Part shown: positions 1 to 64,000 of the stretch, in pieces
Layout: each line of letters begins with the position of its first letter
Position numbering within the stretch: position 1 is the first letter of the stretch
NCBI RefSeq assembly: GCF_021462505.1
Contig: NZ_JAKEDV010000008.1
Span: 31,265 to 95,264 of the forward strand
Direction: 5' to 3'
Source of the DNA: Thermus brockianus
GTDB lineage: Bacteria; Deinococcota; Deinococci; Deinococcales; Thermaceae
Length of the DNA: 64,000 bases
The notes under the pieces: model-generated
Databases searched by the model: none
Told to the model about the DNA's origin: nothing
The model's input: only the letters and a program-made list of their open reading frames with translations
Made by a program: the position numbers and the translations under genes

Positions 1-2586
1 GGCCCCTGGGGGCATGACGTCGGCGTCGGTGATGTCGCCGTCCCCGTTCGTGTCCACCCCCACGTAGACGGTACCGCCGGTGGGCACGCTGGTGGGTGCC
101 GTCTGGCTCCAGGTGGTGCCGTCCGTGGAGTAGAGCACGGCGCCGCTAAAGCCGGAGATGGTCGCCGAGACGCTCTGGAAGGTGGTGTAGGCGGGGATGG
201 GGTCGGAGATGATCACCTTTTTGAGGTTCCCGGTGCCGATGTTCTCGGCCCTGATGGTGTAGGTGAGGGTCTCGCCCGGGACGGCGTCCGCCTTGTCCAC
301 GGACTTGTTGAGCCTGAGCTCCCCGCCCACGATGGTGGTGGTTTCGGTGGCGGTGTCCGTGGCCTCGTAGGCGTTGTCGGGCGTGCCGGTGGTGACGTCG
401 CAGTTGGCCCTGACCGTCTTCACGTCCACCCGGCCCACGGGCTCGCCCGCCGGCACCGTGACGCGCACGTAAATGGTCGCCGTGCCGTCGTTCGGCCCCA
501 CGTACACGTCTGCCAGGCCGCCGTACCAGGTGGTGCCGTCGGTGGAGTACTGGTAGGTCCAGCCGTAGGCGCCGCCGCTACCGGAGATGTCGCAGTAGGC
601 GGGGGCGTTGGAGTTGTTGAGGAGGGTGTGGGTGTAGACGATGGTGCCTGGGCTCGTGACGGTGCCGGAGCGGTCGGGGTCCAGGCTGACCTGGGCTACC
701 AGGTTGACGTTCACCTGGCTGGCGACGGTATCCGACACTCCCGACAGGGTGGTGCTCGTGGCGGTGAAGGACACGGAGTTGGCGCCAGGCGCAGTCCCGG
801 CGGGCACCGTTACGGCGGCCACCACGCACTGCTTAGCTCCAGGGTTCAGCAGGTTGGTGTTCGTGATGGGCGCCCCATCGGGCGTGCCGTTGCAGTCCGG
901 GTCGGGGTAGAAGACCACGCTCCACCCCTGGGGAACTGCGGCTGTGAGGTTGTAAACGTCGGGGTTAGCCCCTGCGTTGTACACCTCCAGGGGGAAGTAC
1001 ACGGTCTGCTCGGGGTCGGCGGTTTGGGCGGCGGGGTTGTCGTTGTTGGCGTTGTTATCCCCGCTGTACCCCTTGGCAGCCAAGTCCACGGCGTAGCCAG
1101 GGAGGATATCGGTCACCCGATCCGTGGTGATGTCGGATTTGCTGGGGTCGTTGACGCTTGTGGCCTTGAGCTCCACCTTATAGGTGGTGGTGGCGCCGTC
1201 GGCCGGGTTTTCGTAGTACCCAGCGGGAAGCTGGCACTTAACCACCACGTTGAGGTCGGCGTTGGGCGCCAAGGGCCCCACGGGTCCAGAGATAGGAGTA
1301 GTGCCGTCTGCGGCGTAGAGTTGGCACGCGGTGCCCGTGGGGAAAGTGGAGTTTTGAAGCGTCAGCGCGAAGCTATCTGGAGCGTTGCCGTTGTTTCGCA
1401 CCACGTTGGTGAAGGTCACCGTTTGCCCAGCGTAGGCGCTCGGCACCACCTGGGTTTCGTTGCCCAAGGTGACGTTGCCAGGGTACCCTACCAAGGGCTG
1501 GTACTGGGCCGCTACGGTGTTGGTGGTGGTGTTGGTGGTCACGCTCCGGTCCTGGGTTCCATCGTTGAACCGGACGGTGGCGCTGTTGGCGTAGCTGGCA
1601 CCCGCCGGAGCGTTGGACGGCACCTGGGCGGCGAAGCTGAAGCTGTACTGGGCCCCTTGCGGGAAGAAGGCGCCGGTGTCCTCAAGGAGCATGCCGATTT
1701 TCTTGGTGCCATCTCCCGTGATGGGGAGGAGGGAGTTGGTGAGCGTGACCCAAGCGGTGCCGTTGTAGTAGACGTAGCGCACTGTGCCCGCCCCAGCGGT
1801 GCCTGTGGGCATGGCGCTCACAGTGAGGCCATTGGGGATGGTGTCCTCCACCAGGATGCCCGTCCTGGCCTGGCCGTCCACCGTGACGCTCACGCCGTAT
1901 GCGGCGCTACCGCCGGTGTTGGCGCCGGAGATGGTGTAGGTGATGGTGGCGCCGGGGGCCACGTTGCCGGAGGGCGAGGCGCTCTTGAAGGCGGTGAGGG
2001 CGGCGGCGGTGGTGGCTGAGGCCCGGGCCCAGTTGTCCGCGTCCGTGACGTTGGTGTTCCCCTGGGACTGCCCGGTCAGGTTGAGGTTGCCGTACTGCCC
2101 GTTTTGGGCTGTGGTGGGAATGGTGGCTGCCACGATCACGCAGGCCTGGGCGCCCATGGCCAGGGTGACGCTCGTCACCTGGACTTCGCCCGCATCCACG
2201 TTGCCGTTGCAGTTGGCGTCCAGGTAGATGCGGACGTTTTGCAGGTCAAAGTTGTCCTGCGTCCCCTGGACCGTGATCAGGCTGATGGTGTCGGTGCCGT
2301 TGCCGTTGTTGGTGACCGTGTACTGGAAGAGCACCTGGCCTCCGGGCAGGTTGGAGCGGGTTTGGCCCGGAGTTCCTTCGTTAGCCCCGTTTGGGGTAAT
2401 GGTGAAGGCGTAAACCTGCTGGACGATGGTGGTGACCAGGTTGGACGTGGTGGTCCTGGGCTGGCCCGCCGAGTCCACATAGCTGGCCGAGGCCTGGTTG
2501 GTGATGGCCGTCCCGGCGGGGGTCATGGCCAAGGCAAGGCCCAGGGCCATGAGCAGGGTAGCCACAAGATAGCGTCCTCTTATCAT
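1..2586 (-). CDS. DUF11-repeat surface protein, C-terminus cut by window edge
   Basis: About 862 codons are open from an ATG at 2586 to the left edge. The start has a strong Shine-Dalgarno (GAAGGAGGT) just upstream and is followed by a signal peptide of about 20 residues (MIRGRYLVATLLMALGLALA). The rest is Thr/Asn/Gly/Ala-rich beta-type sequence with repeated modules of about 100-150 residues. Typical lines are PGETLTYTIRAENIGTG and PGATITYTISGANTGGS, which match the DUF11 conserved-repeat family of bacterial cell-surface proteins. Calcium-like turns (DANCNGNVDAGEV, DTNGDGDITDADV) recur. It probably sits on the cell envelope as an adhesin or S-layer-associated protein; its ligand is unknown. 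The gene downstream of the 2600-3088 gene, it is probably cotranscribed with it. The C-terminus lies outside the window. Confidence 0.8.
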   Translation of the reverse strand, partial: MIRGRYLVATLLMALGLALAMTPAGTAITNQASASYVDSAGQPRTTTSNLVTTIVQQVYAFTITPNGANEGTPGQTRSNLPGGQVLFQYTVTNNGNGTDTISLITVQGTQDNFDLQNVRIYLDANCNGNVDAGEVQVTSVTLAMGAQACVIVAATIPTTAQNGQYGNLNLTGQSQGNTNVTDADNWARASATTAAALTAFKSASPSGNVAPGATITYTISGANTGGSAAYGVSVTVDGQARTGILVEDTIPNGLTVSAMPTGTAGAGTVRYVYYNGTAWVTLTNSLLPITGDGTKKIGMLLEDTGAFFPQGAQYSFSFAAQVPSNAPAGASYANSATVRFNDGTQDRSVTTNTTTNTVAAQYQPLVGYPGNVTLGNETQVVPSAYAGQTVTFTNVVRNNGNAPDSFALTLQNSTFPTGTACQLYAADGTTPISGPVGPLAPNADLNVVVKCQLPAGYYENPADGATTTYKVELKATSVNDPSKSDITTDRVTDILPGYAVDLAAKGYSGDNNANNDNPAAQTADPEQTVYFPLEVYNAGANPDVYNLTAAVPQGWSVVFYPDPDCNGTPDGAPITNTNLLNPGAKQCVVAAVTVPAGTAPGANSVSFTATSTTLSGVSDTVASQVNVNLVAQVSLDPDRSGTVTSPGTIVYTHTLLNNSNAPAYCDISGSGGAYGWTYQYSTDGTTWYGGLADVYVGPNDGTATIYVRVTVPAGEPVGRVDVKTVRANCDVTTGTPDNAYEATDTATETTTIVGGELRLNKSVDKADAVPGETLTYTIRAENIGTGNLKKVIISDPIPAYTTFQSVSATISGFSGAVLYSTDGTTWSQTAPTSVPTGGTVYVGVDTNGDGDITDADVMPPGA

Positions 2587-2599
2587 CGTTAAACCTCCT

Positions 2600-3088
2600 T
2601 CACTTGACCGCGGTGCGCATGGACACCTGAACCTTTGCGCCTTTGGGTAGCTCGGGTAGGAGCCACCGCACGTGCGTGTACTCTTCTGGCCTCACTTCCA
2701 CCTCCTTTTCCACCTCCTTGCCGTTTTCCACCACCCGGACCCGCTTCTTCAGGGGTGGGAAGCCGAAGGTCTTGCCCCCGTCAAAGCTGAACTCCGGGCG
2801 GATGGTGGACCCGTTCAGGGCGAGGGGCCTGGCGCTCCCGTCCAGGTAGTAGGTCTCCTTGGGGACAGGGATGACCAGGGCCACCTGGCGCAAAGGGCCT
2901 TGGGAGCGGTTCTCCGCCGCCAAGCGCCACTCCAGGACGTCCCCGGGTTTGACGGCCACGGGGTTTTCCTCGTAGACCTCCTTGCCTTCCACTACCCGTA
3001 CCATGTAGGGCCGCAGGTCCAGGCTGAGGGCCTGAGCGAGGGCTATCAGGAGGGCCAGGAAACCGAGCCAGATCCAGGGTCGCCGCAT
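2600..3088 (-). CDS. Small exported protein related to DUF11 domains
   Basis: A 162-residue protein with an N-terminal signal sequence (MRRPWIWLGFLALLIALAQA). The mature part reads as a single beta-sandwich module: 'AVKPGDVLEWRLAAENRS', then a promised dissociation of pairs of strands, with a conserved-looking 'EYTHVRWLLPELPKGAKV' near the C-terminus, as seen in DUF11-like proteins. It ends 13 bases before the start of the large DUF11 protein and is on the same strand, so the two are probably one operon and may assemble together on the cell surface. The start is the first ATG after a purine-rich GGGGGTGG. No enzymatic motif is visible and the exact role is unknown. Confidence 0.7.
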   Translation of the reverse strand: MRRPWIWLGFLALLIALAQALSLDLRPYMVRVVEGKEVYEENPVAVKPGDVLEWRLAAENRSQGPLRQVALVIPVPKETYYLDGSARPLALNGSTIRPEFSFDGGKTFGFPPLKKRVRVVENGKEVEKEVEVRPEEYTHVRWLLPELPKGAKVQVSMRTAVK

Positions 3089-3176
3089 ATACCACCCCCG
3101 TACGGCAGGGTAGGGGGTCCATGTGAAAGACTTGTGAAAGGGGGGAAGAAACCTCCCCGCCCTTTTGGGGATGCTC

Positions 3177-5740
<2,564 letters not shown>

Positions 5741-5783
5741 GGGAGGAGCTTACCCCATGGGAAGGGGAGGATTGCGGGGCGGG

Positions 5784-6112
5784 CTACAGGCCAAGGAGAC
5801 GGCGTAGGCGTAGCTCCACCTGGAGGGCATCCTCCGGGGCCAGCTTGCCTAGAGCGCCCCGCACCAGGCCGTGGTCCAGGGTGAAGAGCTTAAAGCGGAC
5901 CACCGAGGGAACCGGCAAGCCCGCCGCTTCTAGGTCTTGGATGGGCCAGTCTAGGGGCCATGGGGCGTGGCGCTTGCTGGTGATCATCGCCATGACCGAG
6001 GCGTTTGGAACCATCCAGGTTGGGACAGCACCAAAGCCGGCCGATGTTTGGCCCTTCTCTGATCGGTAAACGGGAAGGGGACCCGGACCACCGTGTAGCG
6101 TTCAAAGGTCAC
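5784..6112 (-). pseudogene. PemK/MazF-family toxin, frameshifted
   Basis: The 5' part starts at a GTG (6110-6112) overlapping the antitoxin stop by 11 bases and reads VTFERYTVVRVPFPFTD, then QRRAKHRPALVLS: the beta-hairpin and RPALVLS motif of PemK/MazF endoribonucleases. After about 42 codons this frame stops at 5984-5986. The family-like C-terminal half continues in another frame (VMAMITSKRH, PSVVRFKLFTLDHGLV, LRRLLGL) to a stop at 5784. Joining the halves needs a one-base gain near the codons for LSQPG. Intact members are single proteins of about 110 residues. So the toxin is probably dead, unless the shift is a sequencing error or is bypassed. Confidence 0.8.
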
Positions 6113-6332
6113 GATAGGCTTCCTCGTCCTCGGGGCTAGCCCACTCGCTAAGGGTGGCCTCCAGGGACCTGAGGTAAGCCAGGTCCGAAGGAGAAAGCTT
6201 GCGTAGACGAAGAGAGCCGTCCGCTTCCAGCTCCATAAGGAGCAGATCCCCTGGTTTTAGGCCCAAGGCCTGCCGCAGGGTTTTGGGTATCGTGGCCTGG
6301 CCCTTGGAGGAGATCCGCGCGATGACTGCCAT
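6102..6332 (-). CDS. AbrB/MazE-type antitoxin
   Basis: A 76-residue protein beginning MAVIARISSKGQATIPK, the SpoVT/AbrB swapped-hairpin DNA-binding fold used by MazE-like antitoxins, followed by LRQALGLKPGDLLLMEL. The acidic C-terminus (EWASPEDEEAYRDL) is the usual toxin-binding tail. An upstream ATG at 6380 would add 16 residues unlike the family, so the start at 6332 is preferred. It overlaps the downstream toxin gene by 11 bases, the normal coupled arrangement. The antitoxin looks intact although its toxin is frameshifted. The pair sits in the middle of the carotenoid operon, between the glycosyltransferase and crtI. Confidence 0.85.
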   Translation of the reverse strand: MAVIARISSKGQATIPKTLRQALGLKPGDLLLMELEADGSLRLRKLSPSDLAYLRSLEATLSEWASPEDEEAYRDL

Positions 6333-6422
6333 GGCTCCATGGTAGCAGGAAGCGGTATTTCTGGGCGGTGAACCCCTCACGCCGCCCGATGGGGTTGCCT
6401 TGCCGCCCTTTATCCCCTCCTC

Positions 6423-7454
6423 CTAGGGCAAGACCCGCCCCTTCCACCGCTTCCCCGGCAGGAGAGCCCGGAGGTAGGCGGGGAGGAGGAGGAGGGGGGC
6501 CAGGGGGGCGAGGAGGGCGGCGAGGAGGGGGCCCTTGGTGGCCGCCTGGACCAGGGTCCTTTCCAGAAGCCCTAAAAGGCCAAGCTCAATGCGCCCAAAG
6601 GCCCAGGGAAGGGTGTAAAGGGCCAGGTGGTAGAACCAGGACCCGAGGAGGATGGCGGGGTTTTTCAGGTGGATTTCCAGGAAGTTCTTGCCAAACCCCG
6701 CCACCACCTCCCCGTAGCCCCGGTACATCCGGGCGGAGAAGAGCTCCACCCCCAGGAAGAGCCCGTAGCGCCTCGCCCTCCGGGCCAGGGCCACGTCCTC
6801 CAGGACCTCGGCCCGCACCCCTTCATGCCCCCCAAGGGCGAAGTAGGCCTCCCGGCGGAAGGCCAGGACCTGGCCGTTCGCCACCCGCAGGGCCTCGAGC
6901 CCGGGGTGGGGCAGGAAGGAGAAGAGCCCCCCCATGACGAAGGGTACCGTGGCGAGGACTAGGGGGTTTTGCCCGGCCTCCTGCCGGGGCAGGGCCGAGA
7001 CCGCCTCCCGCCCCTCGAGGGCGGCGAGGAGCCCCCCCAGGGCTCCTTCCTCCCAGCGCACGTCGGCATCGGTGAAGACCAGGACCTCCCCCCGCGCCGC
7101 CTGGGCCAGTTGCCAGCAGGCCCAGTTCTTCCCCGTCCAGCCCGGGGGCGGGGGCTCCCCCTGGAGGAGGCGGAAGCCCAGGCGGTCCCCGGCTAGGGCC
7201 AGGGCCACCTCCGCCGTGCCGTCCTCGGAGCCGTCGTCCAAGACCAGGACCTCGAGGGCCCCCTGCCGGAGGAGGGCGGGGAGGGTGCGCCTTAGGTTTT
7301 CCGCCTCGTTCCGGGCCGGGACCAGGAGGGAGGCGGTGGGCCTTTTGGGGGTGGGCCTGGGGGAAAGCCTGGGGAAGGCAAGGAGGTTGTAGACGAGGGC
7401 AAGCCACCTCAGGAGGAGGAAGAGGAAGACCCCGAAGAAGAAGTCCCCCGTCAT
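6423..7454 (-). CDS. Family 2 glycosyltransferase (carotenoid glucosylation)
   Basis: A 343-residue GT-A enzyme. Residues 1-25 form an N-terminal membrane anchor, and [19 protein letters not shown] opens the nucleotide-sugar domain. DDGSEDGT and DADV (near residue 126) are the UDP-sugar/metal positions, and [13 protein letters not shown] is the acceptor/catalytic acidic motif. Two hydrophobic stretches at the C-terminus ([19 protein letters not shown]) indicate membrane association. Thermus makes thermozeaxanthins, which are glucosylated and acylated zeaxanthins; the place directly after the acyltransferase (ATGA overlap) suggests that this enzyme adds the glucose. The role is inferred from context, not from a diagnostic residue. 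Confidence 0.85.
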
Positions 7455-8110
7455 CGCCTTAGGGCCTCCACCAGGGGGCGCACCCGCTCCTCCAGGCTCC
7501 TTCTCCCCCTCAAGACCTCCCGGAAGCCCTCCGGCACCGCCCGGGGGTGCGTACTGGCCAGGATCCCGTCCAGCTCCGCCAAAAGCCCGCCCAAGGCCCC
7601 TGGGAGGTCCCCTTCCGGGGGCAAGGGGCTTCCCACGAGGAGGAAGGCCTCGGGGTGCTCAAACCCCCTCAAGGCCACCCGGGCGGCCACGGGGAGGAGC
7701 CGCACCCCCGCCTTCCGGGCAAGCCATGCGGCCCCTGGGCGCAAGGGGCCCAGGGGCCCGGGATAGCGCAGGGCCCCCTCGGGGAAGACCCCCACCCACG
7801 CCCCCTGCCCAAGCCGCCTTAGGGCCTCCCGCACCCGGCCCGCCGGAAGGGCCCCCGCCAGGGCCAGAACAGGGAAGGCCTTCAGGTTCTCCTCCGCCAC
7901 CAGGAGGCTTGTGGGCCTCCCCCCAAGCCTTCCCAGGAGCCAGACCAGGTGCCCGTCAAAGAAGCTGTGGTGGTTCATGGCCAGGACCAGGGGCTCCTCG
8001 GGGAGGTGCCCCTTCAGGTACACCCCCCGGAGGCTTCCCTTGAGGCTCAGGAGGAGGAAGCCTTCCACGAAGGCCTTGAGGAGCCGGGCGAAGGGGCGCT
8101 CGGGGTCCAT
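7451..8110 (-). CDS. PlsC-like acyltransferase (thermozeaxanthin acylation)
   Basis: A 219-residue 1-acylglycerol-3-phosphate acyltransferase-fold protein. NHHSFFDGH (residues 46-54) is the catalytic HX4D motif and [11 protein letters not shown] near 108-118 is the acyl-acceptor FPEG motif. The start is the ATG at 8110, which overlaps the cyclase stop by one base (TGATG); the longer open frame upstream only shadows the cyclase. It lies between lycopene cyclase and the glycosyltransferase, so it most likely attaches the branched fatty acid to the glucose of thermozeaxanthin. A phospholipid role cannot be excluded by sequence alone. Confidence 0.85.
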
Positions 8111-8808
8111 CACCGTAGGCGCCTCAGGGCCTCGGGGTGCCAGGCCAGGAGGAGGCCCTGCACCACCGCCAGGTTGGTGGCGAGGAAGAAGACCATCTCC
8201 TCCAAGGGGAGGCCGAAGGCCTTGGGCCCCAGGGTGTACTCGGGGGCGATCCACCAGATGCCGGCCCGGATGGCGTAGAGGTCGGCGAGCCAAAGGTAGA
8301 GGGTGGGGAGGCCCACCCCAAGGAGGAGGGCCCGCCGCCACCCGAAGAGGAGGTCCCCCCCAAAGGCCCACTGCAGGAGGAAGACGGGGGCGAAGTAGGC
8401 CAGGATGAGGCCTAGGTACAGGGCCTTCCCCCCAAGGGCGAGGAGGAGGACGCCGAGGGCCGTAAGGAGGAGAAAGGCCCCGCCCCCTACTACCCGGAAG
8501 ACCCCCGGCCCCGGGGGTGGGGGAGGCCCGGCCACCCGGAGGAGGAAGGCCCCGGTGAGGAGGGGCTGGAGGACGAAGAAGAGGTACTCCTCCAGGGGCA
8601 CGTACCCGATCCGAAGGAGGACCCGCCCCTCGGGGTAGCCCCACACCCCCCGCCAGACCAGGTAGTTGTCCCAAGGGGTGGTGTAGAGGAGGGCGATTGC
8701 GGGCAGGAGGAGGTAGGCCCATAGCCTGGGCGGCCTGGGCCTCGCCCCAAGGAGGAGAAGGAGGAGGGGGGGCAGGATGAAGACCAGGTGGAACTCCAGG
8801 TAGGTCAT
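8110..8808 (-). CDS. Lycopene cyclase, fused CrtYc-CrtYd membrane type
   Basis: A 232-residue integral membrane protein with seven or so hydrophobic segments. It has two copies of the lycopene-cyclase domain. The first has PWDNYLV at 45-51 and PLEEYLFF at 71-78; the second has IWWIAPEYTLG near 184-194 and PLEEMVFF at 201-208. The PxE(E/D) glutamates are the conserved residues of the heterodimeric bacterial and fused archaeal/fungal cyclases. It should make the beta rings of beta-carotene, the substrate of the P450 upstream. It overlaps the P450 gene by four bases and the acyltransferase by one. Confidence 0.88.
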   Translation of the reverse strand: MTYLEFHLVFILPPLLLLLLGARPRPPRLWAYLLLPAIALLYTTPWDNYLVWRGVWGYPEGRVLLRIGYVPLEEYLFFVLQPLLTGAFLLRVAGPPPPPGPGVFRVVGGGAFLLLTALGVLLLALGGKALYLGLILAYFAPVFLLQWAFGGDLLFGWRRALLLGVGLPTLYLWLADLYAIRAGIWWIAPEYTLGPKAFGLPLEEMVFFLATNLAVVQGLLLAWHPEALRRLR

Positions 8809-9968
8809 GCCGCCTCCAGGCGGGCGGGAAGCCCTCCCTCGGGCCAGAGGGTCACCCCGGCGTGGACCCGGGGCTTGGGAAGGGGGCCTAGGCGGAAGCG
8901 GCGGAAGAAGACCCCTAGCGTCACCTCCCCCTCCAGGAGGGCGAAGTCCCGCCCCAGGCAGAGCCTTTGCCCAAAGCCAAAGGGGAAGTAGCGGCCGCTT
9001 GGGGTGCCTGGGGTTTCCAGGAAGCGGCCAGGCCGGAAGGCTTCCCCCTCGGGGAAGTGGAGGCGGTGGGTCACGTAGGGGGAGAGGACCACCGTGGTCC
9101 CCGCCTCCACCCTTTCCCCCAAGAGGTCTAAGGGAGCTTCCGCCTTGCGGGTGAGGACCCAGGCGGGGGGGTAGAGCCTAAGGGCCTCCTGGAAGGCGGA
9201 GAGGGCAAAGGCGGGGTCCTCCGCCACCCGGGCCTGGTCCGAGGGGTGTTGCGAGAGGAGGTAGAGGGCCCAGGTGAGGGCGCTGGCCGTGGTCTCGTGC
9301 CCGGCGATGAGGAGGGTCTTGGCCTCCGCCAGGGCCCTCTCCCGGGGCAGGCGGGCGAGGGGAGGGTGTTGGATGAGCCCTTCCGCCTCCCGCTCCAGGG
9401 CCCGCTTGTGCCGGAGGAAGGCCCCTTCCACCAGGAGGTTAAGCCGGGTAAAGGGGTTTCGCATCCTGGCCACCACCCGCTCCAGGGCCCGCAGGGCGGC
9501 CTCCGCCAGGGTTTCCGGCAGGGGCCTATCCCAAAGGGCCCTTCCCAGAAGGCGCAGGGAGAGGGATAGCATCTCCCGGGCCAGGTCCCGCATCTCCCCC
9601 GGCCGCCAGCGGGCGAAGAAGGCTTCCGCCTCCTCCTGAAAGAGGGGGGCGTAGGCCCGGACCGCCCTGGGGAGGAAGGGGTCTTTCAGGGTTTTCCGGG
9701 CCTCCTTCCAGGAAGGGCCGAAGTCCGCGAGGAGGCCCTGCCCCGTGAGGCGGGCGAGCTCCCGGTACTGGAAGGTGGCCTTGCTCTCCAGGCCCAGGAG
9801 GACCGCCTCTACCCCCTCGGGGTCAAAGACCAGGTGGAGGGGCATGCCGGGGAGGGGAAGCCTTAGGCGGGGGTGCCGCTCCCCCCAGGCGAGGAGGGTT
9901 TCCAGGGGGTCGTCCCGGAGGCGCCTTAGGTCGGGGAGGGCCTCCTTCAGGTCCAAGGTGGCGGTCAT
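8805..9968 (-). CDS. Cytochrome P450 CYP175A1-like beta-carotene hydroxylase
   Basis: A 387-residue P450, close in length to Thermus CYP175A1, which hydroxylates beta-carotene to zeaxanthin. Seen: I-helix AGHETT (222-227), K-helix EALR (261-264), and the haem loop FPFGFGQRLCLGRDFA with Cys337 as ligand. The HPP-LPRERAL stretch and the C-terminal half closely resemble CYP175A1 as I remember it, while the N-terminal third differs, so this is an orthologue from another species. The start chosen is the ATG at 9968; open sequence upstream is a shadow of phr. Electrons must come from ferredoxin/reductase genes not in the window. Confidence 0.92.
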   Translation of the reverse strand: MTATLDLKEALPDLRRLRDDPLETLLAWGERHPRLRLPLPGMPLHLVFDPEGVEAVLLGLESKATFQYRELARLTGQGLLADFGPSWKEARKTLKDPFLPRAVRAYAPLFQEEAEAFFARWRPGEMRDLAREMLSLSLRLLGRALWDRPLPETLAEAALRALERVVARMRNPFTRLNLLVEGAFLRHKRALEREAEGLIQHPPLARLPRERALAEAKTLLIAGHETTASALTWALYLLSQHPSDQARVAEDPAFALSAFQEALRLYPPAWVLTRKAEAPLDLLGERVEAGTTVVLSPYVTHRLHFPEGEAFRPGRFLETPGTPSGRYFPFGFGQRLCLGRDFALLEGEVTLGVFFRRFRLGPLPKPRVHAGVTLWPEGGLPARLEAA

Positions 9969-10011
9969 GGTTAGAGAATACCCGGGGAAGGGGGGCCTTC
10001 TCCCGCCTGGG

Positions 10012-11268
10012 CTACCCTTTCGCCAAGGCCTGGGCCAAGGAGAGGTAGCGGCGCCTGGCCGCCACAAGGTCCACCACGGGGTCCTTGGGCTCGTAGGAGG
10101 CGTACTCGGGGGCGAAGCGGCGGAGCCAAGCCCCCTCGGGGTCGTGCCGCTTTCCCTGTTCCACCAGGTTGAAGACCCGGAAGTAGGGGGCGGCGTCCAC
10201 CCCAAGCCCCCCGGCCCACTGCCAGCCCTGGAGGTTTTGGGCCGTGTCCCCGTCCAGGAGGAGGGCCTTGAAGGCGGCCTCCGCCTTCCGCCAGGGGAGG
10301 AGGAGGTACTTCACGGCAAACTGGGCCACGCACATCCGGGCCCGATTGGAGAGGAAGCCCGTGGCCCTGAGTTCCCGCATGGCGGCGTCCACCAGGGGGA
10401 CGCCCGTCCGTCCCTCTAGCCAGGCGGCAAAGAGCGCCTCGTCCTCGTTCCAGGGGAGGGCCTCCCACCGGGAGTCTAGGGCCCTTTCCCGCATCTCGGG
10501 GAAGTGGTAGAGGAGGTGGTAGGAGAAGTCCCGCCAAAGGAGCTCGTCCACCCACTTCTCCGCCCCCCTTCCCCCCCGCCTTAGGGCCTCCCAGGCGGCG
10601 AGGCGGGGGGAGAGGACCCCCAGGGTGAAGTAGGGGGAGAGCCTCGAGCCTCCTTCCCCGTCCAGCCGGTCCCGCTCCTCGGCGTAGCGGGGAAGCTTTT
10701 CCTCCAAGAAGGCCTGGAGCCGGCCAAGGGCCGCCTCTTCCCCGGGCTCGGGAAGGGGCACGTTGGGGGTTTCCCTGGGGAGGTCCCCCTCCTCCGGGGC
10801 CTTTGGCAGGGCCTCGGGGGCGGGCAGGGGAAGGCCCACCCCTTGGAAGTGCCGCCGGAAGGGGGTGTAGACCCGGTAACCCCGGGGAAGGTCGGGGGGG
10901 ATGAGGTGGGGAGCGGGGAGGAGGTGAAGGGGAACGCCTAAGGCCTCCCGCACCCGCTCGTCCCGGTGGCGGCCGTAGGGGGTGTAGCTCTTTAGGGCGT
11001 AGACCGCCTGCGCCCGGAGCGCCCTCGCCGCCTCGGGCACCCTCTCCCAAGGGGGGCCTTCCAGGACCCAAAGCGCCCCGCCCCGCCTCCGGTAGGCCTC
11101 CCGCAGGGCCCGGACGTTTTCCAGAAACCAGGCCCGGCGCCGAGGGGTGGTCTTGAGGTTGTTGGGGTCCAGGACCACGAGGCCCACCACGGGGCCTTCC
11201 TCCAGGGCCTTCAGGAGGGCCGGGTGGTCGTGCAGGCGGAGGTCCGCCCGGTGCCAGACGAGGCGCAT
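10012..11268 (-). CDS. phr: Deoxyribodipyrimidine photolyase
   Basis: A light-driven DNA repair flavoprotein of 418 residues, similar in length to the Thermus enzyme. The N-terminal antenna domain starts LVWHRADLRLHDHPAL. The FAD domain carries DGEGGSRLSPYFTLGVLSPR, WVDELLWRDFSYHLLYHFP, and the C-terminal FAD-binding signature LQGWQWAGGLGVDAAPYFR and FNLVEQGKRHDPEGAW. The ATG at 11268 overlaps the crtB stop by one base (TGATG), so production is coupled to phytoene synthase and both are expected to be light-induced. A 43-base gap separates it from the P450. Sequence type suggests a cyclobutane pyrimidine dimer (class I) enzyme. Confidence 0.94.
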   Translation of the reverse strand: MRLVWHRADLRLHDHPALLKALEEGPVVGLVVLDPNNLKTTPRRRAWFLENVRALREAYRRRGGALWVLEGPPWERVPEAARALRAQAVYALKSYTPYGRHRDERVREALGVPLHLLPAPHLIPPDLPRGYRVYTPFRRHFQGVGLPLPAPEALPKAPEEGDLPRETPNVPLPEPGEEAALGRLQAFLEEKLPRYAEERDRLDGEGGSRLSPYFTLGVLSPRLAAWEALRRGGRGAEKWVDELLWRDFSYHLLYHFPEMRERALDSRWEALPWNEDEALFAAWLEGRTGVPLVDAAMRELRATGFLSNRARMCVAQFAVKYLLLPWRKAEAAFKALLLDGDTAQNLQGWQWAGGLGVDAAPYFRVFNLVEQGKRHDPEGAWLRRFAPEYASYEPKDPVVDLVAARRRYLSLAQALAKG

Positions 11269-12098
11269 CACTCCGCCATGCGGGCCAGGCGGTAGGCCTG
11301 GGGGATGAGCCAAAGCCTTTCCCAGGGCTTCAGGTGGGCCCGCCTGGCCAGGTTCTCGTAACCCATGAGCCTGAGTTTATCCAAAATTCCCTGGTACTGC
11401 AGGGCGGCGAGGGCGATGGCCGCTTTGCCCACCCGGAGCCGGGGGATGCCCTTTAGGCCCTCCCGGTAGAGGGCGCGGGCCTGGGCCTCGAGGTAGGCCA
11501 TGAGGGCCCGGTAGCCTGGGGTGGCCCTACCGGCGTGGAGGTCCTCCACCCGCACCCCATACCGGGCGAGAAGGTCTTCGGGCAGGTAGACCCGGTTCCT
11601 TGCGAGGTCCTCCCCCACGTCCCGGAGGATGTTGGTGAGCTGCATGGCCTGCCCTAGGGCGATGGCCTCCTCTTCGGCCCTTTCCCCTCCCGCCACCGCC
11701 AGGATCATCCGCCCCACGGTGCCCCCCACCTGGTAGCAGTAGCGGAGGAGCTCCGCCTCCGTTTTCAGGCGCACGGGGCCCAGGTCGGTGAGAAAGCCCT
11801 CCTTCATATGGCGGAAAGCTTCAAAGGGTATGGGCCAGCGCTCCAGGGCCCAGGCGAGGCCCACCTCCCAGTCCCTCCGGGGCCTCCCCTCGTAGGCCCG
11901 CTCCACCCCATCCCACCAGGCGGAAAGGGCCTCCCACCCGCCCCCGGGGCCGTCCACCGCCTCGTCCCCCAGGCGGCAGGCGGCGTAGACGGCCCAGGCC
12001 CCCTTCCGCTCCACCGGGGGAAAGAGGAGGCTTCCCAAATAGAAGGTGGAGGAGTGGATGCGGACGAGGCTCGCTAGGCGTTTCCAATCGGGTTCCAT
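11268..12098 (-). CDS. crtB: Phytoene synthase
   Basis: Condenses two geranylgeranyl diphosphates to phytoene, the committed carotenoid step. The 276-residue protein has both Asp-rich trans-prenyltransferase motifs: RLGDEAVDG near residue 43-51 and QLTNILRDVGEDLARNRVYL in the middle, the second Mg-diphosphate site. It is the first gene of the minus-strand carotenoid operon, facing away from litR/ldrP. In T. thermophilus this promoter is activated by LdrP after light release of LitR (established work). Here the usual short intergenic region is expanded by an extra gene. Confidence 0.95.
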   Translation of the reverse strand: MEPDWKRLASLVRIHSSTFYLGSLLFPPVERKGAWAVYAACRLGDEAVDGPGGGWEALSAWWDGVERAYEGRPRRDWEVGLAWALERWPIPFEAFRHMKEGFLTDLGPVRLKTEAELLRYCYQVGGTVGRMILAVAGGERAEEEAIALGQAMQLTNILRDVGEDLARNRVYLPEDLLARYGVRVEDLHAGRATPGYRALMAYLEAQARALYREGLKGIPRLRVGKAAIALAALQYQGILDKLRLMGYENLARRAHLKPWERLWLIPQAYRLARMAE

Positions 12099-12109
12099 AC
12101 GAAACCTTA

Positions 12110-12145
12110 CCTTAGTTTACAAGAAGGACAGGACGTTTGTCCCTG
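12110..12145 (-). promoter_or_regulatory. crtB promoter region with GGACA-N7-TGTCC palindrome
   Basis: Reading toward crtB, a -10-like TAAACT (plus positions 12114-12119) lies about 16 bases before the ATG. Just upstream is the inverted repeat GGACA-N7-TGTCC (12126-12142), covering where a -35 box would be. LdrP is a CRP/FNR protein and such factors bind dyads near this position, so this is a candidate activator or repressor site. The LdrP consensus was not checked. Confidence 0.4.
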
Positions 12146-12330
12146 CCACACTTTAGGGAGTAAGGTTTGGGCGGAACTTGGGGAGAGGGCCAGTCTCCAT
12201 GCTTGCTCACCCTTGTATTGTTTCTTTGCTACGATGAAAGCCAAGCTCTTGTTTGGCGAGAAGAAAATAGGGCTAAAAGGCGCTAATGGAAATAGCGGGT
12301 TCCCTGTCTCCGATCTGCCTCGTGGGTTTT

Positions 12331-12362
12331 GAAAAACTTATCCCGGTGGATGACCACCGGGA
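12331..12362 (-). terminator. Rho-independent terminator after the 12392-13210 gene
   Basis: TCCCGGTGG, loop ATGA, CCACCGGGA (12341-12362) forms a perfect nine-base-pair stem. On the minus strand it is followed by ATAAGTTTTTC, a short U tract. It lies about 30 bases after the stop of the exported protein gene and would stop transcripts before they enter the crtB promoter region. The remaining sequence between 12143 and 12330 shows no convincing gene. Confidence 0.7.
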
Positions 12363-12391
12363 GCTCAACTGGTTGGGTATTTGGCAAAGAG

Positions 12392-13210
12392 CTAGAAGGG
12401 TTGAAGGCTAGTACATGCTTCGTTGGCGTCTGTGCCGCAGTAGCGAACAGGCACGTTCCGAAGTTCCAAAAATCCTCCACTTACCTTAAAGCGAACCATC
12501 TGGACTTGTTCCGGGCGATAGCTAAGCTTTGACAAGCCGCCTTCTACGAACATAACGCCTACGCGGGTTGTGGTGTGGGCCGGAACAGTAAGGTCTACCG
12601 TAGCGTTATAGTCATATAATGTTTGTCCCAGGACCACTCTTGTTCCCATGTACCTCGCTCCCACATCGCTAATTACGAAAGACTCTCTAGGGTCAACCCG
12701 TAGTGTGATATCCGTATCTGTTTCGTTGGCGCGAGCTAGGTGACAAACTAATCCGTCCGACCATCCCTGGTAAAATAAACAATACCCTTCCTTCGCAGCT
12801 AGCTGAAGCGATCCAGGGACCACCACTCCACGGAAGCGAGCGTCCCCCACCTGGATCATGGCGAACAGAGCGGAGGGAGTATTCACCCCCCGGAAGGTGA
12901 GCTTCAAAGTCGCCTTCCCTTTAGGGGCGAGCTTGAGCGAACTGGCAGAGGCCTGCCCCAGGTAGAGCCACCCGGAAGCGGTCAAAGCTTGGACAGAGTT
13001 GGCGTTAATGCTAAGAGTGATCGTCTTGTCCTGCGGGTTCTGCACCTCTACGGTGCAGGTCAGAACATCCCCACTCAAATTACATGCTTGCAGGGTGAGG
13101 TTTAGGCCCGCCACGACCGCTTTGTTTGAAGGGGGCTGTTGGGCTACACCCGTAGCTAAGAGTGCGGCAGAGAGCCAAACCAATAGCCTGGCGTTTAGCT
13201 TCATTGCCAT
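12392..13210 (-). CDS. Exported protein of unknown function, lower GC
   Basis: A 272-residue protein with a signal peptide (LNARLLVWLSAALLATGVAQ). The mature part is beta-rich, with two similar halves about 100 residues long: LTLQACNLSGDVLTCTVEVQNP and, later, KEGYCLFYQGWSDGLVCHLARANE, each a Cys-x(7-10)-Cys strand pair followed by a hydrophobic strand. Four to six Cys could form disulphides. I do not recognise the family. Base composition is visibly less GC-rich than the flanking carotenoid genes, and the gene separates crtB from litR, which are usually neighbours in Thermus. It has its own promoter facing litR and its own terminator, so it looks like an inserted unit. Confidence 0.7.
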   Translation of the reverse strand: MAMKLNARLLVWLSAALLATGVAQQPPSNKAVVAGLNLTLQACNLSGDVLTCTVEVQNPQDKTITLSINANSVQALTASGWLYLGQASASSLKLAPKGKATLKLTFRGVNTPSALFAMIQVGDARFRGVVVPGSLQLAAKEGYCLFYQGWSDGLVCHLARANETDTDITLRVDPRESFVISDVGARYMGTRVVLGQTLYDYNATVDLTVPAHTTTRVGVMFVEGGLSKLSYRPEQVQMVRFKVSGGFLELRNVPVRYCGTDANEACTSLQPF

Positions 13211-13214
13211 ACCT

Positions 13215-13256
13215 CCTAACTTAAGAGACTAAGCTTAACCCAGCTTTGTTGTCAAA
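13215..13256 (-). promoter_or_regulatory. Promoter of the exported-protein gene
   Basis: On the minus strand TTGACA (complement of TGTCAA at about 13250-13255), then a 17-base spacer and TTAGTC, shortly before the ATG at 13210. The -35 abuts the LitR direct repeats on the other side, so LitR binding could affect this promoter too. Confidence 0.45.
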
Positions 13257-13289
13257 CCTAGACGACAACTTGACAAAGCCTAGACACCC
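13257..13289 (+). promoter_or_regulatory. Three 11-bp direct repeats, LitR/CarH operator
   Basis: Three head-to-tail 11-mers: CCTAGACGACA (13257-13267), ACTTGACAAAG (13268-13278) and CCTAGACACCC (13279-13289). All share T-x-GAC at the same place. Thermus CarH/LitR tetramers are known to bind tandem 11-bp repeats over the -35 region. The second and third repeats cover the -35 (TTGACA) and spacer of the litR promoter, which fits autorepression in the dark. The assignment rests on spacing, position and the adjacent gene. Confidence 0.7.
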
Positions 13290-13298
13290 TGCTACCCT
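13270..13298 (+). promoter_or_regulatory. litR-ldrP promoter, leaderless transcript
   Basis: TTGACA at 13270-13275, a 17-base spacer and TACCCT at 13293-13298. The ATG of litR begins seven bases after the -10 box, leaving no room for a Shine-Dalgarno, so the message should start at or next to the start codon as is common in Thermus. The -35 lies within the LitR repeats. Confidence 0.65.
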
Positions 13299-13304
13299 AA
13301 GGGC

Positions 13305-14144
13305 ATGACCCGAAGCGGGGCGTACACCATCGCCGAGGTGGAGGCCCTCACCGGTCTTTCGGCCCACGTCCTCCGCCAATGGGAGCGCCGCTACGGCTTT
13401 CCCCGGCCCGAGCGCACCCCCGGGGGGCACCGCCTCTACCGGGAGGAGGAGGTGGAGGCCCTAAAGCGCGTCCGCCGCCTCCTGGAGGAAGGGGCTACCC
13501 CGCAGGCAGCCATCCGCCGGGTCCTTGCGGAGCAGACCAGGCCGGAGTCCCTGGCCGAGGAGATGAAAGGGCTCCTCCTCGCCGCCGAGCTTGCGGGGGC
13601 GGAGGCCCTGTTCCGGCGGGCGGTGCGCCTTTTGGGGCCAGAAGGCGCGGCGCGGGAGGTGGTCCTGCCGGTCCTACGGGAGATCGGGGACGCCTGGCAC
13701 CGGGGGGAGGTGTCCGTGGCCCAGGAACACCTGGCCTCCACCTTCCTCCGGGCCCGGCTCCAGGAGCTTCTGGACCTCACGGGCCACCCCAAGGGCGCCC
13801 CCATCCTGGTCACCACGCCCCCCGGGGAGCGGCACGAGATCGGGGCCATGCTGGCCGCCTATCACCTCCGCCGCCAGGGGCTTCCCGCCCTCTACCTGGG
13901 GCCCGACACCCCGCTACCCGACCTCAGGGCCCTGGCCCAGGGCCTGGGGGCCCGGGGGGTGGTGCTCTCCGCCCTTCTCGCCGAAAGCCTCAGGGCCCTA
14001 CCGGATGGGGCCTTGGGGGGCCTGGCCCCCCGGGTGGTCCTGGGGGGCGTCGGGGCCACGGCGGAGGAGGCCAGGCGGCTTGGCGCGCTTTATGTGGAAG
14101 ACCTGGGGAGACTCCCCCAGGTGTTTTGGGAGGAGGCAGCATGA
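13305..14144 (+). CDS. litR: B12-dependent light-sensing MerR-family repressor
   Basis: A 279-residue photoreceptor repressor (LitR, also called CarH) that binds adenosylcobalamin, represses in the dark as a tetramer, and lets go of DNA when light cleaves the Co-C bond. The MerR helix-turn-helix is at residues 7-35 ([23 protein letters not shown]). The four-helix bundle holds Trp131-His132 and Glu141-His142, and the B12 domain has GERHEIG with His177 as lower ligand. These residues fall at exactly the numbers known for T. thermophilus CarH. It overlaps ldrP by four bases (ATGA). The window therefore couples B12, light and pigment. Confidence 0.95.
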
Positions 14145-14728
14145 AGCGGATTGGACGCAAGCAGGTCATCTACCTGGCGGGGGACCCCGCCCACACCCTT
14201 TACCGGTTGGAGTCGGGCTTGGTGCGCATCGTGGAGCTCCTACCCGATGGGCGCACCCTGACCCTCAGGCACGTGCTCCCCGGGGACTACTTCGGGGAGG
14301 AGGCCTTGGAGGGGAAGCGGCACCGGTACGCTGCCGAGGCCATGACGGAGGCGGTGGTGCAGGGGTTTGACCCTAGGGCTATGGACCACGAGGCCCTCCA
14401 CCAGGTGGCCCGGAACCTGGCGCGGCAGATGCGGCGGGTCCTGGCCTACGAAACCCACCTGCAGACGGGGGAGCTACGGGCCAGGATTGCCCGCTACCTC
14501 CTCTTCCTCGCCGACACCCCCGCCTCCTTCCGGGACGAGGGGGGGCTTTACGTGACCGTCTCCCACGAGGAGATTGCCGACGCCACCGCCTCCACCCGGG
14601 AGTCGGTGTCCAAGCTCCTCTCTGACCTGCGCCGGGAGGGGCTCATCGCCACCGCTTACCGCAAGGTCTACCTGTTGGACCTGGAGGCCCTCGAGGCGGA
14701 GGCCCAAGGGGTCTTGGAAGCGGCCTAG
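14141..14728 (+). CDS. ldrP: CRP/FNR-family activator LdrP
   Basis: A 195-residue regulator with a shortened N-terminal beta-roll ([31 protein letters not shown]) and a C-terminal winged helix with [20 protein letters not shown]. No Fe-S cysteines and no full cAMP pocket are visible, consistent with a ligand-independent activator. In T. thermophilus LdrP is cotranscribed with LitR and activates crtB and other light-induced promoters; here the same ATGA-coupled arrangement is kept. The start is the ATG at 14141; a much longer open frame through litR is a shadow. Confidence 0.9.
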
Positions 14729-14729
14729 A

Positions 14730-15614
14730 ATGCGGGTTTTTATTGTCGGCGGCACGGGTTTCGTGGGGCGGCACGTGGTGCGCCGCCTCCTGGAGGGGGG
14801 GCACACCCCCATCGTCCTCGCCCGGTCTTCCCGCCATCTCCCCCAAGGGACGGTCTTCGTGGCGGGGGATATCGCCCGGGAGGTGCCGGACCTCCAGGGG
14901 GCGGAGGCCGCCATCTACCTGGCGGGCATCATCCGGGAACGGGGCCAGTCCTTTCGGGCGGTGCACGTGGAGGGGGTGAAAAACCTCCTCACCGCCATGC
15001 GCGAGGCCGGCGTGGAGCGGCTTCTCCACATGTCCGCCCTGGGGGCCAGGCGGGGCACGGGGAGCCGCTATTACGAGACCAAGGCGGAGGCGGAGGAGCT
15101 CGTCCGCCAAAGCGGCCTCAAGTGGACCATCTTCCGCCCAAGCCTCATCTTCGGCCCGGGGGACGAGTTCTTCGGGAAGATCCTCCGGGGCCTCGTGTGC
15201 GCCCCCCTGCCCTTCGTGCCCCTCATCGGGGATGGGCGTTTCCCCTTCCGGCCCGTGTACGTGGGGGACGTGGCGGAGGCTTTTGCCCGGGCCCTCGAGG
15301 GGGAGGTCTTGGGCACCCTTGACCTGGTGGGGCCCAAGGAGTACACCTTCCGGGAGCTTTTGGAGCTCGTCATGGCCACGGTAGGCCGTAAAAAGCCCTT
15401 TCTGCCCATCCCCTTGCCCCTCGTGGACCTCCTGGTGCCCCTCCTTTCCCCCTTGCCCTTCGCCCCCATCACCCGCGACCAGTACCTCATGCTCAAAGGG
15501 GGGAACACCGCACCCCTGGCCCAACCGCTAAGGGACCTCCTGCCCACCCTGACGCCCCTGGAGGAGGTCCTGCCCAGCTACTTGGCCTGTTCCCAAAACC
15601 CCGCCAGGGCCTAG
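14730..15614 (+). CDS. Atypical SDR / NDUFA9-like NAD(P)-binding protein
   Basis: A 294-residue Rossmann protein: GGTGFVGRHVVRRLLEGG (residues 7-24) is the dinucleotide site, AIYLAGI and HMSALGA follow, and YYETKAEAEELV holds the YxxxK pair of extended/atypical short-chain dehydrogenases. Similar proteins include the complex I NDUFA9 subunit family and NmrA-like oxidoreductases. The ATG at 14730 is one base after the ldrP stop, so it is probably the third gene of the litR operon and may be light-controlled. The substrate is unknown. Confidence 0.85.
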   Translation: MRVFIVGGTGFVGRHVVRRLLEGGHTPIVLARSSRHLPQGTVFVAGDIAREVPDLQGAEAAIYLAGIIRERGQSFRAVHVEGVKNLLTAMREAGVERLLHMSALGARRGTGSRYYETKAEAEELVRQSGLKWTIFRPSLIFGPGDEFFGKILRGLVCAPLPFVPLIGDGRFPFRPVYVGDVAEAFARALEGEVLGTLDLVGPKEYTFRELLELVMATVGRKKPFLPIPLPLVDLLVPLLSPLPFAPITRDQYLMLKGGNTAPLAQPLRDLLPTLTPLEEVLPSYLACSQNPARA

Positions 15615-15629
15615 CGCCGCAGGGATCCG

Positions 15630-16355
15630 TTACGCCCGGTGGTAGCGGTGGAGCGCCACGGCGAGGAAGGCCCCGAGGACCGGGCCAAGGGCCGGTACCC
15701 AGGCGTAAGGGCTCGCCGCCCCCTCCACACCAAGGAGCCAGGCGAGGAGCCTGGGGGAGAGGTCCCGGGCGGGGTTCAGGGCGAAGCCCCCAGGCCCCCC
15801 GAGCCCATAGCCCACCGCCGCCACGGTGAGGGCGAGCCAGAGGGGGAGGAGGCGCCCGTCCCGTCCGGCAAAGAGGATCACCGCCATGAGGGCAAAGGTG
15901 CCGAGGACCTCGGCCACCATGGGCCCTGACCAGCCGTAGAGGGCCTCGGGGGCGGTGCGGAGGAAGCCCGGCCCCGTGCTAAACACGTTGGGAAGGCCCC
16001 GGGCTAAAAGGCCATCCCGGTAGGCCAGGTAGGCTCCCAAAGCCCCCAGGAAGCCTCCCAGAAACTGGGCCAGGAGGTAGGTGGGCACGAGGCGCCAGGG
16101 GAAGAGACCCCCCAGGGCCAATCCCAGGGTCACGGCGGGGTTCAGGTGGGCCCCGGAGAGCTCCCGGCTCGCCAAAACGCCCACCAGCACCGCAAGCCCC
16201 GAGCCCAGGGCCACGGCGTCGTACCCGTAGGCCCCTGGGGACAGGCGGGGCTCGAGGACGGCGTTGGCGGCGCTCCCCACCGTGAGGAGCACCAGGAGGA
16301 AGGTGCCCAGCAACTCGCCCAAGAAAGCCCTCTGCCTCAGGATTTGGCCTTTCAT
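15630..16355 (-). CDS. Aquaglyceroporin / glycerol facilitator
   Basis: A 241-residue MIP-family channel with six membrane segments and two half-helix NPA loops: SGAHLNPAVT and FALNPARDLSPR. Asp straight after the second NPA (NPARD) is the mark of glycerol-conducting members rather than strict water channels. It probably moves glycerol or other small polyols across the inner membrane. The ATG at 16355 is preferred over one at 16418, which adds an unconvincing tail. It converges on the litR operon with about 15 bases between stops. No glycerol kinase is next to it, but two Ugp-like importers are in the window. Confidence 0.88.
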   Translation of the reverse strand: MKGQILRQRAFLGELLGTFLLVLLTVGSAANAVLEPRLSPGAYGYDAVALGSGLAVLVGVLASRELSGAHLNPAVTLGLALGGLFPWRLVPTYLLAQFLGGFLGALGAYLAYRDGLLARGLPNVFSTGPGFLRTAPEALYGWSGPMVAEVLGTFALMAVILFAGRDGRLLPLWLALTVAAVGYGLGGPGGFALNPARDLSPRLLAWLLGVEGAASPYAWVPALGPVLGAFLAVALHRYHRA

Positions 16356-16378
16356 TGGACACCCCCAATCCTCCTTGC

Positions 16379-17308
16379 CTAGCCCGCCGGGTGGGGAAGG
16401 GTCGTGGGGGAAAAGCACAGGAGGGGCTCTATCCTTATCCTAACCCGCTCTCCGGGGCTCCCCTCCCAGCGGACCCAGGCCTCTCCCCCGGGCAGGCGCA
16501 CCCGGCAGAGGACGTCCCCTCGCAGATCCCGGCGTTCCAGCACCACACCCTCCCACTCCCCACCCGGGCGCACCCACTCGTGGCGGAAGGCGAGGACACC
16601 CCCTTCGGTGGCGAGGAGGTTGGCCCGTCCGAAGGCGAGGAAGGCCTCCAAGGAGTTGGGGTGGCGGTACACCTCCTGGGGGCTGCCCACCTGGAGGAGC
16701 CGGCCTCTGGCCAACACCCCTACACGGTCGGCCAGGAGCATGGCCTCGTCCGGATCGTGGGTGACGTGGATGGCGGTTATTCCCATCTCCTTGAGGAGGG
16801 TTCGGACCTCGAGGCGCAACCCCTCCCTAAGGACCGGGTCCAGGGCGCTGTAGGGCTCGTCCAGCAGGATGACCCGGGGCTTGCGGGCGAGGGCCCGGGC
16901 CAGGGCCACCCGTTGCCGTTGCCCTCCGGAGAGCTGGTGGGGCCGTTTATGGGCGTGCTCCAAGAGGCCCACCTGCTCCAGGAGGGTCCGGGCCTCCTTA
17001 GGGTCCGGCTTGGGCATCACCAGGAGGAGGTGCTCCAGGGCGGTGAGGTGGGGCCATAGCCCTTGGTCCTGGAACACGTAGGCCAGTTGGCGCCGCTCCG
17101 GGGGCAGGTGGGTCACATCCCTTCCCCCGATCCACACGCGGCCCCGGTCCAGCGGGATGAGGCCTGCCACCAGGTTCAGGAGGGTGGACTTGCCGCTCCC
17201 CGAGGCCCCTAGGAGTACGAACACCTCCCCCTCCTGCACCTCGAGGTCCACCCCTTCCACGCCCCCGCCCGTGGGGAAGCGCTTGCATACCCCCTCAAGC
17301 CTCACCAT
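16379..17308 (-). CDS. ABC transporter ATPase, Fbp/Pot type
   Basis: A 309-residue ATPase: Walker A GASGSGKST (about 32-40), Q-loop VFQDQG, signature LSGGQRQRVALARAL, Walker B RVILLDEPYSALDP, switch His in IHVTHDPDEAM. The C-terminal 80 residues form a TOBE-like regulatory domain. It overlaps the permease gene by seven bases and energises it. It is the last gene of the importer operon with the two tandem binding proteins. The start is the ATG at 17308; open frame upstream shadows the permease. Confidence 0.9.
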   Translation of the reverse strand: MVRLEGVCKRFPTGGGVEGVDLEVQEGEVFVLLGASGSGKSTLLNLVAGLIPLDRGRVWIGGRDVTHLPPERRQLAYVFQDQGLWPHLTALEHLLLVMPKPDPKEARTLLEQVGLLEHAHKRPHQLSGGQRQRVALARALARKPRVILLDEPYSALDPVLREGLRLEVRTLLKEMGITAIHVTHDPDEAMLLADRVGVLARGRLLQVGSPQEVYRHPNSLEAFLAFGRANLLATEGGVLAFRHEWVRPGGEWEGVVLERRDLRGDVLCRVRLPGGEAWVRWEGSPGERVRIRIEPLLCFSPTTLPHPAG

Positions 17309-18759
17309 TTCGGCCTCCCCAAGAGGCCCAGGGCGGATAGGGCAAGGAGGATGAGCCCTAGGCTCGCTGCTTCCCGGTAAAGCCCCCCATTGAGGGCGGA
17401 GAGGACGGCCACCCCTACGGTCTCTGTCCCAGGGGCGTAGAGAAGGGAGGAGAGGGTAATCTCGGAGAAGGCCAAGGGAAAGATGAGGAAAGCCCCGGCG
17501 AAAGCGGAGGGGAGGAGAAGGGGGTACCCCACCCGAAGCCAGGCCTTTGCTGGGGAGAGCCCGTGTATCCGGCCGGCGAGGACCATCCCCTCCACCTTTA
17601 CCCCTCCCTCCACGGCCCGGAGGGCCAGACTGGCGAAGTTCCAAAGGTAGGCCAGGAGGAGAAGGCCAGGGGTACCATAGAGGGGCGTAGGGGCTAGGAC
17701 GAGGATGAGCCCGATACCGAGGAGGGTACCCGGCATCAGATAGGCGAGGTCCAACGCTCCCCGCAGGGGCCGAGTGGCCTTGGGAAACGGGCGAAGGAGG
17801 AGGGCGAGGCCTAGGAGTACCCCTGTGGCCACCAGGGCCAAAAGGACGGAGTTGAGGAGCCCCTGGCGGACAAGAGGGAGCTCCCAAGCGCGGGCGAAGG
17901 CGGGGTCCCAGCCCCCGGTGTAGGGGTTGAGGAGGGCTTCCCGGAGTAGGCCAAGGAGGCCAAGGCCGAGGGCCAAGAGACTGTAGGAGGCGAAGAGTAG
18001 GCGGAAGCTCCCCCGTTTCTGCGCGGGTAGGGCTTGGCGAGCCTCTAGGATAGGTGGGCGGGAAAGGAAGACCGCGGGAAGGGCTAAAAGCCCCAGCCAG
18101 AGCCCGAGGGCGGCGGCTTCGCCAATGGGGTCCTGGGCTAAAGGGCTTGTCAGGCGGGCGTAGGCCAGGGTGGGGAGGGTGTAGACCCGCTCGGGCAAGC
18201 CTAGGACTGCCGGCACGCCGAAGTTTCCGAGAAGGGCCAGGTAGAGCGCACCCCCCGTCACGAGGAGGGAGGGCAGGAGGGCGGGTAGGAAGGCGTAAAG
18301 GCGCCTCCAGCCCGTCACCCCGTGGACCCCGGCCGCTTGCAGCAGGGGTAGGGCTGCTTGGACCTGGGGCTTGAGGAGGAGGTAGGCCAAGGGCGTGTAG
18401 TGCAGGGTCCAGGCGAGCAGGATGCCCGGCACCCCATACGCCTTTAGTCCCAGCCCTTGGAGGGTAAAGAGGAGGCCCATCCCGGTGACGAACGGAGGGA
18501 CCAGGTAGGAGAGGAGAAACACACCCTCCCAGAAGCGGCTCACGCCACCCATTAGGGCCAGGTAGGCCAGGGCGAGGCCCAAACCAAGCGCCAGGAGGGT
18601 TCCAGAGGCGGCGAGCCCCAAGCTAAGGATTAGCACGTCTAAGTCCTTTGGGGGAAGGAGATGGGGCAGGCCTCTAGGGAGAAGGGCGATTAAGGGCGAG
18701 GCAACGAGGAGGGTGAGGGCGAAGGGGATGGGCGGATAGAGGTGCCGGAGTAGGGTCAT
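17302..18759 (-). CDS. ABC permease with two MetI domains, FbpB type
   Basis: A 485-residue permease with about twelve membrane segments formed by two fused MetI-type halves. Each half has an EAA-like cytoplasmic loop: AAGVHGVTGWRRLYAFLPALLP and AGRIHGLSPAKAWLRVGYPLLLPS. This fused architecture is typical of ferric iron (FbpB), thiamine (ThiP) and 2-aminoethylphosphonate importers. It overlaps the binding protein by four bases and the ATPase by seven. Substrate cannot be read from the permease. Confidence 0.88.
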   Translation of the reverse strand: MTLLRHLYPPIPFALTLLVASPLIALLPRGLPHLLPPKDLDVLILSLGLAASGTLLALGLGLALAYLALMGGVSRFWEGVFLLSYLVPPFVTGMGLLFTLQGLGLKAYGVPGILLAWTLHYTPLAYLLLKPQVQAALPLLQAAGVHGVTGWRRLYAFLPALLPSLLVTGGALYLALLGNFGVPAVLGLPERVYTLPTLAYARLTSPLAQDPIGEAAALGLWLGLLALPAVFLSRPPILEARQALPAQKRGSFRLLFASYSLLALGLGLLGLLREALLNPYTGGWDPAFARAWELPLVRQGLLNSVLLALVATGVLLGLALLLRPFPKATRPLRGALDLAYLMPGTLLGIGLILVLAPTPLYGTPGLLLLAYLWNFASLALRAVEGGVKVEGMVLAGRIHGLSPAKAWLRVGYPLLLPSAFAGAFLIFPLAFSEITLSSLLYAPGTETVGVAVLSALNGGLYREAASLGLILLALSALGLLGRPKW

Positions 18760-19718
18760 CTCCGCAGGCCAAAAAGGGCATTGAAGCGCTCTAGGACCTC
18801 CCGGCTAGCCTCCGACCCGCGCACGCTGGCCAGGCGTTGGGGGCTTCCTTTGGGCGGAGGAGAACCGGGAATAACGGGGTAGTAACCCCTTTCGGAGAAG
18901 ATTTGCTGGCCCCGTTCGGAGAGAAGGAAGCGAAGAAATTTTTCTGCCAGGTCTGGTTTGCGGCTCCACGTGGGTATGCCGACGGGGGTAGGGGCGTAGA
19001 CCGCTCCATCTTTGGGATATACGAGGGTCAGGGGGGCCCCTTCCGCCAGGAGCTGTCGGACCCCGTAATCGTTGGTGATGGCAAGCCCGTATTCGCCTCG
19101 GGCTAGCTTCTGTTGAAGTACCGGATTTGAGGCTTCTATGGCTAAGCCGTTCTCCTTAAGCTTTTGCCAAAAGGAGAATCCATAGCGCTCCGTTAGATAC
19201 CCTAGCTCTACGAGGGCAGGTCCGGAGAAATTGGGATCGGCCATGACCACAAGGTTCTTGTAGCCCGGCCTTGCTAAGTCTGCCCAGGCGGTAGGGGGTG
19301 TGGGGACCCTTTTGGGGTTCACAGCGATGATGTTGTGGAGGAGCCGTACCTCATAATAGTAGCCTCCCTCGTAGACGTATTGGGGGGGTAAAGAGGGAAA
19401 GGTCGGGGTGACGCGCCGCAGAAGGCCCTTTTGCCGGAGTTCATGGAAAAGCTCGGTGCCAACGCTCCAGATGAGGTCCGGTTGGGGATTGCCCGCTTCC
19501 AGTTCGGCACGGATTTTGGCCGCCACTTCCCCTGCTCCCGAGCGAAATACCCGCACCTCCACTTGGGGATAGATTTGATTAAAACCTTTGACGATGGCCT
19601 GAACGTCGGGCAGTTGGGCTCCGGAGACATAGAGGGTTAGGGTTCCGGCATCCTGGCCCCAGGCTAGCGGTGAGGCGAGGAAGGCCAAAGACAAGCGAAA
19701 ATAGCCTATTATCCTCAC
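18756..19718 (-). CDS. Iron/phosphonate-type ABC binding protein, copy 1
   Basis: A 320-residue exported protein with a signal sequence (LSLAFLASPLAWGQ). The FbpA-like fold is marked by TLTLYVSGAQLPDVQAIVKGF, VRVFRSGAGEVAAKIRAELE, PDLIWSV, and the C-terminal ERGYYPVIPGSP, where the Tyr pair corresponds to iron or anion ligands in the family. It is clearly a paralogue of the protein encoded just upstream (shared blocks SNPVLQQKLARGEY, RFLLSERGQQIFSERGYYPV). The start is GTG with GGAGGT ahead. It overlaps the permease by four bases, so it is the binding protein most directly tied to it. Confidence 0.87.
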   Translation of the reverse strand: MRIIGYFRLSLAFLASPLAWGQDAGTLTLYVSGAQLPDVQAIVKGFNQIYPQVEVRVFRSGAGEVAAKIRAELEAGNPQPDLIWSVGTELFHELRQKGLLRRVTPTFPSLPPQYVYEGGYYYEVRLLHNIIAVNPKRVPTPPTAWADLARPGYKNLVVMADPNFSGPALVELGYLTERYGFSFWQKLKENGLAIEASNPVLQQKLARGEYGLAITNDYGVRQLLAEGAPLTLVYPKDGAVYAPTPVGIPTWSRKPDLAEKFLRFLLSERGQQIFSERGYYPVIPGSPPPKGSPQRLASVRGSEASREVLERFNALFGLRR

Positions 19719-19720
19719 TT

Positions 19721-20665
19721 TTACCTCCTGAGGCCGAAGAGGGTGTTGAACCTCTCTAAGGTTTCCTGGTCGGCAAATTGAGCCCGAATGGTCGCGACCC
19801 TTTCCGGGGCACCCTTAGGCTTGGGGGCTTGGGGCATGACCGGGTAGTAGCCCCTTTCGGCGAAGATGGCCTGAGCTTCGGGCGACAGGAGGAAGCGTAG
19901 GAAGCGCTCGGCGAGTTGTGGGTTGCGGCTCCAGATGGGGATGGCCAGGGGCGTGGGCACCAGGATGGCCCCATCCCGGGGGTAGATGGCCACCAGGGGA
20001 GCTCCCTTGGCCGCCTCTTGCCGTACCCCAAAGTCTGTGGTGATGGCCAGAGCGTACTCTCCCCGGGCAAGCTTTTGCTGGAGAACGGGGTTGGACTGTT
20101 CAATGCCCAGACCCTGCTCCCGCAGGTTCTCCCAGAAGCGTTGCCCGAACCGTGAGGTGAGGGTCCCCACCGTGGCTAGGGCAGCCCCTGAGAAATTAGG
20201 GTCGGGCATGGCGATAAGGCCCCGGTATGCGGGTTTTAGGAGGTCCCGCCAACTTTGGGGGAGAGTGGTCAGGCGTTGGGTGTTAACAGCGATGACGTTG
20301 TAGAGGAGGCGTACCTCGTGGTAGAGCCCACCTCCAGGAGCGTACTGCACCGGGTACCCCGGGACCGAGGGAGGCACCCGGCGCAACAACCTCCGCTCGG
20401 CCAGCTCCTTGAGGAACGCCTCGTTGGCAAACCATAGGATGTCCGCTTGAGGGTTGCCCGTCTCTAACTCCGTTCGCACCTTGGCCACCACTTCGCCTGT
20501 TCCTGAGCGGAAGATGCGCACCTGGACCCCAGGGTTCCGGGCCCGGAAGGCTTCCACCAGGGCGTTGACGTCCGCCAGGACCTCCGAGGTGTAGAGGGTG
20601 AGGGTTTGCGCCCAAGCGCCTCCAAAGAGGAGGGCCGAGAGGGCAAGGAGTATGGTCCCCTTCAT
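19721..20665 (-). CDS. Iron/phosphonate-type ABC binding protein, copy 2
   Basis: A 314-residue exported protein (signal MKGTILLALSALLFGGAWA), paralogous to the next gene over its whole length: TLTLYTSEVLADVNALVEAF, VRIFRSGTGEVVAKVRTELE, SNPVLQQKLARGEYALAI, AERGYYPVMPQAPKPKG. Only two bases separate it from the second copy, so it starts a four-gene importer operon: two binding proteins, one permease, one ATPase. The two copies differ in the loops that face the ligand, so they may take different substrates. A TATAGG-like -10 just before the ATG suggests a leaderless start. Confidence 0.86.
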   Translation of the reverse strand: MKGTILLALSALLFGGAWAQTLTLYTSEVLADVNALVEAFRARNPGVQVRIFRSGTGEVVAKVRTELETGNPQADILWFANEAFLKELAERRLLRRVPPSVPGYPVQYAPGGGLYHEVRLLYNVIAVNTQRLTTLPQSWRDLLKPAYRGLIAMPDPNFSGAALATVGTLTSRFGQRFWENLREQGLGIEQSNPVLQQKLARGEYALAITTDFGVRQEAAKGAPLVAIYPRDGAILVPTPLAIPIWSRNPQLAERFLRFLLSPEAQAIFAERGYYPVMPQAPKPKGAPERVATIRAQFADQETLERFNTLFGLRR

Positions 20666-20704
20666 GGCCCCTATACCCTATGTTCTCCGTGTCAGGAATT
20701 GGTC

Positions 20705-20724
20705 AGGGGGGCCTGGGCCCCCCC
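20705..20724 (-). terminator. GC-rich hairpin after the Ugp-like binding protein
   Basis: GGGGGGCC and GGCCCCCC face each other around 20706-20723, between the stop of the upstream minus-strand gene (20742) and the next start (20665). There is no clear U tract, so termination is probable but not certain. Confidence 0.4.
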
Positions 20725-20741
20725 AACCTTTGTCCTAAAGA

Positions 20742-22022
20742 TCAGCGGCAGAAGGGCCTTAAGGCCTCCTCCACCCGCCTTTGGTCCTCCTTCGTGGCCT
20801 CCCGCACGTCCTTCCGGCCCAGGACCACCGCCTGTTCCGCCTCCGCGATGATGTCCTTGACCTGCTGGAGGTTGTAGACGGGAAGCTCAGCCCGGGCGTA
20901 GGCCAGTTGGTCGCGAGCTGTCTTGGCCTGGGGCCACTCCTGGAGGTACCTCTGCATGATGGGGAGGTTCCAACTGGAACGGCGGGCGGCCACATACCCC
21001 GAGTCCAAAGCCCACCGTGCTTGGAGTTCCGGGCTTGTCATGAATTTGATAAATCGGAGGGTGGCTTCCCGCTTCTTGGGATCGGAGCCCTTGAAGAGGT
21101 AGAAGTTGGCTCCGCCCGTGGGGGTCCCGTACCGCACCAGTTTGGGAAGGAAAGCGGTGCCGAAGGGGAAGCGGGCGTTGGTTCGGATAAAGCCCAAGGA
21201 GCCCGTGGAGTGGTAGATCATAGCCACCTTGCCGGCGGTGAAGTCTCCCGGGGTGGTCCCCCAGGCCACCACCCCCTCGGGGCTTACCCCGTGCTTCCGG
21301 GCGAGATCGGCTTTGAACTGCATCCCTTTACGCACCGGTTCCGTGTCCACCAGGACCTTGCACCCCTTTCCTGCGGGGTCGTAAAGCAGACCCCCTGCTT
21401 GGATGGTGAGGGCTTCAAGGAGCCACGTGGAACGGTCCTCGGTGGGAATGGCTACTCCGTAGCGTACGATGCGCCCTTGGGCGTCCCGCTTGGTGAGGCG
21501 CTTGGCGTACTCCACCAGCTCGTCCCAGGTGGCGGGGGGTTTTTCCGGGTCTAGCCCTGCTTCTCGGAAAGCCTCTTTGTTGTAGTAGAGGATGGGCGTG
21601 GAGCGCTGGAAGGGGAGGCTATAGACCTTTCCATCCAGGGTGGAGTTCATCATGAAGGCGGGAAAGAAGTCGTTTACCGCCTGCTTTAGCTCGGGGTCCC
21701 TGGCGATGTAGGCGTCCAAGGGCTCTATGGCATCCAACGAGAGGAGGGTGTAGAGTTGTTGCGAAAGCAAGATGGCCGTATCCGGTGGGTTTCCCGCCTT
21801 TATGGCCGCCACCACCTTGGCCTGGTTTTCCTCATAGTTGCCCCCGAAAACCGTGTTTACCCTGATGTCCGGGTTCTTGGCCTCAAACTCGCGGACGTAG
21901 CCTTCAATAAAGCGGGCCAGAGGGCCCGCCACCCCCACCGGGTAGTAGAAGGTGATGGTGGTGCTCTGCGCTAGGCCAATCCCCAACAGAACCCAAAGGC
22001 CGGCTATCTTTCCTGTCCTCAT
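20742..22022 (-). CDS. UgpB-like ABC substrate-binding protein, system 1
   Basis: A 426-residue exported protein. After the signal (GLWVLLGIGLAQS) come TITFYYPVGVAGPLARFIEGY, VNTVFGGNYEENQAKVVAAI, LPFQRSTPILYYNKEAFREAG and ATWDELVEYAKRLTKRD, the layout of UgpB-type binding proteins for glycerol-3-phosphate and glycerophosphodiesters. The NSTLDGKVYSLPFQRS region is the hinge. It is last in an operon after two permeases and lacks an adjacent ATPase. An alkaline phosphatase is transcribed divergently beside this operon, which supports organophosphate use. The exact ligand is inferred. Confidence 0.82.
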   Translation of the reverse strand: MRTGKIAGLWVLLGIGLAQSTTITFYYPVGVAGPLARFIEGYVREFEAKNPDIRVNTVFGGNYEENQAKVVAAIKAGNPPDTAILLSQQLYTLLSLDAIEPLDAYIARDPELKQAVNDFFPAFMMNSTLDGKVYSLPFQRSTPILYYNKEAFREAGLDPEKPPATWDELVEYAKRLTKRDAQGRIVRYGVAIPTEDRSTWLLEALTIQAGGLLYDPAGKGCKVLVDTEPVRKGMQFKADLARKHGVSPEGVVAWGTTPGDFTAGKVAMIYHSTGSLGFIRTNARFPFGTAFLPKLVRYGTPTGGANFYLFKGSDPKKREATLRFIKFMTSPELQARWALDSGYVAARRSSWNLPIMQRYLQEWPQAKTARDQLAYARAELPVYNLQQVKDIIAEAEQAVVLGRKDVREATKEDQRRVEEALRPFCR

Positions 22023-22034
22023 CCCTTCACCTCC

Positions 22035-22892
22035 CTAGCCTTTTAGCCCACTCCGGGCAAAGGCTTCCACGAAGCTTCGCTGGAAGAGCAGAAAGGCGGT
22101 GACCATGGGTAGGGCCACCAGTAAGGCTCCCGCAGCGATCAGGCCCCACTCCATCCCGCTCTCAGCGGAACGGGCGAAGCTGGCAAAGCCCAAAGAGAGC
22201 ACGCGCTTTTCGGGGCTTTGGATGACCACAAGGGGCCACAGGAACTCGTTCCAGTGATAGACCAGGCTGACCAAGGCAAAGGCAGCGAGCTGGGGGCGAA
22301 CTAGGGGCAGGAGAACCCGCCAGAGGACCTGCCAGGGCGTGGCCCCATCCACGTAAGCGGCCTCCACGAGTTCCTTGGGTATTTGCAGAAAGCCCTGGCG
22401 CAGCAGGAAGGCGCCCGTGGCCGAGGCGACATAGGGTAGGGCCAGGGCGGTTAGGGTATCGGCTAGGCCGAGCCTTTGAACGAGGATGAAGTTGGGCAGG
22501 ATAAGCGCGGAGGCCGGGAGGAAAAGTTGGAGGAGGATCAGGTAGAAGAGGGTGTTATTCCCCCGTCCCTTTAGATGAGCAAGGGCAAAACCGGCGGTGG
22601 TCACGGTCAAGACTTGCACTAGAAGGAGGCCAAGGGTGAAGGCCAGGGTGTTGAGGTAAAGCCGAGGGAAGTCGGCGGAACTCCACGCAAGCTTGAGGTT
22701 TTCCAAGGTGAACCTGCCTAGCTCCCCGCGGTTGAGGTCTGCGGTAGGGGTGAAGGCGGCGAGGAGGGTATACCCTGCGATAAGGGCGTAGGGCAAGGCG
22801 AAGAGGAGGGCGGGTAGCTGGCGGGCACCCTCCCAAGAAATACGCCGCACGCGGCGGAGGAAGACCTTAGGATGCACAGGGCTAAGCGTCAT
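22035..22892 (-). CDS. UgpE/MalG-like ABC permease, system 1
   Basis: A 285-residue six-span permease with the EAA loop KELVEAAYVDGATPWQVLWRVLLPL. The chosen ATG at 22892 lies in an 11-base overlap with the preceding permease; an upstream start at 22961 would add residues unlike the family. It pairs with the UgpA-like permease to form the channel for the binding protein 12 bases downstream. Confidence 0.87.
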   Translation of the reverse strand: MTLSPVHPKVFLRRVRRISWEGARQLPALLFALPYALIAGYTLLAAFTPTADLNRGELGRFTLENLKLAWSSADFPRLYLNTLAFTLGLLLVQVLTVTTAGFALAHLKGRGNNTLFYLILLQLFLPASALILPNFILVQRLGLADTLTALALPYVASATGAFLLRQGFLQIPKELVEAAYVDGATPWQVLWRVLLPLVRPQLAAFALVSLVYHWNEFLWPLVVIQSPEKRVLSLGFASFARSAESGMEWGLIAAGALLVALPMVTAFLLFQRSFVEAFARSGLKG

Positions 22893-23688
22893 AGTGTACA
22901 CCTCGCTCCAAGCGGGGTAGAGCGGTGAGGGCGAGGAGGGTGAGAGCAGTGAGCAGGACAAGGCTCAGGGCCCCCGCTTGGGAAAAGTCAAAGTACTCAA
23001 ATCCTAGGGTGTAAATGCGGTAAAGAAGATGGTCCGTGGCGCCCATAGGGCCCCCTTTCGTGAGCACGAAGATGTGGTCCACGTTCCTCAGGGCCCCCAG
23101 CACGGCCATTACCCCCACGAAAAAGGTGGTGGGGGAGAGCAGGGGCAGGGAAATCCGCAAGAAGGTGGCGACCCGCCCGGCCCCGTCAACCCGGGCGGCC
23201 TCGAGGAGCTCCCTGGGAATTGCCTGGAGCCCAGCCAGGTAGTAGAGCATGTACAGGCCCGCATCCTTCAGGATGCCCACCAGGGCCACGCTCAAGAAGG
23301 CGCTAAGGGGTTCCCCTAAGGGGTTTTGTAGCCCTAGTGCCTGGAGGAGGTTGCGAAGGGGACCCAAGGGGTTGAGCAGGTAGAGGAAGACAGCGGCAAA
23401 GGCCACCGTGGGCAGGATGACGGGGTGAAAGATAAGAAGCCGGGCAAGCAGCCTTAGCCGGCCGTCCCCCTCCACCGCCACGGCGGCCAACAGGCCCAAG
23501 GCTACGGACAAGGGTACCGTGAGGAGCGTGTAAAGGGCGGTAACCCTGAGGGCGTTGAGGTTCTCCGGGGCAAGCAGCTTAGGGAGTGCGGGAATGCCCT
23601 CCTTAGCCGCCACCGCAAAGGGGAGGTAAGTAAAGGCTGCCAGAAAGATGAGGGTGGGGAGGAGGAGCAAAGCCCAGGGTCCCTTCAT
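22882..23688 (-). CDS. UgpA/MalF-like ABC permease, system 1
   Basis: A 268-residue six-span permease with EAA loop RELLEAARVDGAGRVATFLRISLPLLSP. It is the first gene of the operon and divergent from the alkaline phosphatase. The operon has no UgpC-type ATPase, so it must borrow one encoded elsewhere, as CUT1 importers often do. Confidence 0.87.
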   Translation of the reverse strand: MKGPWALLLLPTLIFLAAFTYLPFAVAAKEGIPALPKLLAPENLNALRVTALYTLLTVPLSVALGLLAAVAVEGDGRLRLLARLLIFHPVILPTVAFAAVFLYLLNPLGPLRNLLQALGLQNPLGEPLSAFLSVALVGILKDAGLYMLYYLAGLQAIPRELLEAARVDGAGRVATFLRISLPLLSPTTFFVGVMAVLGALRNVDHIFVLTKGGPMGATDHLLYRIYTLGFEYFDFSQAGALSLVLLTALTLLALTALPRLERGVHYDA

Positions 23689-23712
23689 GCCTGAGAAGAC
23701 GTTACCTGCGTC

Positions 23713-23724
23713 CTGTCAGGACAG
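23713..23724. promoter_or_regulatory. CTGTC-AG-GACAG palindrome between ugpA-like and phosphatase genes
   Basis: A perfect 12-base inverted repeat in the 170-base divergent region, 25-36 bases upstream of the permease start. It could be an operator controlling one or both promoters. I cannot assign a regulator. Confidence 0.35.
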
Positions 23725-23805
23725 GGTCAGCTCGGGTTGGGCCTGGTGGGTACCTTGCGGCCTTCCGGCGGTAGCGGAGGGGAAAACCGGCGTTAGGGCC
23801 CGGCC

Positions 23806-23835
23806 ATGACACGCTCCTGAAAAGGCACCTATAGT
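23806..23835 (+). promoter_or_regulatory. Alkaline phosphatase promoter
   Basis: ATGACA at 23806-23811 and a good TATAGT -10 at 23830-23835 with an 18-base spacer. A Shine-Dalgarno (GGAGGTGAT) follows at about 23845 before the GTG start. Confidence 0.5.
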
Positions 23836-23858
23836 TTTGGTCCTGGAGGTGATATGCC

Positions 23859-25364
23859 GTGAAAAGGCGTGACCTTTTAAAAGGCGGCCTCATGGCGGGG
23901 GCCCTGGCCCTTATGCCCAGGGGAAGGGCCCAGGGGGCTCCCCAGAACGCTCCTTCCCTAGGGCGGCGGTACCGGAACCTCATCGTCTTCGTCTACGATG
24001 GCTTTTCCTGGGAGGACTACGCCGTGGCCCAGGCCTACGCCAGAAGGCGCCAGGGGCGGGTCCTCGCCCTGGAAAGGCTTCTTGCCCGCTACCCTAACGG
24101 CTTGGTGAACACCTATAGCCTCACCAGTTACGTCACCGAGTCCAGCGCCGCGGCCAACGCCATGTCCTGCGGGGTGAAGACCGTAAACGGGGGCCTGGCC
24201 ATCCATGCGGATGGCACGCCCCTCAAGCCCTTCTTCGCCGCCGCCAAGGAGGCGGGGAAGGCGGTGGGCCTGGTCACCACCACCACCGTCACCCACGCCA
24301 CACCCGCAGGGTTTGTGGTGTCCAACCCCGACCGCAACGCCGAGGAGCGGATTGCCGAGCAGTACTTGGCGTTTGGGGCCGAGGTTTACCTGGGCGGTGG
24401 GGACCGGTTCTTCAACCCGGAAAGGCGACAGGACAAAAAGGACCTCTACGCCGCCTTCGCCCAGGCGGGTTACGGGGTGGTGAAGACCCCGGAGGAGCTC
24501 GCCCGCACCAACGCCAGCAAGCTTCTTGGGGTCTTTTCCGATAGCCACGTCCCTTACGAGGTGGACCGGCGCTTCCAGGGGGTGCGGGTGCCGAGCCTAA
24601 AGGAGATGGTCCAGGCGGCCTTGCCCCGCTTGGCCTCCTATCGCAACGGCTTCGTCCTCCAGGTGGAGGCGGGCCGGATTGACCACGCCAACCATCTGAA
24701 CGATGCCGCGGCTACCCTCTGGGATGTCCTTGCCGCCGATGAAACGCTAGAGCTTCTCACCGCCTTCGTGGACCGCAACCCCGACACCCTCCTCCTCTTG
24801 GTTTCCGACCACGCCACCGGGGTCGGGGCGCTTTACGGGGCGGGGCGGAGCTATTTGGAGAGCTCCACCGGGATTGACCTCCTCGAGGCACAAAAGGCGA
24901 GCTTTGAGCACATGCGTCGCCAGCTTGGCAACAACCCCGACGCCGCCCAGGTGAAGGAAGCCTACCGGTCCATGAAGGGCGTGGCCCTCACGGACGAGGA
25001 GGCGGAACGGGTGGTGCGGGCCATCCGCGAACGGGTCTACTGGCCGGAGGGCGTGCGCCAAGGGGTGCAGCCGGACAACACCATGGCTTGGGCCATGGTT
25101 CAGCGCAACGCAGCTAAGCCTGACCGGCCCAACATCGGCTATAGCTCTGGGCAGCACACGGCAAGCCCCGTGGTTCTCGCCCTCTACGGGCAGGGCCTCC
25201 GCTTCTTGAACCTGGGGCTTGTGGACAACACCCACGTTTTCCGCCTCATGGGGGAGGCCCTGGGCATCCGCTACCAGAACCCGGTGATGAGCGAGGAAGA
25301 GGCCTTGGAGGCGCTTAAGGCGCGGCCCCAAAGCGTGCGTCACCCTGAGGACGTTTGGGCCTAG
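23859..25364 (+). CDS. phoA: Alkaline phosphatase, Tat-exported
   Basis: A 501-residue phosphomonoesterase that frees phosphate outside the cytoplasm. The N-terminus KRRDLLKGGLMAGALAL has a twin-arginine signal. VFVYDGFSWEDY provides the first metal Asp, TESSAAANAMSCG contains the nucleophile Ser, THATPAGFV, EAGRIDHANHLNDAA and SDHATG supply metal ligands, and GQHTASPV near the end the last His. Length and motifs fit the Thermus alkaline phosphatase. The start is the GTG at 23859, nine bases after GGAGG; the ATG at 23854 is followed at once by a stop in its own frame. A terminator follows. It is divergent from the Ugp-like importer, so together they can cleave and take up organophosphates. 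Confidence 0.9.
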   Translation: MKRRDLLKGGLMAGALALMPRGRAQGAPQNAPSLGRRYRNLIVFVYDGFSWEDYAVAQAYARRRQGRVLALERLLARYPNGLVNTYSLTSYVTESSAAANAMSCGVKTVNGGLAIHADGTPLKPFFAAAKEAGKAVGLVTTTTVTHATPAGFVVSNPDRNAEERIAEQYLAFGAEVYLGGGDRFFNPERRQDKKDLYAAFAQAGYGVVKTPEELARTNASKLLGVFSDSHVPYEVDRRFQGVRVPSLKEMVQAALPRLASYRNGFVLQVEAGRIDHANHLNDAAATLWDVLAADETLELLTAFVDRNPDTLLLLVSDHATGVGALYGAGRSYLESSTGIDLLEAQKASFEHMRRQLGNNPDAAQVKEAYRSMKGVALTDEEAERVVRAIRERVYWPEGVRQGVQPDNTMAWAMVQRNAAKPDRPNIGYSSGQHTASPVVLALYGQGLRFLNLGLVDNTHVFRLMGEALGIRYQNPVMSEEEALEALKARPQSVRHPEDVWA

Positions 25365-25384
25365 GCGAGGGGCTCCTCCTTCCG

Positions 25385-25405
25385 CCCGCCCCCGCAGGGG
25401 GCGGG
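25385..25405 (+). terminator. Terminator after alkaline phosphatase
   Basis: CCCGCCCCC, loop GCA, GGGGGCGGG: a nine-base-pair GC stem 20 bases after the phosphatase stop, followed by TCCTTCTCT. Confidence 0.65.
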
Positions 25406-25419
25406 TCCTTCTCTGGGGC

Positions 25420-25448
25420 TTGACTTTTTGAGATTGCATTGTCAATAT
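25420..25448 (+). promoter_or_regulatory. Zinc-cluster promoter with Zur/Fur-like dyad
   Basis: TTGACT at 25420-25425, a 17-base spacer, and CAATAT at 25443-25448. ATTG-N6-CAAT (about 25433-25446) is a small dyad across the spacer and -10, the place where a Zur-type repressor would act. The downstream genes encode zinc-binding proteins, so zinc repression is likely but the regulator is not in the window. Confidence 0.5.
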
Positions 25449-25470
25449 CAGTCACTTGAGGAGGTGCGCC

Positions 25471-26649
25471 GTGCGCGAGTGGACCAAGATCTTCCTCGGG
25501 TTTACCCTCCTTTTCCTCTCCCAGGCCCTGGGCCACGCCGCCGTACCTGAGAGGCCGGAGGCCTTTGAGGCGGAGGCCCGGCTCTTCGTCCTGGACAACC
25601 GGCCGGGGTATAGCCGTCTCCTCGCCTTGGACCTGCCCGGGGGCCAGGCGGTGGCGGAGCTCTCCCTGCCTCCCCGGGGCATGAGCCTGGTGGCCACGCC
25701 CTCGGGCCGCTACCTTCTGGTGTCCCGGGGTCGGGATACGGACCGGCAGTGGCTCACCGTGGTCTGGACGGGGAAGGAGGAGGGGCGTTGGAGCCGGCCC
25801 GTGATCGCCAAGAGCTTCCTTCTGGGACGGGGGTGGAACATCGGCCACGGCTCGGAGGCCTACACCTTGGGGGGCAAGCTCCTCGCCTTCGCCGAGCGGG
25901 ACGCCCTGGCCTTCCGTTTTGATGAGGAGGCTTTGGACCCGAAGGCGGCCTTCCAGGCGGAGACCCTGAGGCTCCCCAACCCCGACCACTACCACGTGGT
26001 GGAGGCCCCGGAAGGTACGTACCTCACCCTCTTGGCCCGGGGGCAGGTGGTCCTCTTTGACCGGGAGCTTCGGGCGGAGCGGGGGCGCTTCGCCTGCCCT
26101 GTGGAGCACGGGGAGGCCTTCCACCCCGAGACGGGCCGGAGCTTTTTCGCCTGCGCGAAGGACGTGCTGGTCCTGGAGGGGGGTAGGGAGCTTGCCCGCC
26201 TGGCCTACCCCGTGGGCGAGCGGGTTGGGGCTTTCCTGAAGGGGGATGGGGTTTTCTTCGGCTACTCCGACAAGGTTACCCACCTGCAGCGCCTGGACCC
26301 TCGAGGCCCCCAGCTAACCCCCATCCCCCTCGGGGGCGCGCTGCTAAGGGCCAAGGCCGACGGGAAGCGGGTTTACGTCCTCCTCACCGACGGGAGGCTC
26401 CAGGTGCTGGAGGGGCGGGAAGGGAAGCTTCTTAGGGAGCTCCGCCTTGCCCGGCCTTTCCCGGAGATGGAGGAGGACACCGGGGGCGCCATCTACCCCG
26501 ACCTGGCCCCCTGGCCCGAGCGGGGCCTCCTCTACGTGAGCCTGCCCCATCTGGGCCTCGTGGCCGAGGTGGACGGGGAGAGGGGCCGGGTGGTCCGGTA
26601 CCTGCACACGGGGGGTAGCCCCACCCGCCTGGTTCTGGTGCGGCCATGA
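25471..26649 (+). CDS. AztD-like beta-propeller zinc chaperone, paralogue 1
   Basis: A 392-residue exported propeller protein. The start chosen is the GTG at 25471 after GAGGAGGT, followed by a signal sequence (FLGFTLLFLSQALGHAA). Blades show short repeating strands (LFVLDNRPGYSRLLALDLPG, VVLFDRELRAERGRF, VLVLEGGRELARL). His-rich loops NPDHYHVVEAPEG and CPVEHGEAFHPETG, plus FFACAKDVLVLEGG, line up with the AztD-type protein at 27950 (CPRLHGEAV and AAFGCLDGVLLVERR). AztD is a periplasmic zinc chaperone that hands metal to the AztC/ZnuA-type binding protein. Overlaps the next gene by four bases (ATGA). Confidence 0.65.
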   Translation: MREWTKIFLGFTLLFLSQALGHAAVPERPEAFEAEARLFVLDNRPGYSRLLALDLPGGQAVAELSLPPRGMSLVATPSGRYLLVSRGRDTDRQWLTVVWTGKEEGRWSRPVIAKSFLLGRGWNIGHGSEAYTLGGKLLAFAERDALAFRFDEEALDPKAAFQAETLRLPNPDHYHVVEAPEGTYLTLLARGQVVLFDRELRAERGRFACPVEHGEAFHPETGRSFFACAKDVLVLEGGRELARLAYPVGERVGAFLKGDGVFFGYSDKVTHLQRLDPRGPQLTPIPLGGALLRAKADGKRVYVLLTDGRLQVLEGREGKLLRELRLARPFPEMEEDTGGAIYPDLAPWPERGLLYVSLPHLGLVAEVDGERGRVVRYLHTGGSPTRLVLVRP

Positions 26650-27077
26650 ACCCCATGCCCGTCTTCATGTACCTCCTGGGGGTGGATGCGGCCCAGGGCC
26701 TCCTCGAGGCCCTGGGGTACCGGAAGGCTCCCCATCCCAAGGGGGTGGGCTCCAGCCTCTACCTGGGGGAGGAGGCGGTGCTCCACTCCACGGGGCTCTG
26801 GTACCGGGGCGTGCTCTACCTCAGGCCCAAGGAGCGGTTCTACCGGGCTTCCCTCCCGCCCTATCCCCCGGAAGTGGCCCCCCAAGCCGAGCCCCTTCCC
26901 TTTGGGGAGGGCCTCGCCCACTACCTGCCCTTCATCCAGGCCCACGAGGAGAGGGTGCGGGCCCTCCGGGGGGAGGGACGGGAGCGGCTTTTGCGCCACC
27001 TCCCTCCCGTTGCCCGCCGCCACCTGAAGGAGTGGAAGTCCCTTTGGAGGAGCGATGAGGAGGCTGCTCGCCCTTAG
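26646..27077 (+). CDS. Unknown 143-residue protein in the zinc cluster
   Basis: Coupled to both neighbours: its ATG overlaps the previous stop by four bases and its 3' end overlaps the znuA-like gene by 23. No signal peptide is clear; VFMYLLGVDAAQGLLEALGY is an amphipathic start. The C-terminal half is basic and His-containing (HYLPFIQAHEERVRAL, LLRHLPPVARRHLKEW). I do not recognise it. The placement suggests a metal-related accessory role. The shorter start at the second Met (MPVFMY) is also possible. Confidence 0.6.
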   Translation: MNPMPVFMYLLGVDAAQGLLEALGYRKAPHPKGVGSSLYLGEEAVLHSTGLWYRGVLYLRPKERFYRASLPPYPPEVAPQAEPLPFGEGLAHYLPFIQAHEERVRALRGEGRERLLRHLPPVARRHLKEWKSLWRSDEEAARP

Positions 27078-27909
27078 CCTCTTCGCCGCCTCCGCCCTGG
27101 CCCAGCTCCAGGTGGCGGCCACCACCACCGTCTTGGCGGACCTGGTGCGCCAGGTGGGAGGGAATAGGGTCCGGGTGGAGAGCGTAGTGCCCCCCGGGGC
27201 CGATCCCCACGCCTTTGACCTGCGGCCTTCCACCGCCTCCCAACTCTCCCGGGTCCGCCTCCTCTTCGCCAACGGCTTGGGCCTGGAGCCTTACCTGCCA
27301 AAGCTCAGGGCCCTTCTACCCCCGGGGGCCAGGGTGGTGGAGCTCGCCCCGGGGATGCCCGACCCCATCTGCGGCCTCCTGGGCCTCCGGGAAAAGGGGG
27401 TCCACCTCCACGGGGACTGCGACCCCCACCTGTGGCTGGACCCCACCTACGCCCTGCGCTACGCCGAGCGCATTGCGGCGGCGCTCGCCCGCCTGGACCC
27501 GAGGGGGGAAGGGGCGTACCGCAAGAACCTCGAGGCCTTCCGCCAAGCGGTGGAGCGGGAGGACCAGGCCCTTTCCGCCTGCCTCGAGGGGAGGCGGCTC
27601 TGGGTGGTGGTGAGCCACCTGTCCCTCTCCTACCTGGCGCGGCGCTACGGCCTGGAGATCGTGGGGGCTCTTAAGGACGCCCACGGCCAGGAGGGAAGCG
27701 TCCGGGAACGCCTGGCCCTCTTTAAGGAGGCGGAGGCCAAGGGGGTGGACCTGGTGGTGGCGGAGCCCCAACTGGATCCTGCTCCTTTGCGCCGGCTGGC
27801 GGAGGAGCTTGGGGCGAGGCTCGTGGTCCTCTACACCGACGCCTTGGACCGGAGGGTGCCCACGTACCGGGACCTCCTCCGTTGGAACCGGAATGCCTTG
27901 TGCCCGTAG
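27055..27909 (+). CDS. ZnuA/AztC-like zinc-binding ABC protein
   Basis: A 284-residue cluster A-I binding protein. The signal is MRRLLALSLFAASALAQ. Zinc-family landmarks are ATTTVLADLVRQVGGNRVRV, PPGADPHAFDLRPS (first His), VHLHGDCDPHLWLDP (His-rich loop and second His), VVSHLSLSYLARRYGLE (third His) and the acidic ligand near LYTDALD. The short His/Asp loop is typical of zinc rather than manganese members. It lies between two AztD-like genes, but no ZnuB permease or ZnuC ATPase is nearby, so those must be encoded elsewhere. Confidence 0.88.
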   Translation: MRRLLALSLFAASALAQLQVAATTTVLADLVRQVGGNRVRVESVVPPGADPHAFDLRPSTASQLSRVRLLFANGLGLEPYLPKLRALLPPGARVVELAPGMPDPICGLLGLREKGVHLHGDCDPHLWLDPTYALRYAERIAAALARLDPRGEGAYRKNLEAFRQAVEREDQALSACLEGRRLWVVVSHLSLSYLARRYGLEIVGALKDAHGQEGSVRERLALFKEAEAKGVDLVVAEPQLDPAPLRRLAEELGARLVVLYTDALDRRVPTYRDLLRWNRNALCP

Positions 27910-27949
27910 CCCTTTACGGGGCCTTTGGCCTCGAGGGAAAGGAGGAACG

Positions 27950-29101
27950 ATGCGAGGGAGAAAGGTTGCGTTTGCCGCGGTTTTGGCCTTAGGTCTTGCC
28001 CTGGCCCAAGGGGAACACGCTCACGGCGAAGGGCTTTTCCGCCGCCTGGCGGTGGCGGACGGGAAGGAGCCCCTGGTGCGGGTTATGAACGAGGATGGGA
28101 AGGAGCTTGGCCGCTTCACCGTGCCTTCCCCCGCCCGCCTCTATCCCCTTCCGGGCGGGCAGTACGTCCTGGCGGTCCACCGGGATGCCGGGGCGGTGAG
28201 CTTTCTCTTCGGGGGTTTCCGCCTCGAGGACCACGGCGACCATCGGGATGTGAAGGAGGAGAACCCCTACGTGGCCGCCACCCTGCGCACGGGGCCTAAA
28301 CCCACCCACATCTTCGCCAACGAGGATACCCTGGCGGTCTTCCACGATGGGGACGGCACCTTGGCCCTCTTTGACCTGAGGCGCTTGGGCCTGGACTTCA
28401 CTCCCGGGCTCATCGCCACCGGTAGGGCGGACCACGGCGCGGTGGCCCTCCTGGGCGAGGCGGTCCTGGTGGGGGGGTTGGAGAGCGGTAGGGTGGAGGT
28501 TTACACCCGGGAAGGGAGGCGGGTTCTCCCCCTGCCCCAGACCTGCCCCCGGCTCCACGGGGAGGCCGTGCTAGGGGAGGTGGCCGCCTTCGGGTGTCTG
28601 GATGGGGTGCTCCTGGTGGAGCGGCGAGGCCAGGGGTTTATGGGGCGCAAGGTGGCGAACCCTCCCGGAAGCCCCGAAGGGGCCCGGGTGGGTACCCTGG
28701 TGGCCCATCCCAGGGCGGGGGTCTTCGTGGGGAACTTCGGCCAGGGCCTCGCCTTCTTGAAGCCCGGGGAGGGGCGGATGGAGGTCCTGCCCTTGCCCGC
28801 CCGCCCCTTGCGCTTTGGCTTCGGACCGGAAGGGGAGGCCCTCTACGTCCTCACCGCCGACGGGCAGTTCCACAAGGTGGACCCGGTGGCGCGCCGGGTG
28901 GTGGGGAGCCTCGAGGCCACCTCCCCCCTGGACACCGCCCCGGGGCTTGCCCTGGGCCACGGGGTGGCCTACCTGGCCGACCCCGTTCGGGGCGAGGTGG
29001 TGCGGGTGGACCTGGAGGAGTGGAAGGTGGCGGCCCGCCTAAAGGTGGGGGGCATGCCTCTGGGCTTGGCCCTCTTTGAGGTGGAGGGGGTGAAGCACTA
29101 G
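27950..29101 (+). CDS. AztD-like zinc metallochaperone, paralogue 2
   Basis: A 383-residue exported beta-propeller protein with an unusually His-rich start after the signal (GEHAHGEG). AztD hallmarks visible are LEDHGDHRDVKEENPYV, GPKPTHIFANEDTLAVFHDG, RADHGAVALLGE, LHGEAVLGEVAAFGCLDG. It is predicted to bind zinc in the periplasm and pass it to the ZnuA-like protein encoded just upstream. The ATG follows a good AAAGGAGG. A strong terminator lies 17 bases after the stop. Confidence 0.82.
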   Translation: MRGRKVAFAAVLALGLALAQGEHAHGEGLFRRLAVADGKEPLVRVMNEDGKELGRFTVPSPARLYPLPGGQYVLAVHRDAGAVSFLFGGFRLEDHGDHRDVKEENPYVAATLRTGPKPTHIFANEDTLAVFHDGDGTLALFDLRRLGLDFTPGLIATGRADHGAVALLGEAVLVGGLESGRVEVYTREGRRVLPLPQTCPRLHGEAVLGEVAAFGCLDGVLLVERRGQGFMGRKVANPPGSPEGARVGTLVAHPRAGVFVGNFGQGLAFLKPGEGRMEVLPLPARPLRFGFGPEGEALYVLTADGQFHKVDPVARRVVGSLEATSPLDTAPGLALGHGVAYLADPVRGEVVRVDLEEWKVAARLKVGGMPLGLALFEVEGVKH

Positions 29102-29117
29102 CGCCTGTTTCCCTTTC

Positions 29118-29144
29118 GGCCCCGGCCATGGGCCGGGGCCTTTT
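29118..29144 (+). terminator. Terminator closing the zinc operon
   Basis: GGCCCCGGCC, loop ATG, GGCCGGGGCC followed by TTTTGTGCTC: a perfect ten-base-pair stem and U tract. Confidence 0.9.
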
Positions 29145-29151
29145 GTGCTCC

Positions 29152-29180
29152 TTGACAAACTACTGAGAAGACATTATCAT
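29152..29180 (+). promoter_or_regulatory. Promoter of the chimeric pseudogene, Fur-like motif
   Basis: TTGACA at 29152-29157, a 17-base spacer and TATCAT at 29175-29180. GAGA-N3-CATT-N-TCA-N-TA at 29165 onward resembles the motif GAGATTGCATTGTCAATA in the zinc promoter, and TTATCATT resembles TTATCGTT in the haem promoter, so a metal-responsive repressor may act here. The promoter looks sound although the gene is broken. Confidence 0.5.
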
Positions 29181-29189
29181 TAAGTCGCT

Positions 29190-29249
29190 ATGCGCCTGGC
29201 CTACGTTTTGGCGAGTCCTCGGGCGGCAAGCCACAAGCTCGGGCAGATG
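29190..29249 (+). repeat. 60-bp repeat of the DsrE-like gene start, copy A
   Basis: Bases 29190-29249 match 48276-48335 at 57 of 60 positions, counted by eye. Homology stops abruptly after the codons for SHKLGQM. See copy B at 48276. Confidence 0.9.
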
Positions 29250-29598
29250 ACCTTCAAAGCCTCGGTGTCCGTCCCGTGGAAAGGCCGAACTTCGTCTATC
29301 CTGTGGAGTTTCTCCCTAGAAACCAGCTCGCCATTCTGCGCTTACTCAACGCTTTGGAGGACGCTTTTGTGGGGGCATACCTAGGGGCTTTGCCCCTCAT
29401 CGCCAACAAGGACATCCTGAAGGCGGGGGGGCGATCCTCGGCAACGAGGCCGCTCACCGCGCCACGGTGCGGGCTTCCCGCATCCTTTTAGGGGACCAGG
29501 AGCTCCCCGGTCCCCGCTCTCCGGCGGACCGGGCTTTTGAGGTGGCCATTACCCCCGAGGAAGCGCAGAAGGCGGTTTCGGGTTTTGTCCGTAGGTAA
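29190..29598 (+). pseudogene. Chimeric pseudogene: DsrE-like start joined to ferritin-like remnant
   Basis: The first 20 codons encode MRLAYVLASPRAASHKLGQM, almost the same as the DsrE-like protein at 48276. From the junction on, another frame reads LQSLGVRPVERPNFVYPVEF, then LPRNQLAILRLLNALEDAFV, and, after one base is lost in a run of seven G (near 29425), AILGNEAAHRATVRASRILL to a stop at 29598. The E-x-x-H and helix pattern point to a ferritin-like domain protein (DUF4439-like). So a 5' piece of one gene is joined to the 3' piece of another, with an added frameshift. Neither product can be made intact. Confidence 0.75.
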
Positions 29599-29610
29599 GG
29601 TCGGATTCTC

Positions 29611-29648
29611 CAGTCCGCGGGGGCTTTTCCCGCGGGCTGGGCCCTTTT
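29611..29648 (+). terminator. Terminator after the chimeric pseudogene
   Basis: CAGTCCGCGGG, loop GGCTTTT, CCCGCGGGCTG gives an eleven-base-pair stem with one G-U pair, followed by GGCCCTTTTGG. Confidence 0.7.
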
Positions 29649-29662
29649 GGAATAGGAGCCTG

Positions 29663-29739
29663 TTGCGAACGGTTATCGTTCCTAATACTCACAAAATCCG
29701 ACCGGAATACTTGACATTCTTGGGGGTTTCCCCTAGCCT
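29663..29739 (+). promoter_or_regulatory. Haem/iron operon promoters with GAACG-N5-CGTTC dyad
   Basis: The best promoter is TTGACA at 29711-29716, a 17-base spacer and TAGCCT at 29734-29739. Upstream, GAACGGTTATCGTTC (29667-29681) is a perfect five-base inverted repeat around TTAT, possibly a Fur-family operator. TTGCGA at 29663 with TACTCA 17 bases on could be a second promoter that carries the dyad in its spacer. Confidence 0.5.
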
Positions 29740-29759
29740 CCCCTTAGGGAGGTGATGGT

Positions 29760-30080
29760 GTGTTTGTGGTCATGAACCGCATACCGGTAAAACCCGAGTA
29801 TGCCGAGCGGTTTGAAGAGGTTTTCCGCACCCGGGCCCGCCTCGTGGACCGGATGCCGGGGTTTGTCCGCAACCTGGTTCTGCGGCCCAAGAGCCCAGGG
29901 GACCCCTATATCGTCCTCACCTTTTGGGAGAGCGAGGAGGCCTTTCGGGCTTGGACGGAAAGCCCCGAGTTCAGGGAGGGCCACGCGCGAAGCGGTACCT
30001 TGCCCAAGGAAGCTTTTGCGGGTCCGAATAAGCTAGAACTTTTCCAGATAATCTTGGACTCGGAGGTGGAAGGTGGTTGA
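29760..30080 (+). CDS. Antibiotic-biosynthesis-monooxygenase-fold protein, haem-degrading type
   Basis: A 106-residue ABM/ferredoxin-like fold protein with FVVMNRIPVKPEYAERFEEVF, MPGFVRNLVLRP, and YIVLTFWESEEAFRAWTESPEF, a pattern shared by HmoA/HmoB/IsdG-like haem monooxygenases. GTG at 29760 follows GGAGGTGATG. As the first gene of a haem/iron-uptake operon it may open the porphyrin to release iron, though the exact catalytic residues (Asn, Trp, His of IsdG) cannot be assigned by eye. It overlaps the next gene by eight bases. Confidence 0.75.
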   Translation: MFVVMNRIPVKPEYAERFEEVFRTRARLVDRMPGFVRNLVLRPKSPGDPYIVLTFWESEEAFRAWTESPEFREGHARSGTLPKEAFAGPNKLELFQIILDSEVEGG

Positions 30081-30690
30081 GAGCCTTCCCGTCTGGGCCC
30101 TCCTAAAACGGGCAAGGGAACGAATATACACCTTGCCCGAGACTTTCCCCGGCTTTTCCGCAAGCGTTGCTTTCTACTTCAAGGGCCTCTGGTACTTCGG
30201 GCGGGTGAAGGTGGAGGGCTTCCGCCCGGAAGTGGAACTGCCCGAGGGTATGGGCCCCCTTGCGGAGCGGGAACTGGCCTCCTTGTTGGGCCACCGTCGG
30301 CCTGTGCCCTTTGAGGAGGGGGAAGGGCGCTACGCCATGCGCTTGGTGGAAGAGGGCCCCTTGGGTACCGCCATCGCCTTGAATGACCCTTTCCGTTCTC
30401 GCATCTGGGTGCGCCATGGCCGCATAGAGGTCATTGAGCGCAGCCTGGCGGAGGGTTCCTTCCGCATTCACCTCGAGGCCTGGCAGGAGGTGGGGGAGAA
30501 GCTGTTGCCCAAACGCTTCTTTTTGGTCCACCGGGACCCCAAGGGGCGGCTGATCAAGGTGGAACGCTTCCGGGATACCTATGCCTCTTTCCAAGGGTTG
30601 TGGCTTCCCGTGGAGCGGGAGGTGGTGGTGGAGGCGACGGATATGGAAACGATAGTCCTGCGCCTAGAGGACGTGGAGGTGTACGCATGA
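30073..30690 (+). CDS. DUF3386-like protein
   Basis: A 205-residue soluble protein with no signal peptide. FPGFSASVAFYFKGLWYFGRVKV, then VELPEGMGPLAERELASL and FRDTYASFQGLWLPVEREVVV resemble the DUF3386 family, whose members are often beside iron or haem genes. The function is unknown. The GTG start is inside the preceding gene and its stop overlaps the hmuT start (ATGA), so it is tightly embedded in the operon. Confidence 0.6.
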   Translation: MVESLPVWALLKRARERIYTLPETFPGFSASVAFYFKGLWYFGRVKVEGFRPEVELPEGMGPLAERELASLLGHRRPVPFEEGEGRYAMRLVEEGPLGTAIALNDPFRSRIWVRHGRIEVIERSLAEGSFRIHLEAWQEVGEKLLPKRFFLVHRDPKGRLIKVERFRDTYASFQGLWLPVEREVVVEATDMETIVLRLEDVEVYA

Positions 30691-31595
30691 GGGGGCGAAG
30701 CGGCGTGGCTTTCATGGCAGTGCTTTCCTTGCTAGCCTGGGCGCAACCCTACCGGGTGGTGGACGCTAGTGGGAAAGCGGTGGAGGTGCGCTCCATTGAG
30801 CGCATCGTAAGCCTGGATGGCATTACCACGGAGATCCTCTTTGCCTTGGGTGTAGGGGACAAGGTGGTGGGGCGGGATGACTCCAGTTACTATCCGCCCC
30901 AGGTCCTTCGGCTTCCGAGCGTAGGGTACCAGTTCCGTCTCTCTGCCGAGGGCATTCTCTCCTTGAAGCCTACCCTCGTCATTGGCCGGGAGGATGTGCG
31001 CCCGCCCCAGGTGGTGGACCAACTCCGGCAAGCTGGGGTGGCGGTTGTCCTGGTGCCTGCCGAACCCAGCGTGGAGGGGGCCAAGCGCAAGATCCGGGTG
31101 GTGGCGGAGGCTGTGGGCCAAGCCGCAAGGGGCGATGCTTTGGTGCGGGCTTTGGAGCGGGACCTTTTGGCTTTGCGCGCTTTCCAAGCGCAACACGCTT
31201 CCCGAAAGCTACGGGCGCTCTTCCTTTACCTACGGGGACCGGGTACCACCTTCGTGTGCGGCGAGGGCAGTACCCCTGTGGGCGTCATGGAGCTAGCGGG
31301 GCTTGAGAACGCCGCCAAGGGCATACGGGAGTGCCAACCCATGACCGCGGAGAGCGTGGTAGCGGCCCGGCCGGATGTCCTTGTGGTCTTCAAAAGGGGC
31401 CTGGAGAGCGTGGGGGGCCTCGAGGGCCTTCTCAAACTCCCCGGCGTGGCGCAAACCCCCGCAGGGCAAAACCGCCGCGTGGTGGCCATGGACGACCTTT
31501 ACTTGGGGAGCTTCGGGCCCCGGGCAGGCCGGGCTGCCCTAGACCTGTTCCGGGCGGCTTACCTGATGGACGGCTTCGTGGAGGTGGGACCGTGA
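30687..31595 (+). CDS. hmuT: Haemin ABC substrate-binding protein
   Basis: A 302-residue exported cluster A-II binding protein. The signal (FMAVLSLLAWAQP) is followed by RVVDASGKAVEVRSIERIVSLDG, ALGVGDKVVGRDDSSYYPPQ, LSLKPTLVIGREDV and RPDVLVVFKRGLES, as in HmuT/ShuT haemin-binding proteins; the Tyr pair DDSSYYP could coordinate haem iron. The ATG at 30687 shares ATGA with the previous stop. It feeds the permease encoded after the 36-residue gene. Confidence 0.88.
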   Translation: MRGRSGVAFMAVLSLLAWAQPYRVVDASGKAVEVRSIERIVSLDGITTEILFALGVGDKVVGRDDSSYYPPQVLRLPSVGYQFRLSAEGILSLKPTLVIGREDVRPPQVVDQLRQAGVAVVLVPAEPSVEGAKRKIRVVAEAVGQAARGDALVRALERDLLALRAFQAQHASRKLRALFLYLRGPGTTFVCGEGSTPVGVMELAGLENAAKGIRECQPMTAESVVAARPDVLVVFKRGLESVGGLEGLLKLPGVAQTPAGQNRRVVAMDDLYLGSFGPRAGRAALDLFRAAYLMDGFVEVGP

Positions 31596-31702
31596 GGTCG
31601 TACCTTATCTGGCGGGCCTTCCTGAAGGCAGCCTTGTTCCTCGCGCTGCTCGGCAAACCCCTACCCCCTCGGTTGGACGCTTTCTGGGAGGAGCTGCCGT
31701 GA
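31592..31702 (+). CDS. 36-residue hydrophobic microprotein between hmuT and hmuU
   Basis: A short frame GTG to TGA encoding VRSYLIWRAFLKAALFLALL, then GKPLPPRLDAFWEELP. Both ends are coupled: its GTG overlaps the hmuT stop (GTGA) and its stop overlaps the hmuU GTG (GTGA). One short membrane helix with positive charges on one side and an acidic tail is predicted. Exact packing suggests that it is translated and perhaps assists the permease; otherwise it is only a coupling link. No family is recognised. Confidence 0.55.
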   Translation: MRSYLIWRAFLKAALFLALLGKPLPPRLDAFWEELP

Positions 31703-32730
31703 CCCGTGGCCTGCCGCTTGGCCGCTTCCGTCGCTACCGGCTGGTACTGCTAGGGTTGGTGCTCCTCCTTGCCCTGGCCCTCTTGCTGGGGGCGGCCCTT
31801 GGGGCCTATCCCATTCCGCCCTTCTCCATTCCCGGCATCTTGCTCAAGGGCGAAGGGGTGGAGTACCAAGTCCTTACCGCCCTTCGCTTGCCCCGGGTCT
31901 TGGGGTCGGCTCTGGTGGGTGCCCTTCTTGCCCTGTCGGGGGCGGTGCTGCAAGGGCTTTTCCGTAACCCTCTAGTGGATCCGGGCCTCATCGGCGTGTC
32001 CTCCGGGGCCGCCTTGGGCGCTGCCATCTTCATCGTCGTGTTGCCCGGGGCGGGCGCCTTGGAGGTATACGCCCTACCCCTCTTTGCCTTCCTTGGGGGG
32101 CTTCTCGCCACCCACTTACTTTGGCGCTTAGCCCAAACGCCCTGGGGCGTCCAGGTATCGGTGCTTCTCCTTTCTGGGATTGCGCTAAACGCCCTGGTGG
32201 GGGCGGGCATCGGCCTTCTCACCTTTGTGGCCAGCGAGCAGGAGCTTCGTAGCCTCACCTTTTGGACCCTGGGGGGCTTTTCTGCCATTACCTGGCACCT
32301 CCTTCTGGCGGGGCTTCCCTTTGGCCTTCTCGCCTTCCTTCTCCTCCTGCACTTGGCCCGTCCTCTGAATGCTTTGGTTCTGGGGGAGCGGGAGGCGTTT
32401 CACCTTGGGGTGGACCTCGAGGCCCTCAAACGGCGGGCAGTGGCCGGGGCAGCTTTGGGGGTGGGGGTGGCCGTGGCCTTGGCCGGGGGCGTGGGGTTCT
32501 TGGGGCTCGTGGCGCCTCATCTTTTCCGCCTCCTGGCGGGGCCCGACCACCGCTACCTGCTCCCGGGGGCGGCCCTGTTGGGAGCGGTCTTGGCGGTAAC
32601 CGCCGATCTCCTGGCCCGGACCTTGGCTGCCCCGGCGGAGATCCCCGTGGGCGTGGTCACGGCCTGTCTAGGAGGTCCCTTTTTCCTCTATCTGGTCCTG
32701 CGGTACAAGCGGGAGGTGTTCCGTGCTTGA
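31699..32730 (+). CDS. hmuU: Haemin/siderophore ABC permease, FecCD type
   Basis: A 343-residue permease with about nine or ten membrane spans. Characteristic stretches are LRLPRVLGSALVGALLALSGA, GLFRNPLVDPGLIGVSSGAALGA, LGVDLEALKRRAVAGAA and VGFLGLVAPHLFRLLAGPDH. These identify the BtuC/FecCD family. It starts with GTG inside GTGA and overlaps the ATPase gene by eight bases. Confidence 0.9.
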   Translation: MTRGLPLGRFRRYRLVLLGLVLLLALALLLGAALGAYPIPPFSIPGILLKGEGVEYQVLTALRLPRVLGSALVGALLALSGAVLQGLFRNPLVDPGLIGVSSGAALGAAIFIVVLPGAGALEVYALPLFAFLGGLLATHLLWRLAQTPWGVQVSVLLLSGIALNALVGAGIGLLTFVASEQELRSLTFWTLGGFSAITWHLLLAGLPFGLLAFLLLLHLARPLNALVLGEREAFHLGVDLEALKRRAVAGAALGVGVAVALAGGVGFLGLVAPHLFRLLAGPDHRYLLPGAALLGAVLAVTADLLARTLAAPAEIPVGVVTACLGGPFFLYLVLRYKREVFRA

Positions 32731-33505
32731 GGCGAGAAACCTGGGTTACCGAGTGGGCGAAAGGTGGCTTATCAAGGGCGTGGACCTTGCCGTGCGCCCA
32801 GGAGAATTCCTGGCCGTCTTGGGGCCTAATGGGAGCGGCAAGAGCACCCTCCTCCGCCTCCTTGCCGGTGAGCTTCGGCCCACCCAAGGAGAGGTGTGGC
32901 TTAGGGAGCGTCCCTTGGCCGCCCATACTCCGCAGGCCCTGGCCCGGGTGCGGTCCGTGCTTTCGCAGCACCGGGAAATAAACTTCCCCTACACCGCTTA
33001 TGAGGTGGCTTTCCTGGGGCGGCTTCCCCACCTTGAGGGAAGGCGGGAGCGGGAGGAAGACCATGCCAAGGTCAGGAGTGCGTTGGTGCGGGCCCAAGCG
33101 GGAGACCTGGCCGAAAGGCTTTACCCAAGCCTCTCCGGGGGTGAGGCCATGCGCGTGGAAGCGGCGCGGCTTTTGGCCCAGGAAGGGGATCTCTTCCTCT
33201 TGGACGAGCCCACCAACCACCTAGACCCGCGGTATGCCTTAGAACTCCTCTGCCTCTTTCGCGCCTTGGCCTACGAAGGGAAGGGGGTGGTGGCGGTCCT
33301 CCACGACCTAAACTTGGCGGGGCTTTTCGCCGACCGCATCCTCCTTTTGAAGGGGGGAAGGTCTGTGGCGTATGGAGCTCCTCAGGCCGTCTTGCACCCC
33401 GAGCTTTTGGAAGAGGTCTACGAGGTTCCCTTCCGCGCCTTAGGGCACCCGGGGGCTTTTTCCTTTCTCCTGCCCGTGCCCAAGGAGGTGGTCCGTGGAG
33501 CCTGA
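32723..33505 (+). CDS. hmuV: Haemin/siderophore ABC ATPase
   Basis: A 260-residue ATPase: Walker [10 protein letters not shown] (about 34-42), Q-loop LSQHREI, signature [15 protein letters not shown], Walker [14 protein letters not shown] and switch His in VLHDLNL. The QH-x-E-I-N-F and LSGGE variants are typical of HmuV-like haemin importers. GTG start in an eight-base overlap with hmuU. Confidence 0.9.
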
Positions 33506-33806
33506 GCACGCCCAGGTGGTGGCCCGGATTTCCGAAAGCCGCTATCTTGCCCGATGCTCGTGCAACGGCGGCACCTACCACCTGCATTGGGATGCGGGTA
33601 CCTTTCGCCTTACCCCGGAAGGCCTCCTTTTCCTGGCGCAGGTTCTAGAAGACCTCCTGTCCCGGGGCGGCGATGGGGTGGTGTGGTTGGGTGCAGTGGG
33701 TCTACGGTTCCGGGAGGGAGAAGGGCAGGAACTCCTCCGCCTTCTGCGGCGGGGGCTTGTGTGGCAAAAGGCAAGTCCTGTTGGGTATTTTCGCCATCTG
33801 AACTAG
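33495..33806 (+). CDS. Unknown 103-residue CxC protein in the haem operon
   Basis: A small soluble protein, GTG start within an 11-base overlap with hmuV. YLARCSCNGGTYHLHWDAG has a Cys-x-Cys followed by two His, a plausible haem or metal site. The rest (LTPEGLLFLAQVLEDLL, GVVWLGAVGLRF, LLRLLRRGLVWQ) is helical. It reads like an intracellular haem-handling or regulatory accessory, but no family is recognised. Confidence 0.6.
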   Translation: MEPEHAQVVARISESRYLARCSCNGGTYHLHWDAGTFRLTPEGLLFLAQVLEDLLSRGGDGVVWLGAVGLRFREGEGQELLRLLRRGLVWQKASPVGYFRHLN

Positions 33807-33809
33807 AAT

Positions 33810-34724
33810 ATGCGGAAGATAGCACGTTTGGCTTCGGTTTACCTGGCTTCCCTAGCTTTGGCGCAGGGCGGTTGCCCAGGTGGGGGGGTACCCCATGACC
33901 TGGGCGAGGTGTGCTTGGCCAAGACCCCGGAGCGGGTGGCGGTCTTGGATTGGCGCCCCCTCGAGGACCTCCTCCTCCTGGGGGTCCGGCCCGTGGCGGG
34001 AGCGGACCTGGCGGACTTTCCCAGGTGGGTGCGGATGGATCTTCCCCAGGGGATCCAGGATCTCGGGGGACGCATGAACCCGAGCCTTGAGCGCCTAGCG
34101 GCGCTTAAGCCAGACCTCATTCTGGGCTACACGGGTTTCCAGGCCAAGCTTTACCCCGAGCTTGCCCGCATTGCGCCCACGGCCCTTTACGACTACTTAC
34201 CCTCAAGCGGGCAACTCGCCGCCATGCGCCGGCACTTCCTCCTGCACGCTCGCCTGGTGGGGAAGGAGCGCGAAGGGGAAAGGCGGTTGGCGGATTTGGA
34301 CCGCTTCCTAAGCCAAACCGCCGACGCCCTGCGACAGGCGGGACTAGCGGGGAGGCCCTTCCTCTTGGTGCAGGCGTGGGCCCGGGAGAAGGTCTACAAC
34401 GTCTTCACCCGCGACACCCTGGCTTCCGAGCTCCTAGAGGCCGTGGGCCTGGCCAACGCTTGGAGGGGAAAAGCGGAGGCCTATGGTCTTTCTCGGGTAG
34501 GTGCGGAAGGCCTCGTGCGCTTGGTACAGGACAACCCTGGGGTGCTCGTTTTCCTCATCGCCCAACCGGAAAACAACCCTCTGGCGGACCCAGCGGTGGG
34601 TCCCTTGCTCCGATTGGCAAAGGCTCGTGTGGTGGCCTTAGACCCCAGCACCTGGACGTATGGCGGGCCCCATTCTGCCCGCGTTTTGGTGGAAGGAGTA
34701 CGGCGTTCTCTCTTGGGGAGGTAA
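33810..34724 (+). CDS. Iron-siderophore-type ABC substrate-binding protein
   Basis: A 304-residue exported FecB/FepB-like cluster A-II binding protein. The signal (LASVYLASLALAQG) precedes CPGGGVPHDLGEVC, RVAVLDWRPLEDLLLLGVRPV, LAALKPDLILGYTGFQ, LYPELARIAPTALYDYL and YNVFTRDTLASELLEAVGL. It is a second binding protein for the same permease/ATPase or for one elsewhere; a different ligand (ferric chelate against haem) is likely. Two N-terminal Cys may form a disulphide. ATG starts three bases after the previous stop. Confidence 0.83.
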   Translation: MRKIARLASVYLASLALAQGGCPGGGVPHDLGEVCLAKTPERVAVLDWRPLEDLLLLGVRPVAGADLADFPRWVRMDLPQGIQDLGGRMNPSLERLAALKPDLILGYTGFQAKLYPELARIAPTALYDYLPSSGQLAAMRRHFLLHARLVGKEREGERRLADLDRFLSQTADALRQAGLAGRPFLLVQAWAREKVYNVFTRDTLASELLEAVGLANAWRGKAEAYGLSRVGAEGLVRLVQDNPGVLVFLIAQPENNPLADPAVGPLLRLAKARVVALDPSTWTYGGPHSARVLVEGVRRSLLGR

Positions 34725-34727
34725 ACC

Positions 34728-35777
34728 GTGTGGCGTTCTCTCTGGATAGCCCTAGGTTTTTTGGGTCTTGCGTGGGCGCAAGGGTTTAGGGAGGGGTTAG
34801 CGGCCACGGTGTCGCCCTTGGTGGAGGGCCTTGCGGCGCAGAGTGGGCTTTTGGCGCAGGCAGCGCGGGCGTTTGCGGGAAACCCCACCCCAGACGGGCT
34901 CCATCGTCTACAGCTCCTTTGGCACGCCGCCCGGGATTACTGGGAAGAGTTGGAGGCTTTCGCCTTCGGTCCGGTAGGGGACTATGACCCGTACCTGGAT
35001 ACCTGGCCCATAAGCCCTGAAGAGCTCGCGCGCTCCCTAGGGACTTCCGTGGAAAACCTTCCCCCTGAGGTGCGGGGTTTTCATGCCCTGGAATACCTGC
35101 TCTTCCAAGCGCTCCCCAAGGAAGCCGAGGGTTTGCGCCACCTAGCCCTTTTGGCGGAGGACCTTGCCCGCCAGGCCGATGCGCTCCGGGAACGGTACGA
35201 GGCCTACCTGCAGGAGGCCTCGGAGGAAGAGCTCGCCTCGGAACTCTACGCTGCCAGCTTGGAGCTGGCCGAGGAGCTCTTCAGCGAAAAGCTTAGAAAC
35301 CCGGAAAGCCCCTATGCGCGGCGCTCGGCTGAGGATTACCGGGCCAACGGCCGAGGGTTGGCCAAGGCCTTGGCCCTCCTAACCCTTCAAGGCAACTCCT
35401 GGGCATTGACCCTGGACCTTCAGGCAGCCCTTGCCAACCTACCAAGCCCCTTGGAGGAGGCTTGGGATGATCCCCGGGTGGAAACGGCCCGAACGAAGGC
35501 CATGGCCCTGTACCGCGCCCTCTCCCAAACCCCGGTGGGAGGCGCCAAGGAGCGGGCGCGCCTTTGGCTACGCACCTTCCGCGAAGAGTACCTGGGGGAA
35601 GGGGAAGTGGACGAGGGACTTGCCGCTTTAGAGGGCCTGGAGCAAGCGGTACAGGCACTTCCCGAGGCGCAAGAGGCGGTGCGCCTTTTGCAGGCTATCC
35701 GGGCTAAGGTGGAGGCCCACGCCCCCGCTGAGGAGGTGGAGCCTATTCTCAGCGCATTGGAGGAGCTTTTGCGCTAA
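34728..35777 (+). CDS. Imelysin-family iron-regulated exported protein
   Basis: A 349-residue exported helical protein. The signal (LWIALGFLGLAWAQG) is followed by TVSPLVEGLAAQSG and by GFHALEYLLFQA, the imelysin GxHxxE motif which binds metal, and by YRANGRGLAKALALL in the C-terminal helical repeat. Imelysins (ICMP, IrpA) are periplasmic iron-regulated proteins. It overlaps the next gene, a dihaem protein, by one base, a common imelysin pairing. Starts with GTG three bases after the previous stop. Confidence 0.85.
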   Translation: MWRSLWIALGFLGLAWAQGFREGLAATVSPLVEGLAAQSGLLAQAARAFAGNPTPDGLHRLQLLWHAARDYWEELEAFAFGPVGDYDPYLDTWPISPEELARSLGTSVENLPPEVRGFHALEYLLFQALPKEAEGLRHLALLAEDLARQADALRERYEAYLQEASEEELASELYAASLELAEELFSEKLRNPESPYARRSAEDYRANGRGLAKALALLTLQGNSWALTLDLQAALANLPSPLEEAWDDPRVETARTKAMALYRALSQTPVGGAKERARLWLRTFREEYLGEGEVDEGLAALEGLEQAVQALPEAQEAVRLLQAIRAKVEAHAPAEEVEPILSALEELLR

Positions 35778-36961
35778 TGCGGAAGGGGCTCTTTTTCCTC
35801 TTTGTCCTACTCCTCGGAGCCCTTCCTGCCCGGTACCTGGTGAACGACGCCTCGTCCCGGGCCTTCGGCCACCCCTTACCCGGGTTGACGCCCGAAGAAT
35901 TGGAGGCGTTCCGCTTGGGGGACCAAGCCTTCAACCGGGTTTTCGTGAGGGAGGACGGCCTGGGCCCTCTTTTTGTTCACCAGTCCTGTGCCGGGTGCCA
36001 TGTGCGGGATGGCCGGGGTCGGCTGGCCTTCGCCGAGCGGAGCGAGGCGCTCGTGCGCACCCGGGCTCCAAACGGCCTGGACCCCCATCCCCGTTTCGGG
36101 TGGCAACTCCAGGACCACGCGCTTTTGGGGTTGGAGCCTGAGGGGAGGGTGGCCCTCCGCTTTGAGGAGGTGGAGGGAAGGTATGTGGACGGTACCCCTT
36201 ACCGCCTGCGCCGGCCCCATGTGGAGGTCTTGGACGCCAACGGGTTCCCCGTGCCTGGGCGGTATAGCCTCCGCTTGGCTCCGCCCGTCTTTGGGCTTGG
36301 GCTTTTAGAGGCGGTCCCCCAAGCGGTACTGGCCGCCTTAGAGGACCCTGGGGACCGGGATGGGGACGGGGTGTCGGGACGGCTTGCCTACCTGGAGGGG
36401 GGACGCGTGGGACGGTTCGGGTGGAAGGCCAGCGTGGCCAGCCTGGAGGAGCAAAGCGCCATAGCCTACCGCGAGGACATGGGCCTTTCCACGCCCTTGT
36501 TCCCCGAAGAAGACGGAAAGGTGGAGGTTTCCCAGGAAGAGTTGGAACGGGTGGCCTTTTACCTGCGCCACCTGGCGGTGCCGGCACCGCGGCACCGCCC
36601 CGAGGACCTTAAGGGGAAGCGCCTCTTTCGGGAAATCGGGTGTGCCGCCTGCCACCGGGAGAACTTGGCCGGACTTCCCGCCTACACGGACCTTCTCCTG
36701 CACGATATGGGCCCCGGTCTGGACGACGGGGTTGCGGAAGGGGCGGCCCAGTCCCGGGAGTGGCGTACCCCGCCCCTTTGGGGCATCGGGCTTACCCGGC
36801 AGGTGCTTGGGGAGGAGGCGTATCTCCACGACGGCCGGGCCCGGAGCTTGGAGGAAGCCGTTTTATGGCATGGAGGGGAGGCGGAAGCGGCCAAGAAGCG
36901 TTTTCTCGCCCTGCCCCGAGAGGACCGGGAGGCTCTGTTGCAGTTTCTCAAAGAGCTTTAG
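35777..36961 (+). CDS. Dihaem oxidoreductase (DHOR, DUF1111) family c-type cytochrome
   Basis: A 394-residue exported protein with an N-terminal signal or anchor. Two haem c motifs, CAGCH (about residue 74) and CAACH (about 292), mark it as a dihaem oxidoreductase or peroxidase-like protein. The family-specific blocks are QSCAGCHVRDGRGR, DPHPRFGWQLQDHALLG, DRDGDGVSGR, RVGRFGWKA and YLHDGRARSLEEAVLWHGG. It follows the imelysin gene with a one-base overlap (TAATG). It may oxidise or reduce iron at the cell surface to aid uptake; that role is inference. Confidence 0.88.
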   Translation: MRKGLFFLFVLLLGALPARYLVNDASSRAFGHPLPGLTPEELEAFRLGDQAFNRVFVREDGLGPLFVHQSCAGCHVRDGRGRLAFAERSEALVRTRAPNGLDPHPRFGWQLQDHALLGLEPEGRVALRFEEVEGRYVDGTPYRLRRPHVEVLDANGFPVPGRYSLRLAPPVFGLGLLEAVPQAVLAALEDPGDRDGDGVSGRLAYLEGGRVGRFGWKASVASLEEQSAIAYREDMGLSTPLFPEEDGKVEVSQEELERVAFYLRHLAVPAPRHRPEDLKGKRLFREIGCAACHRENLAGLPAYTDLLLHDMGPGLDDGVAEGAAQSREWRTPPLWGIGLTRQVLGEEAYLHDGRARSLEEAVLWHGGEAEAAKKRFLALPREDREALLQFLKEL

Positions 36962-37032
36962 CCGAGGGCCTTGACCAGGGGCCCAACCCATGGTAGTCTC
37001 CCCGCAGGGGTACCCAATACCTAGGGTGCCCT

Positions 37033-37161
37033 GGCCGCGATGCCAGGCCGACAGGCCTGGACGCCTTTGGGCGGTGGGGGAAGTCCGGTGAAAGTCCGGC
37101 GCTGTCCCGCAACGGTAACCGGCCCCACCTGGCCGGAAGCCCGAGTACCCGCTTCGCGGCC
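37033..37161 (+). promoter_or_regulatory. Cobalamin riboswitch upstream of thioesterase-nrdBA
   Basis: The P1 stem is GGCCGCGA (37033-37040) pairing with TCGCGGCC (37154-37161). Inside are the aptamer's conserved segments: GGGGAAGTCCGGTGAAAGTCC at about 37077-37097, the B12-box-like GCTGTCCCGCAACGGTAA at about 37111-37128, and AAGCCCGAGTACCCGC just before P1 closes. This matches adenosylcobalamin riboswitches. The expression platform (about 37162-37249) leads straight into the thioesterase start, so translation or early transcription of that gene and of nrdB-nrdA should fall when B12 is abundant. The stretch 36962-37032 shows no gene. Confidence 0.9.
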
Positions 37162-37249
37162 CTGCCCCGTAGCCCTCGAGGCAAGGGTGAAGGTGGTGAT
37201 GCGCATGGGACCTTGACCTGACCCTTTCCCCCAAAACGCGTAAGGACCA

Positions 37250-37684
37250 GTGTACGGCTGGCCCAAAGAGGAAGCGGCTTTCGCCTACTTTTTGCCCGGT
37301 TTGGAGGAGGTGCTCGTGCGGGAAACCCGCATGGTGTATCCCGTGTTCCCGGGAGAGACCAACCACTACGGAACCCTTTTCGGTGGCACGGTCATGGCCT
37401 GGATGGATCAAGCGGCTTTTGTGGCCGCTACCCGGCATGCCCGGTGCAAGGTGGTCACCGTGCATGCGGACGCCGTGGACTTTAAGCATCCTGTGCCCTT
37501 GGGCTCCATTGTGGAGCTGGTGGCCCGGGTGGTGGAGGTGGGGCGTACGTCCATGCGCGTGGCGGTGGAGCTTTGGGTGGAGTCTTTGCAAGGGGAGCGG
37601 TACCTTGCCGCTCAAGGGGGTTTTGTGTTGGTGGCGCTGGATGCGTCGGGCCGACCCACGCCGGTGCCTCCTTTGGAGGGATGA
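37250..37684 (+). CDS. Acyl-CoA thioesterase, hotdog fold (YciA-like)
   Basis: A 144-residue hotdog enzyme with HYGTLFGGTVMAWMDQAAFVAA, VTVHADAVDFKHPVPLGS and VVEVGRTSMRVAVELWVES, the standard acyl-CoA hydrolase pattern (catalytic Asp in the MDQ helix). The start at GTG 37250 is tentative; GTG 37310 or ATG 37332 would also leave the domain whole. It is the first gene after the cobalamin riboswitch and overlaps nrdB by four bases (ATGA). Why a thioesterase shares a B12 switch with a nucleotide reductase is not obvious. Confidence 0.85.
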   Translation: MYGWPKEEAAFAYFLPGLEEVLVRETRMVYPVFPGETNHYGTLFGGTVMAWMDQAAFVAATRHARCKVVTVHADAVDFKHPVPLGSIVELVARVVEVGRTSMRVAVELWVESLQGERYLAAQGGFVLVALDASGRPTPVPPLEG

Positions 37685-38655
37685 TGCTCACTGAGCCGAG
37701 GTTCCATTACCGCCCTTACGAGTATCCCGAACTTCTGCGTTTCCGGGATGCCATCCGGCATAGCTACTGGGTGCACACGGAGTTCAGTTACACCGCCGAC
37801 GTTCAAGACTACGCCCTAGTAGATGAGAAGGAACGCGCCTTGGTGCGGCGGTCCCTTTTGGCCATCGCCCAGGTGGAACTTGCCGTCAAGCTCTTCTGGG
37901 CCCGGATCTACGACCGCTTTCCCAAGCCGGAGGTGGCGGAGGTGGGGATGACCTTCGCCGAAAGCGAGGTGCGCCACGCCAACGCTTACGCCCACCTCCT
38001 GGACCTCCTGGGGCTCAACGAACACTTTCAGAAAGCCCTGGAGGAGGAGACCGCCCTGAAGGAGCGCCAACGGCTTCTTCAGGACGTCCTGCGCCGGGCC
38101 CGGGAAGAAAACCTAAAGACGTATGCCCATAGCCTTCTCCTCTTTGCCGCTTTTACGGAGCACATCTCTCTTTTCTCCCAGTTCTATGTCCTCATGGCTC
38201 TAAACCGCCGTGCGGGGCGTTTCAAGGGCATTTCTAACGCCATAGAGGCCACCAGCAAGGAGGAGAATATCCACGGCCTCTTTGGCGTGGAGCTCCTGCG
38301 CCTCCTCCGCAAGGAGCTCCCCGAGCACTTCGGGGACGGCTTTGCTGAGGAGGCCTTGGCCTGGGCCGAGCGCTTTTTCCGCGGGGAGGAGGCTTTGGTG
38401 GACTGGATCTTTGCCCAGGGAGACGTGGAAGTAGTTTCCCAGGAGGAGGTCTTGGAGTTTCTTAAGCACCGCTACAACGAGGTGCTTTCCCTCCATGGCC
38501 TTCCTGCCCCCTTTACGCCCAGGGCCGAGCTCCTTCGGGATACGGAATGGTTCGCCCTCGAGCTCCTTGCCGACAAGGAAGTGGACTTCTTCAACAAGCG
38601 CAGCGTGGCTTACGCGCGGCGCGTGCAGAGCTACGATCCGGATAGCCTTTTCTAA
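37681..38655 (+). CDS. nrdB: Class I ribonucleotide reductase, beta subunit
   Basis: A 324-residue ferritin-like radical-generating subunit. Metal ligands visible: Glu in AIAQVELAV, Glu and His in ESEVRH, Glu in AFTEHIS, and Glu/His in SKEENIHG. The radical Tyr lies four residues after the first His (EVRHANAY), so a tyrosyl-radical (oxygen-dependent) mechanism is expected. A Glu in place of the usual Asp as first ligand is worth noting. Starts at ATG 37681 (overlaps the thioesterase stop) or ATG 37684. It lies nine bases before nrdA. Confidence 0.92.
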   Translation: MMLTEPRFHYRPYEYPELLRFRDAIRHSYWVHTEFSYTADVQDYALVDEKERALVRRSLLAIAQVELAVKLFWARIYDRFPKPEVAEVGMTFAESEVRHANAYAHLLDLLGLNEHFQKALEEETALKERQRLLQDVLRRAREENLKTYAHSLLLFAAFTEHISLFSQFYVLMALNRRAGRFKGISNAIEATSKEENIHGLFGVELLRLLRKELPEHFGDGFAEEALAWAERFFRGEEALVDWIFAQGDVEVVSQEEVLEFLKHRYNEVLSLHGLPAPFTPRAELLRDTEWFALELLADKEVDFFNKRSVAYARRVQSYDPDSLF

Positions 38656-38664
38656 GGAGGCGCC

Positions 38665-40335
38665 ATGGTAACGGTAAAGCGGGAGTACAAGCCCTGGTAC
38701 TGGGTCAACGAGTGGACGCGGCTTTACATGAGCCGCGGTTACCTCCTTCCCGGGGTGAGCGTGGAGGAGCGGGTGCGTCAGATCGCCCTCCGGGCCGAGG
38801 CGCTTACGGGGATCCCGGGTTTTGCGGAGAAGTTTGCGCGCTACGTGGCCTACGGCTGGTATTCGCTGGCCACTCCCGTCTGGGCCAACTATGGCCTCAA
38901 GCGGGGGCTTCCCATCTCCTGCTACGGCACCTACGTGGAGGACGATACCGCCTCCATCCTTCGGGCGGTGGCGGAGATCGGCATGATGAGCAAACAGGGG
39001 GGCGGAACCTCGGTCTACCTTGGGGAGCTTCGGCCTCGAGGGGCCCCCATCCGCGATAACGGGGAGAGCAACGGCTCCTATGCCTTCGCCAGCCTTTTTG
39101 ACCGGGTGATTGAGGTCTTCAACCAAGGTTCTACCCGTCGCGGCCAGTGCGCTGCCTACCTGCCCATAGAGCACCCTGACTTCTGGGAGTGGACCCGTAT
39201 CCAACGGGAAAACTCCGAGATCCAGTCCCTTTTCTGGGGCGTTTCTGTGGGGGATGCTTGGTTGGAGTCCATGATTGCCGGGGATCGGGAAAAGCGGGAG
39301 CGCTGGGCCGCCGTCCTCAAAAGCCGTGCGGAGGTGGGTATCCCGTACATCTTTTTCCGGGACAACGCCAACCGGCAGGCTCCCGAGGTTTTCCGCAAGC
39401 TGGGTAAGACGATTTACGCCAGCAACCTCTGCACGGAGATCATGCTCCCCTCCAGTCCGGAGGAGAGCTTCGTGTGTTGCCTCTCCTCTCTAAACTTACT
39501 CCACTTTGATGAGTGGAAGGACACGGATGCTGTGGAGACCTTGGTCATCTTCTTGGACTCCGTTTTGGACGACTTCATAGAGAAGGCGGAGGGCATCCCC
39601 TACATGGAGCGGGCCGTGCGGTTTGCCAAGCGGTACCGCGCTATTGGGATAGGGGTCCTGGGGTGGCACAGCTACCTACAGTCCAAGGGCATTCCCCTGG
39701 AGAGCGCCGATGCCCTTTTCCTCAATAACCTTATTTTTAAAACCATTCGGGAGCGGGCAGAAGAGGCTTCCCGGTGGCTGCGTGCCCGCCATCCGGAAGA
39801 TGAGTTGGCCGAGGTCATGGAACGGCGCAACGCCACCCTTCTCGCCATCGCTCCCACCAAGTCCAGTTCCTTCATCCTCGGCCAGGTATCCCCTTCCATT
39901 GAGCCCTATACCAGCAACTACTACCTCAAGGACCTGCAAAAGGCACGGGTTCCCTTCAAAAACCCCTTTCTGGAGGAGCTCCTCCGGGAGAAGGGCAAGG
40001 ACGAGGAAAGGGTGTGGCGGAGCATCCTGGAGCACAACGGTTCGGTGCAGCACCTGGACTTCCTGAGCGAGGAGGAAAAGGCTGTCTTCAAAACCTTCGC
40101 CGAGGTTTCGCAGAAGACCCTGGTGAACCTGGCTGCGGCCCGGCAACGGCACATTGACCAGGGGCAGTCCCTGAACCTGGTGATCCACCCCGAAGCTCCG
40201 CCCAAGGATGTAAACGAGCTTGTCCTCCACGCCTGGCGCTCTGGCCTCAAGAGCCTTTACTACCAGTTCAGCGCCAGCGCTGCCCAGGCCTATAGCCGTG
40301 ACCTTCTCCTCTCCTGCCGGGCTTGCGAGGGCTAG
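38665..40335 (+). CDS. nrdA: Class I ribonucleotide reductase, alpha subunit, short
   Basis: A 556-residue catalytic subunit which reduces ribonucleotides. Active-site Cys appear as LPISCYG, SNLCTEI and FVCCLSS; the C-terminal CRACEG supplies the redox-relay Cys pair. GGGTSVYLG and NQGSTRRGQCAAYLP lie in the barrel. It is shorter than class Ia proteins and lacks an N-terminal ATP-cone, so overall activity regulation by dATP is probably absent. The start is ATG after AAGGAGGC. The last four bases overlap the converging glycosyltransferase gene. B12 control of this operon suggests that a B12-dependent class II enzyme is encoded elsewhere. Confidence 0.93.
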   Translation: MVTVKREYKPWYWVNEWTRLYMSRGYLLPGVSVEERVRQIALRAEALTGIPGFAEKFARYVAYGWYSLATPVWANYGLKRGLPISCYGTYVEDDTASILRAVAEIGMMSKQGGGTSVYLGELRPRGAPIRDNGESNGSYAFASLFDRVIEVFNQGSTRRGQCAAYLPIEHPDFWEWTRIQRENSEIQSLFWGVSVGDAWLESMIAGDREKRERWAAVLKSRAEVGIPYIFFRDNANRQAPEVFRKLGKTIYASNLCTEIMLPSSPEESFVCCLSSLNLLHFDEWKDTDAVETLVIFLDSVLDDFIEKAEGIPYMERAVRFAKRYRAIGIGVLGWHSYLQSKGIPLESADALFLNNLIFKTIRERAEEASRWLRARHPEDELAEVMERRNATLLAIAPTKSSSFILGQVSPSIEPYTSNYYLKDLQKARVPFKNPFLEELLREKGKDEERVWRSILEHNGSVQHLDFLSEEEKAVFKTFAEVSQKTLVNLAAARQRHIDQGQSLNLVIHPEAPPKDVNELVLHAWRSGLKSLYYQFSASAAQAYSRDLLLSCRACEG

Positions 40336-41027
40336 CGGAGCCGCAGGTGGTCCTTGAGGGGGGTAGGGGGTAGGCCGTGTTTGGCCCGGAGGCGCGCCAG
40401 GTAGAAGGCCCTTTCCTCTATACGTTTCCCGTAGCTTTGGTTCTGCCCGTGGACCCGAACGCCGATATTGGGGCCCCGCAGGTAGTGGAAGGGGAGGCCC
40501 GCCTGGTGGGCGCGGAGCCAAAGGTCCCAATCCCAGTAGTCCCCCATGCTGGGGTCAAGGCTGCCCAAGGCGAGGAGTGTGGCCCGGGGTAGGGCTGTGC
40601 CGGAGGCCAGGATGCGGTTGTCCTGGAGAAGCCACTCCCCCGCCTCCCCCGGGGCAAAGGGGAGGACCTCGAGGCCTACGAGGAGGACCCCTTCCCCGTA
40701 GGCTACCCCCTCCCCTCTTCCGAGGGCCCGCCAGACCCGGTGCAGGTAGGTGGGGGTGAGGAGGAGGTCATCGTCGTCCAGGAAGAGGACGATTTCCCCT
40801 TGGACTTCCTCCAGTCCCGTGAGGCGGGCCTCCACCTGCCCCCGGCCCCGGTTCCAAAGAGCCCGGATCCTGGGATCTTGGAGGGAGGAGGCCGCCTCGA
40901 GGCCCTCCCCCTCCCCGTCCTCCACCACCAGGGCCTCAAAGGCCGTGAAGGTCTGCCGAAGGAGGGAGCCCAGGGCCTCTAGCAAAAGGCCAGGGCGGCC
41001 CTTGGTGGGGATGAGGACGCTAATCAT
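40332..41027 (-). CDS. Family 2 glycosyltransferase
   Basis: A 231-residue GT-A enzyme: [20 protein letters not shown] at the start, VVEDGEGEG, and FLDDDDLLL as the Asp motif for UDP-sugar and metal; [15 protein letters not shown] later is the ED-like catalytic part. It overlaps surE by eight bases, so it is probably co-expressed with it, and its 3' end meets nrdA. The acceptor is unknown; a cell-surface sugar is a guess. Confidence 0.87.
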
Positions 41028-41754
41028 GGGCTAGGCTTGGCTGCAGGCGTTTTTCGTCCGTGAGGTCCAGCCGCAAGGGGGTGGCGGCGATAAAACCCTG
41101 CTCCACCGCCCAGCGGTCCGTCCCCTCCTCCGCCTCTTGGAGGGGCTTGGCGGCGAACCAGTAGAGGGGCCTGCCCATGGGGTCCTCCCCCGGCACCACC
41201 ACCCCCTCGTAGGCCCGCACCGACTGCCGCGTCCAGAGGAAGCCCTTGGGCTCGAGGGGAAGGTTCACGTTCACCAAGAAAGGAGCGTTGAGCCGGAGGA
41301 GGGTTTCCAAGGTACGCACGATCCATGGCTTCAGGCGCTCAAAGTCTGGGGTTCTGCCGTTTAGGGGCACGCTAAAGGCGGCGGCGGAGAGGCCAAAGAG
41401 CCGCCCCTGTTTGGCGGCGGCCACCGTGCCGGAGTGCCAGATCTCGTGCCCCAGATTGGTCCCCAGGTTTACCCCCGATAGCACGAGGTCTATGGGGCCA
41501 AAGAGGTGTAGCCCCAAGGCCACGCAGTCGGCGGGGGTTCCCCGGACCCGGTAGGCGGGGAAATCGGGCCCCGGCAAGGGGGCGGGATGGGGATAGGCCC
41601 TCACGGGATGGGCGATGGTGATGGCGTGCCCCGTGGCGCTTTGCTCCGTTTCCGGGGCCACCACGAAGACTTCCCCCAGGCGGGTTGCCGCCTCGGCCAA
41701 GGCCCACAGTCCCGGGCTAAAGATGCCGTCGTCGTTGGTCACCAGAATCCTCAT
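41020..41754 (-). CDS. surE: 5'/3'-nucleotidase SurE
   Basis: A 244-residue phosphatase with the SurE signature [32 protein letters not shown] and [13 protein letters not shown]. Metal ligands (the ND-D pair, Ser, Asn) are present. SurE removes phosphate from nucleoside monophosphates and helps in stress survival. It is followed by a glycosyltransferase. A short leader and bidirectional hairpin lie upstream. Confidence 0.95.
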
Positions 41755-41790
41755 GCCCTAAGGGTAGGGGCCGGGTGTCAGGAGGCCATC

Positions 41791-41825
41791 AGAAAAGGCC
41801 CCGGGCTTAGCCCGGGGCGGCTTTT
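41791..41825 (-). terminator. Terminator after the second UgpB-like gene
   Basis: GCCCCGGGC, loop TTA, GCCCGGGGC (41798-41818). The minus strand continues CCTTTTCT and the plus strand GGCTTTTTG, so it can work both ways. It lies just after the binding-protein stop (41835) and before surE. Confidence 0.85.
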
Positions 41826-41834
41826 TGCGGCTTG

Positions 41835-43154
41835 TTAGCGGCTTGCCACGCTCCGGTTATAGCGTTCCAGCGCGGCATCCGCCCGGGCCTTGGCCTCCTT
41901 CAAGGCATCCCGGGCGGGTTTGCCCCGGAGGACTTCCTCCCAAGCGGCCTGCACGTACTGGCGGATCTCGGGGAAAGCGCCCATCAAGCACCCTGCGCTG
42001 GCGCTATTGACCTTACTGGTACCCAGTTGTTGGATCGCCGTGGTGTAGTTGGGCTGGCGCACGTGGGCTTGGCGCACCTCGGGAAGTTCGGTCACCCCCT
42101 TCACCACGGGGAAGTAGCCGGTGTCCAGGTGCCACTGGGCTTGGGTTTTGGGCTCCAAGAGGAAGCGCACGAAGCGCCAGGCGGCCTGGGTTTCCCCTTC
42201 GGAGAAGCCCCTTAGGACGTAAAGGGCTGCGCCGCCAATGGCCACCCCGTTCCGTTCCCGCAGGTAAGGGTAGTAGGCGGTGCGCAGGGGGAAGCGCCCC
42301 CCCACCTGGCGAAGAACCCCCGTGAGGCTCGCCGTGGAGTAGGCGGCGATGGCCGCCTGGCCCTGGGCGAAGAGGCTTTGGGAGTCAGCCCAGTTCCGGC
42401 CCGTGTTGGCCGCCACGCCTTCCCGCACCAGGCGGGCGTAAGTGTCCAGGAAGGCCACAGCGGCCTCGTTGTCAAAGGTCACCGCCGTGGCCCTGGCCTT
42501 GCGGCCGTTTTCGTTGTTGCAGAAGTACTCGCCGGAGTTGTAGGAGATCTGCTCCACGAACCAGGAGTCAATGGGGATGGAGAGGCCGTAGCGCACCGTG
42601 CGCCCCTGGGCGTCCTTTTTGGTGAGCTTGCGGGCAGCCTCCTCCAGGTCCTTTAGGGACCAGGTCGGCCTGTAGGGGATTCCGGCTTCCTGGAAAGCGG
42701 CCATGTTGAAGTAGAGGATGGGGTTGGAAGAGTTAAAGGGGAGGCCGTAGAGTTTACCCTCGAGGGTGTAGTAGCTCCTGGGTTGGGGCAGGAAGCGGTC
42801 CAGGTCAAACCCGTCCCTTCGGGCCAGATCCTCCAGCGGCACCACAGCCCCGGAGTCCGCCATGATCCGGGCCCCGATATCGTAAACCTGGATCACGTGG
42901 GGGTAGCCCCGGCCTGCCCGCAGGGCGGCGAGGAGCTTGTTGATGCCGTCGTCGTAGCTCCCCACGTATTGGCTTTTCACCTGGACAGCGTTTTGGCTCC
43001 GGTTGAACTCCTGCACGAGCTTTTCCGTGGCCTCTCCTAACACCCCGCCCATGGAGTGCCAGAACTCCACGGTCACCCGTTGCGCCTGGACGGGGGCTAG
43101 GAGGAGCCATCCCAAGGCGCTAACCTTGGTCAATCCCAAGAACCATGTCCGCAT
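41835..43154 (-). CDS. UgpB-like glycerol-3-phosphate-type binding protein, system 2
   Basis: A 439-residue exported protein. After the signal come VEFWHSMGGVLGEATEKLVQEF, VKSQYVGSYDDGINKLLAAL, VIQVYDIGARIMADSGAVVPL, YTLEGKLYGLPFNSSNPILY and FNMAAFQEAG, which track E. coli UgpB closely. Periplasmic binding of glycerol-3-phosphate or glycerophosphodiesters is the best guess. It is last in an operon with UgpE- and UgpA-like permeases. A second UgpB-like gene at 20742 is a distant paralogue. Confidence 0.88.
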   Translation of the reverse strand: MRTWFLGLTKVSALGWLLLAPVQAQRVTVEFWHSMGGVLGEATEKLVQEFNRSQNAVQVKSQYVGSYDDGINKLLAALRAGRGYPHVIQVYDIGARIMADSGAVVPLEDLARRDGFDLDRFLPQPRSYYTLEGKLYGLPFNSSNPILYFNMAAFQEAGIPYRPTWSLKDLEEAARKLTKKDAQGRTVRYGLSIPIDSWFVEQISYNSGEYFCNNENGRKARATAVTFDNEAAVAFLDTYARLVREGVAANTGRNWADSQSLFAQGQAAIAAYSTASLTGVLRQVGGRFPLRTAYYPYLRERNGVAIGGAALYVLRGFSEGETQAAWRFVRFLLEPKTQAQWHLDTGYFPVVKGVTELPEVRQAHVRQPNYTTAIQQLGTSKVNSASAGCLMGAFPEIRQYVQAAWEEVLRGKPARDALKEAKARADAALERYNRSVASR

Positions 43155-43166
43155 ACGCCACCTCCT

Positions 43167-43982
43167 TTATCCCTTCAGCCCGCCCAGGGCGATGCCCCGG
43201 ATGAAGGCCCTTTGGGCGAGCAGGAAGGCGAACAGGGTAGGGAGAAGAACGAGGACAGCTCCCGCGGCCACCACGTTCCAACGGGCCACCTCTTCGTTCA
43301 GGAGGAAGTTCAGGGCGATCTGAGCCGTCTGCATCTCCCGGCTTTTGGTGACCACCAGAGGCCAGAGGTACATGTTCCAGGTACCGATAAAGGTGAGGGC
43401 GGCCAGGGCGCCAAGGGCGGGGGCGGTGAGGGGCAGGGCCACGTGGCGCAGGACCTGCCCGTGGGTGGCCCCGTCTATGCGGGCGGCGTCAAAGTAGTCC
43501 TCCGGAATGGTCCTCAGGGTTTGGCGGAGGAGAAAGACGCCCAAGGGGCTTGCCAGGAAGGGGACGGTGAGGGCCCAGTAGGTGTCCAGCCACCCAAGGC
43601 GGTCCACCAGGAGGTAAAGGGGCAAGAAGGTTACCTCCCCGGGAACCAGGAGGAGGGCCACCGCTAGGCCAAAGAGGGCTTCCCGGCCCCGGAAGCGTAG
43701 CCGCGTGAGGGCGTAGGCGGCGAGGAGGCTCATGGCCAGGACCCCCAGGGTCACGGCGGTGGAAACGAGGAAGCTATTGAGGAGGAAGCGGGCCAGGGGA
43801 AACTTGGCCAGGGCCTCGGCGTAGGGGGCGAGGGTGGGGTTTGGGGGTAGAAGGGTGGGGGTGTAGAGGTCCCCCTCGCTCCGGAGGCTTGCGGAAAGTA
43901 GGGTGAGGAGGGGAAGGGTGAGGAGGAAGGCGTAGGCGGTGGCGAGGAGGTAGGTGGGGAGAAGTCTCAAGCGCTTACGCAT
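43167..43982 (-). CDS. UgpE-like ABC permease, system 2
   Basis: A 271-residue permease with six spans and the EAA loop EDYFDAARIDGATHGQVLRHVALPL. The ATG at 43982 overlaps the ugpA-like stop by eight bases; the longer frame to 44024 shadows it. The permease ends 12 bases before the binding protein. Confidence 0.88.
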   Translation of the reverse strand: MRKRLRLLPTYLLATAYAFLLTLPLLTLLSASLRSEGDLYTPTLLPPNPTLAPYAEALAKFPLARFLLNSFLVSTAVTLGVLAMSLLAAYALTRLRFRGREALFGLAVALLLVPGEVTFLPLYLLVDRLGWLDTYWALTVPFLASPLGVFLLRQTLRTIPEDYFDAARIDGATHGQVLRHVALPLTAPALGALAALTFIGTWNMYLWPLVVTKSREMQTAQIALNFLLNEEVARWNVVAAGAVLVLLPTLFAFLLAQRAFIRGIALGGLKG

Positions 43983-44886
43983 AGTGCACCCTCCGGCCCA
44001 AAAGCCAGAACTGGAGCGCCGCAAGCGCCAGGAGGAGGAGGAAGAGGAGGAAGGCTTCGGAAGCCGCCAAGGGTACTTGGAAGTTGAAGAAGGCGTCCTG
44101 GTAAACTCGGTAAATCCAGACCATGGTGCTCTCGGCGGGTCCTCCCCGGGTGAGGAGGTGGATCTGCCCGAAGGCGGTGAGGCTTTTGAGCACCACCAGG
44201 AGCCCCACCAGGAAGAGGGTGGGGGAGAGGAGGGGGAGGGTGATGCGGAAGAAGCGGGTCCAGGGGCCCGCCCCGTCCACGGTGGCCGCCTCGAGGACCT
44301 CCTCGGGAATGTTCTGGAGCCCCGCCGTGAGGAGGATGGCGGTGAAGCCCACCCCGGCCCAGGCGGTGACCACCGCCAAGGTGGGCAGGGCCAGCTCGGG
44401 GGAGGTGAGCCAGGGAAGGGGAGGGAGGCCGAGGGCGGCTAGGGTCCGGTTGGCCCACCCCCCCACGGGGTGGAGAAACCATCCCCAGGCCACCGCGGCC
44501 ACGGCGGTGGGGACGGCGGTGGTGAGGAAGAAGAGGGTGCGGAAGAGGGTCACGCCGGGGTAAGGGCGGTAAACCAAGAGGGCGGCGAGGAGCCCCAGGA
44601 GGAGCTCCAGGGGCGCGGTGATGAGGGCGAAGACCAGGGTGGTTTGGACGCTTTTCCAGAACTCGGGGCGGGAGAGGGCCTCGAGGTAGTTGGCTAGCCC
44701 CACCCATTCCCGGCCCTTCCCGAAAAGGTTTTCCTGGTGGAGGGAAAGCCAAAGGGCCTCCCCCACGGGCAGGATGAGGAAGAGGAGGAAGAGGCCGTAG
44801 GCGGGGAGGAGGAAGGGCAAGGGCTCCAGGGCATACCGCCTCGCCCCGCCCTTTTCCTGGGTGAGAACCCGTTCCACGGGGGCCAC
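43975..44886 (-). CDS. UgpA-like ABC permease, system 2
   Basis: A 303-residue permease with six spans and an EAA loop EEVLEAATVDGAGPWTRFFRITLPLLSP. The start is GTG one base after the preceding gene's stop. As with system 1, no ATPase is near, so both importers depend on a shared ATPase from outside the window. Confidence 0.88.
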   Translation of the reverse strand: MAPVERVLTQEKGGARRYALEPLPFLLPAYGLFLLFLILPVGEALWLSLHQENLFGKGREWVGLANYLEALSRPEFWKSVQTTLVFALITAPLELLLGLLAALLVYRPYPGVTLFRTLFFLTTAVPTAVAAVAWGWFLHPVGGWANRTLAALGLPPLPWLTSPELALPTLAVVTAWAGVGFTAILLTAGLQNIPEEVLEAATVDGAGPWTRFFRITLPLLSPTLFLVGLLVVLKSLTAFGQIHLLTRGGPAESTMVWIYRVYQDAFFNFQVPLAASEAFLLFLLLLALAALQFWLLGRRVHYA

Positions 44887-44887
44887 C

Positions 44888-45640
44888 CTACCGGTCCTCC
44901 GTCAGGGAAACGTCAAGCCCTTGGCGTAAGCGCGCCAGGTAGGCCAGGGAAGCCCGGGGATCCCCCCGCACCTCCAGAACCAGGGGAAGGCTAAGGTAGG
45001 GAGGGAGCCAGCGGGCATGGTCCAAAACCCCCTGCCCGAGGTTCCAGTGGCGGTCGTAGACCCCGTCGGTGTCGTTGAGGTGCAGGTGCTCTGGTCCGAG
45101 GGCAAGCCAGGGCTCGGGCTTTGGGGTGGCGCTGAACACCCGGGCATGGGCGGCGTCAAAGCAGAAGCCCAGGGCTTCTGGGTAGGCGGCGAGAAGGGGT
45201 TGCAAGGCCTCGGGGCTGGGCTCGTGGGTGTTTTCCAGGAGAAGGCGGATGCCCAAGGCTTGCGCCCTCCGTACCACCGCCCTGAGCTTTTCCGCCAGGC
45301 GCTCCGCCCGGGCCTGGGCCTCCTCGGGGGTCCGGCCATGGGGAATGCCCGAGTGGAAGACCGTCCGGTCTGCGCCCAGTTCTGCCGCTCGTTCCAGGCC
45401 GAAGAGGAGGCGCCTTAGGGTGAGGGCCCGCACCTCGGGGTCGGGGGAGAGGAGGTCCAGGTTCCAGAAGGGAAGGTGGGCGGAAACGGGTTCCTTTAGC
45501 TCCTGGGCCAGGCGGTGGAAAAGGGCGTCGTCTTCCAGGTGCTCTGGGTCCAGGTAGACCTCGAGGCCCACCCCGAGCGCCTCCAGTTGGTTGCGTTGGG
45601 GTAGGACCTGGTCCAGGGGAAGGGCTAGGCGGAGGTCCAT
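44888..45640 (-). CDS. Sugar-phosphate isomerase/epimerase-like TIM barrel
   Basis: A 250-residue AP-endonuclease-2/xylose-isomerase-like barrel. Seen are HLPFWNLDLLSPDPEVRAL, TVFHSGIPHG, LLLENTHEP, LGFCFDAAHARVF, HLHLNDTDGVYDRH and VLEVRGDPR, giving the Glu, His, Asp and Glu metal ligands of the family. First gene of the system 2 operon, so it may act on the imported substrate. The ATG at 45640 is preferred to a GTG at 45649. The true substrate is unknown. Confidence 0.82.
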   Translation of the reverse strand: MDLRLALPLDQVLPQRNQLEALGVGLEVYLDPEHLEDDALFHRLAQELKEPVSAHLPFWNLDLLSPDPEVRALTLRRLLFGLERAAELGADRTVFHSGIPHGRTPEEAQARAERLAEKLRAVVRRAQALGIRLLLENTHEPSPEALQPLLAAYPEALGFCFDAAHARVFSATPKPEPWLALGPEHLHLNDTDGVYDRHWNLGQGVLDHARWLPPYLSLPLVLEVRGDPRASLAYLARLRQGLDVSLTEDR

Positions 45641-45772
45641 GGACCCCACCCTATGCGTTTCCCTTCAGGGGTGTGTCATCAAGCCTTCTGCATTCCCTCG
45701 GGGCTGGGTGGCTTCTCTGCTAACCCTTCCTTTGGCCCCAAGGGGCGGGCTTTCCTTTGGATGGGCGTGCTT

Positions 45773-45778
45773 TATACC
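45773..45778 (+). promoter_or_regulatory. -10 box of a leaderless promoter
   Basis: TATACC lies nine bases before the ATG at 45788, so the message probably starts at or beside the start codon. No good -35 is visible (TTTCCT at 45751 is weak). The preceding 100 bases hold no convincing gene. Confidence 0.4.
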
Positions 45779-45787
45779 CTTGACAAG

Positions 45788-46810
45788 ATGAAGCTCAGGC
45801 ACCACCCTATGGGTATGGACTGCTGCGTGGACCGCAGGAAGGTAGTCCAGGGGTTGTCGGGGCTTGCGCTCGGGGGTTTGAGCCTAGCGCAACGGGGAAA
45901 GAAGCGGATAAAGCTTGCCTTTTGCTCCCAGCTCCTCTGCATCATTCCCTATGAGGTAGCCCAACGTCGGGGCTATTTCGCCGAGGAAGGCCTCGAGGTG
46001 GAGCTCGTCTATGCCCGGGGGGGAGCGCAAGCGCTCCAGTTTTTGGTGGGCAAGGCAGTGGACTACGCCGCCACCAGCCTGGACGCCGCCCTGCAGGCTT
46101 ACCGGCAAGGGGCGCCCATCGTCCGCGTCCTTTCCACGGGGAGGCTTCCCCTTTTTGCCCTGGCCGCCGGGCCTAAGAGCACGGTCCGGAGCGTCCCTGA
46201 CCTTCAGGGCAAGACCGTGGGCATCTCCGCCCTGGGCAACGCGGACCACGTGCTCTTGGTTTACCTCCTGAAGAAGGCTGGGGTGGATCCCAGGCGGGTG
46301 CAGTACGCCACCTTGGGCCCCAACCTGTACGAGGCGCTTCGGGCGGGGCACGTGGAGGTGGGGATGGTTCAGGAACCAGCCCTCACCCTTCTCAAGGAGG
46401 CGGGAGGAAGGGAGATCGTGAACCTCATGGACCTCAAGCAGGCCCAGGCCTACCTGGGCGGGGCTTACGAGTTCATGGGGGTGGCGGTGCGGCGGGAGGA
46501 GCGGGAGGCGCGCCTTGGGGAAATAAAGGCTATGGCGCGCGCCCTGGAAAAGGCTCTCCGCTTTGTCCACGCGGCGGACGCCCGCCTCATCGCCGACACC
46601 CTTCCCAAGGCCTTGATTGCGGGCGGGGACGAGGAGCGGCTTAAGGCCGTTATCCAGCGGTATCGCAAGGACCTTTACCCCACGAGCGTGCGCATTGACC
46701 TCGAGGCCGCCAGGAGGGTAGCGGAAAGCCAGGTGGAGGCGGGGCTCCTACCCCCTTCCTTCAAGGTGGAGAGCCTATTGGACCTAGAGGTGGTCGGTGC
46801 TACGGGTTAA
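45788..46810 (+). CDS. NMT1-type ABC binding protein with Cys pair in the ligand site
   Basis: A 340-residue exported protein with a twin-arginine-like leader (DRRKVVQGLSGLALGGLSLAQ). The fold is NMT1/SsuA-like: IPYEVAQRRGYFAEEGLEVEL, GGAQALQFLVGKAVDYA, PDLQGKTVGISALGNADHVLL, LRAGHVEVGMVQEPALTL. At the start of the mature part, where such proteins hold ligand, is AFCSQLLCIIPYE, a Cys-x4-Cys arrangement unusual for sulfonate or thiamine-precursor binders. Together with the DsrE-like gene downstream this suggests a thiophilic ligand (metal, metalloid or reduced sulfur). The start ATG at 45788 is chosen for its promoter; ATG 45818 is also possible. Confidence 0.75.
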   Translation: MKLRHHPMGMDCCVDRRKVVQGLSGLALGGLSLAQRGKKRIKLAFCSQLLCIIPYEVAQRRGYFAEEGLEVELVYARGGAQALQFLVGKAVDYAATSLDAALQAYRQGAPIVRVLSTGRLPLFALAAGPKSTVRSVPDLQGKTVGISALGNADHVLLVYLLKKAGVDPRRVQYATLGPNLYEALRAGHVEVGMVQEPALTLLKEAGGREIVNLMDLKQAQAYLGGAYEFMGVAVRREEREARLGEIKAMARALEKALRFVHAADARLIADTLPKALIAGGDEERLKAVIQRYRKDLYPTSVRIDLEAARRVAESQVEAGLLPPSFKVESLLDLEVVGATG

Positions 46811-47543
46811 AGGCCTTCGCCTGGGCTATGGCCCCGTCCCCGTCCTGGAGGGGGTGGACCTCGAGGTGGGAAAGGGGGAGTTCGTCAGCCTGGTGGGCCC
46901 CTCGGGGAGCGGTAAGAGCACCCTTCTGCGGGCCATCGCCGGCCTGCTTCGGCCGGAGGCCGGGGAGGTGGAGCGGGACTTTGGCGCGGAGGAACTTGGC
47001 TTCCTCTTCCAGGAGGACGCCCTCTTGCCCTGGCGCACCGCCCGGGAGAACGTGGCCCTGGGGCTGAGGATCCGGGGGCTGGCGAAAGGGAAAGCGTTGG
47101 CCGAGGCGGATGCGTGGCTTTCCCGCCTGGGCCTTGCGGGCCTTGGGGACCGCTTTCCCCACGAGCTTTCTGGAGGGCAGCGGAAACGGGTGGCCCTGGC
47201 CCAGGTCCTGGCCATCAAACCCCGCCTCCTCCTCATGGACGAGCCCTTGGCCAGCTTGGACGCCATTCTCCGGACCCAGGTGACCCGGGACCTCCTCGGC
47301 CTGGTGGAAGCCGAAGGCATCGCCGTGCTCCTGGTCACGCACGATCTGGAGGAGGCCATCGCCCTTTCGGACCGCATCTACCTTCTTTCCAAGGGGCCAA
47401 GGGCACGGATGGTGCGGGAGTACCGCATTCCCTTCCCCCGGCCCCGAGACCCTGTGGGGGTAAGGGCGGAACCCCTGTTCGGCTCCCTTCTGCAGAGGCT
47501 TTGGCGGGATCTGGAGGAGGTTTCCCCATGCGTCGCCTACTAG
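46797..47543 (+). CDS. ABC ATPase, SsuB/TauB type
   Basis: A 248-residue ATPase: Walker A GPSGSGKST, Q-loop FLFQEDALLPWRTARENV, signature ELSGGQRKRVALAQV, Walker B RLLLMDEPLASLD, switch His LVTHDLEEA. The LPW motif after the Q-loop is typical of nitrate/sulfonate/taurine importers. GTG start overlaps the binding-protein gene by 14 bases, and its 3' end overlaps the permease start by 16. Confidence 0.9.
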   Translation: MLRVKGLRLGYGPVPVLEGVDLEVGKGEFVSLVGPSGSGKSTLLRAIAGLLRPEAGEVERDFGAEELGFLFQEDALLPWRTARENVALGLRIRGLAKGKALAEADAWLSRLGLAGLGDRFPHELSGGQRKRVALAQVLAIKPRLLLMDEPLASLDAILRTQVTRDLLGLVEAEGIAVLLVTHDLEEAIALSDRIYLLSKGPRARMVREYRIPFPRPRDPVGVRAEPLFGSLLQRLWRDLEEVSPCVAY

Positions 47544-48276
47544 TGCTCATAGGGCTCCTTCTCTTCTGGGAAGTCCTGGCAGGCCTCGGTTGGGTGAACC
47601 CCCTTTACGCTCCCCCGCCCCACCAGGTGGTCCTCACCCTCCTGGAGCTCTTCCAAACGGGGGAGATCCTCCCCCACCTCCAGGCCACCTTCACCGCCGC
47701 CCTTCTGGGCCTAGGGGGCGGTATCCTCCTCGGGGGCGTCTTGGGCCTGATGGCCGCCTTCAGCCCGTTCTTCTCGGACCTCTTGGAGCCCTTGATGCTC
47801 CTGCTGAACGCCATCCCGCGGGTCATCCTGGCGCCCCTTTTCGTCATTTGGCTGGGGATCGGCCTGGCTTCCAAGGTGGCCCTAAGCCTCATCCTGGTTG
47901 CGGTGCTCATCTTCTTCGCCGTCTATAGCGGCGTGAAGCAGGTGGATCCCCGGCTTTTGGAGCGGGTGCGCACTTTAGTGGGGGAAGGGGTTGGTTGCTG
48001 CGGGAGGTCTACCTGCCCTCCCTTTCGGCCTGGGTCCTGTCTTCCCTGAAGGTGGCGGTGGGCTTTGCCTTCACGGGGGCGGTGGTGGGCGAGTTCGTGG
48101 CCTCGAGCCGGGGTCTTGGCTATCTCCTTTCCTTCGCCCAAAGCACCTACAACGCCCGGCTTTCCCTGGCCCTCATTACCCTCATCGTCCTGTTTGTCCT
48201 TTTTCTCTTTTTCCTTTTCGGCAAGTTGGAGGACAGGCTTCTTCGCTGGAGGCCTAGGAACCAAGGAGGTTTCTAA
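47528..48276 (+). pseudogene. ABC permease, SsuC type, frameshifted
   Basis: The first frame from ATG 47528 encodes five spans up to VKQVDPRLLERVRTL (near 47977), then goes off into VGEGVGCCGRS and stops at 48049. The family continuation LLREVYLPSLSAWVLSSLK, GAVVGEFVASSRGLGYLL is in another frame starting near 47980 and running to the stop at 48276. A single lost base in the G-rich stretch near 47978-47990 accounts for it (expected RTLGGGRGW). The EAA loop normally lies right at the break. With its ATPase and binding protein intact, a sequencing error is possible, but as written the permease is broken. Confidence 0.8.
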
Positions 48277-48335
48277 TGCGCGTAGCCTACGTTTTGGCGA
48301 GTCCTCGGGCGGCGAGCCACAAGCTCGGGCAGATG
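48276..48335 (+). repeat. 60-bp repeat of DsrE-like gene start, copy B
   Basis: Matches 29190-29249 with three mismatches. This copy is the start of an intact gene and is likely the parent or close relative of copy A. Confidence 0.9.
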
Positions 48336-48677
48336 ATCCTGCCCCAACTGGAGGCGGGGGTGCACGGGGCGGAGGTGGTGGGGATCTTCTTCTTTGACGA
48401 CAACACCTTGGTCCTGCAACGGGGGAACCCCATTGGGGAGCGCCTGGCGAAGGTGGCCAAGGAGAAGGGGATCCTCCTCATGATGTGCGACCTTTGCGCC
48501 CTGGAGAGGGGGCTTGCGGAGGGGGAGGCCCGTTGGTGCACGCCCACGGGGGAGGGGCGGAAGGTGCCTGGGGAATGCCGGGTGGCGGCCCACGTGGTGG
48601 AGGGGGTGGAGGTGGGGTGTTTCCCGGACCTCTACCGGGCCCTGGCTGGCCGGGTGGACCAGGTGATCACCCTCTAG
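48276..48677 (+). CDS. DsrE-family protein tied to the NMT1-type importer
   Basis: A 133-residue DsrE/TusD-like protein with VAYVLASPRAASHKLGQMIL, GVHGAEVVGIFFFDDNTLVL, MMCDLCALERGL and CRVAAHVVEGVEVGCFPDL. DsrE-type proteins carry sulfur on Cys; here there is a CxxC (CDLC) and further Cys. The ATG overlaps the permease stop by one base (TAATG). It resembles, from memory, DsrE-related components associated with some ABC importers (Sao type). It may bind or process the imported thiophilic ligand. The exact role is unknown. Confidence 0.75.
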   Translation: MRVAYVLASPRAASHKLGQMILPQLEAGVHGAEVVGIFFFDDNTLVLQRGNPIGERLAKVAKEKGILLMMCDLCALERGLAEGEARWCTPTGEGRKVPGECRVAAHVVEGVEVGCFPDLYRALAGRVDQVITL

Positions 48678-48780
48678 GGGGTTGCGCCGCGAAGGTTACC
48701 CTTCACACGCACATCCCCGGAGGCGATTTTGCTTTGCTAGTCAGGCCCGAAAGGGCGGGGTAGAGCGGTAGACTGGTGCC

Positions 48781-49332
48781 ATGGAGCAAGCCAAGCCACC
48801 CCCTTTCCAGGCCATCCTTTTGCTCCAGCGAGTGGCCTCCCCGCCCAAGGGGCCTGGCCACTTTCCCTCGGTGCAGGTTCTGGACCGCACGTACCGGGTG
48901 CCCGGGAATGGCCTGGCCCCCAAGGCCAGGGCCGGCTTACCCGGGGTACTTCAGGCTTTCCTGCGGCGAAACCCGGGAGGGGGTCCTGTGCCCGTCCTCC
49001 TCTATCCCCGCACGGAGGGGTGTTCCTTGGACCTGGGGAAGACGCTCCTTGCCAAGATCTACACCACGGAGCCTCCCCCCCTAGCGCCAGGACGCTTCAG
49101 GGTGGTGGGGCTCCTCGTGGACCGGGAGGGGCAACGCCTGCGGGTGGAGGTACGGCCCAACCCGGAGAAGGGCACGCTAGGAGAGGCCTTCACCCTCTGC
49201 CTGCGGCTAGCCCCAGGGCTTGCCGATGCCCCTTTGCCTTTAGGGCGGGTCCTGGACCTGCGGGGCCGCCTCGAGGAGGACCTGAGCCTCTTGGTGGAGG
49301 AAGCGCAAGAGGTCCCCGGCGGTTTGCGCTAG
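48781..49332 (+). CDS. Unknown 183-residue protein
   Basis: Starts at ATG 48781 about seven bases after a TAGACT -10 (48769-48774), so it is probably leaderless. No signal peptide or membrane span. Two Leu/Pro/Arg-rich halves: RVASPPKGPGHFPSVQVLDR and VGLLVDREGQRLRVEVRPNP; C-terminal LRGRLEEDLSLLVEEAQE is a likely helix. I do not recognise the family and see no catalytic motif. The region 49333-49472 holds nothing I can assign. Confidence 0.55.
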   Translation: MEQAKPPPFQAILLLQRVASPPKGPGHFPSVQVLDRTYRVPGNGLAPKARAGLPGVLQAFLRRNPGGGPVPVLLYPRTEGCSLDLGKTLLAKIYTTEPPPLAPGRFRVVGLLVDREGQRLRVEVRPNPEKGTLGEAFTLCLRLAPGLADAPLPLGRVLDLRGRLEEDLSLLVEEAQEVPGGLR

Positions 49333-49472
49333 GGGCCCCACCGGTGCCCTTGGGAGCTGGCCAGGGGACATTGCATTAGCCTCAAAGGTGCGCCGTGATC
49401 CCAAGCTCCCACCGCCTAAGCCGAGGTCGTTCCTCTAGAACGAGGTTTGACCAGTAGCCCAAAGTGCCCTCC

Positions 49473-49500
49473 TTGACGCCTTCAAGTGTAAGCATAAGGT
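49473..49500 (+). promoter_or_regulatory. Promoter of the TAXI binding protein
   Basis: TTGACG at 49473-49478, a 16-base spacer and TAAGGT at 49495-49500, about 85 bases before the gene. Confidence 0.35.
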
Positions 49501-49584
49501 GGCCCAATGGAACGCTTTTGGACAAGGAGGGGCTTGTGGTGCGGCTCCTTTCTCAGTAAACTCCCCTCCAACCGGAGGGGTGCC

Positions 49585-50568
49585 ATGAAGCGGTGGCTTT
49601 GGGTTTTGGCCCTTTGGGGAGTAGCCCTTGCGCAAAAGCCCCAGATCGTCATCGGGACGGGCGGTGTGGGCGGGGTCTACTTCTACTACGGGACGGCAGT
49701 GGCGGAGATCCTCAACAAGGCCGGCGTGGTCCAAGCCCAGGCCATGCAGTCCGGCGGGTCCATGGAGAACCTCATGCTCCTCCGGGACCGTACGGACCCT
49801 GCCCGGGGCCTCTACTACTGCGGCACCGTGCTGCCCGATGCGGCTCTCCTGGCCTTCCAAGGGGAGGAGCGTTTCCAAGGAAAGCCCGCGCCCGTACGCA
49901 TCCTTTTCACCATGTACCCCAATTTTTTCCACGTGGTCACCACGGAGGATAGCGGCATCCGCGTCCTGCAAGACCTAAAGGGAAAGCGCGTTTCCACCGA
50001 GGTGGCCGGGGGCATCATTGAATACGAGGCCCGCCTCCTTATGTCTGCGGCCATTTCTGGCTTTGACCCCAAGCTCCACTTTGGCAAGTGGGAGCGGGTA
50101 CGGGTGGCGGAGGCGGCCCCGATGCTCTCCGAGGGGAACCTGGACGCCTTCTTCTGGTCTGGTGGCTTGCCCACGGGGAGCATTCTGGAGCTTGCGGGTA
50201 GCCTCGCCCGGAAGGGGAAGCGCCTCTTCCTCGTTCCCCTGCCCCCGCAGAGCACCCCGGTGCAAGTGCTCAAGCGACGCTTTCCCGGTGTGGTAGACAC
50301 GGGGATTATTCCAAAAAGTGTCTACAACACGCGGTACGATACCCCTACCCTTACCTTCTGGAATCTCTTCGTCTGCCCAGCGAGCCTTCCCGAAGAGGTG
50401 GCCTACGCGATGGTGAGGGCCGTTTTTGAGAACCTCCCTGCCCTGTACGCTGCCGTGGCCCCTGCCCGGGACACCACCCTGGATAACGCTGTCCGCTCCC
50501 GGAATGGCAAGGTGCCCTACCACGAGGGGGCTGTGCGCTACTTCCGGGAAAGGGGGGTGTGGCGCTAG
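49585..50568 (+). CDS. TRAP-type TAXI family substrate-binding protein
   Basis: A 327-residue exported protein with signal (LWVLALWGVALAQ) and the TAXI opening PQIVIGTGGVGGVYFYYGTA, VQAQAMQSGGSMENLMLL, IRVLQDLKGKRVSTEVAGGI and LSEGNLDAFFWSGGLPTGSI. TAXI proteins bind organic acids such as glutamate for fused DctQM-type permeases. None is adjacent, so it is an orphan; the permease may be elsewhere. The ATG at 49585 follows GGAGGGGTG. The 3' end overlaps the converging phosphatase gene by four bases. Confidence 0.88.
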   Translation: MKRWLWVLALWGVALAQKPQIVIGTGGVGGVYFYYGTAVAEILNKAGVVQAQAMQSGGSMENLMLLRDRTDPARGLYYCGTVLPDAALLAFQGEERFQGKPAPVRILFTMYPNFFHVVTTEDSGIRVLQDLKGKRVSTEVAGGIIEYEARLLMSAAISGFDPKLHFGKWERVRVAEAAPMLSEGNLDAFFWSGGLPTGSILELAGSLARKGKRLFLVPLPPQSTPVQVLKRRFPGVVDTGIIPKSVYNTRYDTPTLTFWNLFVCPASLPEEVAYAMVRAVFENLPALYAAVAPARDTTLDNAVRSRNGKVPYHEGAVRYFRERGVWR

Positions 50569-51206
50569 GGCGTCCGGTAGGCCAGCCATAGGGCTTCCAT
50601 GGTGGAGAGGCGGGTTTTGGGGAGGAGTTCGTACGGGGTGAGGTTGTGGAGGCGCAGAAGAGGCTTTTCCCCCAGGTCCAGGATGGAGAGCCCGCAGGGG
50701 TGCACTTCCAGGGGGAGGAGGCCTCTTTGCCCGGTGAGGGCAAAGCTGAGGAGGGCCCGGATCACCCCTCCGTGCGTCACCAGGAGGGCGGTGTCCCAGT
50801 GTCTCTCTAGGAGGCGCTCGTAGGCGGGGAGGACCCGGTTCAAGAAGTCGGAGTACCGTTCCCCGCCCAGGAAGCGCTCGGAGAGGTCCTTGGGATGGAA
50901 CGCTTCCCGGAAGGCCCGCTCTGCGTCTTTTAGGTCTCTAAGCCTACCTGGGCGGATCTCTTGGAAGTCTGGCCAGGCCTCCACGGGGACCGTGCGCCCC
51001 TTAAGGACGAGGGCAAGGGTTTCCTCGGTGCGGGGCAGGCCTGTGTGGACGGCGAGGTCCAAGGGCACCTTCCGAAGGAGTTTCCCTACCGCCTCCGCCT
51101 GCTTTCTCCCCCTCTCGGTCAGCCTCACCCCTTGCGGGGGCACGGGCTTCCCTTGGGGAAAGTAATCCACCTCGCCGTGGCGCAGAAGGAGAAGCCGCCT
51201 CCTCAT
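50565..51206 (-). CDS. Histidine phosphatase family protein
   Basis: A 213-residue phosphoglycerate-mutase-like phosphatase: LLLRHGEVDYF at the start (phospho-His), LPRTEETLALVL, and LLVTHGGVIRALLS for the second His. The target is unknown. It is last in the minus-strand operon, overlapping the DUF6285 gene by four bases, so it may dephosphorylate a product of the pathway. Confidence 0.88.
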   Translation of the reverse strand: MRRRLLLLRHGEVDYFPQGKPVPPQGVRLTERGRKQAEAVGKLLRKVPLDLAVHTGLPRTEETLALVLKGRTVPVEAWPDFQEIRPGRLRDLKDAERAFREAFHPKDLSERFLGGERYSDFLNRVLPAYERLLERHWDTALLVTHGGVIRALLSFALTGQRGLLPLEVHPCGLSILDLGEKPLLRLHNLTPYELLPKTRLSTMEALWLAYRTP

Positions 51207-51553
51207 GGGTAACGCTCCAGGTATTTGGGGTTGGCTACTTTGAGCTTGCGGACCACGTGGGCCTTGAGGTAGGCGAACGTGCCAGGCGGGGCGTGGCCCT
51301 GGCGGATGCGCAGGGCCAGGGAAGTCAGGAGCGCGTCCACCTCCCCTTCCTCGCCCAACAGCTCCGTCAAGGCCCTGCGCTCCTCTGCTTCAAGGTCCTC
51401 CCCTAAGGCCACCTGCCTCCGCGCAATACCCAAGGCGTTTAGGGCCACAAGGGTTTGGAAGCGAAGCCGGGGGTCTGTGAGTGCGGGGAGGACTTCCCGC
51501 TCCAGAAACTCCGCCACCGCCTCCAGCAACTCGTCCAGTGTGGGCCTATCCAT
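51203..51553 (-). CDS. DUF6285 protein, LvaB-like
   Basis: A 116-residue soluble protein: MDRPTLDELLEAVAEFLERE, VLPALTDPRLRFQTLVALNAL and LKVANPKYLERYP, the DUF6285 pattern. In Pseudomonas putida LvaB, a small protein of about this size, works with the kinase LvaA on 4-hydroxyacyl-CoA. Here it follows the LvaA-like kinase (eight-base overlap). The start at ATG 51553 is preferred to one 45 bases upstream. Confidence 0.75.
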   Translation of the reverse strand: MDRPTLDELLEAVAEFLEREVLPALTDPRLRFQTLVALNALGIARRQVALGEDLEAEERRALTELLGEEGEVDALLTSLALRIRQGHAPPGTFAYLKAHVVRKLKVANPKYLERYP

Positions 51554-52523
51554 AGCTTTCCAGAAGGTAAAGGACCTCGTACTCCATCTCCGCCGCAAGT
51601 CTGCCTAGGACGGCGAGCTCCACGCTCCGCTCTTCCCCGTTGAGGTGCCTCCGGGCCTGCTTCAGCGCCCCGAGGCCCCAGCGCACGTTGCCTAGGACCT
51701 CCCACCAGAAGAGCTCTTTTTCCCCAAAGTCCTGGCCGGTGAGGGCGTTGTAGCGTTCCAGGAAGGGCCCCACCTCGCCCACTCCCCCAAGGCGCTTGGC
51801 GTCCTCCCCAAAGCGCCAGGCCCGCACCAGGGGCCAGGCCAGGTCCTCCCGGGGGTCGCCAAGGTGGGCGAACTCCCAGTCCAGGACCGCCACCAGCCCC
51901 TCCTCGTCCACCAGTAGGTTGCCGACGCGGAAGTCCCCGTGAACGAGGACCAAGGGGCGTTCCCGAGGAGGGTGGTCCTGAAGCCAACGTAGGCCCCACT
52001 CCAGGGCGGGGTGGGGCTCCTCGAGGGCGTCCAGGTCCTCGTAGGCCGTTTCCAAGGCGGTGCGCCAAGGGTGGGCTTCGGGGGCCGGGAGGAAGGAGAC
52101 CTTCTCCAAGGGTATGGTGTGGATCTTCGCAAGCTCCTCCGCCATGGCCAAGGGAAGCTGCTCCCGGGCTTTGGCGTACTCCGGCCGCCGCACCACCCGG
52201 GTGCCGATGGACTCCCCCTCCAGGCGGCGCATCAGGAACGCCTCTCGGCCCTCCATGTCGGGAAGATAGGCCAGGGGTTCTGGTACCCGCACCGCGTGCG
52301 CTTGGGCCAGTTTGAGGATGCGGAACTCCGTGGCCAGGCTGAGGGTGCCCCGGTAGATTACTCCCCCCGCTGCCCGCCGCAGGAAGAGGGGGTGGAGCGC
52401 ATCGCCCGTACGGTAGTCTACCGCCCACGCTTCCTTGGAGGCCCCTCCCGGCAGGCGTTGGAGCCGGACCACCTCCCCTGGACCTAGGAGATCCCTTAGC
52501 GTGGCCTCTAGTACTTCCTTCAT
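51546..52523 (-). CDS. APH-family phosphotransferase, LvaA-like hydroxyacyl-CoA kinase
   Basis: A 325-residue kinase with RLPGGASKEAWAVDY near the nucleotide loop, the catalytic LVHGDFRVGNLLVDEEG and the metal motif VLDWEFAHLGDPREDLAW. ACAD10/11-linked kinases of this family (LvaA in Pseudomonas) phosphorylate the 4-hydroxyl of hydroxyacyl-CoA. The order kinase-ACAD-DUF6285 supports that here. The ATG at 52523 overlaps the acyl-CoA dehydrogenase stop by four bases. Confidence 0.82.
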   Translation of the reverse strand: MKEVLEATLRDLLGPGEVVRLQRLPGGASKEAWAVDYRTGDALHPLFLRRAAGGVIYRGTLSLATEFRILKLAQAHAVRVPEPLAYLPDMEGREAFLMRRLEGESIGTRVVRRPEYAKAREQLPLAMAEELAKIHTIPLEKVSFLPAPEAHPWRTALETAYEDLDALEEPHPALEWGLRWLQDHPPRERPLVLVHGDFRVGNLLVDEEGLVAVLDWEFAHLGDPREDLAWPLVRAWRFGEDAKRLGGVGEVGPFLERYNALTGQDFGEKELFWWEVLGNVRWGLGALKQARRHLNGEERSVELAVLGRLAAEMEYEVLYLLESYG

Positions 52524-53674
52524 GGCCGAAGCCCCTTGTAGAGGGCCCGCTTCCCCACGGAGGCCCGGTGGACCTCGCTGGGGCCATCGTAGATGCGGAA
52601 AGGACGCACCTCCCGGTAGAAGATGGATAGGGGGATGTCCTCGCTGATCCCTAGGGCCCCGGTGATCTGCACCGCGCGATCCACGGCCCGGCCAACCGCT
52701 TCGGAAACGAAGACCTTGGCCATGGAGGCTTCGTGGCGGATCCTCTCCCCGCGGTCCAGCTTCCAGGCGGCGTGCCATACCATGAGCCGGGCGGCGTGGA
52801 GCTCTATGTGGCTGTCAGCAATCATGAACTGGACGCCCTGGTGTTCGGCCAGCTTCTTACCGAAGGAGTCCCGCCGCAACGCATAGTCTTGGGCGATCTC
52901 CGTGGCCCGGACCCCCACGCCCAGCCAGCGCATGCAGTGGGTGAGCCGGGCGGGGTCTAGGCGTAGCTCAGCGTAGGCGAAACCCTTGCCCACTTCGCCC
53001 AGGATGGCGTCTTCGCCCACCTCGCATGCCTCCAGGACGAGCTCCCCGTGCCCCCCCACGGACCAGTGGTCCATGGTGGGGATGGTGCGCACCAGCTTGA
53101 GGCCCGGGTTTTCCCGGTCCACCAGGAAGAGGGTGGGACCCTCCTCGGTGCGGGCCAGGACCAGGAAGAAGGCCGCCCCCTCGGCCCCTGTGGTGAACCA
53201 TTTCCGGCCGTTCAGGATGTACTTTCGGCCTTGGCGTTGGGCTGTGGCCTTGAGGAGGGTAGGATCAGCCCCAGCGCCCATGGGCTCGGTCATGGCGAAG
53301 CCGGAGCGAACCTCACCGGCCACCAAAGGCTCCAGGTAGCGCCTTTTCTGCTCGGGGCTCGCCACCTTGTGGAGGAGGTGCATGTTGCCCTCGTCGGGAG
53401 CGGCGGCGTTGAGCGCCCTGGGGCCTAAGAGGCTCCTTCCCGCCTCCTCCAAGACCACCGCCAGTTGGGTCCAGGAGAGGCCCAGGCCGCCCATCTCCTT
53501 CGGCATGTGGGGCAGAAAAACCCCCCACTCCCTTGCCTCCAGCTGTAGCGTTTTGGTAAGGGTCTCAAGGTTCGCCGGCGTCGCCTCCCGCTCCCGGGGT
53601 ATGACCCGTTCTTCCAGAAAGGCCCGTACCCTCTCCCTTAACGCCTCGGTCTCCCGGTCCAACGAGAAGTCCAT
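52520..53674 (-). CDS. Acyl-CoA dehydrogenase, LvaC/ACAD10-11-like
   Basis: A 384-residue flavoprotein: DFSLDRETEALRERVRAFLEE, FAMTEPMGAGADPT, GRKWFTTGAEGA, SFGKKLAEHQGVQFMIADSH, RAVQITGALGISEDIPLSIFY and YDGPSEVHR near the end. In the Lva pathway such an enzyme removes the phosphate from 4-phosphoacyl-CoA to form an enoyl-CoA. Good AGGAGGT before the ATG. The first 110 bases overlap the preceding MerR-type gene's 3' end, which is unusual. Confidence 0.88.
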   Translation of the reverse strand: MDFSLDRETEALRERVRAFLEERVIPREREATPANLETLTKTLQLEAREWGVFLPHMPKEMGGLGLSWTQLAVVLEEAGRSLLGPRALNAAAPDEGNMHLLHKVASPEQKRRYLEPLVAGEVRSGFAMTEPMGAGADPTLLKATAQRQGRKYILNGRKWFTTGAEGAAFFLVLARTEEGPTLFLVDRENPGLKLVRTIPTMDHWSVGGHGELVLEACEVGEDAILGEVGKGFAYAELRLDPARLTHCMRWLGVGVRATEIAQDYALRRDSFGKKLAEHQGVQFMIADSHIELHAARLMVWHAAWKLDRGERIRHEASMAKVFVSEAVGRAVDRAVQITGALGISEDIPLSIFYREVRPFRIYDGPSEVHRASVGKRALYKGLRP

Positions 53675-54101
53675 CCCGCACCTCCTTCGGGGCGAAGTGC
53701 TTGGTGAGGAAGCGGTAGAAGCGGCGGATCATCCGTTCCTGCCGCTCTATGCTGGCGAGCACTTCCCCCGTTTTCCGCCACATGGCCCAAAGCTCTTCGT
53801 CCGAGAGGGGAATTTCCTCCCGACGCCAGTCCTGCCGGTAGGTTCCATCGGGGTGGAAGATGGCCTTCTTAAGGGCCATTATCTGGCGAATCTCGTCCAG
53901 GGTAAACCCTAGTTGGTTGAGGTCTTGGATGTCCTGAACCAGGTAGAGGGCGAATTCCGTGTAGAGCTTCCGCCCCCCTTGGGTGAGGGCACCGGGCTCC
54001 AAAAGGCCGAGCTGGGCATAGTGCTGTAGGATGCGCCGCGAAACGCCGCTCGCCCGGGCGAGGTCGCTCAGGGTGTAGAGGGAGGGAAGCGTTGGGGGCA
54101 T
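53565..54101 (-). CDS. MerR-family regulator
   Basis: A 178-residue protein with the MerR winged helix LYTLSDLARASGVSRRILQHYAQLGLL (about 8-35), EFALYLVQDIQDLNQLGFTL and a C-terminal helix RMIRRFYRFLTKHF. It is likely to sense a CoA-thioester or related effector of the pathway and control both divergent operons. The last 38 residues, Gly-rich and encoded in the 110 bases overlapping the dehydrogenase gene, are unlike the family and may be a frameshifted tail. Such overlaps are rare here. Confidence 0.8.
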   Translation of the reverse strand: MPPTLPSLYTLSDLARASGVSRRILQHYAQLGLLEPGALTQGGRKLYTEFALYLVQDIQDLNQLGFTLDEIRQIMALKKAIFHPDGTYRQDWRREEIPLSDEELWAMWRKTGEVLASIERQERMIRRFYRFLTKHFAPKEVRDGLLVGPGDRGVKGEGTGLSGRTGHTPGAGGDAGEP

Positions 54102-54150
54102 GGACCCAGTTTAGCACAAGGTGCCCATAAACGTACATAAATGTTCACTC

Positions 54151-54179
54151 TTGACATAGGTTGTCCAAAACCCTATAGT
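54151..54179 (+). promoter_or_regulatory. Promoter of the CoA-ligase operon
   Basis: A near-consensus TTGACA at 54151-54156, 17-base spacer, TATAGT at 54174-54179. It drives the plus-strand genes and lies in the 101-base divergent region with merR. ACGTACATAAATGTTCA just upstream (about 54131-54147) contains imperfect dyad sequence for an operator. Confidence 0.7.
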
Positions 54180-54202
54180 GGGCGCAAAGCGCGGAGGGCA
54201 AA

Positions 54203-55498
54203 ATGGCGGCCTACTGGGAGCCGGAAGTGGAAACCATGCCTCGGCGGGAGCTGGAGGCCTTGCAGCTGGAGCGCCTTCGCTTCCAGGTGGAGCGCCTCTA
54301 CCGGGAAAGCCCCTTCTTCCGCGAAAAGTGGGCTGGCCTTTCCCTGGAGATCCGGCACCTGGAAGACATTGCCCGCTTTCCCCTGGTCACCAAGGGTGAG
54401 CTGAGGGAGGAGCAGCGCCTCCACCCGCCCCTAGGGCGCTACACGGTGGCTCCCCAGTCGGAGTGGAGGGAGTACCACCCCAGTAGCGGCACCACCGGCT
54501 TCCCAGTGGGAACGGTATGGAGCGAAAGGGACGTGGAGAACATTACCCAGGTAACCGCCAGGACGCTCTTCGCCTATGGGCTACGGCCGGGGGACACGCT
54601 CCTCAACGGGTTTAGCTACGGCCTCTGGGTTGCGGGGATGGCGGTGCACTACGCTGCCCGGGCGCTCGGCCTCTTCGTCTTGCCGGTGGGTGCCGGTCAG
54701 ACGGAACGCCACCTGGAGCTCCTCTCCCGCTTTCGGCCCAAGGCCCTCACCGCTACCCCCTCCTTTGGGCTTTACCTGGCCGAGGTGCTGAAGGAGAGGG
54801 GGCTAGAGAGCCCTTTAAGGATAGGGGCCTTCGGGGGAGAAGCGGGGACGGAAAACCCTGCCACGCGGAGCCGGTTGCAGGAGGGTTTGGTGTTGCGCGC
54901 TTACGACTACTACGGTTTGGCGGAGATGGGACCCACCTTTGCCGGGGAGTGCGCCTTCCAACAGGGGCTTCACTTTGCCGAGGACCACTACCTGGTGGAG
55001 GTGGTGGATCCTGAGAGTAAGGAGCCTCTTCCGGAGGGGGAAGTGGGCGTCCTGGTGCTCACCCACCTCACCCGGGAGGCCACCCCTTTGGTGCGCTACT
55101 ACACGGGGGATCTGGCGCGTATCACCAAAGAGCCTTGTCCGTGCGGCCGCACGCACCTCCGAGCGTTGGGGGGTATTCTGGGCCGTGCGGACGATCTTGT
55201 GGTCTACCGCGGGGCCAAGTTCTATCCCGGCCAGGTGGAGGAGGTGGTGCGGGGTTTTCCCGAATTGTCCAGCGAGTACCGGATAGAGGTCCTCGAGGTG
55301 GATGGGGTGGCCAGGGAGGTCACGGTGGTGGTGGAGCTGGCCCGTCCTCAGGACCTCGGCGAAGGGTTTGCGGATAGGATCCGGCAGCGCCTCAAGGAGG
55401 CCCTGGGGGTGACCCCAGGGGTCCGCCTCGAGGCCCCCGGTACCCTGGAACGCACGGCCTTTAAGGCCAAGCGGGTGGTGCGGCATGCCGGGGCTTGA
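54203..55498 (+). CDS. AMP-forming CoA ligase, phenylacetate-CoA-ligase-like
   Basis: A 431-residue ligase that activates a carboxylic acid with ATP and CoA. EYHPSSGTTGFPVGTVWS is the P-loop, AYDYYGLAEMGPTFAGEC the AMP-binding A5-like motif, YTGDLARI the A7-like Asp, and the CPCGRTH motif (Cys pair) is typical of PaaK-type enzymes; the final Lys is in AFKAKRVV. The first gene of the plus-strand operon, opposite merR. It probably starts catabolism of the acid brought in by the LIV-type importer. Confidence 0.9.
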   Translation: MAAYWEPEVETMPRRELEALQLERLRFQVERLYRESPFFREKWAGLSLEIRHLEDIARFPLVTKGELREEQRLHPPLGRYTVAPQSEWREYHPSSGTTGFPVGTVWSERDVENITQVTARTLFAYGLRPGDTLLNGFSYGLWVAGMAVHYAARALGLFVLPVGAGQTERHLELLSRFRPKALTATPSFGLYLAEVLKERGLESPLRIGAFGGEAGTENPATRSRLQEGLVLRAYDYYGLAEMGPTFAGECAFQQGLHFAEDHYLVEVVDPESKEPLPEGEVGVLVLTHLTREATPLVRYYTGDLARITKEPCPCGRTHLRALGGILGRADDLVVYRGAKFYPGQVEEVVRGFPELSSEYRIEVLEVDGVAREVTVVVELARPQDLGEGFADRIRQRLKEALGVTPGVRLEAPGTLERTAFKAKRVVRHAGA

Positions 55499-56216
55499 GG
55501 GGCTTCCGGTGTTGGTGGTGGGGGCCACGCGGGGGATTGGCCTGGCGGTGGCCCAGGAGCTCGTTCGCCAGGGAGCGAGGGTGGGCATCACGGGGCGGGA
55601 CCCTGACCGGGTGCAGGGCGTGGCTGAGCGGCTTGGCGCCTGGGGCATGGCCGTGGACGTACGGGAACGGGAACGCTTGGCCGAGGCGGTGGCCCGCTTT
55701 GCCCACGAGGAAGGGCTTTACGGCTTGGTGTACAACGCCGGTACCAGCCCTGCCTTCACCCGGGCTGAGCGCTTGCCCTTGGAGGTGTGGGACGAGGTGC
55801 TTGCCGTAAACCTTACCGGGGCTTTTGTGGCGGCCCGGGCTTTCGCCCAAGAGCTTAAGGGCCCTGGGAGCCTGGTCCTGATAGGGTCCGTCCTGGGCTT
55901 CCGGGGTGGGGCCCGGCTGGCTGCGTATACGGCGTCCAAGGCGGGTCTTTGGGGACTCGCGCGTTCCTTGGCCTTGGACTGGGCGGACAGGGGTATCCGG
56001 GTGAACCTTGTGGCCCCTGGTTGGACGGAAACGGAGATGACGGAGGGCTTGCGGAACCACCCGAGGCTTGGCCCTGCCATCCTGCAGGAGATCCCCTTGG
56101 GGCGCTTGGCTCGCCCTGAAGAGGTGGCGAGAGTGGTAGCCTTCCTCTTGGAGCCGGAAAACGCATACCTGACGGGAGGCGTCTACGCCGTGGACGGCGG
56201 CGTGGGAGCGAGATAG
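55485..56216 (+). CDS. Short-chain dehydrogenase/reductase
   Basis: A 243-residue SDR: VVGATRGIGLAVAQELVRQG (NAD(P) site), YNAGTSPAFTRAE, Ser in LIGSVLGFRGG, and YTASKAGLWG (catalytic YxxxK) and AVDGGVGAR at the end. It overlaps the ligase gene by 14 bases. By analogy with LvaD it may reduce a keto acid or oxidise a hydroxyacyl-CoA intermediate. Confidence 0.88.
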   Translation: MPGLEGLPVLVVGATRGIGLAVAQELVRQGARVGITGRDPDRVQGVAERLGAWGMAVDVRERERLAEAVARFAHEEGLYGLVYNAGTSPAFTRAERLPLEVWDEVLAVNLTGAFVAARAFAQELKGPGSLVLIGSVLGFRGGARLAAYTASKAGLWGLARSLALDWADRGIRVNLVAPGWTETEMTEGLRNHPRLGPAILQEIPLGRLARPEEVARVVAFLLEPENAYLTGGVYAVDGGVGAR

Positions 56217-56226
56217 GAGGTGGTCT

Positions 56227-57423
56227 ATGAAGGTCCTAAGGTGGGTCGGGGTTTTGGCTTTGGTGGTCGGTTTGGCGTGGGCGCAGGGACAGCAGCCCAT
56301 CAAGATCGGGGCGCTTTTCATCCTGAGCGGCAACTTTGCGGGCTACGGAAAGTCGGGTTCGCAAGGGGCGCAACTGGCGGTGGACGAGATCAACGCCCGG
56401 GGGGGTGTGCTGGGCCGTCCCTTGCAGCTCATCGTGGTGGACGACCAAGGGAACCCGGAGGTGGGTGTCAGGGAGGCCCGCAGGCTCATCCTGCAGGAGA
56501 AGGTGGATTTTCTCTTTGGCGTTGACTCCAGCTCGGTGTCCCTGGCGGTGGCGCCCCTCACAGACGAGTACAAAATCCCCCTGGTGGTCACCCATGCGGC
56601 CACCCCAACCCTGACGGAGCAGTGCCGGCCCTACGTGTTCCGTACCTCCAACAACGCCCGCATGGACGCGTGGGCGGCGGCGGCCCTGGCCGCCACCTTA
56701 CCGGTGAAACGCTGGGCCAACATCGGCCCTGACTACGAGTTCGGCCGCGTTTCCTGGCAGGACTTCATCACCCGCTTGAAGCAGTTGCGTCCCGATGTGG
56801 AGGTGGTGAGCGAGCAGTGGCCCCGCTTCGGCTCCACGGACTACGCCAGCTTCATCACCGCCCTGATGCGGGCGCGGCCGGAAGGGGTCTTCTCCACCCT
56901 GTGGGCGGGGGACATGGTCATCTTCGCCCGCCAGGCGAAGGCCTTTGGGTTTTTCAACCAGGTGCGCTATTTCGTCAACCCTGTAGGGGCTGCCCTAGAG
57001 GTCCTCGGACCCTTGGGCAAGGAGGCCCCGGAGGGGCTTCTCGTTTCGGCCCGCTACTGGTTCCTCTACCCCAACACCGAGCGGAACCGAGCCTTTGTAG
57101 AGGCATACCGCAAGCGCTACAACGAGTACCCCAGCTACAACGCCCAGGAGGCCTACGCCGGAATGCACATGCTCGCCCTGGCGATCCAGAAGGCCCGTTC
57201 TACCCAGGCGGAGGCGGTGCGCCGGGCCTTTGAGGCCGATGGCGGGCTCACCTACGACGCCCCCGAGGGGCGCAAGCGCCTGCGCCCTGAGGACCATCAG
57301 GTGTTTGAGGGGCTCGTTTGGGGCTACACCAAGCATACCCCCGAGTATCCCTTCGCCATCCTGGACCGCATGCGCATCATCCCGGCCACGGACACGGTTT
57401 ACCCCACGCAGTGCAAGCGGTAG
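56227..57423 (+). CDS. LIV-type ABC binding protein
   Basis: A 398-residue exported type I periplasmic binding protein: signal (VLALVVGLAWAQG), IKIGALFILSGNFAGYGKSG, LAVDEINARGGVLGRPLQLI, VVDDQGNPEVGVREARRLI. The LivK/AmiC class takes amino acids, urea, amides or aromatic and short acids. In this operon with a CoA ligase, an organic acid is the likely ligand. Good GGAGGTGGTCT before the ATG. Confidence 0.88.
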   Translation: MKVLRWVGVLALVVGLAWAQGQQPIKIGALFILSGNFAGYGKSGSQGAQLAVDEINARGGVLGRPLQLIVVDDQGNPEVGVREARRLILQEKVDFLFGVDSSSVSLAVAPLTDEYKIPLVVTHAATPTLTEQCRPYVFRTSNNARMDAWAAAALAATLPVKRWANIGPDYEFGRVSWQDFITRLKQLRPDVEVVSEQWPRFGSTDYASFITALMRARPEGVFSTLWAGDMVIFARQAKAFGFFNQVRYFVNPVGAALEVLGPLGKEAPEGLLVSARYWFLYPNTERNRAFVEAYRKRYNEYPSYNAQEAYAGMHMLALAIQKARSTQAEAVRRAFEADGGLTYDAPEGRKRLRPEDHQVFEGLVWGYTKHTPEYPFAILDRMRIIPATDTVYPTQCKR

Positions 57424-57426
57424 GCC

Positions 57427-58308
57427 ATGGAACTGGGCTTCTACCTCCTGCAGCTCCTTACCGGCTTGGCCTACGCCAGCACCCTCTTCCTCCTTGCCGT
57501 GGGGCTTTCCCTCATCTTCGGGGCCATGGGCATCGTGAACTTCGCCCATGGCTCCTTCTACATGCTGGGAGCCTACCTGCTTTACGCCTTCGCCCAGGGC
57601 CAGGCACAAGGCTTCTGGCAGGGGCTTTTGCTGGTGGGGGCGGCGGGGGTGGTGATCGGGGCATTGGTGGAGCGCCTCTTCATCCGGCCCATCTACCGAA
57701 GGCCGGAGGAGTACCAGATCCTCCTCACCTACGCCCTCCTTCTTATCCTCGAGGACCTCGTGCGCTTTGCTTTTGGTGCCGCCTACCGCTCCTTCCCCAT
57801 GCCCCCCGCCTTTGCCAATCCCCTTTTCGTCCTGGGGACCCCTTTCCCTAGTTATTACCTCTTCTTGGTGGGCTTGGCTGCCTTGGTGGCCTTCCTCCTT
57901 TGGGCCTTTCTCCAGCGCACGCGCCTCGGCGTGTGGGTGCGGGCGGCCACCCAGGACCGGGAGATGCTAGAGGCATTGGGCGTCAACGTCCCCCTGCTTT
58001 ACACCACCGTCTTCGCTGGGGGGATAGCCCTGGCTGCCCTGGGTGGGGCGGCCCTCCTTCCTCTCCAAGCGGCCACCCCAGGTATGGCGGTGGACGCGGT
58101 GATCCAGGCCTTCATCGTGGTGGTGATTGGGGGCTTGGGTAGCGTCTGGGGCGCCCTTTTGGGGGCTGTGCTTATAGGGCTTCTCCAGGCCTTTGGCATA
58201 CTCCTGCTTCCGGAGATGGCCATGGTCTTCCCCTTCGCCCTCATGGCCCTGGTCCTGCTCCTCCGTCCCTGGGGCCTCCTCGGGCGTCCACCGGCGGTGC
58301 GGACATGA
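57427..58308 (+). CDS. LivH-type ABC permease
   Basis: A 293-residue membrane protein of the LivH family: LSLIFGAMGIVNFAHGSFYMLG, LGVWVRAATQDREMLEALGV, FIVVVIGGLGSVWGALLGAVL. It starts three bases after the binding-protein stop and overlaps livM by four bases. Confidence 0.9.
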   Translation: MELGFYLLQLLTGLAYASTLFLLAVGLSLIFGAMGIVNFAHGSFYMLGAYLLYAFAQGQAQGFWQGLLLVGAAGVVIGALVERLFIRPIYRRPEEYQILLTYALLLILEDLVRFAFGAAYRSFPMPPAFANPLFVLGTPFPSYYLFLVGLAALVAFLLWAFLQRTRLGVWVRAATQDREMLEALGVNVPLLYTTVFAGGIALAALGGAALLPLQAATPGMAVDAVIQAFIVVVIGGLGSVWGALLGAVLIGLLQAFGILLLPEMAMVFPFALMALVLLLRPWGLLGRPPAVRT

Positions 58309-59234
58309 GGCTTCTCCTCCTCTTCCTCTTTCTGGCGGTGCTGGGTCCGGCCCTTTCCGAGTATGGACTCAAGCTCCTCAGCGAGGCCTTAATTCTAGGG
58401 CTTTACGCCATGGCCTTTAACCTCCTTTTCCACCAGGCAGGCCTCCTCTCCTTCGGCCAGGCGGCCTTTTTCGGCATCGGCGCTTACACCATGGCCCTTC
58501 TGGTGAGCCGGGCAGGATGGCCCTTTCTCCTCACCCTACCCCTCGCCCTTTTGGCCTCAGGCCTGGCGGCGGTCCTTATCGGGTTCTTGAGCCTGCGCCT
58601 AACCCGCATCTACTTCACCATGCTGACCTTGGCCTTCGCCCAGCTCCTTTACGCCGTGGCCCACAAGTGGTACGCCTTCACCGGGGGGGACAACGGGATC
58701 ACGGACTTGCGACCCCATGGGGTGTTAGGGGAGAGCCTGCCCTTTTACTACCTGGTCCTCGCTTCCTTCGCCCTGGGGGTGGGGTTCCTCGCCCTGCTGG
58801 AGCGGTCGCCCTTTGGCTATGCCCTTCGGGGGCTTCGGGACAACCGGGCCCGTGCTGAGGCCGTGGGGATCGGGGGATTTCGCCACCTTCTCCTGGCCTT
58901 CGTGCTTTCCGGCCTCCTCTCTGGCTTGGCAGGGGCCCTTCAGGGGGCGTTGCAGCGTTCCGTTTTCCCCGAGTACCTCTTCTGGACCCGTTCGGCGGAG
59001 GCCATCCTGGCCACGATCCTGGGAGGGAGTGGGGTCTTCCTGGGGCCTGCGGTAGGGGCTGCGGCCTTTCTCTTCCTCCGGGTTTTGGTCCAATCGCAAA
59101 CGGAGTACTGGCCCTTTTTCCTGGGGGTGGTCCTTCTCCTCACCGTGCTCTTCTTCCCCAAGGGGCTAGCCGGGGTGGGGGAGGAAGTGGTGCGGAGGCT
59201 TAAGGGGGTGCGCGGTGGCGTCCCTCAAAGTTGA
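58305..59234 (+). CDS. LivM-type ABC permease
   Basis: A 309-residue membrane protein with LLSFGQAAFFGIGAYTMALL, NGITDLRP, GYALRGLRDNRARAEAVGIG and ILGGSGVFLGPAVGAAAFLF. Pairs with LivH. It overlaps the next ATPase gene by 20 bases. Confidence 0.9.
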   Translation: MRLLLLFLFLAVLGPALSEYGLKLLSEALILGLYAMAFNLLFHQAGLLSFGQAAFFGIGAYTMALLVSRAGWPFLLTLPLALLASGLAAVLIGFLSLRLTRIYFTMLTLAFAQLLYAVAHKWYAFTGGDNGITDLRPHGVLGESLPFYYLVLASFALGVGFLALLERSPFGYALRGLRDNRARAEAVGIGGFRHLLLAFVLSGLLSGLAGALQGALQRSVFPEYLFWTRSAEAILATILGGSGVFLGPAVGAAAFLFLRVLVQSQTEYWPFFLGVVLLLTVLFFPKGLAGVGEEVVRRLKGVRGGVPQS

Positions 59235-59964
59235 CAAGGTCTACAAGTCCTTCCAGGGCTTTTTGGCCCTGGGTGGGGTTTCCCTGGAGGTGCAGGAAAA
59301 ATCCTTCCATGCGCTCGTGGGGCCTAACGGGGCCGGGAAGACCACCCTTTTCAACGTGATCACCGGGCGCCTGGTCCCGGACCAAGGGAAGGTGTACTTC
59401 CGGGGCCACGACATTACGGGTTGGCCCACGCCCAAGGTGGCGCGCATGGGCATTGCCATCGCTTTCCAAAGGGCCCAGCCCTTCGCCTCCATGACGGTTC
59501 TGGAGGCGGTGGTCTTGGCCCGGCTTGGCTACACCGGACACACCTTTCACCTGCTTATGCCCCTGGGGCGCTTTGCCGAGGCCAGGGCTAAAGCGGAGGA
59601 GGCCTTGGGCAAGGTGGGCCTCGAGGCGCATGCGGGCCGCCGGGTGGCCGAGTTGCCCCTGGGAGACCTCAAGCGCCTGGACGTGGCCATGGCCCTAGTG
59701 GCTGAGCCCGAGCTCCTCCTTTTAGACGAACCCTTAGCTGGGCTCTCCCGGGCGGAGCGACGGCGCATGGTGGACTTTATCGGCGACCTGTTGCGGCGAG
59801 AAGGTGTGACCCTTCTTTTTACCGAGCACGACACGGAGGCGGTGCTGGCCCTGGCGGACCGGGTCACCGTGCTTCACCAAGGCCAGGTGCTGGCGGAGGG
59901 CACGCCTGAGGCGATCCGGGGCGACCCGGCGGTGCGGGCGGCATTCCTCGGAGGGAGCCCATGA
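59215..59964 (+). CDS. LivG-type ABC ATPase
   Basis: A 249-residue ATPase: Walker A GPNGAGKTT, Q-loop FQRAQPF, LPLGDLKRLDVAMAL as a degenerate signature, Walker B LLLLDEPLAGLS, switch His TEHDTEAV. The GTG start at 59215 is within livM. The signature (LGDLK in place of LSGGQ) is a LivG-like variant. Overlaps the next gene by four bases. Confidence 0.88.
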   Translation: MASLKVDKVYKSFQGFLALGGVSLEVQEKSFHALVGPNGAGKTTLFNVITGRLVPDQGKVYFRGHDITGWPTPKVARMGIAIAFQRAQPFASMTVLEAVVLARLGYTGHTFHLLMPLGRFAEARAKAEEALGKVGLEAHAGRRVAELPLGDLKRLDVAMALVAEPELLLLDEPLAGLSRAERRRMVDFIGDLLRREGVTLLFTEHDTEAVLALADRVTVLHQGQVLAEGTPEAIRGDPAVRAAFLGGSP

Positions 59965-60647
59965 GCCTGGTGGTGGAGGACTTGCGGGCGGGCTACGGGG
60001 AGATTTCCGTCCTTCACGGGGTGAGCCTGCGGGTGGAAGAGGGGGAGGTGGTGGCCCTTCTTGGGCGGAACGGGGCCGGAAAGACCACCCTGATCAAGGC
60101 AGTCATGGGCCTCGTGCGCCGCTTTTCCGGGCGCTTGCGCTACCATGGCCAGGATTTTAGCGACTGGCCCCCCTACCGGCGGGCACGGCTGGGTTTGGGC
60201 TATGTTCCTGACGACCGCCGCATCTTCCCCGAGCTCACCGTGAGGGAAAACCTCCTCGTGGCCGCACGGCCTGGCCCCTGGAACCTGGAGCGAGTCTTCC
60301 AAATCCTGCCGCGGTTGGCGGAGATTCAGGACCGCCGGGGTGGGCTCCTTTCCGGCGGCGAGCAGCAGATGCTCACCATCGCCCGCACCCTCCTGACTAA
60401 CCCCAGGCTCCTCCTTCTGGATGAACCTACGGAGGGCCTCGCCCCGCTTATCGTGGAGGAGATCGCCCGCCTCGTCCTGGCCCTTAAGGCGGAGGGCATG
60501 CCCGTCCTCCTTGCGGAGCAGAACCTCCGGTTTACGGGGAGGGTGGCGGACAGGGCGTATGTCTTGGAAACAGGCGAGGTGCGCATGGAGGGCCGCATGG
60601 CGGACCTGGTCCGAAGCGAGGAGGTTATGGCCCTCCTGTCCTTATAG
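59961..60647 (+). CDS. LivF-type ABC ATPase
   Basis: A 228-residue ATPase: Walker A GRNGAGKTT, LGYVPDDRRIFPELTVRENL, signature LLSGGEQQMLTIARTLL, Walker B LLLLDEPTEGLAP, and LLAEQNLRFT in place of the switch His, as is usual in LivF. It is the last gene of the seven-gene operon. About 15 bases separate its stop from the converging AbrB-family gene. Confidence 0.9.
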   Translation: MSLVVEDLRAGYGEISVLHGVSLRVEEGEVVALLGRNGAGKTTLIKAVMGLVRRFSGRLRYHGQDFSDWPPYRRARLGLGYVPDDRRIFPELTVRENLLVAARPGPWNLERVFQILPRLAEIQDRRGGLLSGGEQQMLTIARTLLTNPRLLLLDEPTEGLAPLIVEEIARLVLALKAEGMPVLLAEQNLRFTGRVADRAYVLETGEVRMEGRMADLVRSEEVMALLSL

Positions 60648-60661
60648 GCCGGTTAGCCCGC

Positions 60662-61150
60662 TCACCGGGCACCTAGGCCCAGGAGGCGGGCCAGGAGGGG
60701 AACGAGGAGGAAGACGAGGAAGACCCGCACCGTGTGGAAAAGACCCACGAGCCCAGCGTCCCCCCCTTCGGCCCGGCTCAAGGGGCCCATGCCGGTGATG
60801 CCGCCGGGGGAGAGGGCGAAGAAGAGGGTAAGGGGGCTAAGCCCCAGAAGGCGGGCGTAAAGGAAGGCCAAGAGCAGGGCCAGGGCCAGAAAGCCCAGGG
60901 CGGCAAGGGTTGCCCAGGGCAGGAGCCATCCCTGGAGGAGGTCCCGGCGGAAGGCCATGCCCACGACAACCCCGGCTAGGAGTTGGGCCAAAAGGTCCAA
61001 CCCTGCTGGTGCGGGCGATGGGGTAGGAGAGAGCACCTGGGAGAGACCCGCCCCGAGCATGGCCCCCACCACCGCCCCTCCGGGGAGGCCCAGGCGGTGG
61101 AAGGCTAGCCCCAAGACGAGCCCTAGGACGAGAGGGCGGAGAAGTTCCAT
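60662..61150 (-). CDS. AbrB-family membrane protein (single domain)
   Basis: A 162-residue membrane protein with five or six hydrophobic segments and LGLPGGAVVGAMLGAGLSQVL, VVVGMAFRRDLL and LSPGGITGMGPLSRAEGGDA, features of the membrane AbrB (PF05145) duplication domain, whose transport or regulatory role is uncertain. Typical proteins have two copies and are about twice as long, so this looks like a one-domain form. The start is the ATG at 61150; longer open sequence upstream is noise. Confidence 0.75.
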   Translation of the reverse strand: MELLRPLVLGLVLGLAFHRLGLPGGAVVGAMLGAGLSQVLSPTPSPAPAGLDLLAQLLAGVVVGMAFRRDLLQGWLLPWATLAALGFLALALLLAFLYARLLGLSPLTLFFALSPGGITGMGPLSRAEGGDAGLVGLFHTVRVFLVFLLVPLLARLLGLGAR

Positions 61151-61271
61151 GTCCTTCGGTATATCCCCGAGCGTCCCCGCCCGACAAGGGCCAGGGCGCG
61201 CCCCTTGGCGGAAACGGGCGTCCCTAGGGGTTTGCGCCGAAGCGAACGAGCGGGAAAAAAAAGAAACGACC

Positions 61272-61300
61272 TTGTCCTGAAGGGGGCGGTGGCGTATAGT
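61272..61300 (+). promoter_or_regulatory. Promoter of the right-end iron-type importer
   Basis: TTGTCC at 61272-61277, 17-base spacer and TATAGT at 61295-61300. A Shine-Dalgarno GGGAGGTGAT follows ahead of the start at 61335. Confidence 0.6.
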
Positions 61301-61334
61301 CCCCCTTGTAGGCCTAAGTTGGGAGGTGATGGCC

Positions 61335-62408
61335 ATGAAACGAACGGTGTGGCTTTTGGCTTTGCTCGGTGTATGGGCCTTGGGGCAGCAGTCCCGCCCC
61401 GCTTCCGATCCCCAGGTGGTGGAGGCGGCCCGCAAGGAGGGCCGTCTCATCATCTACTCCTCCACGGACCAGGCGAGCGCCCAAGCGCTTTTGGACGATT
61501 TCCGCCGCCTCTACCCATTTATCCAGATTGAATACAATGACCTTGGCACCCAGGCCATTTACGACCGTTTTGTGAGCGAAACCGCAGCGGGAGCGAGGAG
61601 CGCCGATCTCCTCTGGTCCAGCGCCATGGAGCTCCAGGTGAAGCTGGCGAGCGAGGGCTATGCCCTGCCCTACGACTCCCCGGAGGCCAAGAACTGGCCC
61701 GCCAACGCCCGCTTGCAGAACCTGGCCTATGGGACCACCCTCGAGCCGGGGGTGGTGGTCTACAACCGCCGCTTCCTCAAACCCGAGGAAGTGCCCACCA
61801 CCCGCGAGGGCTTGGTTCGCCTCCTGCAGGAGCCCAGGATGCGGGGGCGCGTGGCCACCTGGGACCCCGAGCGGAGCGCCGTGGGCTTCACCATCCTCAA
61901 GGCGGATTACGACCGTTACCCCGCCTTCCAGGACCTGGTGCGGGCCTTCGGCCGGGCCCAGGCTTCCCTCTACTCCTCCACCGGGGCGGCCTTTGAAAAG
62001 GTCATCTCCGGCGAGCACTACCTGGCCTATGGCTTCTTCGGCTCCTACGCCCTCCTGCGCCAGCGCACGGTGAAGGATTTGGGCATCGTCTACCTCACGG
62101 ACGGGACGGTGGCCATCCAGCGGGTGGCCTTCATCAACCGGCGGGCGGCGAACCCCAACGCCGCCAAGCTCTTCCTGGACTACCTCCTTTCCCTCCGGGG
62201 CCAGAACCTCATGGCCTACACCGCCCTGATCTTCGCCAGGCGGGAGACGGTGGTGGGCGAGGCCACGCCCCAGGCCCTGTACAAGGCCGTGGGCGGCAAG
62301 GACAAGGTCTACGCCATCCCCGTTTCCCAGGAGATCCTCAAGAACCTGGACCCGCAGGAGCGCTTGCGCTTCCTCACCTTCTGGCGGCAGGCCATCCGGG
62401 GCCAGTAG
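61335..62408 (+). CDS. Iron-type ABC substrate-binding protein (FbpA/AfuA-like)
   Basis: A 357-residue exported protein: signal (TVWLLALLGVWALGQQ), VVEAARKEGRLIIYSSTDQ, IQIEYNDLGTQAIYDRFVSE, DLLWSSAMELQVKLASEGYA and GVVVYNRRFLKPEEVP. This is the FbpA/AfuA/ThiB-like fold, with a longer N-terminal region than the tandem pair at 18756/19721 and clearly distinct from them. The ATG at 61335 is eight bases after GGAGG; other in-frame starts at 61326 and 61329 are close. The permease follows in the same operon. Confidence 0.85.
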   Translation: MKRTVWLLALLGVWALGQQSRPASDPQVVEAARKEGRLIIYSSTDQASAQALLDDFRRLYPFIQIEYNDLGTQAIYDRFVSETAAGARSADLLWSSAMELQVKLASEGYALPYDSPEAKNWPANARLQNLAYGTTLEPGVVVYNRRFLKPEEVPTTREGLVRLLQEPRMRGRVATWDPERSAVGFTILKADYDRYPAFQDLVRAFGRAQASLYSSTGAAFEKVISGEHYLAYGFFGSYALLRQRTVKDLGIVYLTDGTVAIQRVAFINRRAANPNAAKLFLDYLLSLRGQNLMAYTALIFARRETVVGEATPQALYKAVGGKDKVYAIPVSQEILKNLDPQERLRFLTFWRQAIRGQ

Positions 62409-62417
62409 GGGGTGGGC

Positions 62418-64000
62418 GTGCTGGGCCGGAGCCTCTTTTCGCCCAACCTGGCCCTTCCCCTCCTGGCGGGGTTGGTGGCGGTCTTGGTCTTGGCCCCCTT
62501 GGGCATCCTCCTCTACCAAAGCCTCCTCACCGCCCCCTTCTTCGCCCCGGTTAAGCGGCTTGCCCTCGAGGCCTACCGCTACCTCCTCCACGACCCCTAC
62601 TTCTTTGAGGCCCTGAAGAACTCCTTCGCCATCGGCCTCGGCATGGTGGGGGTGGCCGTCCCCCTGGGAAGCCTCTTCGCCTTCCTGGTGACGAAGACGG
62701 ACCTCCCCTTCGCCCGATTCTTTGAGCTCCTCCTCCTCGCTCCCATCTTCATCTCCCCCATCATCCTGGGCATCGGGTTCATCGTGGTCTTCGGTCCCTC
62801 GGGCCTGGTGTCTGGCCTGGTGGAGGCGGTCTTTGGCCGGGTACCCTGGACCATATACACCCTCCCCGCCATCGCCGTCATCGCCGGCCTTACCCACGTG
62901 CCCTATGTCTACCTCTACGTGGCGAGCACCATCCAGAACGTGGACGCTTCCCTGGAGGAGGCAGCCCGGGTGGCCGGGGCCAGGCCCTTCTGGGTGGCCC
63001 TAAGCGTCACCCTCCCCTTGGTCCGGCCCGCTTTGGTTTACAGCGCCGCCCTCATGCTCCTCTTGGGGTTTGAGCTTTTCGGCCTACCCCTCGTCCTCGG
63101 GGACGCCAAGGGCATCATGGTCATCACCACCTACCTCTACCGCCTCACCGCCATCACCGGCACCTCCGCTTACCACCTCATGGCGGCGGTGAGCGTGGCC
63201 ATCGTGGCCATCGCCATGGCCCTGGTCCTTTTGCAACGCTACCTGGTGGGGCGGATGGAGGGGCGGTACGTGGCCATCGGGGCCCGGGGTTACCGCACGG
63301 AGCGGCTTCCCCTGGGCAGGCTCCGCTACGTCTGGGCCCTCCTTCTCGCCCTCTACCTCCTGGTGGCGGTGGTCCTCCCCGTGCTGGGCGTGGTCTTCCG
63401 GAGCCTGGTCACCAGCTGGGGGCCTGGGGTGGACCTCCGCGAGGTCCTCACCCTGGGCCACTACCTGGAGGTCTTCAAGCTTCCAAACCTCAGCCGGGCG
63501 GTGACCAACACCCTGGTGGTGGCCGCCCTAGGGGGGGTCCTGGCCCTGGGCTTTTACCTTCTCATCGCCTTGGGGATCCAGCGGGGCGGGGGGTATGGCC
63601 GGGTATTGGACTACCTGGCGGGCCTGCCTCGGGCGGTGCCGGGTATCGTGATGGGGCTCGCCTTCCTCTGGCTTTTCCTCTTCTTCAAGCCCATTGCTCC
63701 CCTGCGGAACACCCTCCTCGCCCTCATCCTGGCCTACACCGTGGTCTGGATGCCCTACGGGGTGCGCCTCCTCACCGCCGCCCTCCTCCAGGTGGGGCGG
63801 GAGGTGGAGGAGGCGGCGCGCATCGCCGGGGCCTCGCCGGTGAGGGCCTTCTTGCACGGCACCCTTCCCCTCCTCAAAGGGGGTATCCTCACCGCCTGGT
63901 TCCTCCTCTTCATCCAGTTCGTGCGGGAGTACTCCACGGGGGTCTACCTGCTCACGGCGGGCACGGAGGTGCTGGGGGCCCAGATCGTGGCCCTTTGGGG
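62418..64000 (+). CDS. ABC permease with two MetI domains, truncated by window
   Basis: At least 527 codons are open to the window edge. GTG start at 62418 (or 62412). The first MetI half has EAA loop LEEAARVAGARPFWVALSVTLPL; the second half has EEAARIAGASPVRAFLHGTLPLL. Fused FbpB-type permease for the binding protein just upstream. The ATPase is presumably to the right of the window. Confidence 0.88.
   Translation, partial: MLGRSLFSPNLALPLLAGLVAVLVLAPLGILLYQSLLTAPFFAPVKRLALEAYRYLLHDPYFFEALKNSFAIGLGMVGVAVPLGSLFAFLVTKTDLPFARFFELLLLAPIFISPIILGIGFIVVFGPSGLVSGLVEAVFGRVPWTIYTLPAIAVIAGLTHVPYVYLYVASTIQNVDASLEEAARVAGARPFWVALSVTLPLVRPALVYSAALMLLLGFELFGLPLVLGDAKGIMVITTYLYRLTAITGTSAYHLMAAVSVAIVAIAMALVLLQRYLVGRMEGRYVAIGARGYRTERLPLGRLRYVWALLLALYLLVAVVLPVLGVVFRSLVTSWGPGVDLREVLTLGHYLEVFKLPNLSRAVTNTLVVAALGGVLALGFYLLIALGIQRGGGYGRVLDYLAGLPRAVPGIVMGLAFLWLFLFFKPIAPLRNTLLALILAYTVVWMPYGVRLLTAALLQVGREVEEAARIAGASPVRAFLHGTLPLLKGGILTAWFLLFIQFVREYSTGVYLLTAGTEVLGAQIVALW

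Follow-up and report, generated by a model that had tools for sequence, protein, structure and literature searches.

A probable deletion scar joining the start of a zinc-locus dsrE gene to a ferritin-like remnant in Thermus brockianus

In the window (by which we mean the whole 64,000-nucleotide stretch of Thermus brockianus DNA analysed here), a short open reading frame that begins like one gene is followed, in another frame, by the remains of a second one, which raises the question of how the two pieces came to be joined and whether the resulting locus could still have a function. The features on which the answer depends are:

29190 to 29249, plus strand: stub with codons 1 to 20 of the zinc-locus saoD/dsrE gene (similarity search and base count)
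29245 to 29250, no strand: join between the end of dsrE and the start of ferritin similarity, about 5 bp (GATGA) being assignable to either gene
29250 to 29598, plus strand: 3' part of a Ferritin_2 gene, with about 118 of 206 codons, in another frame than the dsrE start (profile and relatives)
29425 to 29431, plus strand: run of seven G at which the ferritin frame lacks one base (by alignment with five intact genes; identical in G011, a second strain of the species)
48276 to 48677, plus strand: intact SaoD/DsrE-family gene of 133 aa, with the second copy of the 60 bp, behind an ABC transporter (NF040913)

The stub (MRLAYVLASPRAASHKLGQM) is identical to 48276-48335 at 57 of the 60 bases (E = 1.8e-21 in a search of the 2.35-Mb genome, which holds no third copy of the segment), exactly as counted in the original prediction, and the 60-bp start of the zinc-locus dsrE of another relative, G024, is nearly as close (56/60). 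Similarity to dsrE ends at 29250, the reading frame from the ATG at 29190 runs to a stop at 29384 (64 aa), the ferritin part lying in another frame, and the stub (20 codons only) is no full-length member of the SaoD/DsrE family (NF040913). Moreover, it carries a V3L change that is absent from all of the 16 other dsrE copies compared. The intact gene at 48276 passes the family model (191 bits against a curated cut-off of 152) and scores below the stricter SaoD model NF040732 (118.6 against 169); a search of the open-access literature on SaoD returned nothing.

The ferritin frame opens with GCA GAT GAC at 29243, and similarity to the ferritin-like gene of G021 begins at 29250, from where the DNA shares about 82% of its bases with the 3' part of the relatives' genes. 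Translation of 29252-29428 matches PF13668 (Ferritin_2; E = 9.9e-7, score 29.4 against a gathering threshold of 24.7) over profile positions 62-117 of 138 only, so that the predicted change of frame into a ferritin-like C-terminal part is borne out. Intact ferritin-like relatives (G049, G026, G018, G021, G013; T. thermophilus, T. oshimai and T. aquaticus plasmids) have 205-210 codons, from which the window keeps approximately the last 118 (residues ~86-206). Alignment with five intact genes likewise upheld the loss of one base in the G run: where G021 reads AAG GCC GCG GGG GCG ATC, the window reads AAGGCGGGGGGGCGATC, which is one base shorter, and G011 is identical in this respect. On the simplest reading, which is beyond proof, the base lost would be the one that interrupts the G run and not a G. 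As compared to Thermus Ferritin_2 proteins (e.g. TTH_RS11065 of T. thermophilus HB8), the remnant has the ~118 C-terminal codons in common, with strongly conserved amino acids, but is devoid of the N-terminal half (including the QEEAH segment). With some 88 N-terminal codons missing and the frame broken at 29425-29431, the piece does not have the makings of a functional ferritin-like protein, and a search of the genome with full-length ferritin found neither the N-terminal piece nor a second ferritin copy.

To the left of the stub, the following features are found:

25471 to 29101, plus strand: zinc/metal-uptake operon (beta-propeller protein, 143-aa protein, ZnuA/AztC-like binding protein, AztD-like protein), the ancestral left flank by synteny
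29118 to 29140, plus strand: terminator-like hairpin 3' of the AztD-like gene, with 10 G-C pairs followed by TTTT, also present in G007 (T. brockianus pTB1)
29152 to 29180, plus strand: promoter TTGACA-17-TATCAT, 11 of 12 consensus matches
29164 to 29179, plus strand: metal-type dyad TGAGAA-GACA-TTATCA over the -10 (motif scan, conserved in relatives)

The binding protein of this operon (27055-27909) carries the ZnuA domain (PF01297, E=9e-57). The promoter, whose -10 ends 9 bases ahead of the ATG (a transcript from it would be nearly leaderless), is kept ahead of intact dsrE in G007, G021, G026, G002 and G023, and in a diverged form in G025. The dyad is the sole exact match to TGANAAN4TTATCA in the genome (at one mismatch, 2 matches occur against 0.04 expected per window), and its conservation at the promoter makes it a putative Fur/Zur-like site, the identity of whose regulator we infer; on a Thermus Fur box, nothing was found in the open-access literature. 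The sound promoter with a metal-type dyad that had been proposed in front of the stub is thereby corroborated.

Comparison with relatives places the stub in its original surroundings. The 10 kb at 19261-29250 are collinear with pTB1 (84% identity), where the same zinc operon, promoter, dyad and gene start lead into a full dsrE (A0O31_RS12260, annotated as SaoD/DsrE family) and then into a GTP-binding protein (A0O31_RS12255) that resembles ZigA and scores below the ZigA cut-off; both genes are intact in pTB1, whereas here dsrE is cut at codon 20. Including pTB1, nine relatives have dsrE after the zinc operon, several of them with the same promoter, and in G021 a cytochrome oxidase pair stands between the two. 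Because the left flank, promoter and start are syntenic with intact loci, the stub is the original beginning of the zinc-locus dsrE, still in its native position. A displaced ZigA-like GTPase was not found elsewhere in the genome, and G011 gave a weak partial match only.

On the right-hand side, the remnant is followed by:

29615 to 29635, plus strand: inverted repeat CCGCGGG-7-CCCGCGG after the ferritin stop, with no strong T run (seen in the sequence; not scored as a terminator)
29662 to 29718, plus strand: conserved iron-type promoter element of the haem operon, a dyad and then AATCCGACCGGAATACTTGACA, recurring across the genus
29760 to 36961, plus strand: haem/iron uptake operon (monooxygenase, DUF3386, hemin ABC transporter, second binding protein, di-heme oxidoreductase; homology)

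Haem-operon similarity resumes at 29655-29667. The promoter element (a dyad near AAGTGATTATCACTT, then AATCCGACCGGAATACTTGACTTT over the -35) occurs once or at several sites in each Thermus genome, ahead of haem-monooxygenase genes or operons and of ferric-type binding-protein genes (L062-L071, L083, L096, L099, L100, L102, L106, L112-L123), and is probably a genus-wide iron-regulated promoter, at which a second regulator besides Fur may perhaps act. In relatives, the ferritin gene often lies behind a sigma/anti-sigma pair, no more than a few kb from the haem operon and in varying orientation (convergent with it in T. thermophilus, divergent in T. oshimai and G049). Codon composition also separates the two sides: the ferritin piece, with a GC3 of 0.72, resembles the haem operon (0.75-0.79) and not the zinc operon (0.88-0.89), so that the compositional boundary coincides with the join.

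The remnant has aged little. A frame-corrected comparison with relatives over 106 codons counted 43-48 synonymous and 12-16 nonsynonymous changes (dS 0.83-1.10, dN 0.055-0.072), and the resulting omega of 0.06-0.08 is no worse than the 0.08-0.28 between intact ferritin genes. Given this low omega, the loss of constraint is recent, and purifying selection acted on the gene until a short time ago.

Taken together, we consider it very probable that the locus is a deletion scar, in which codon 20 of dsrE is joined out of frame to approximately codon 90 of the ferritin-like gene. The ancestor would have had the zinc-uptake operon, then the metal-regulated promoter with a full saoD/dsrE, and further to the right a ferritin-like gene beside the haem-uptake operon. 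A join within some 5 bp of shared sequence (GATGA, 29245-29250), a short homology that may have had a role in the event, would have removed the remaining dsrE, the intervening DNA and the N-terminal half of the ferritin gene, and the one-base deletion at 29425-29431 and V3L could have arisen before, with or after it. The locus would since have yielded no functional DsrE or ferritin-like protein, while the paralogous dsrE at 48276 is intact. A deletion-type join is the best reading because everything from the left flank through the promoter to the end of the 60 bp has its syntenic counterpart in intact dsrE loci, and because the genome contains no reciprocal fragment (ferritin 5' with dsrE 3'), as queries with full-length ferritin and dsrE recovered only the known pieces there; we infer a single deletion rather than inversion or transposition with subsequent loss. 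These same observations support the deletion part of the original prediction, while its assumption that the genes had been neighbours found no support: the promoter with dsrE recurs in Thermus, and a ferritin gene next to dsrE was seen in none of the relatives sampled across the genus, the family and the named plasmids. An ancestral order of dsrE, ferritin (plus strand) and haem operon (plus strand) was present in no sampled genome, and since the ferritin orientation also varies, at least one further rearrangement is needed.

For these very reasons (an ancestral order not found, a ferritin orientation that varies among relatives), the join could also stem from an inversion or insertion, the other product having since disappeared. 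An inversion that broke dsrE and a ferritin gene of opposite orientation has a suitable geometry in G021, where dsrE (plus) and ferritin (minus) lie 39 kb apart on one contig and would yield this fusion, but it is unlikely: it requires the extra loss of a reciprocal product of which the genome holds no fragment, and in G021 and G024 the zinc operon, dsrE, other genes (nos-type in both) and the haem operon already follow one another in one order and direction, as in the window, with no inversion involved.

Recombination of one dsrE locus with the other, at a distance of 19 kb, which was the other origin originally proposed, could account for the 57/60 identity. In the dsrE nucleotide tree, the 48276 copy does group with the zinc-locus copies of G007, G021 and G024 (C53) and not with the ABC-linked copy of G010 (support of the separating branches 98 and 100), its GC3 of 0.89 exceeds that of its ABC neighbours (0.80-0.83), and ahead of the zinc-locus dsrE of G024 (L081, ~7400-7446) we observed 46 bp of an ABC permease tail, apparently left behind when the two dsrE contexts recombined. 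From the tree grouping and this tail, a movement of dsrE between contexts is suggested, and the loci have probably exchanged sequence within the genus. Nonetheless, as the cause of the fusion such an event is quite improbable and largely refuted by synteny, for the stub is placed exactly as the relatives' zinc-locus dsrE, behind the same promoter and dyad, and the zinc-locus copy of G024 is nearly as close to it; the 60 bp being the native copy at the native site, no 19-kb exchange is needed. The tree rather suggests a transfer from the zinc locus to the ABC locus, older than the fusion.

Could the deletion scar have acquired a use? That the fusion is a new selected gene, or that it brought the haem operon under a metal-responsive promoter, is highly improbable. 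The promoter and dyad are intact and no scored terminator stands between the stub and the haem operon, but the reading frame has 64 aa only and is out of frame with ferritin, the haem operon retains its own conserved promoter, and only two near-identical strains are available. If a zinc-type promoter had been captured for haem uptake and the scar kept for that reason (which we strongly doubt), haem uptake in this species would answer to two metals. We found no evidence in support of a function for the fusion, and gene annotations are not warranted for the short reading frames at 29190, 29276 and 29467. The locus seems instead to be a normal deletion pseudogene, a product of ordinary genome decay in a rearrangement-prone region (syntenic with megaplasmids described as dynamic in PMC1274311), with no sign of a working fusion protein. 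Like bacterial deletion-derived chimeric pseudogenes, it combines two truncated genes, a short shared sequence at the join and a frameshift; nothing structural differs, its peculiarities being of a local kind, namely the recent date (low omega) and the metal-type promoter that it has kept. It offers a clean and recent example of gene loss on a rearrangement-prone Thermus replicon, in which (if by one join) a single event put both the zinc-locus dsrE and the ferritin-like gene out of action while the second dsrE copy stayed.

An artefact of sequencing or assembly (a false join or a homopolymer error) is hardly credible and was rejected: the frameshift does fall on a run of seven G and consensus sequence only was at hand, but the join is independent of the homopolymer, and the separately assembled G011, with SNPs of its own, carries the same fusion and is identical over the 651 bp that span fusion and frameshift. 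Elsewhere G011 departs from the window by 5 SNPs between 18790 and 38789, three more between 38790 and 47970, a one-base indel at ~47979 and about five differences beyond 48100, and it is therefore a different strain or, at the least, was assembled independently; neither fusion nor frameshift is therefore a sequencing error. Truncated on both sides and frameshifted relative to conserved intact relatives, in two strains alike, the locus is the chimeric pseudogene it had been taken for.

Decay was also observed in the corresponding neighbourhood of G023. Its dsrE (L079, 4240-4590) is disrupted into two partial matches in different frames, with part of the middle gone, apparently an independent decay of the same gene; just upstream of its haem operon (L079, 16524-17382) lie broken pieces of binding-protein-like and AztD-like genes, which appear to be a further rearrangement scar.

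Around the intact dsrE in the window (45761-48677), the genes for a binding protein, an ATPase and a permease make up, together with the SaoD/DsrE gene, an operon reminiscent of Sao-type transporter sets, its ATPase and DsrE protein scoring below the Sao-specific cut-offs. The permease gene ahead of dsrE (47543-48276) is split by a one-base deletion at ~47979, and its frame is intact in G011.
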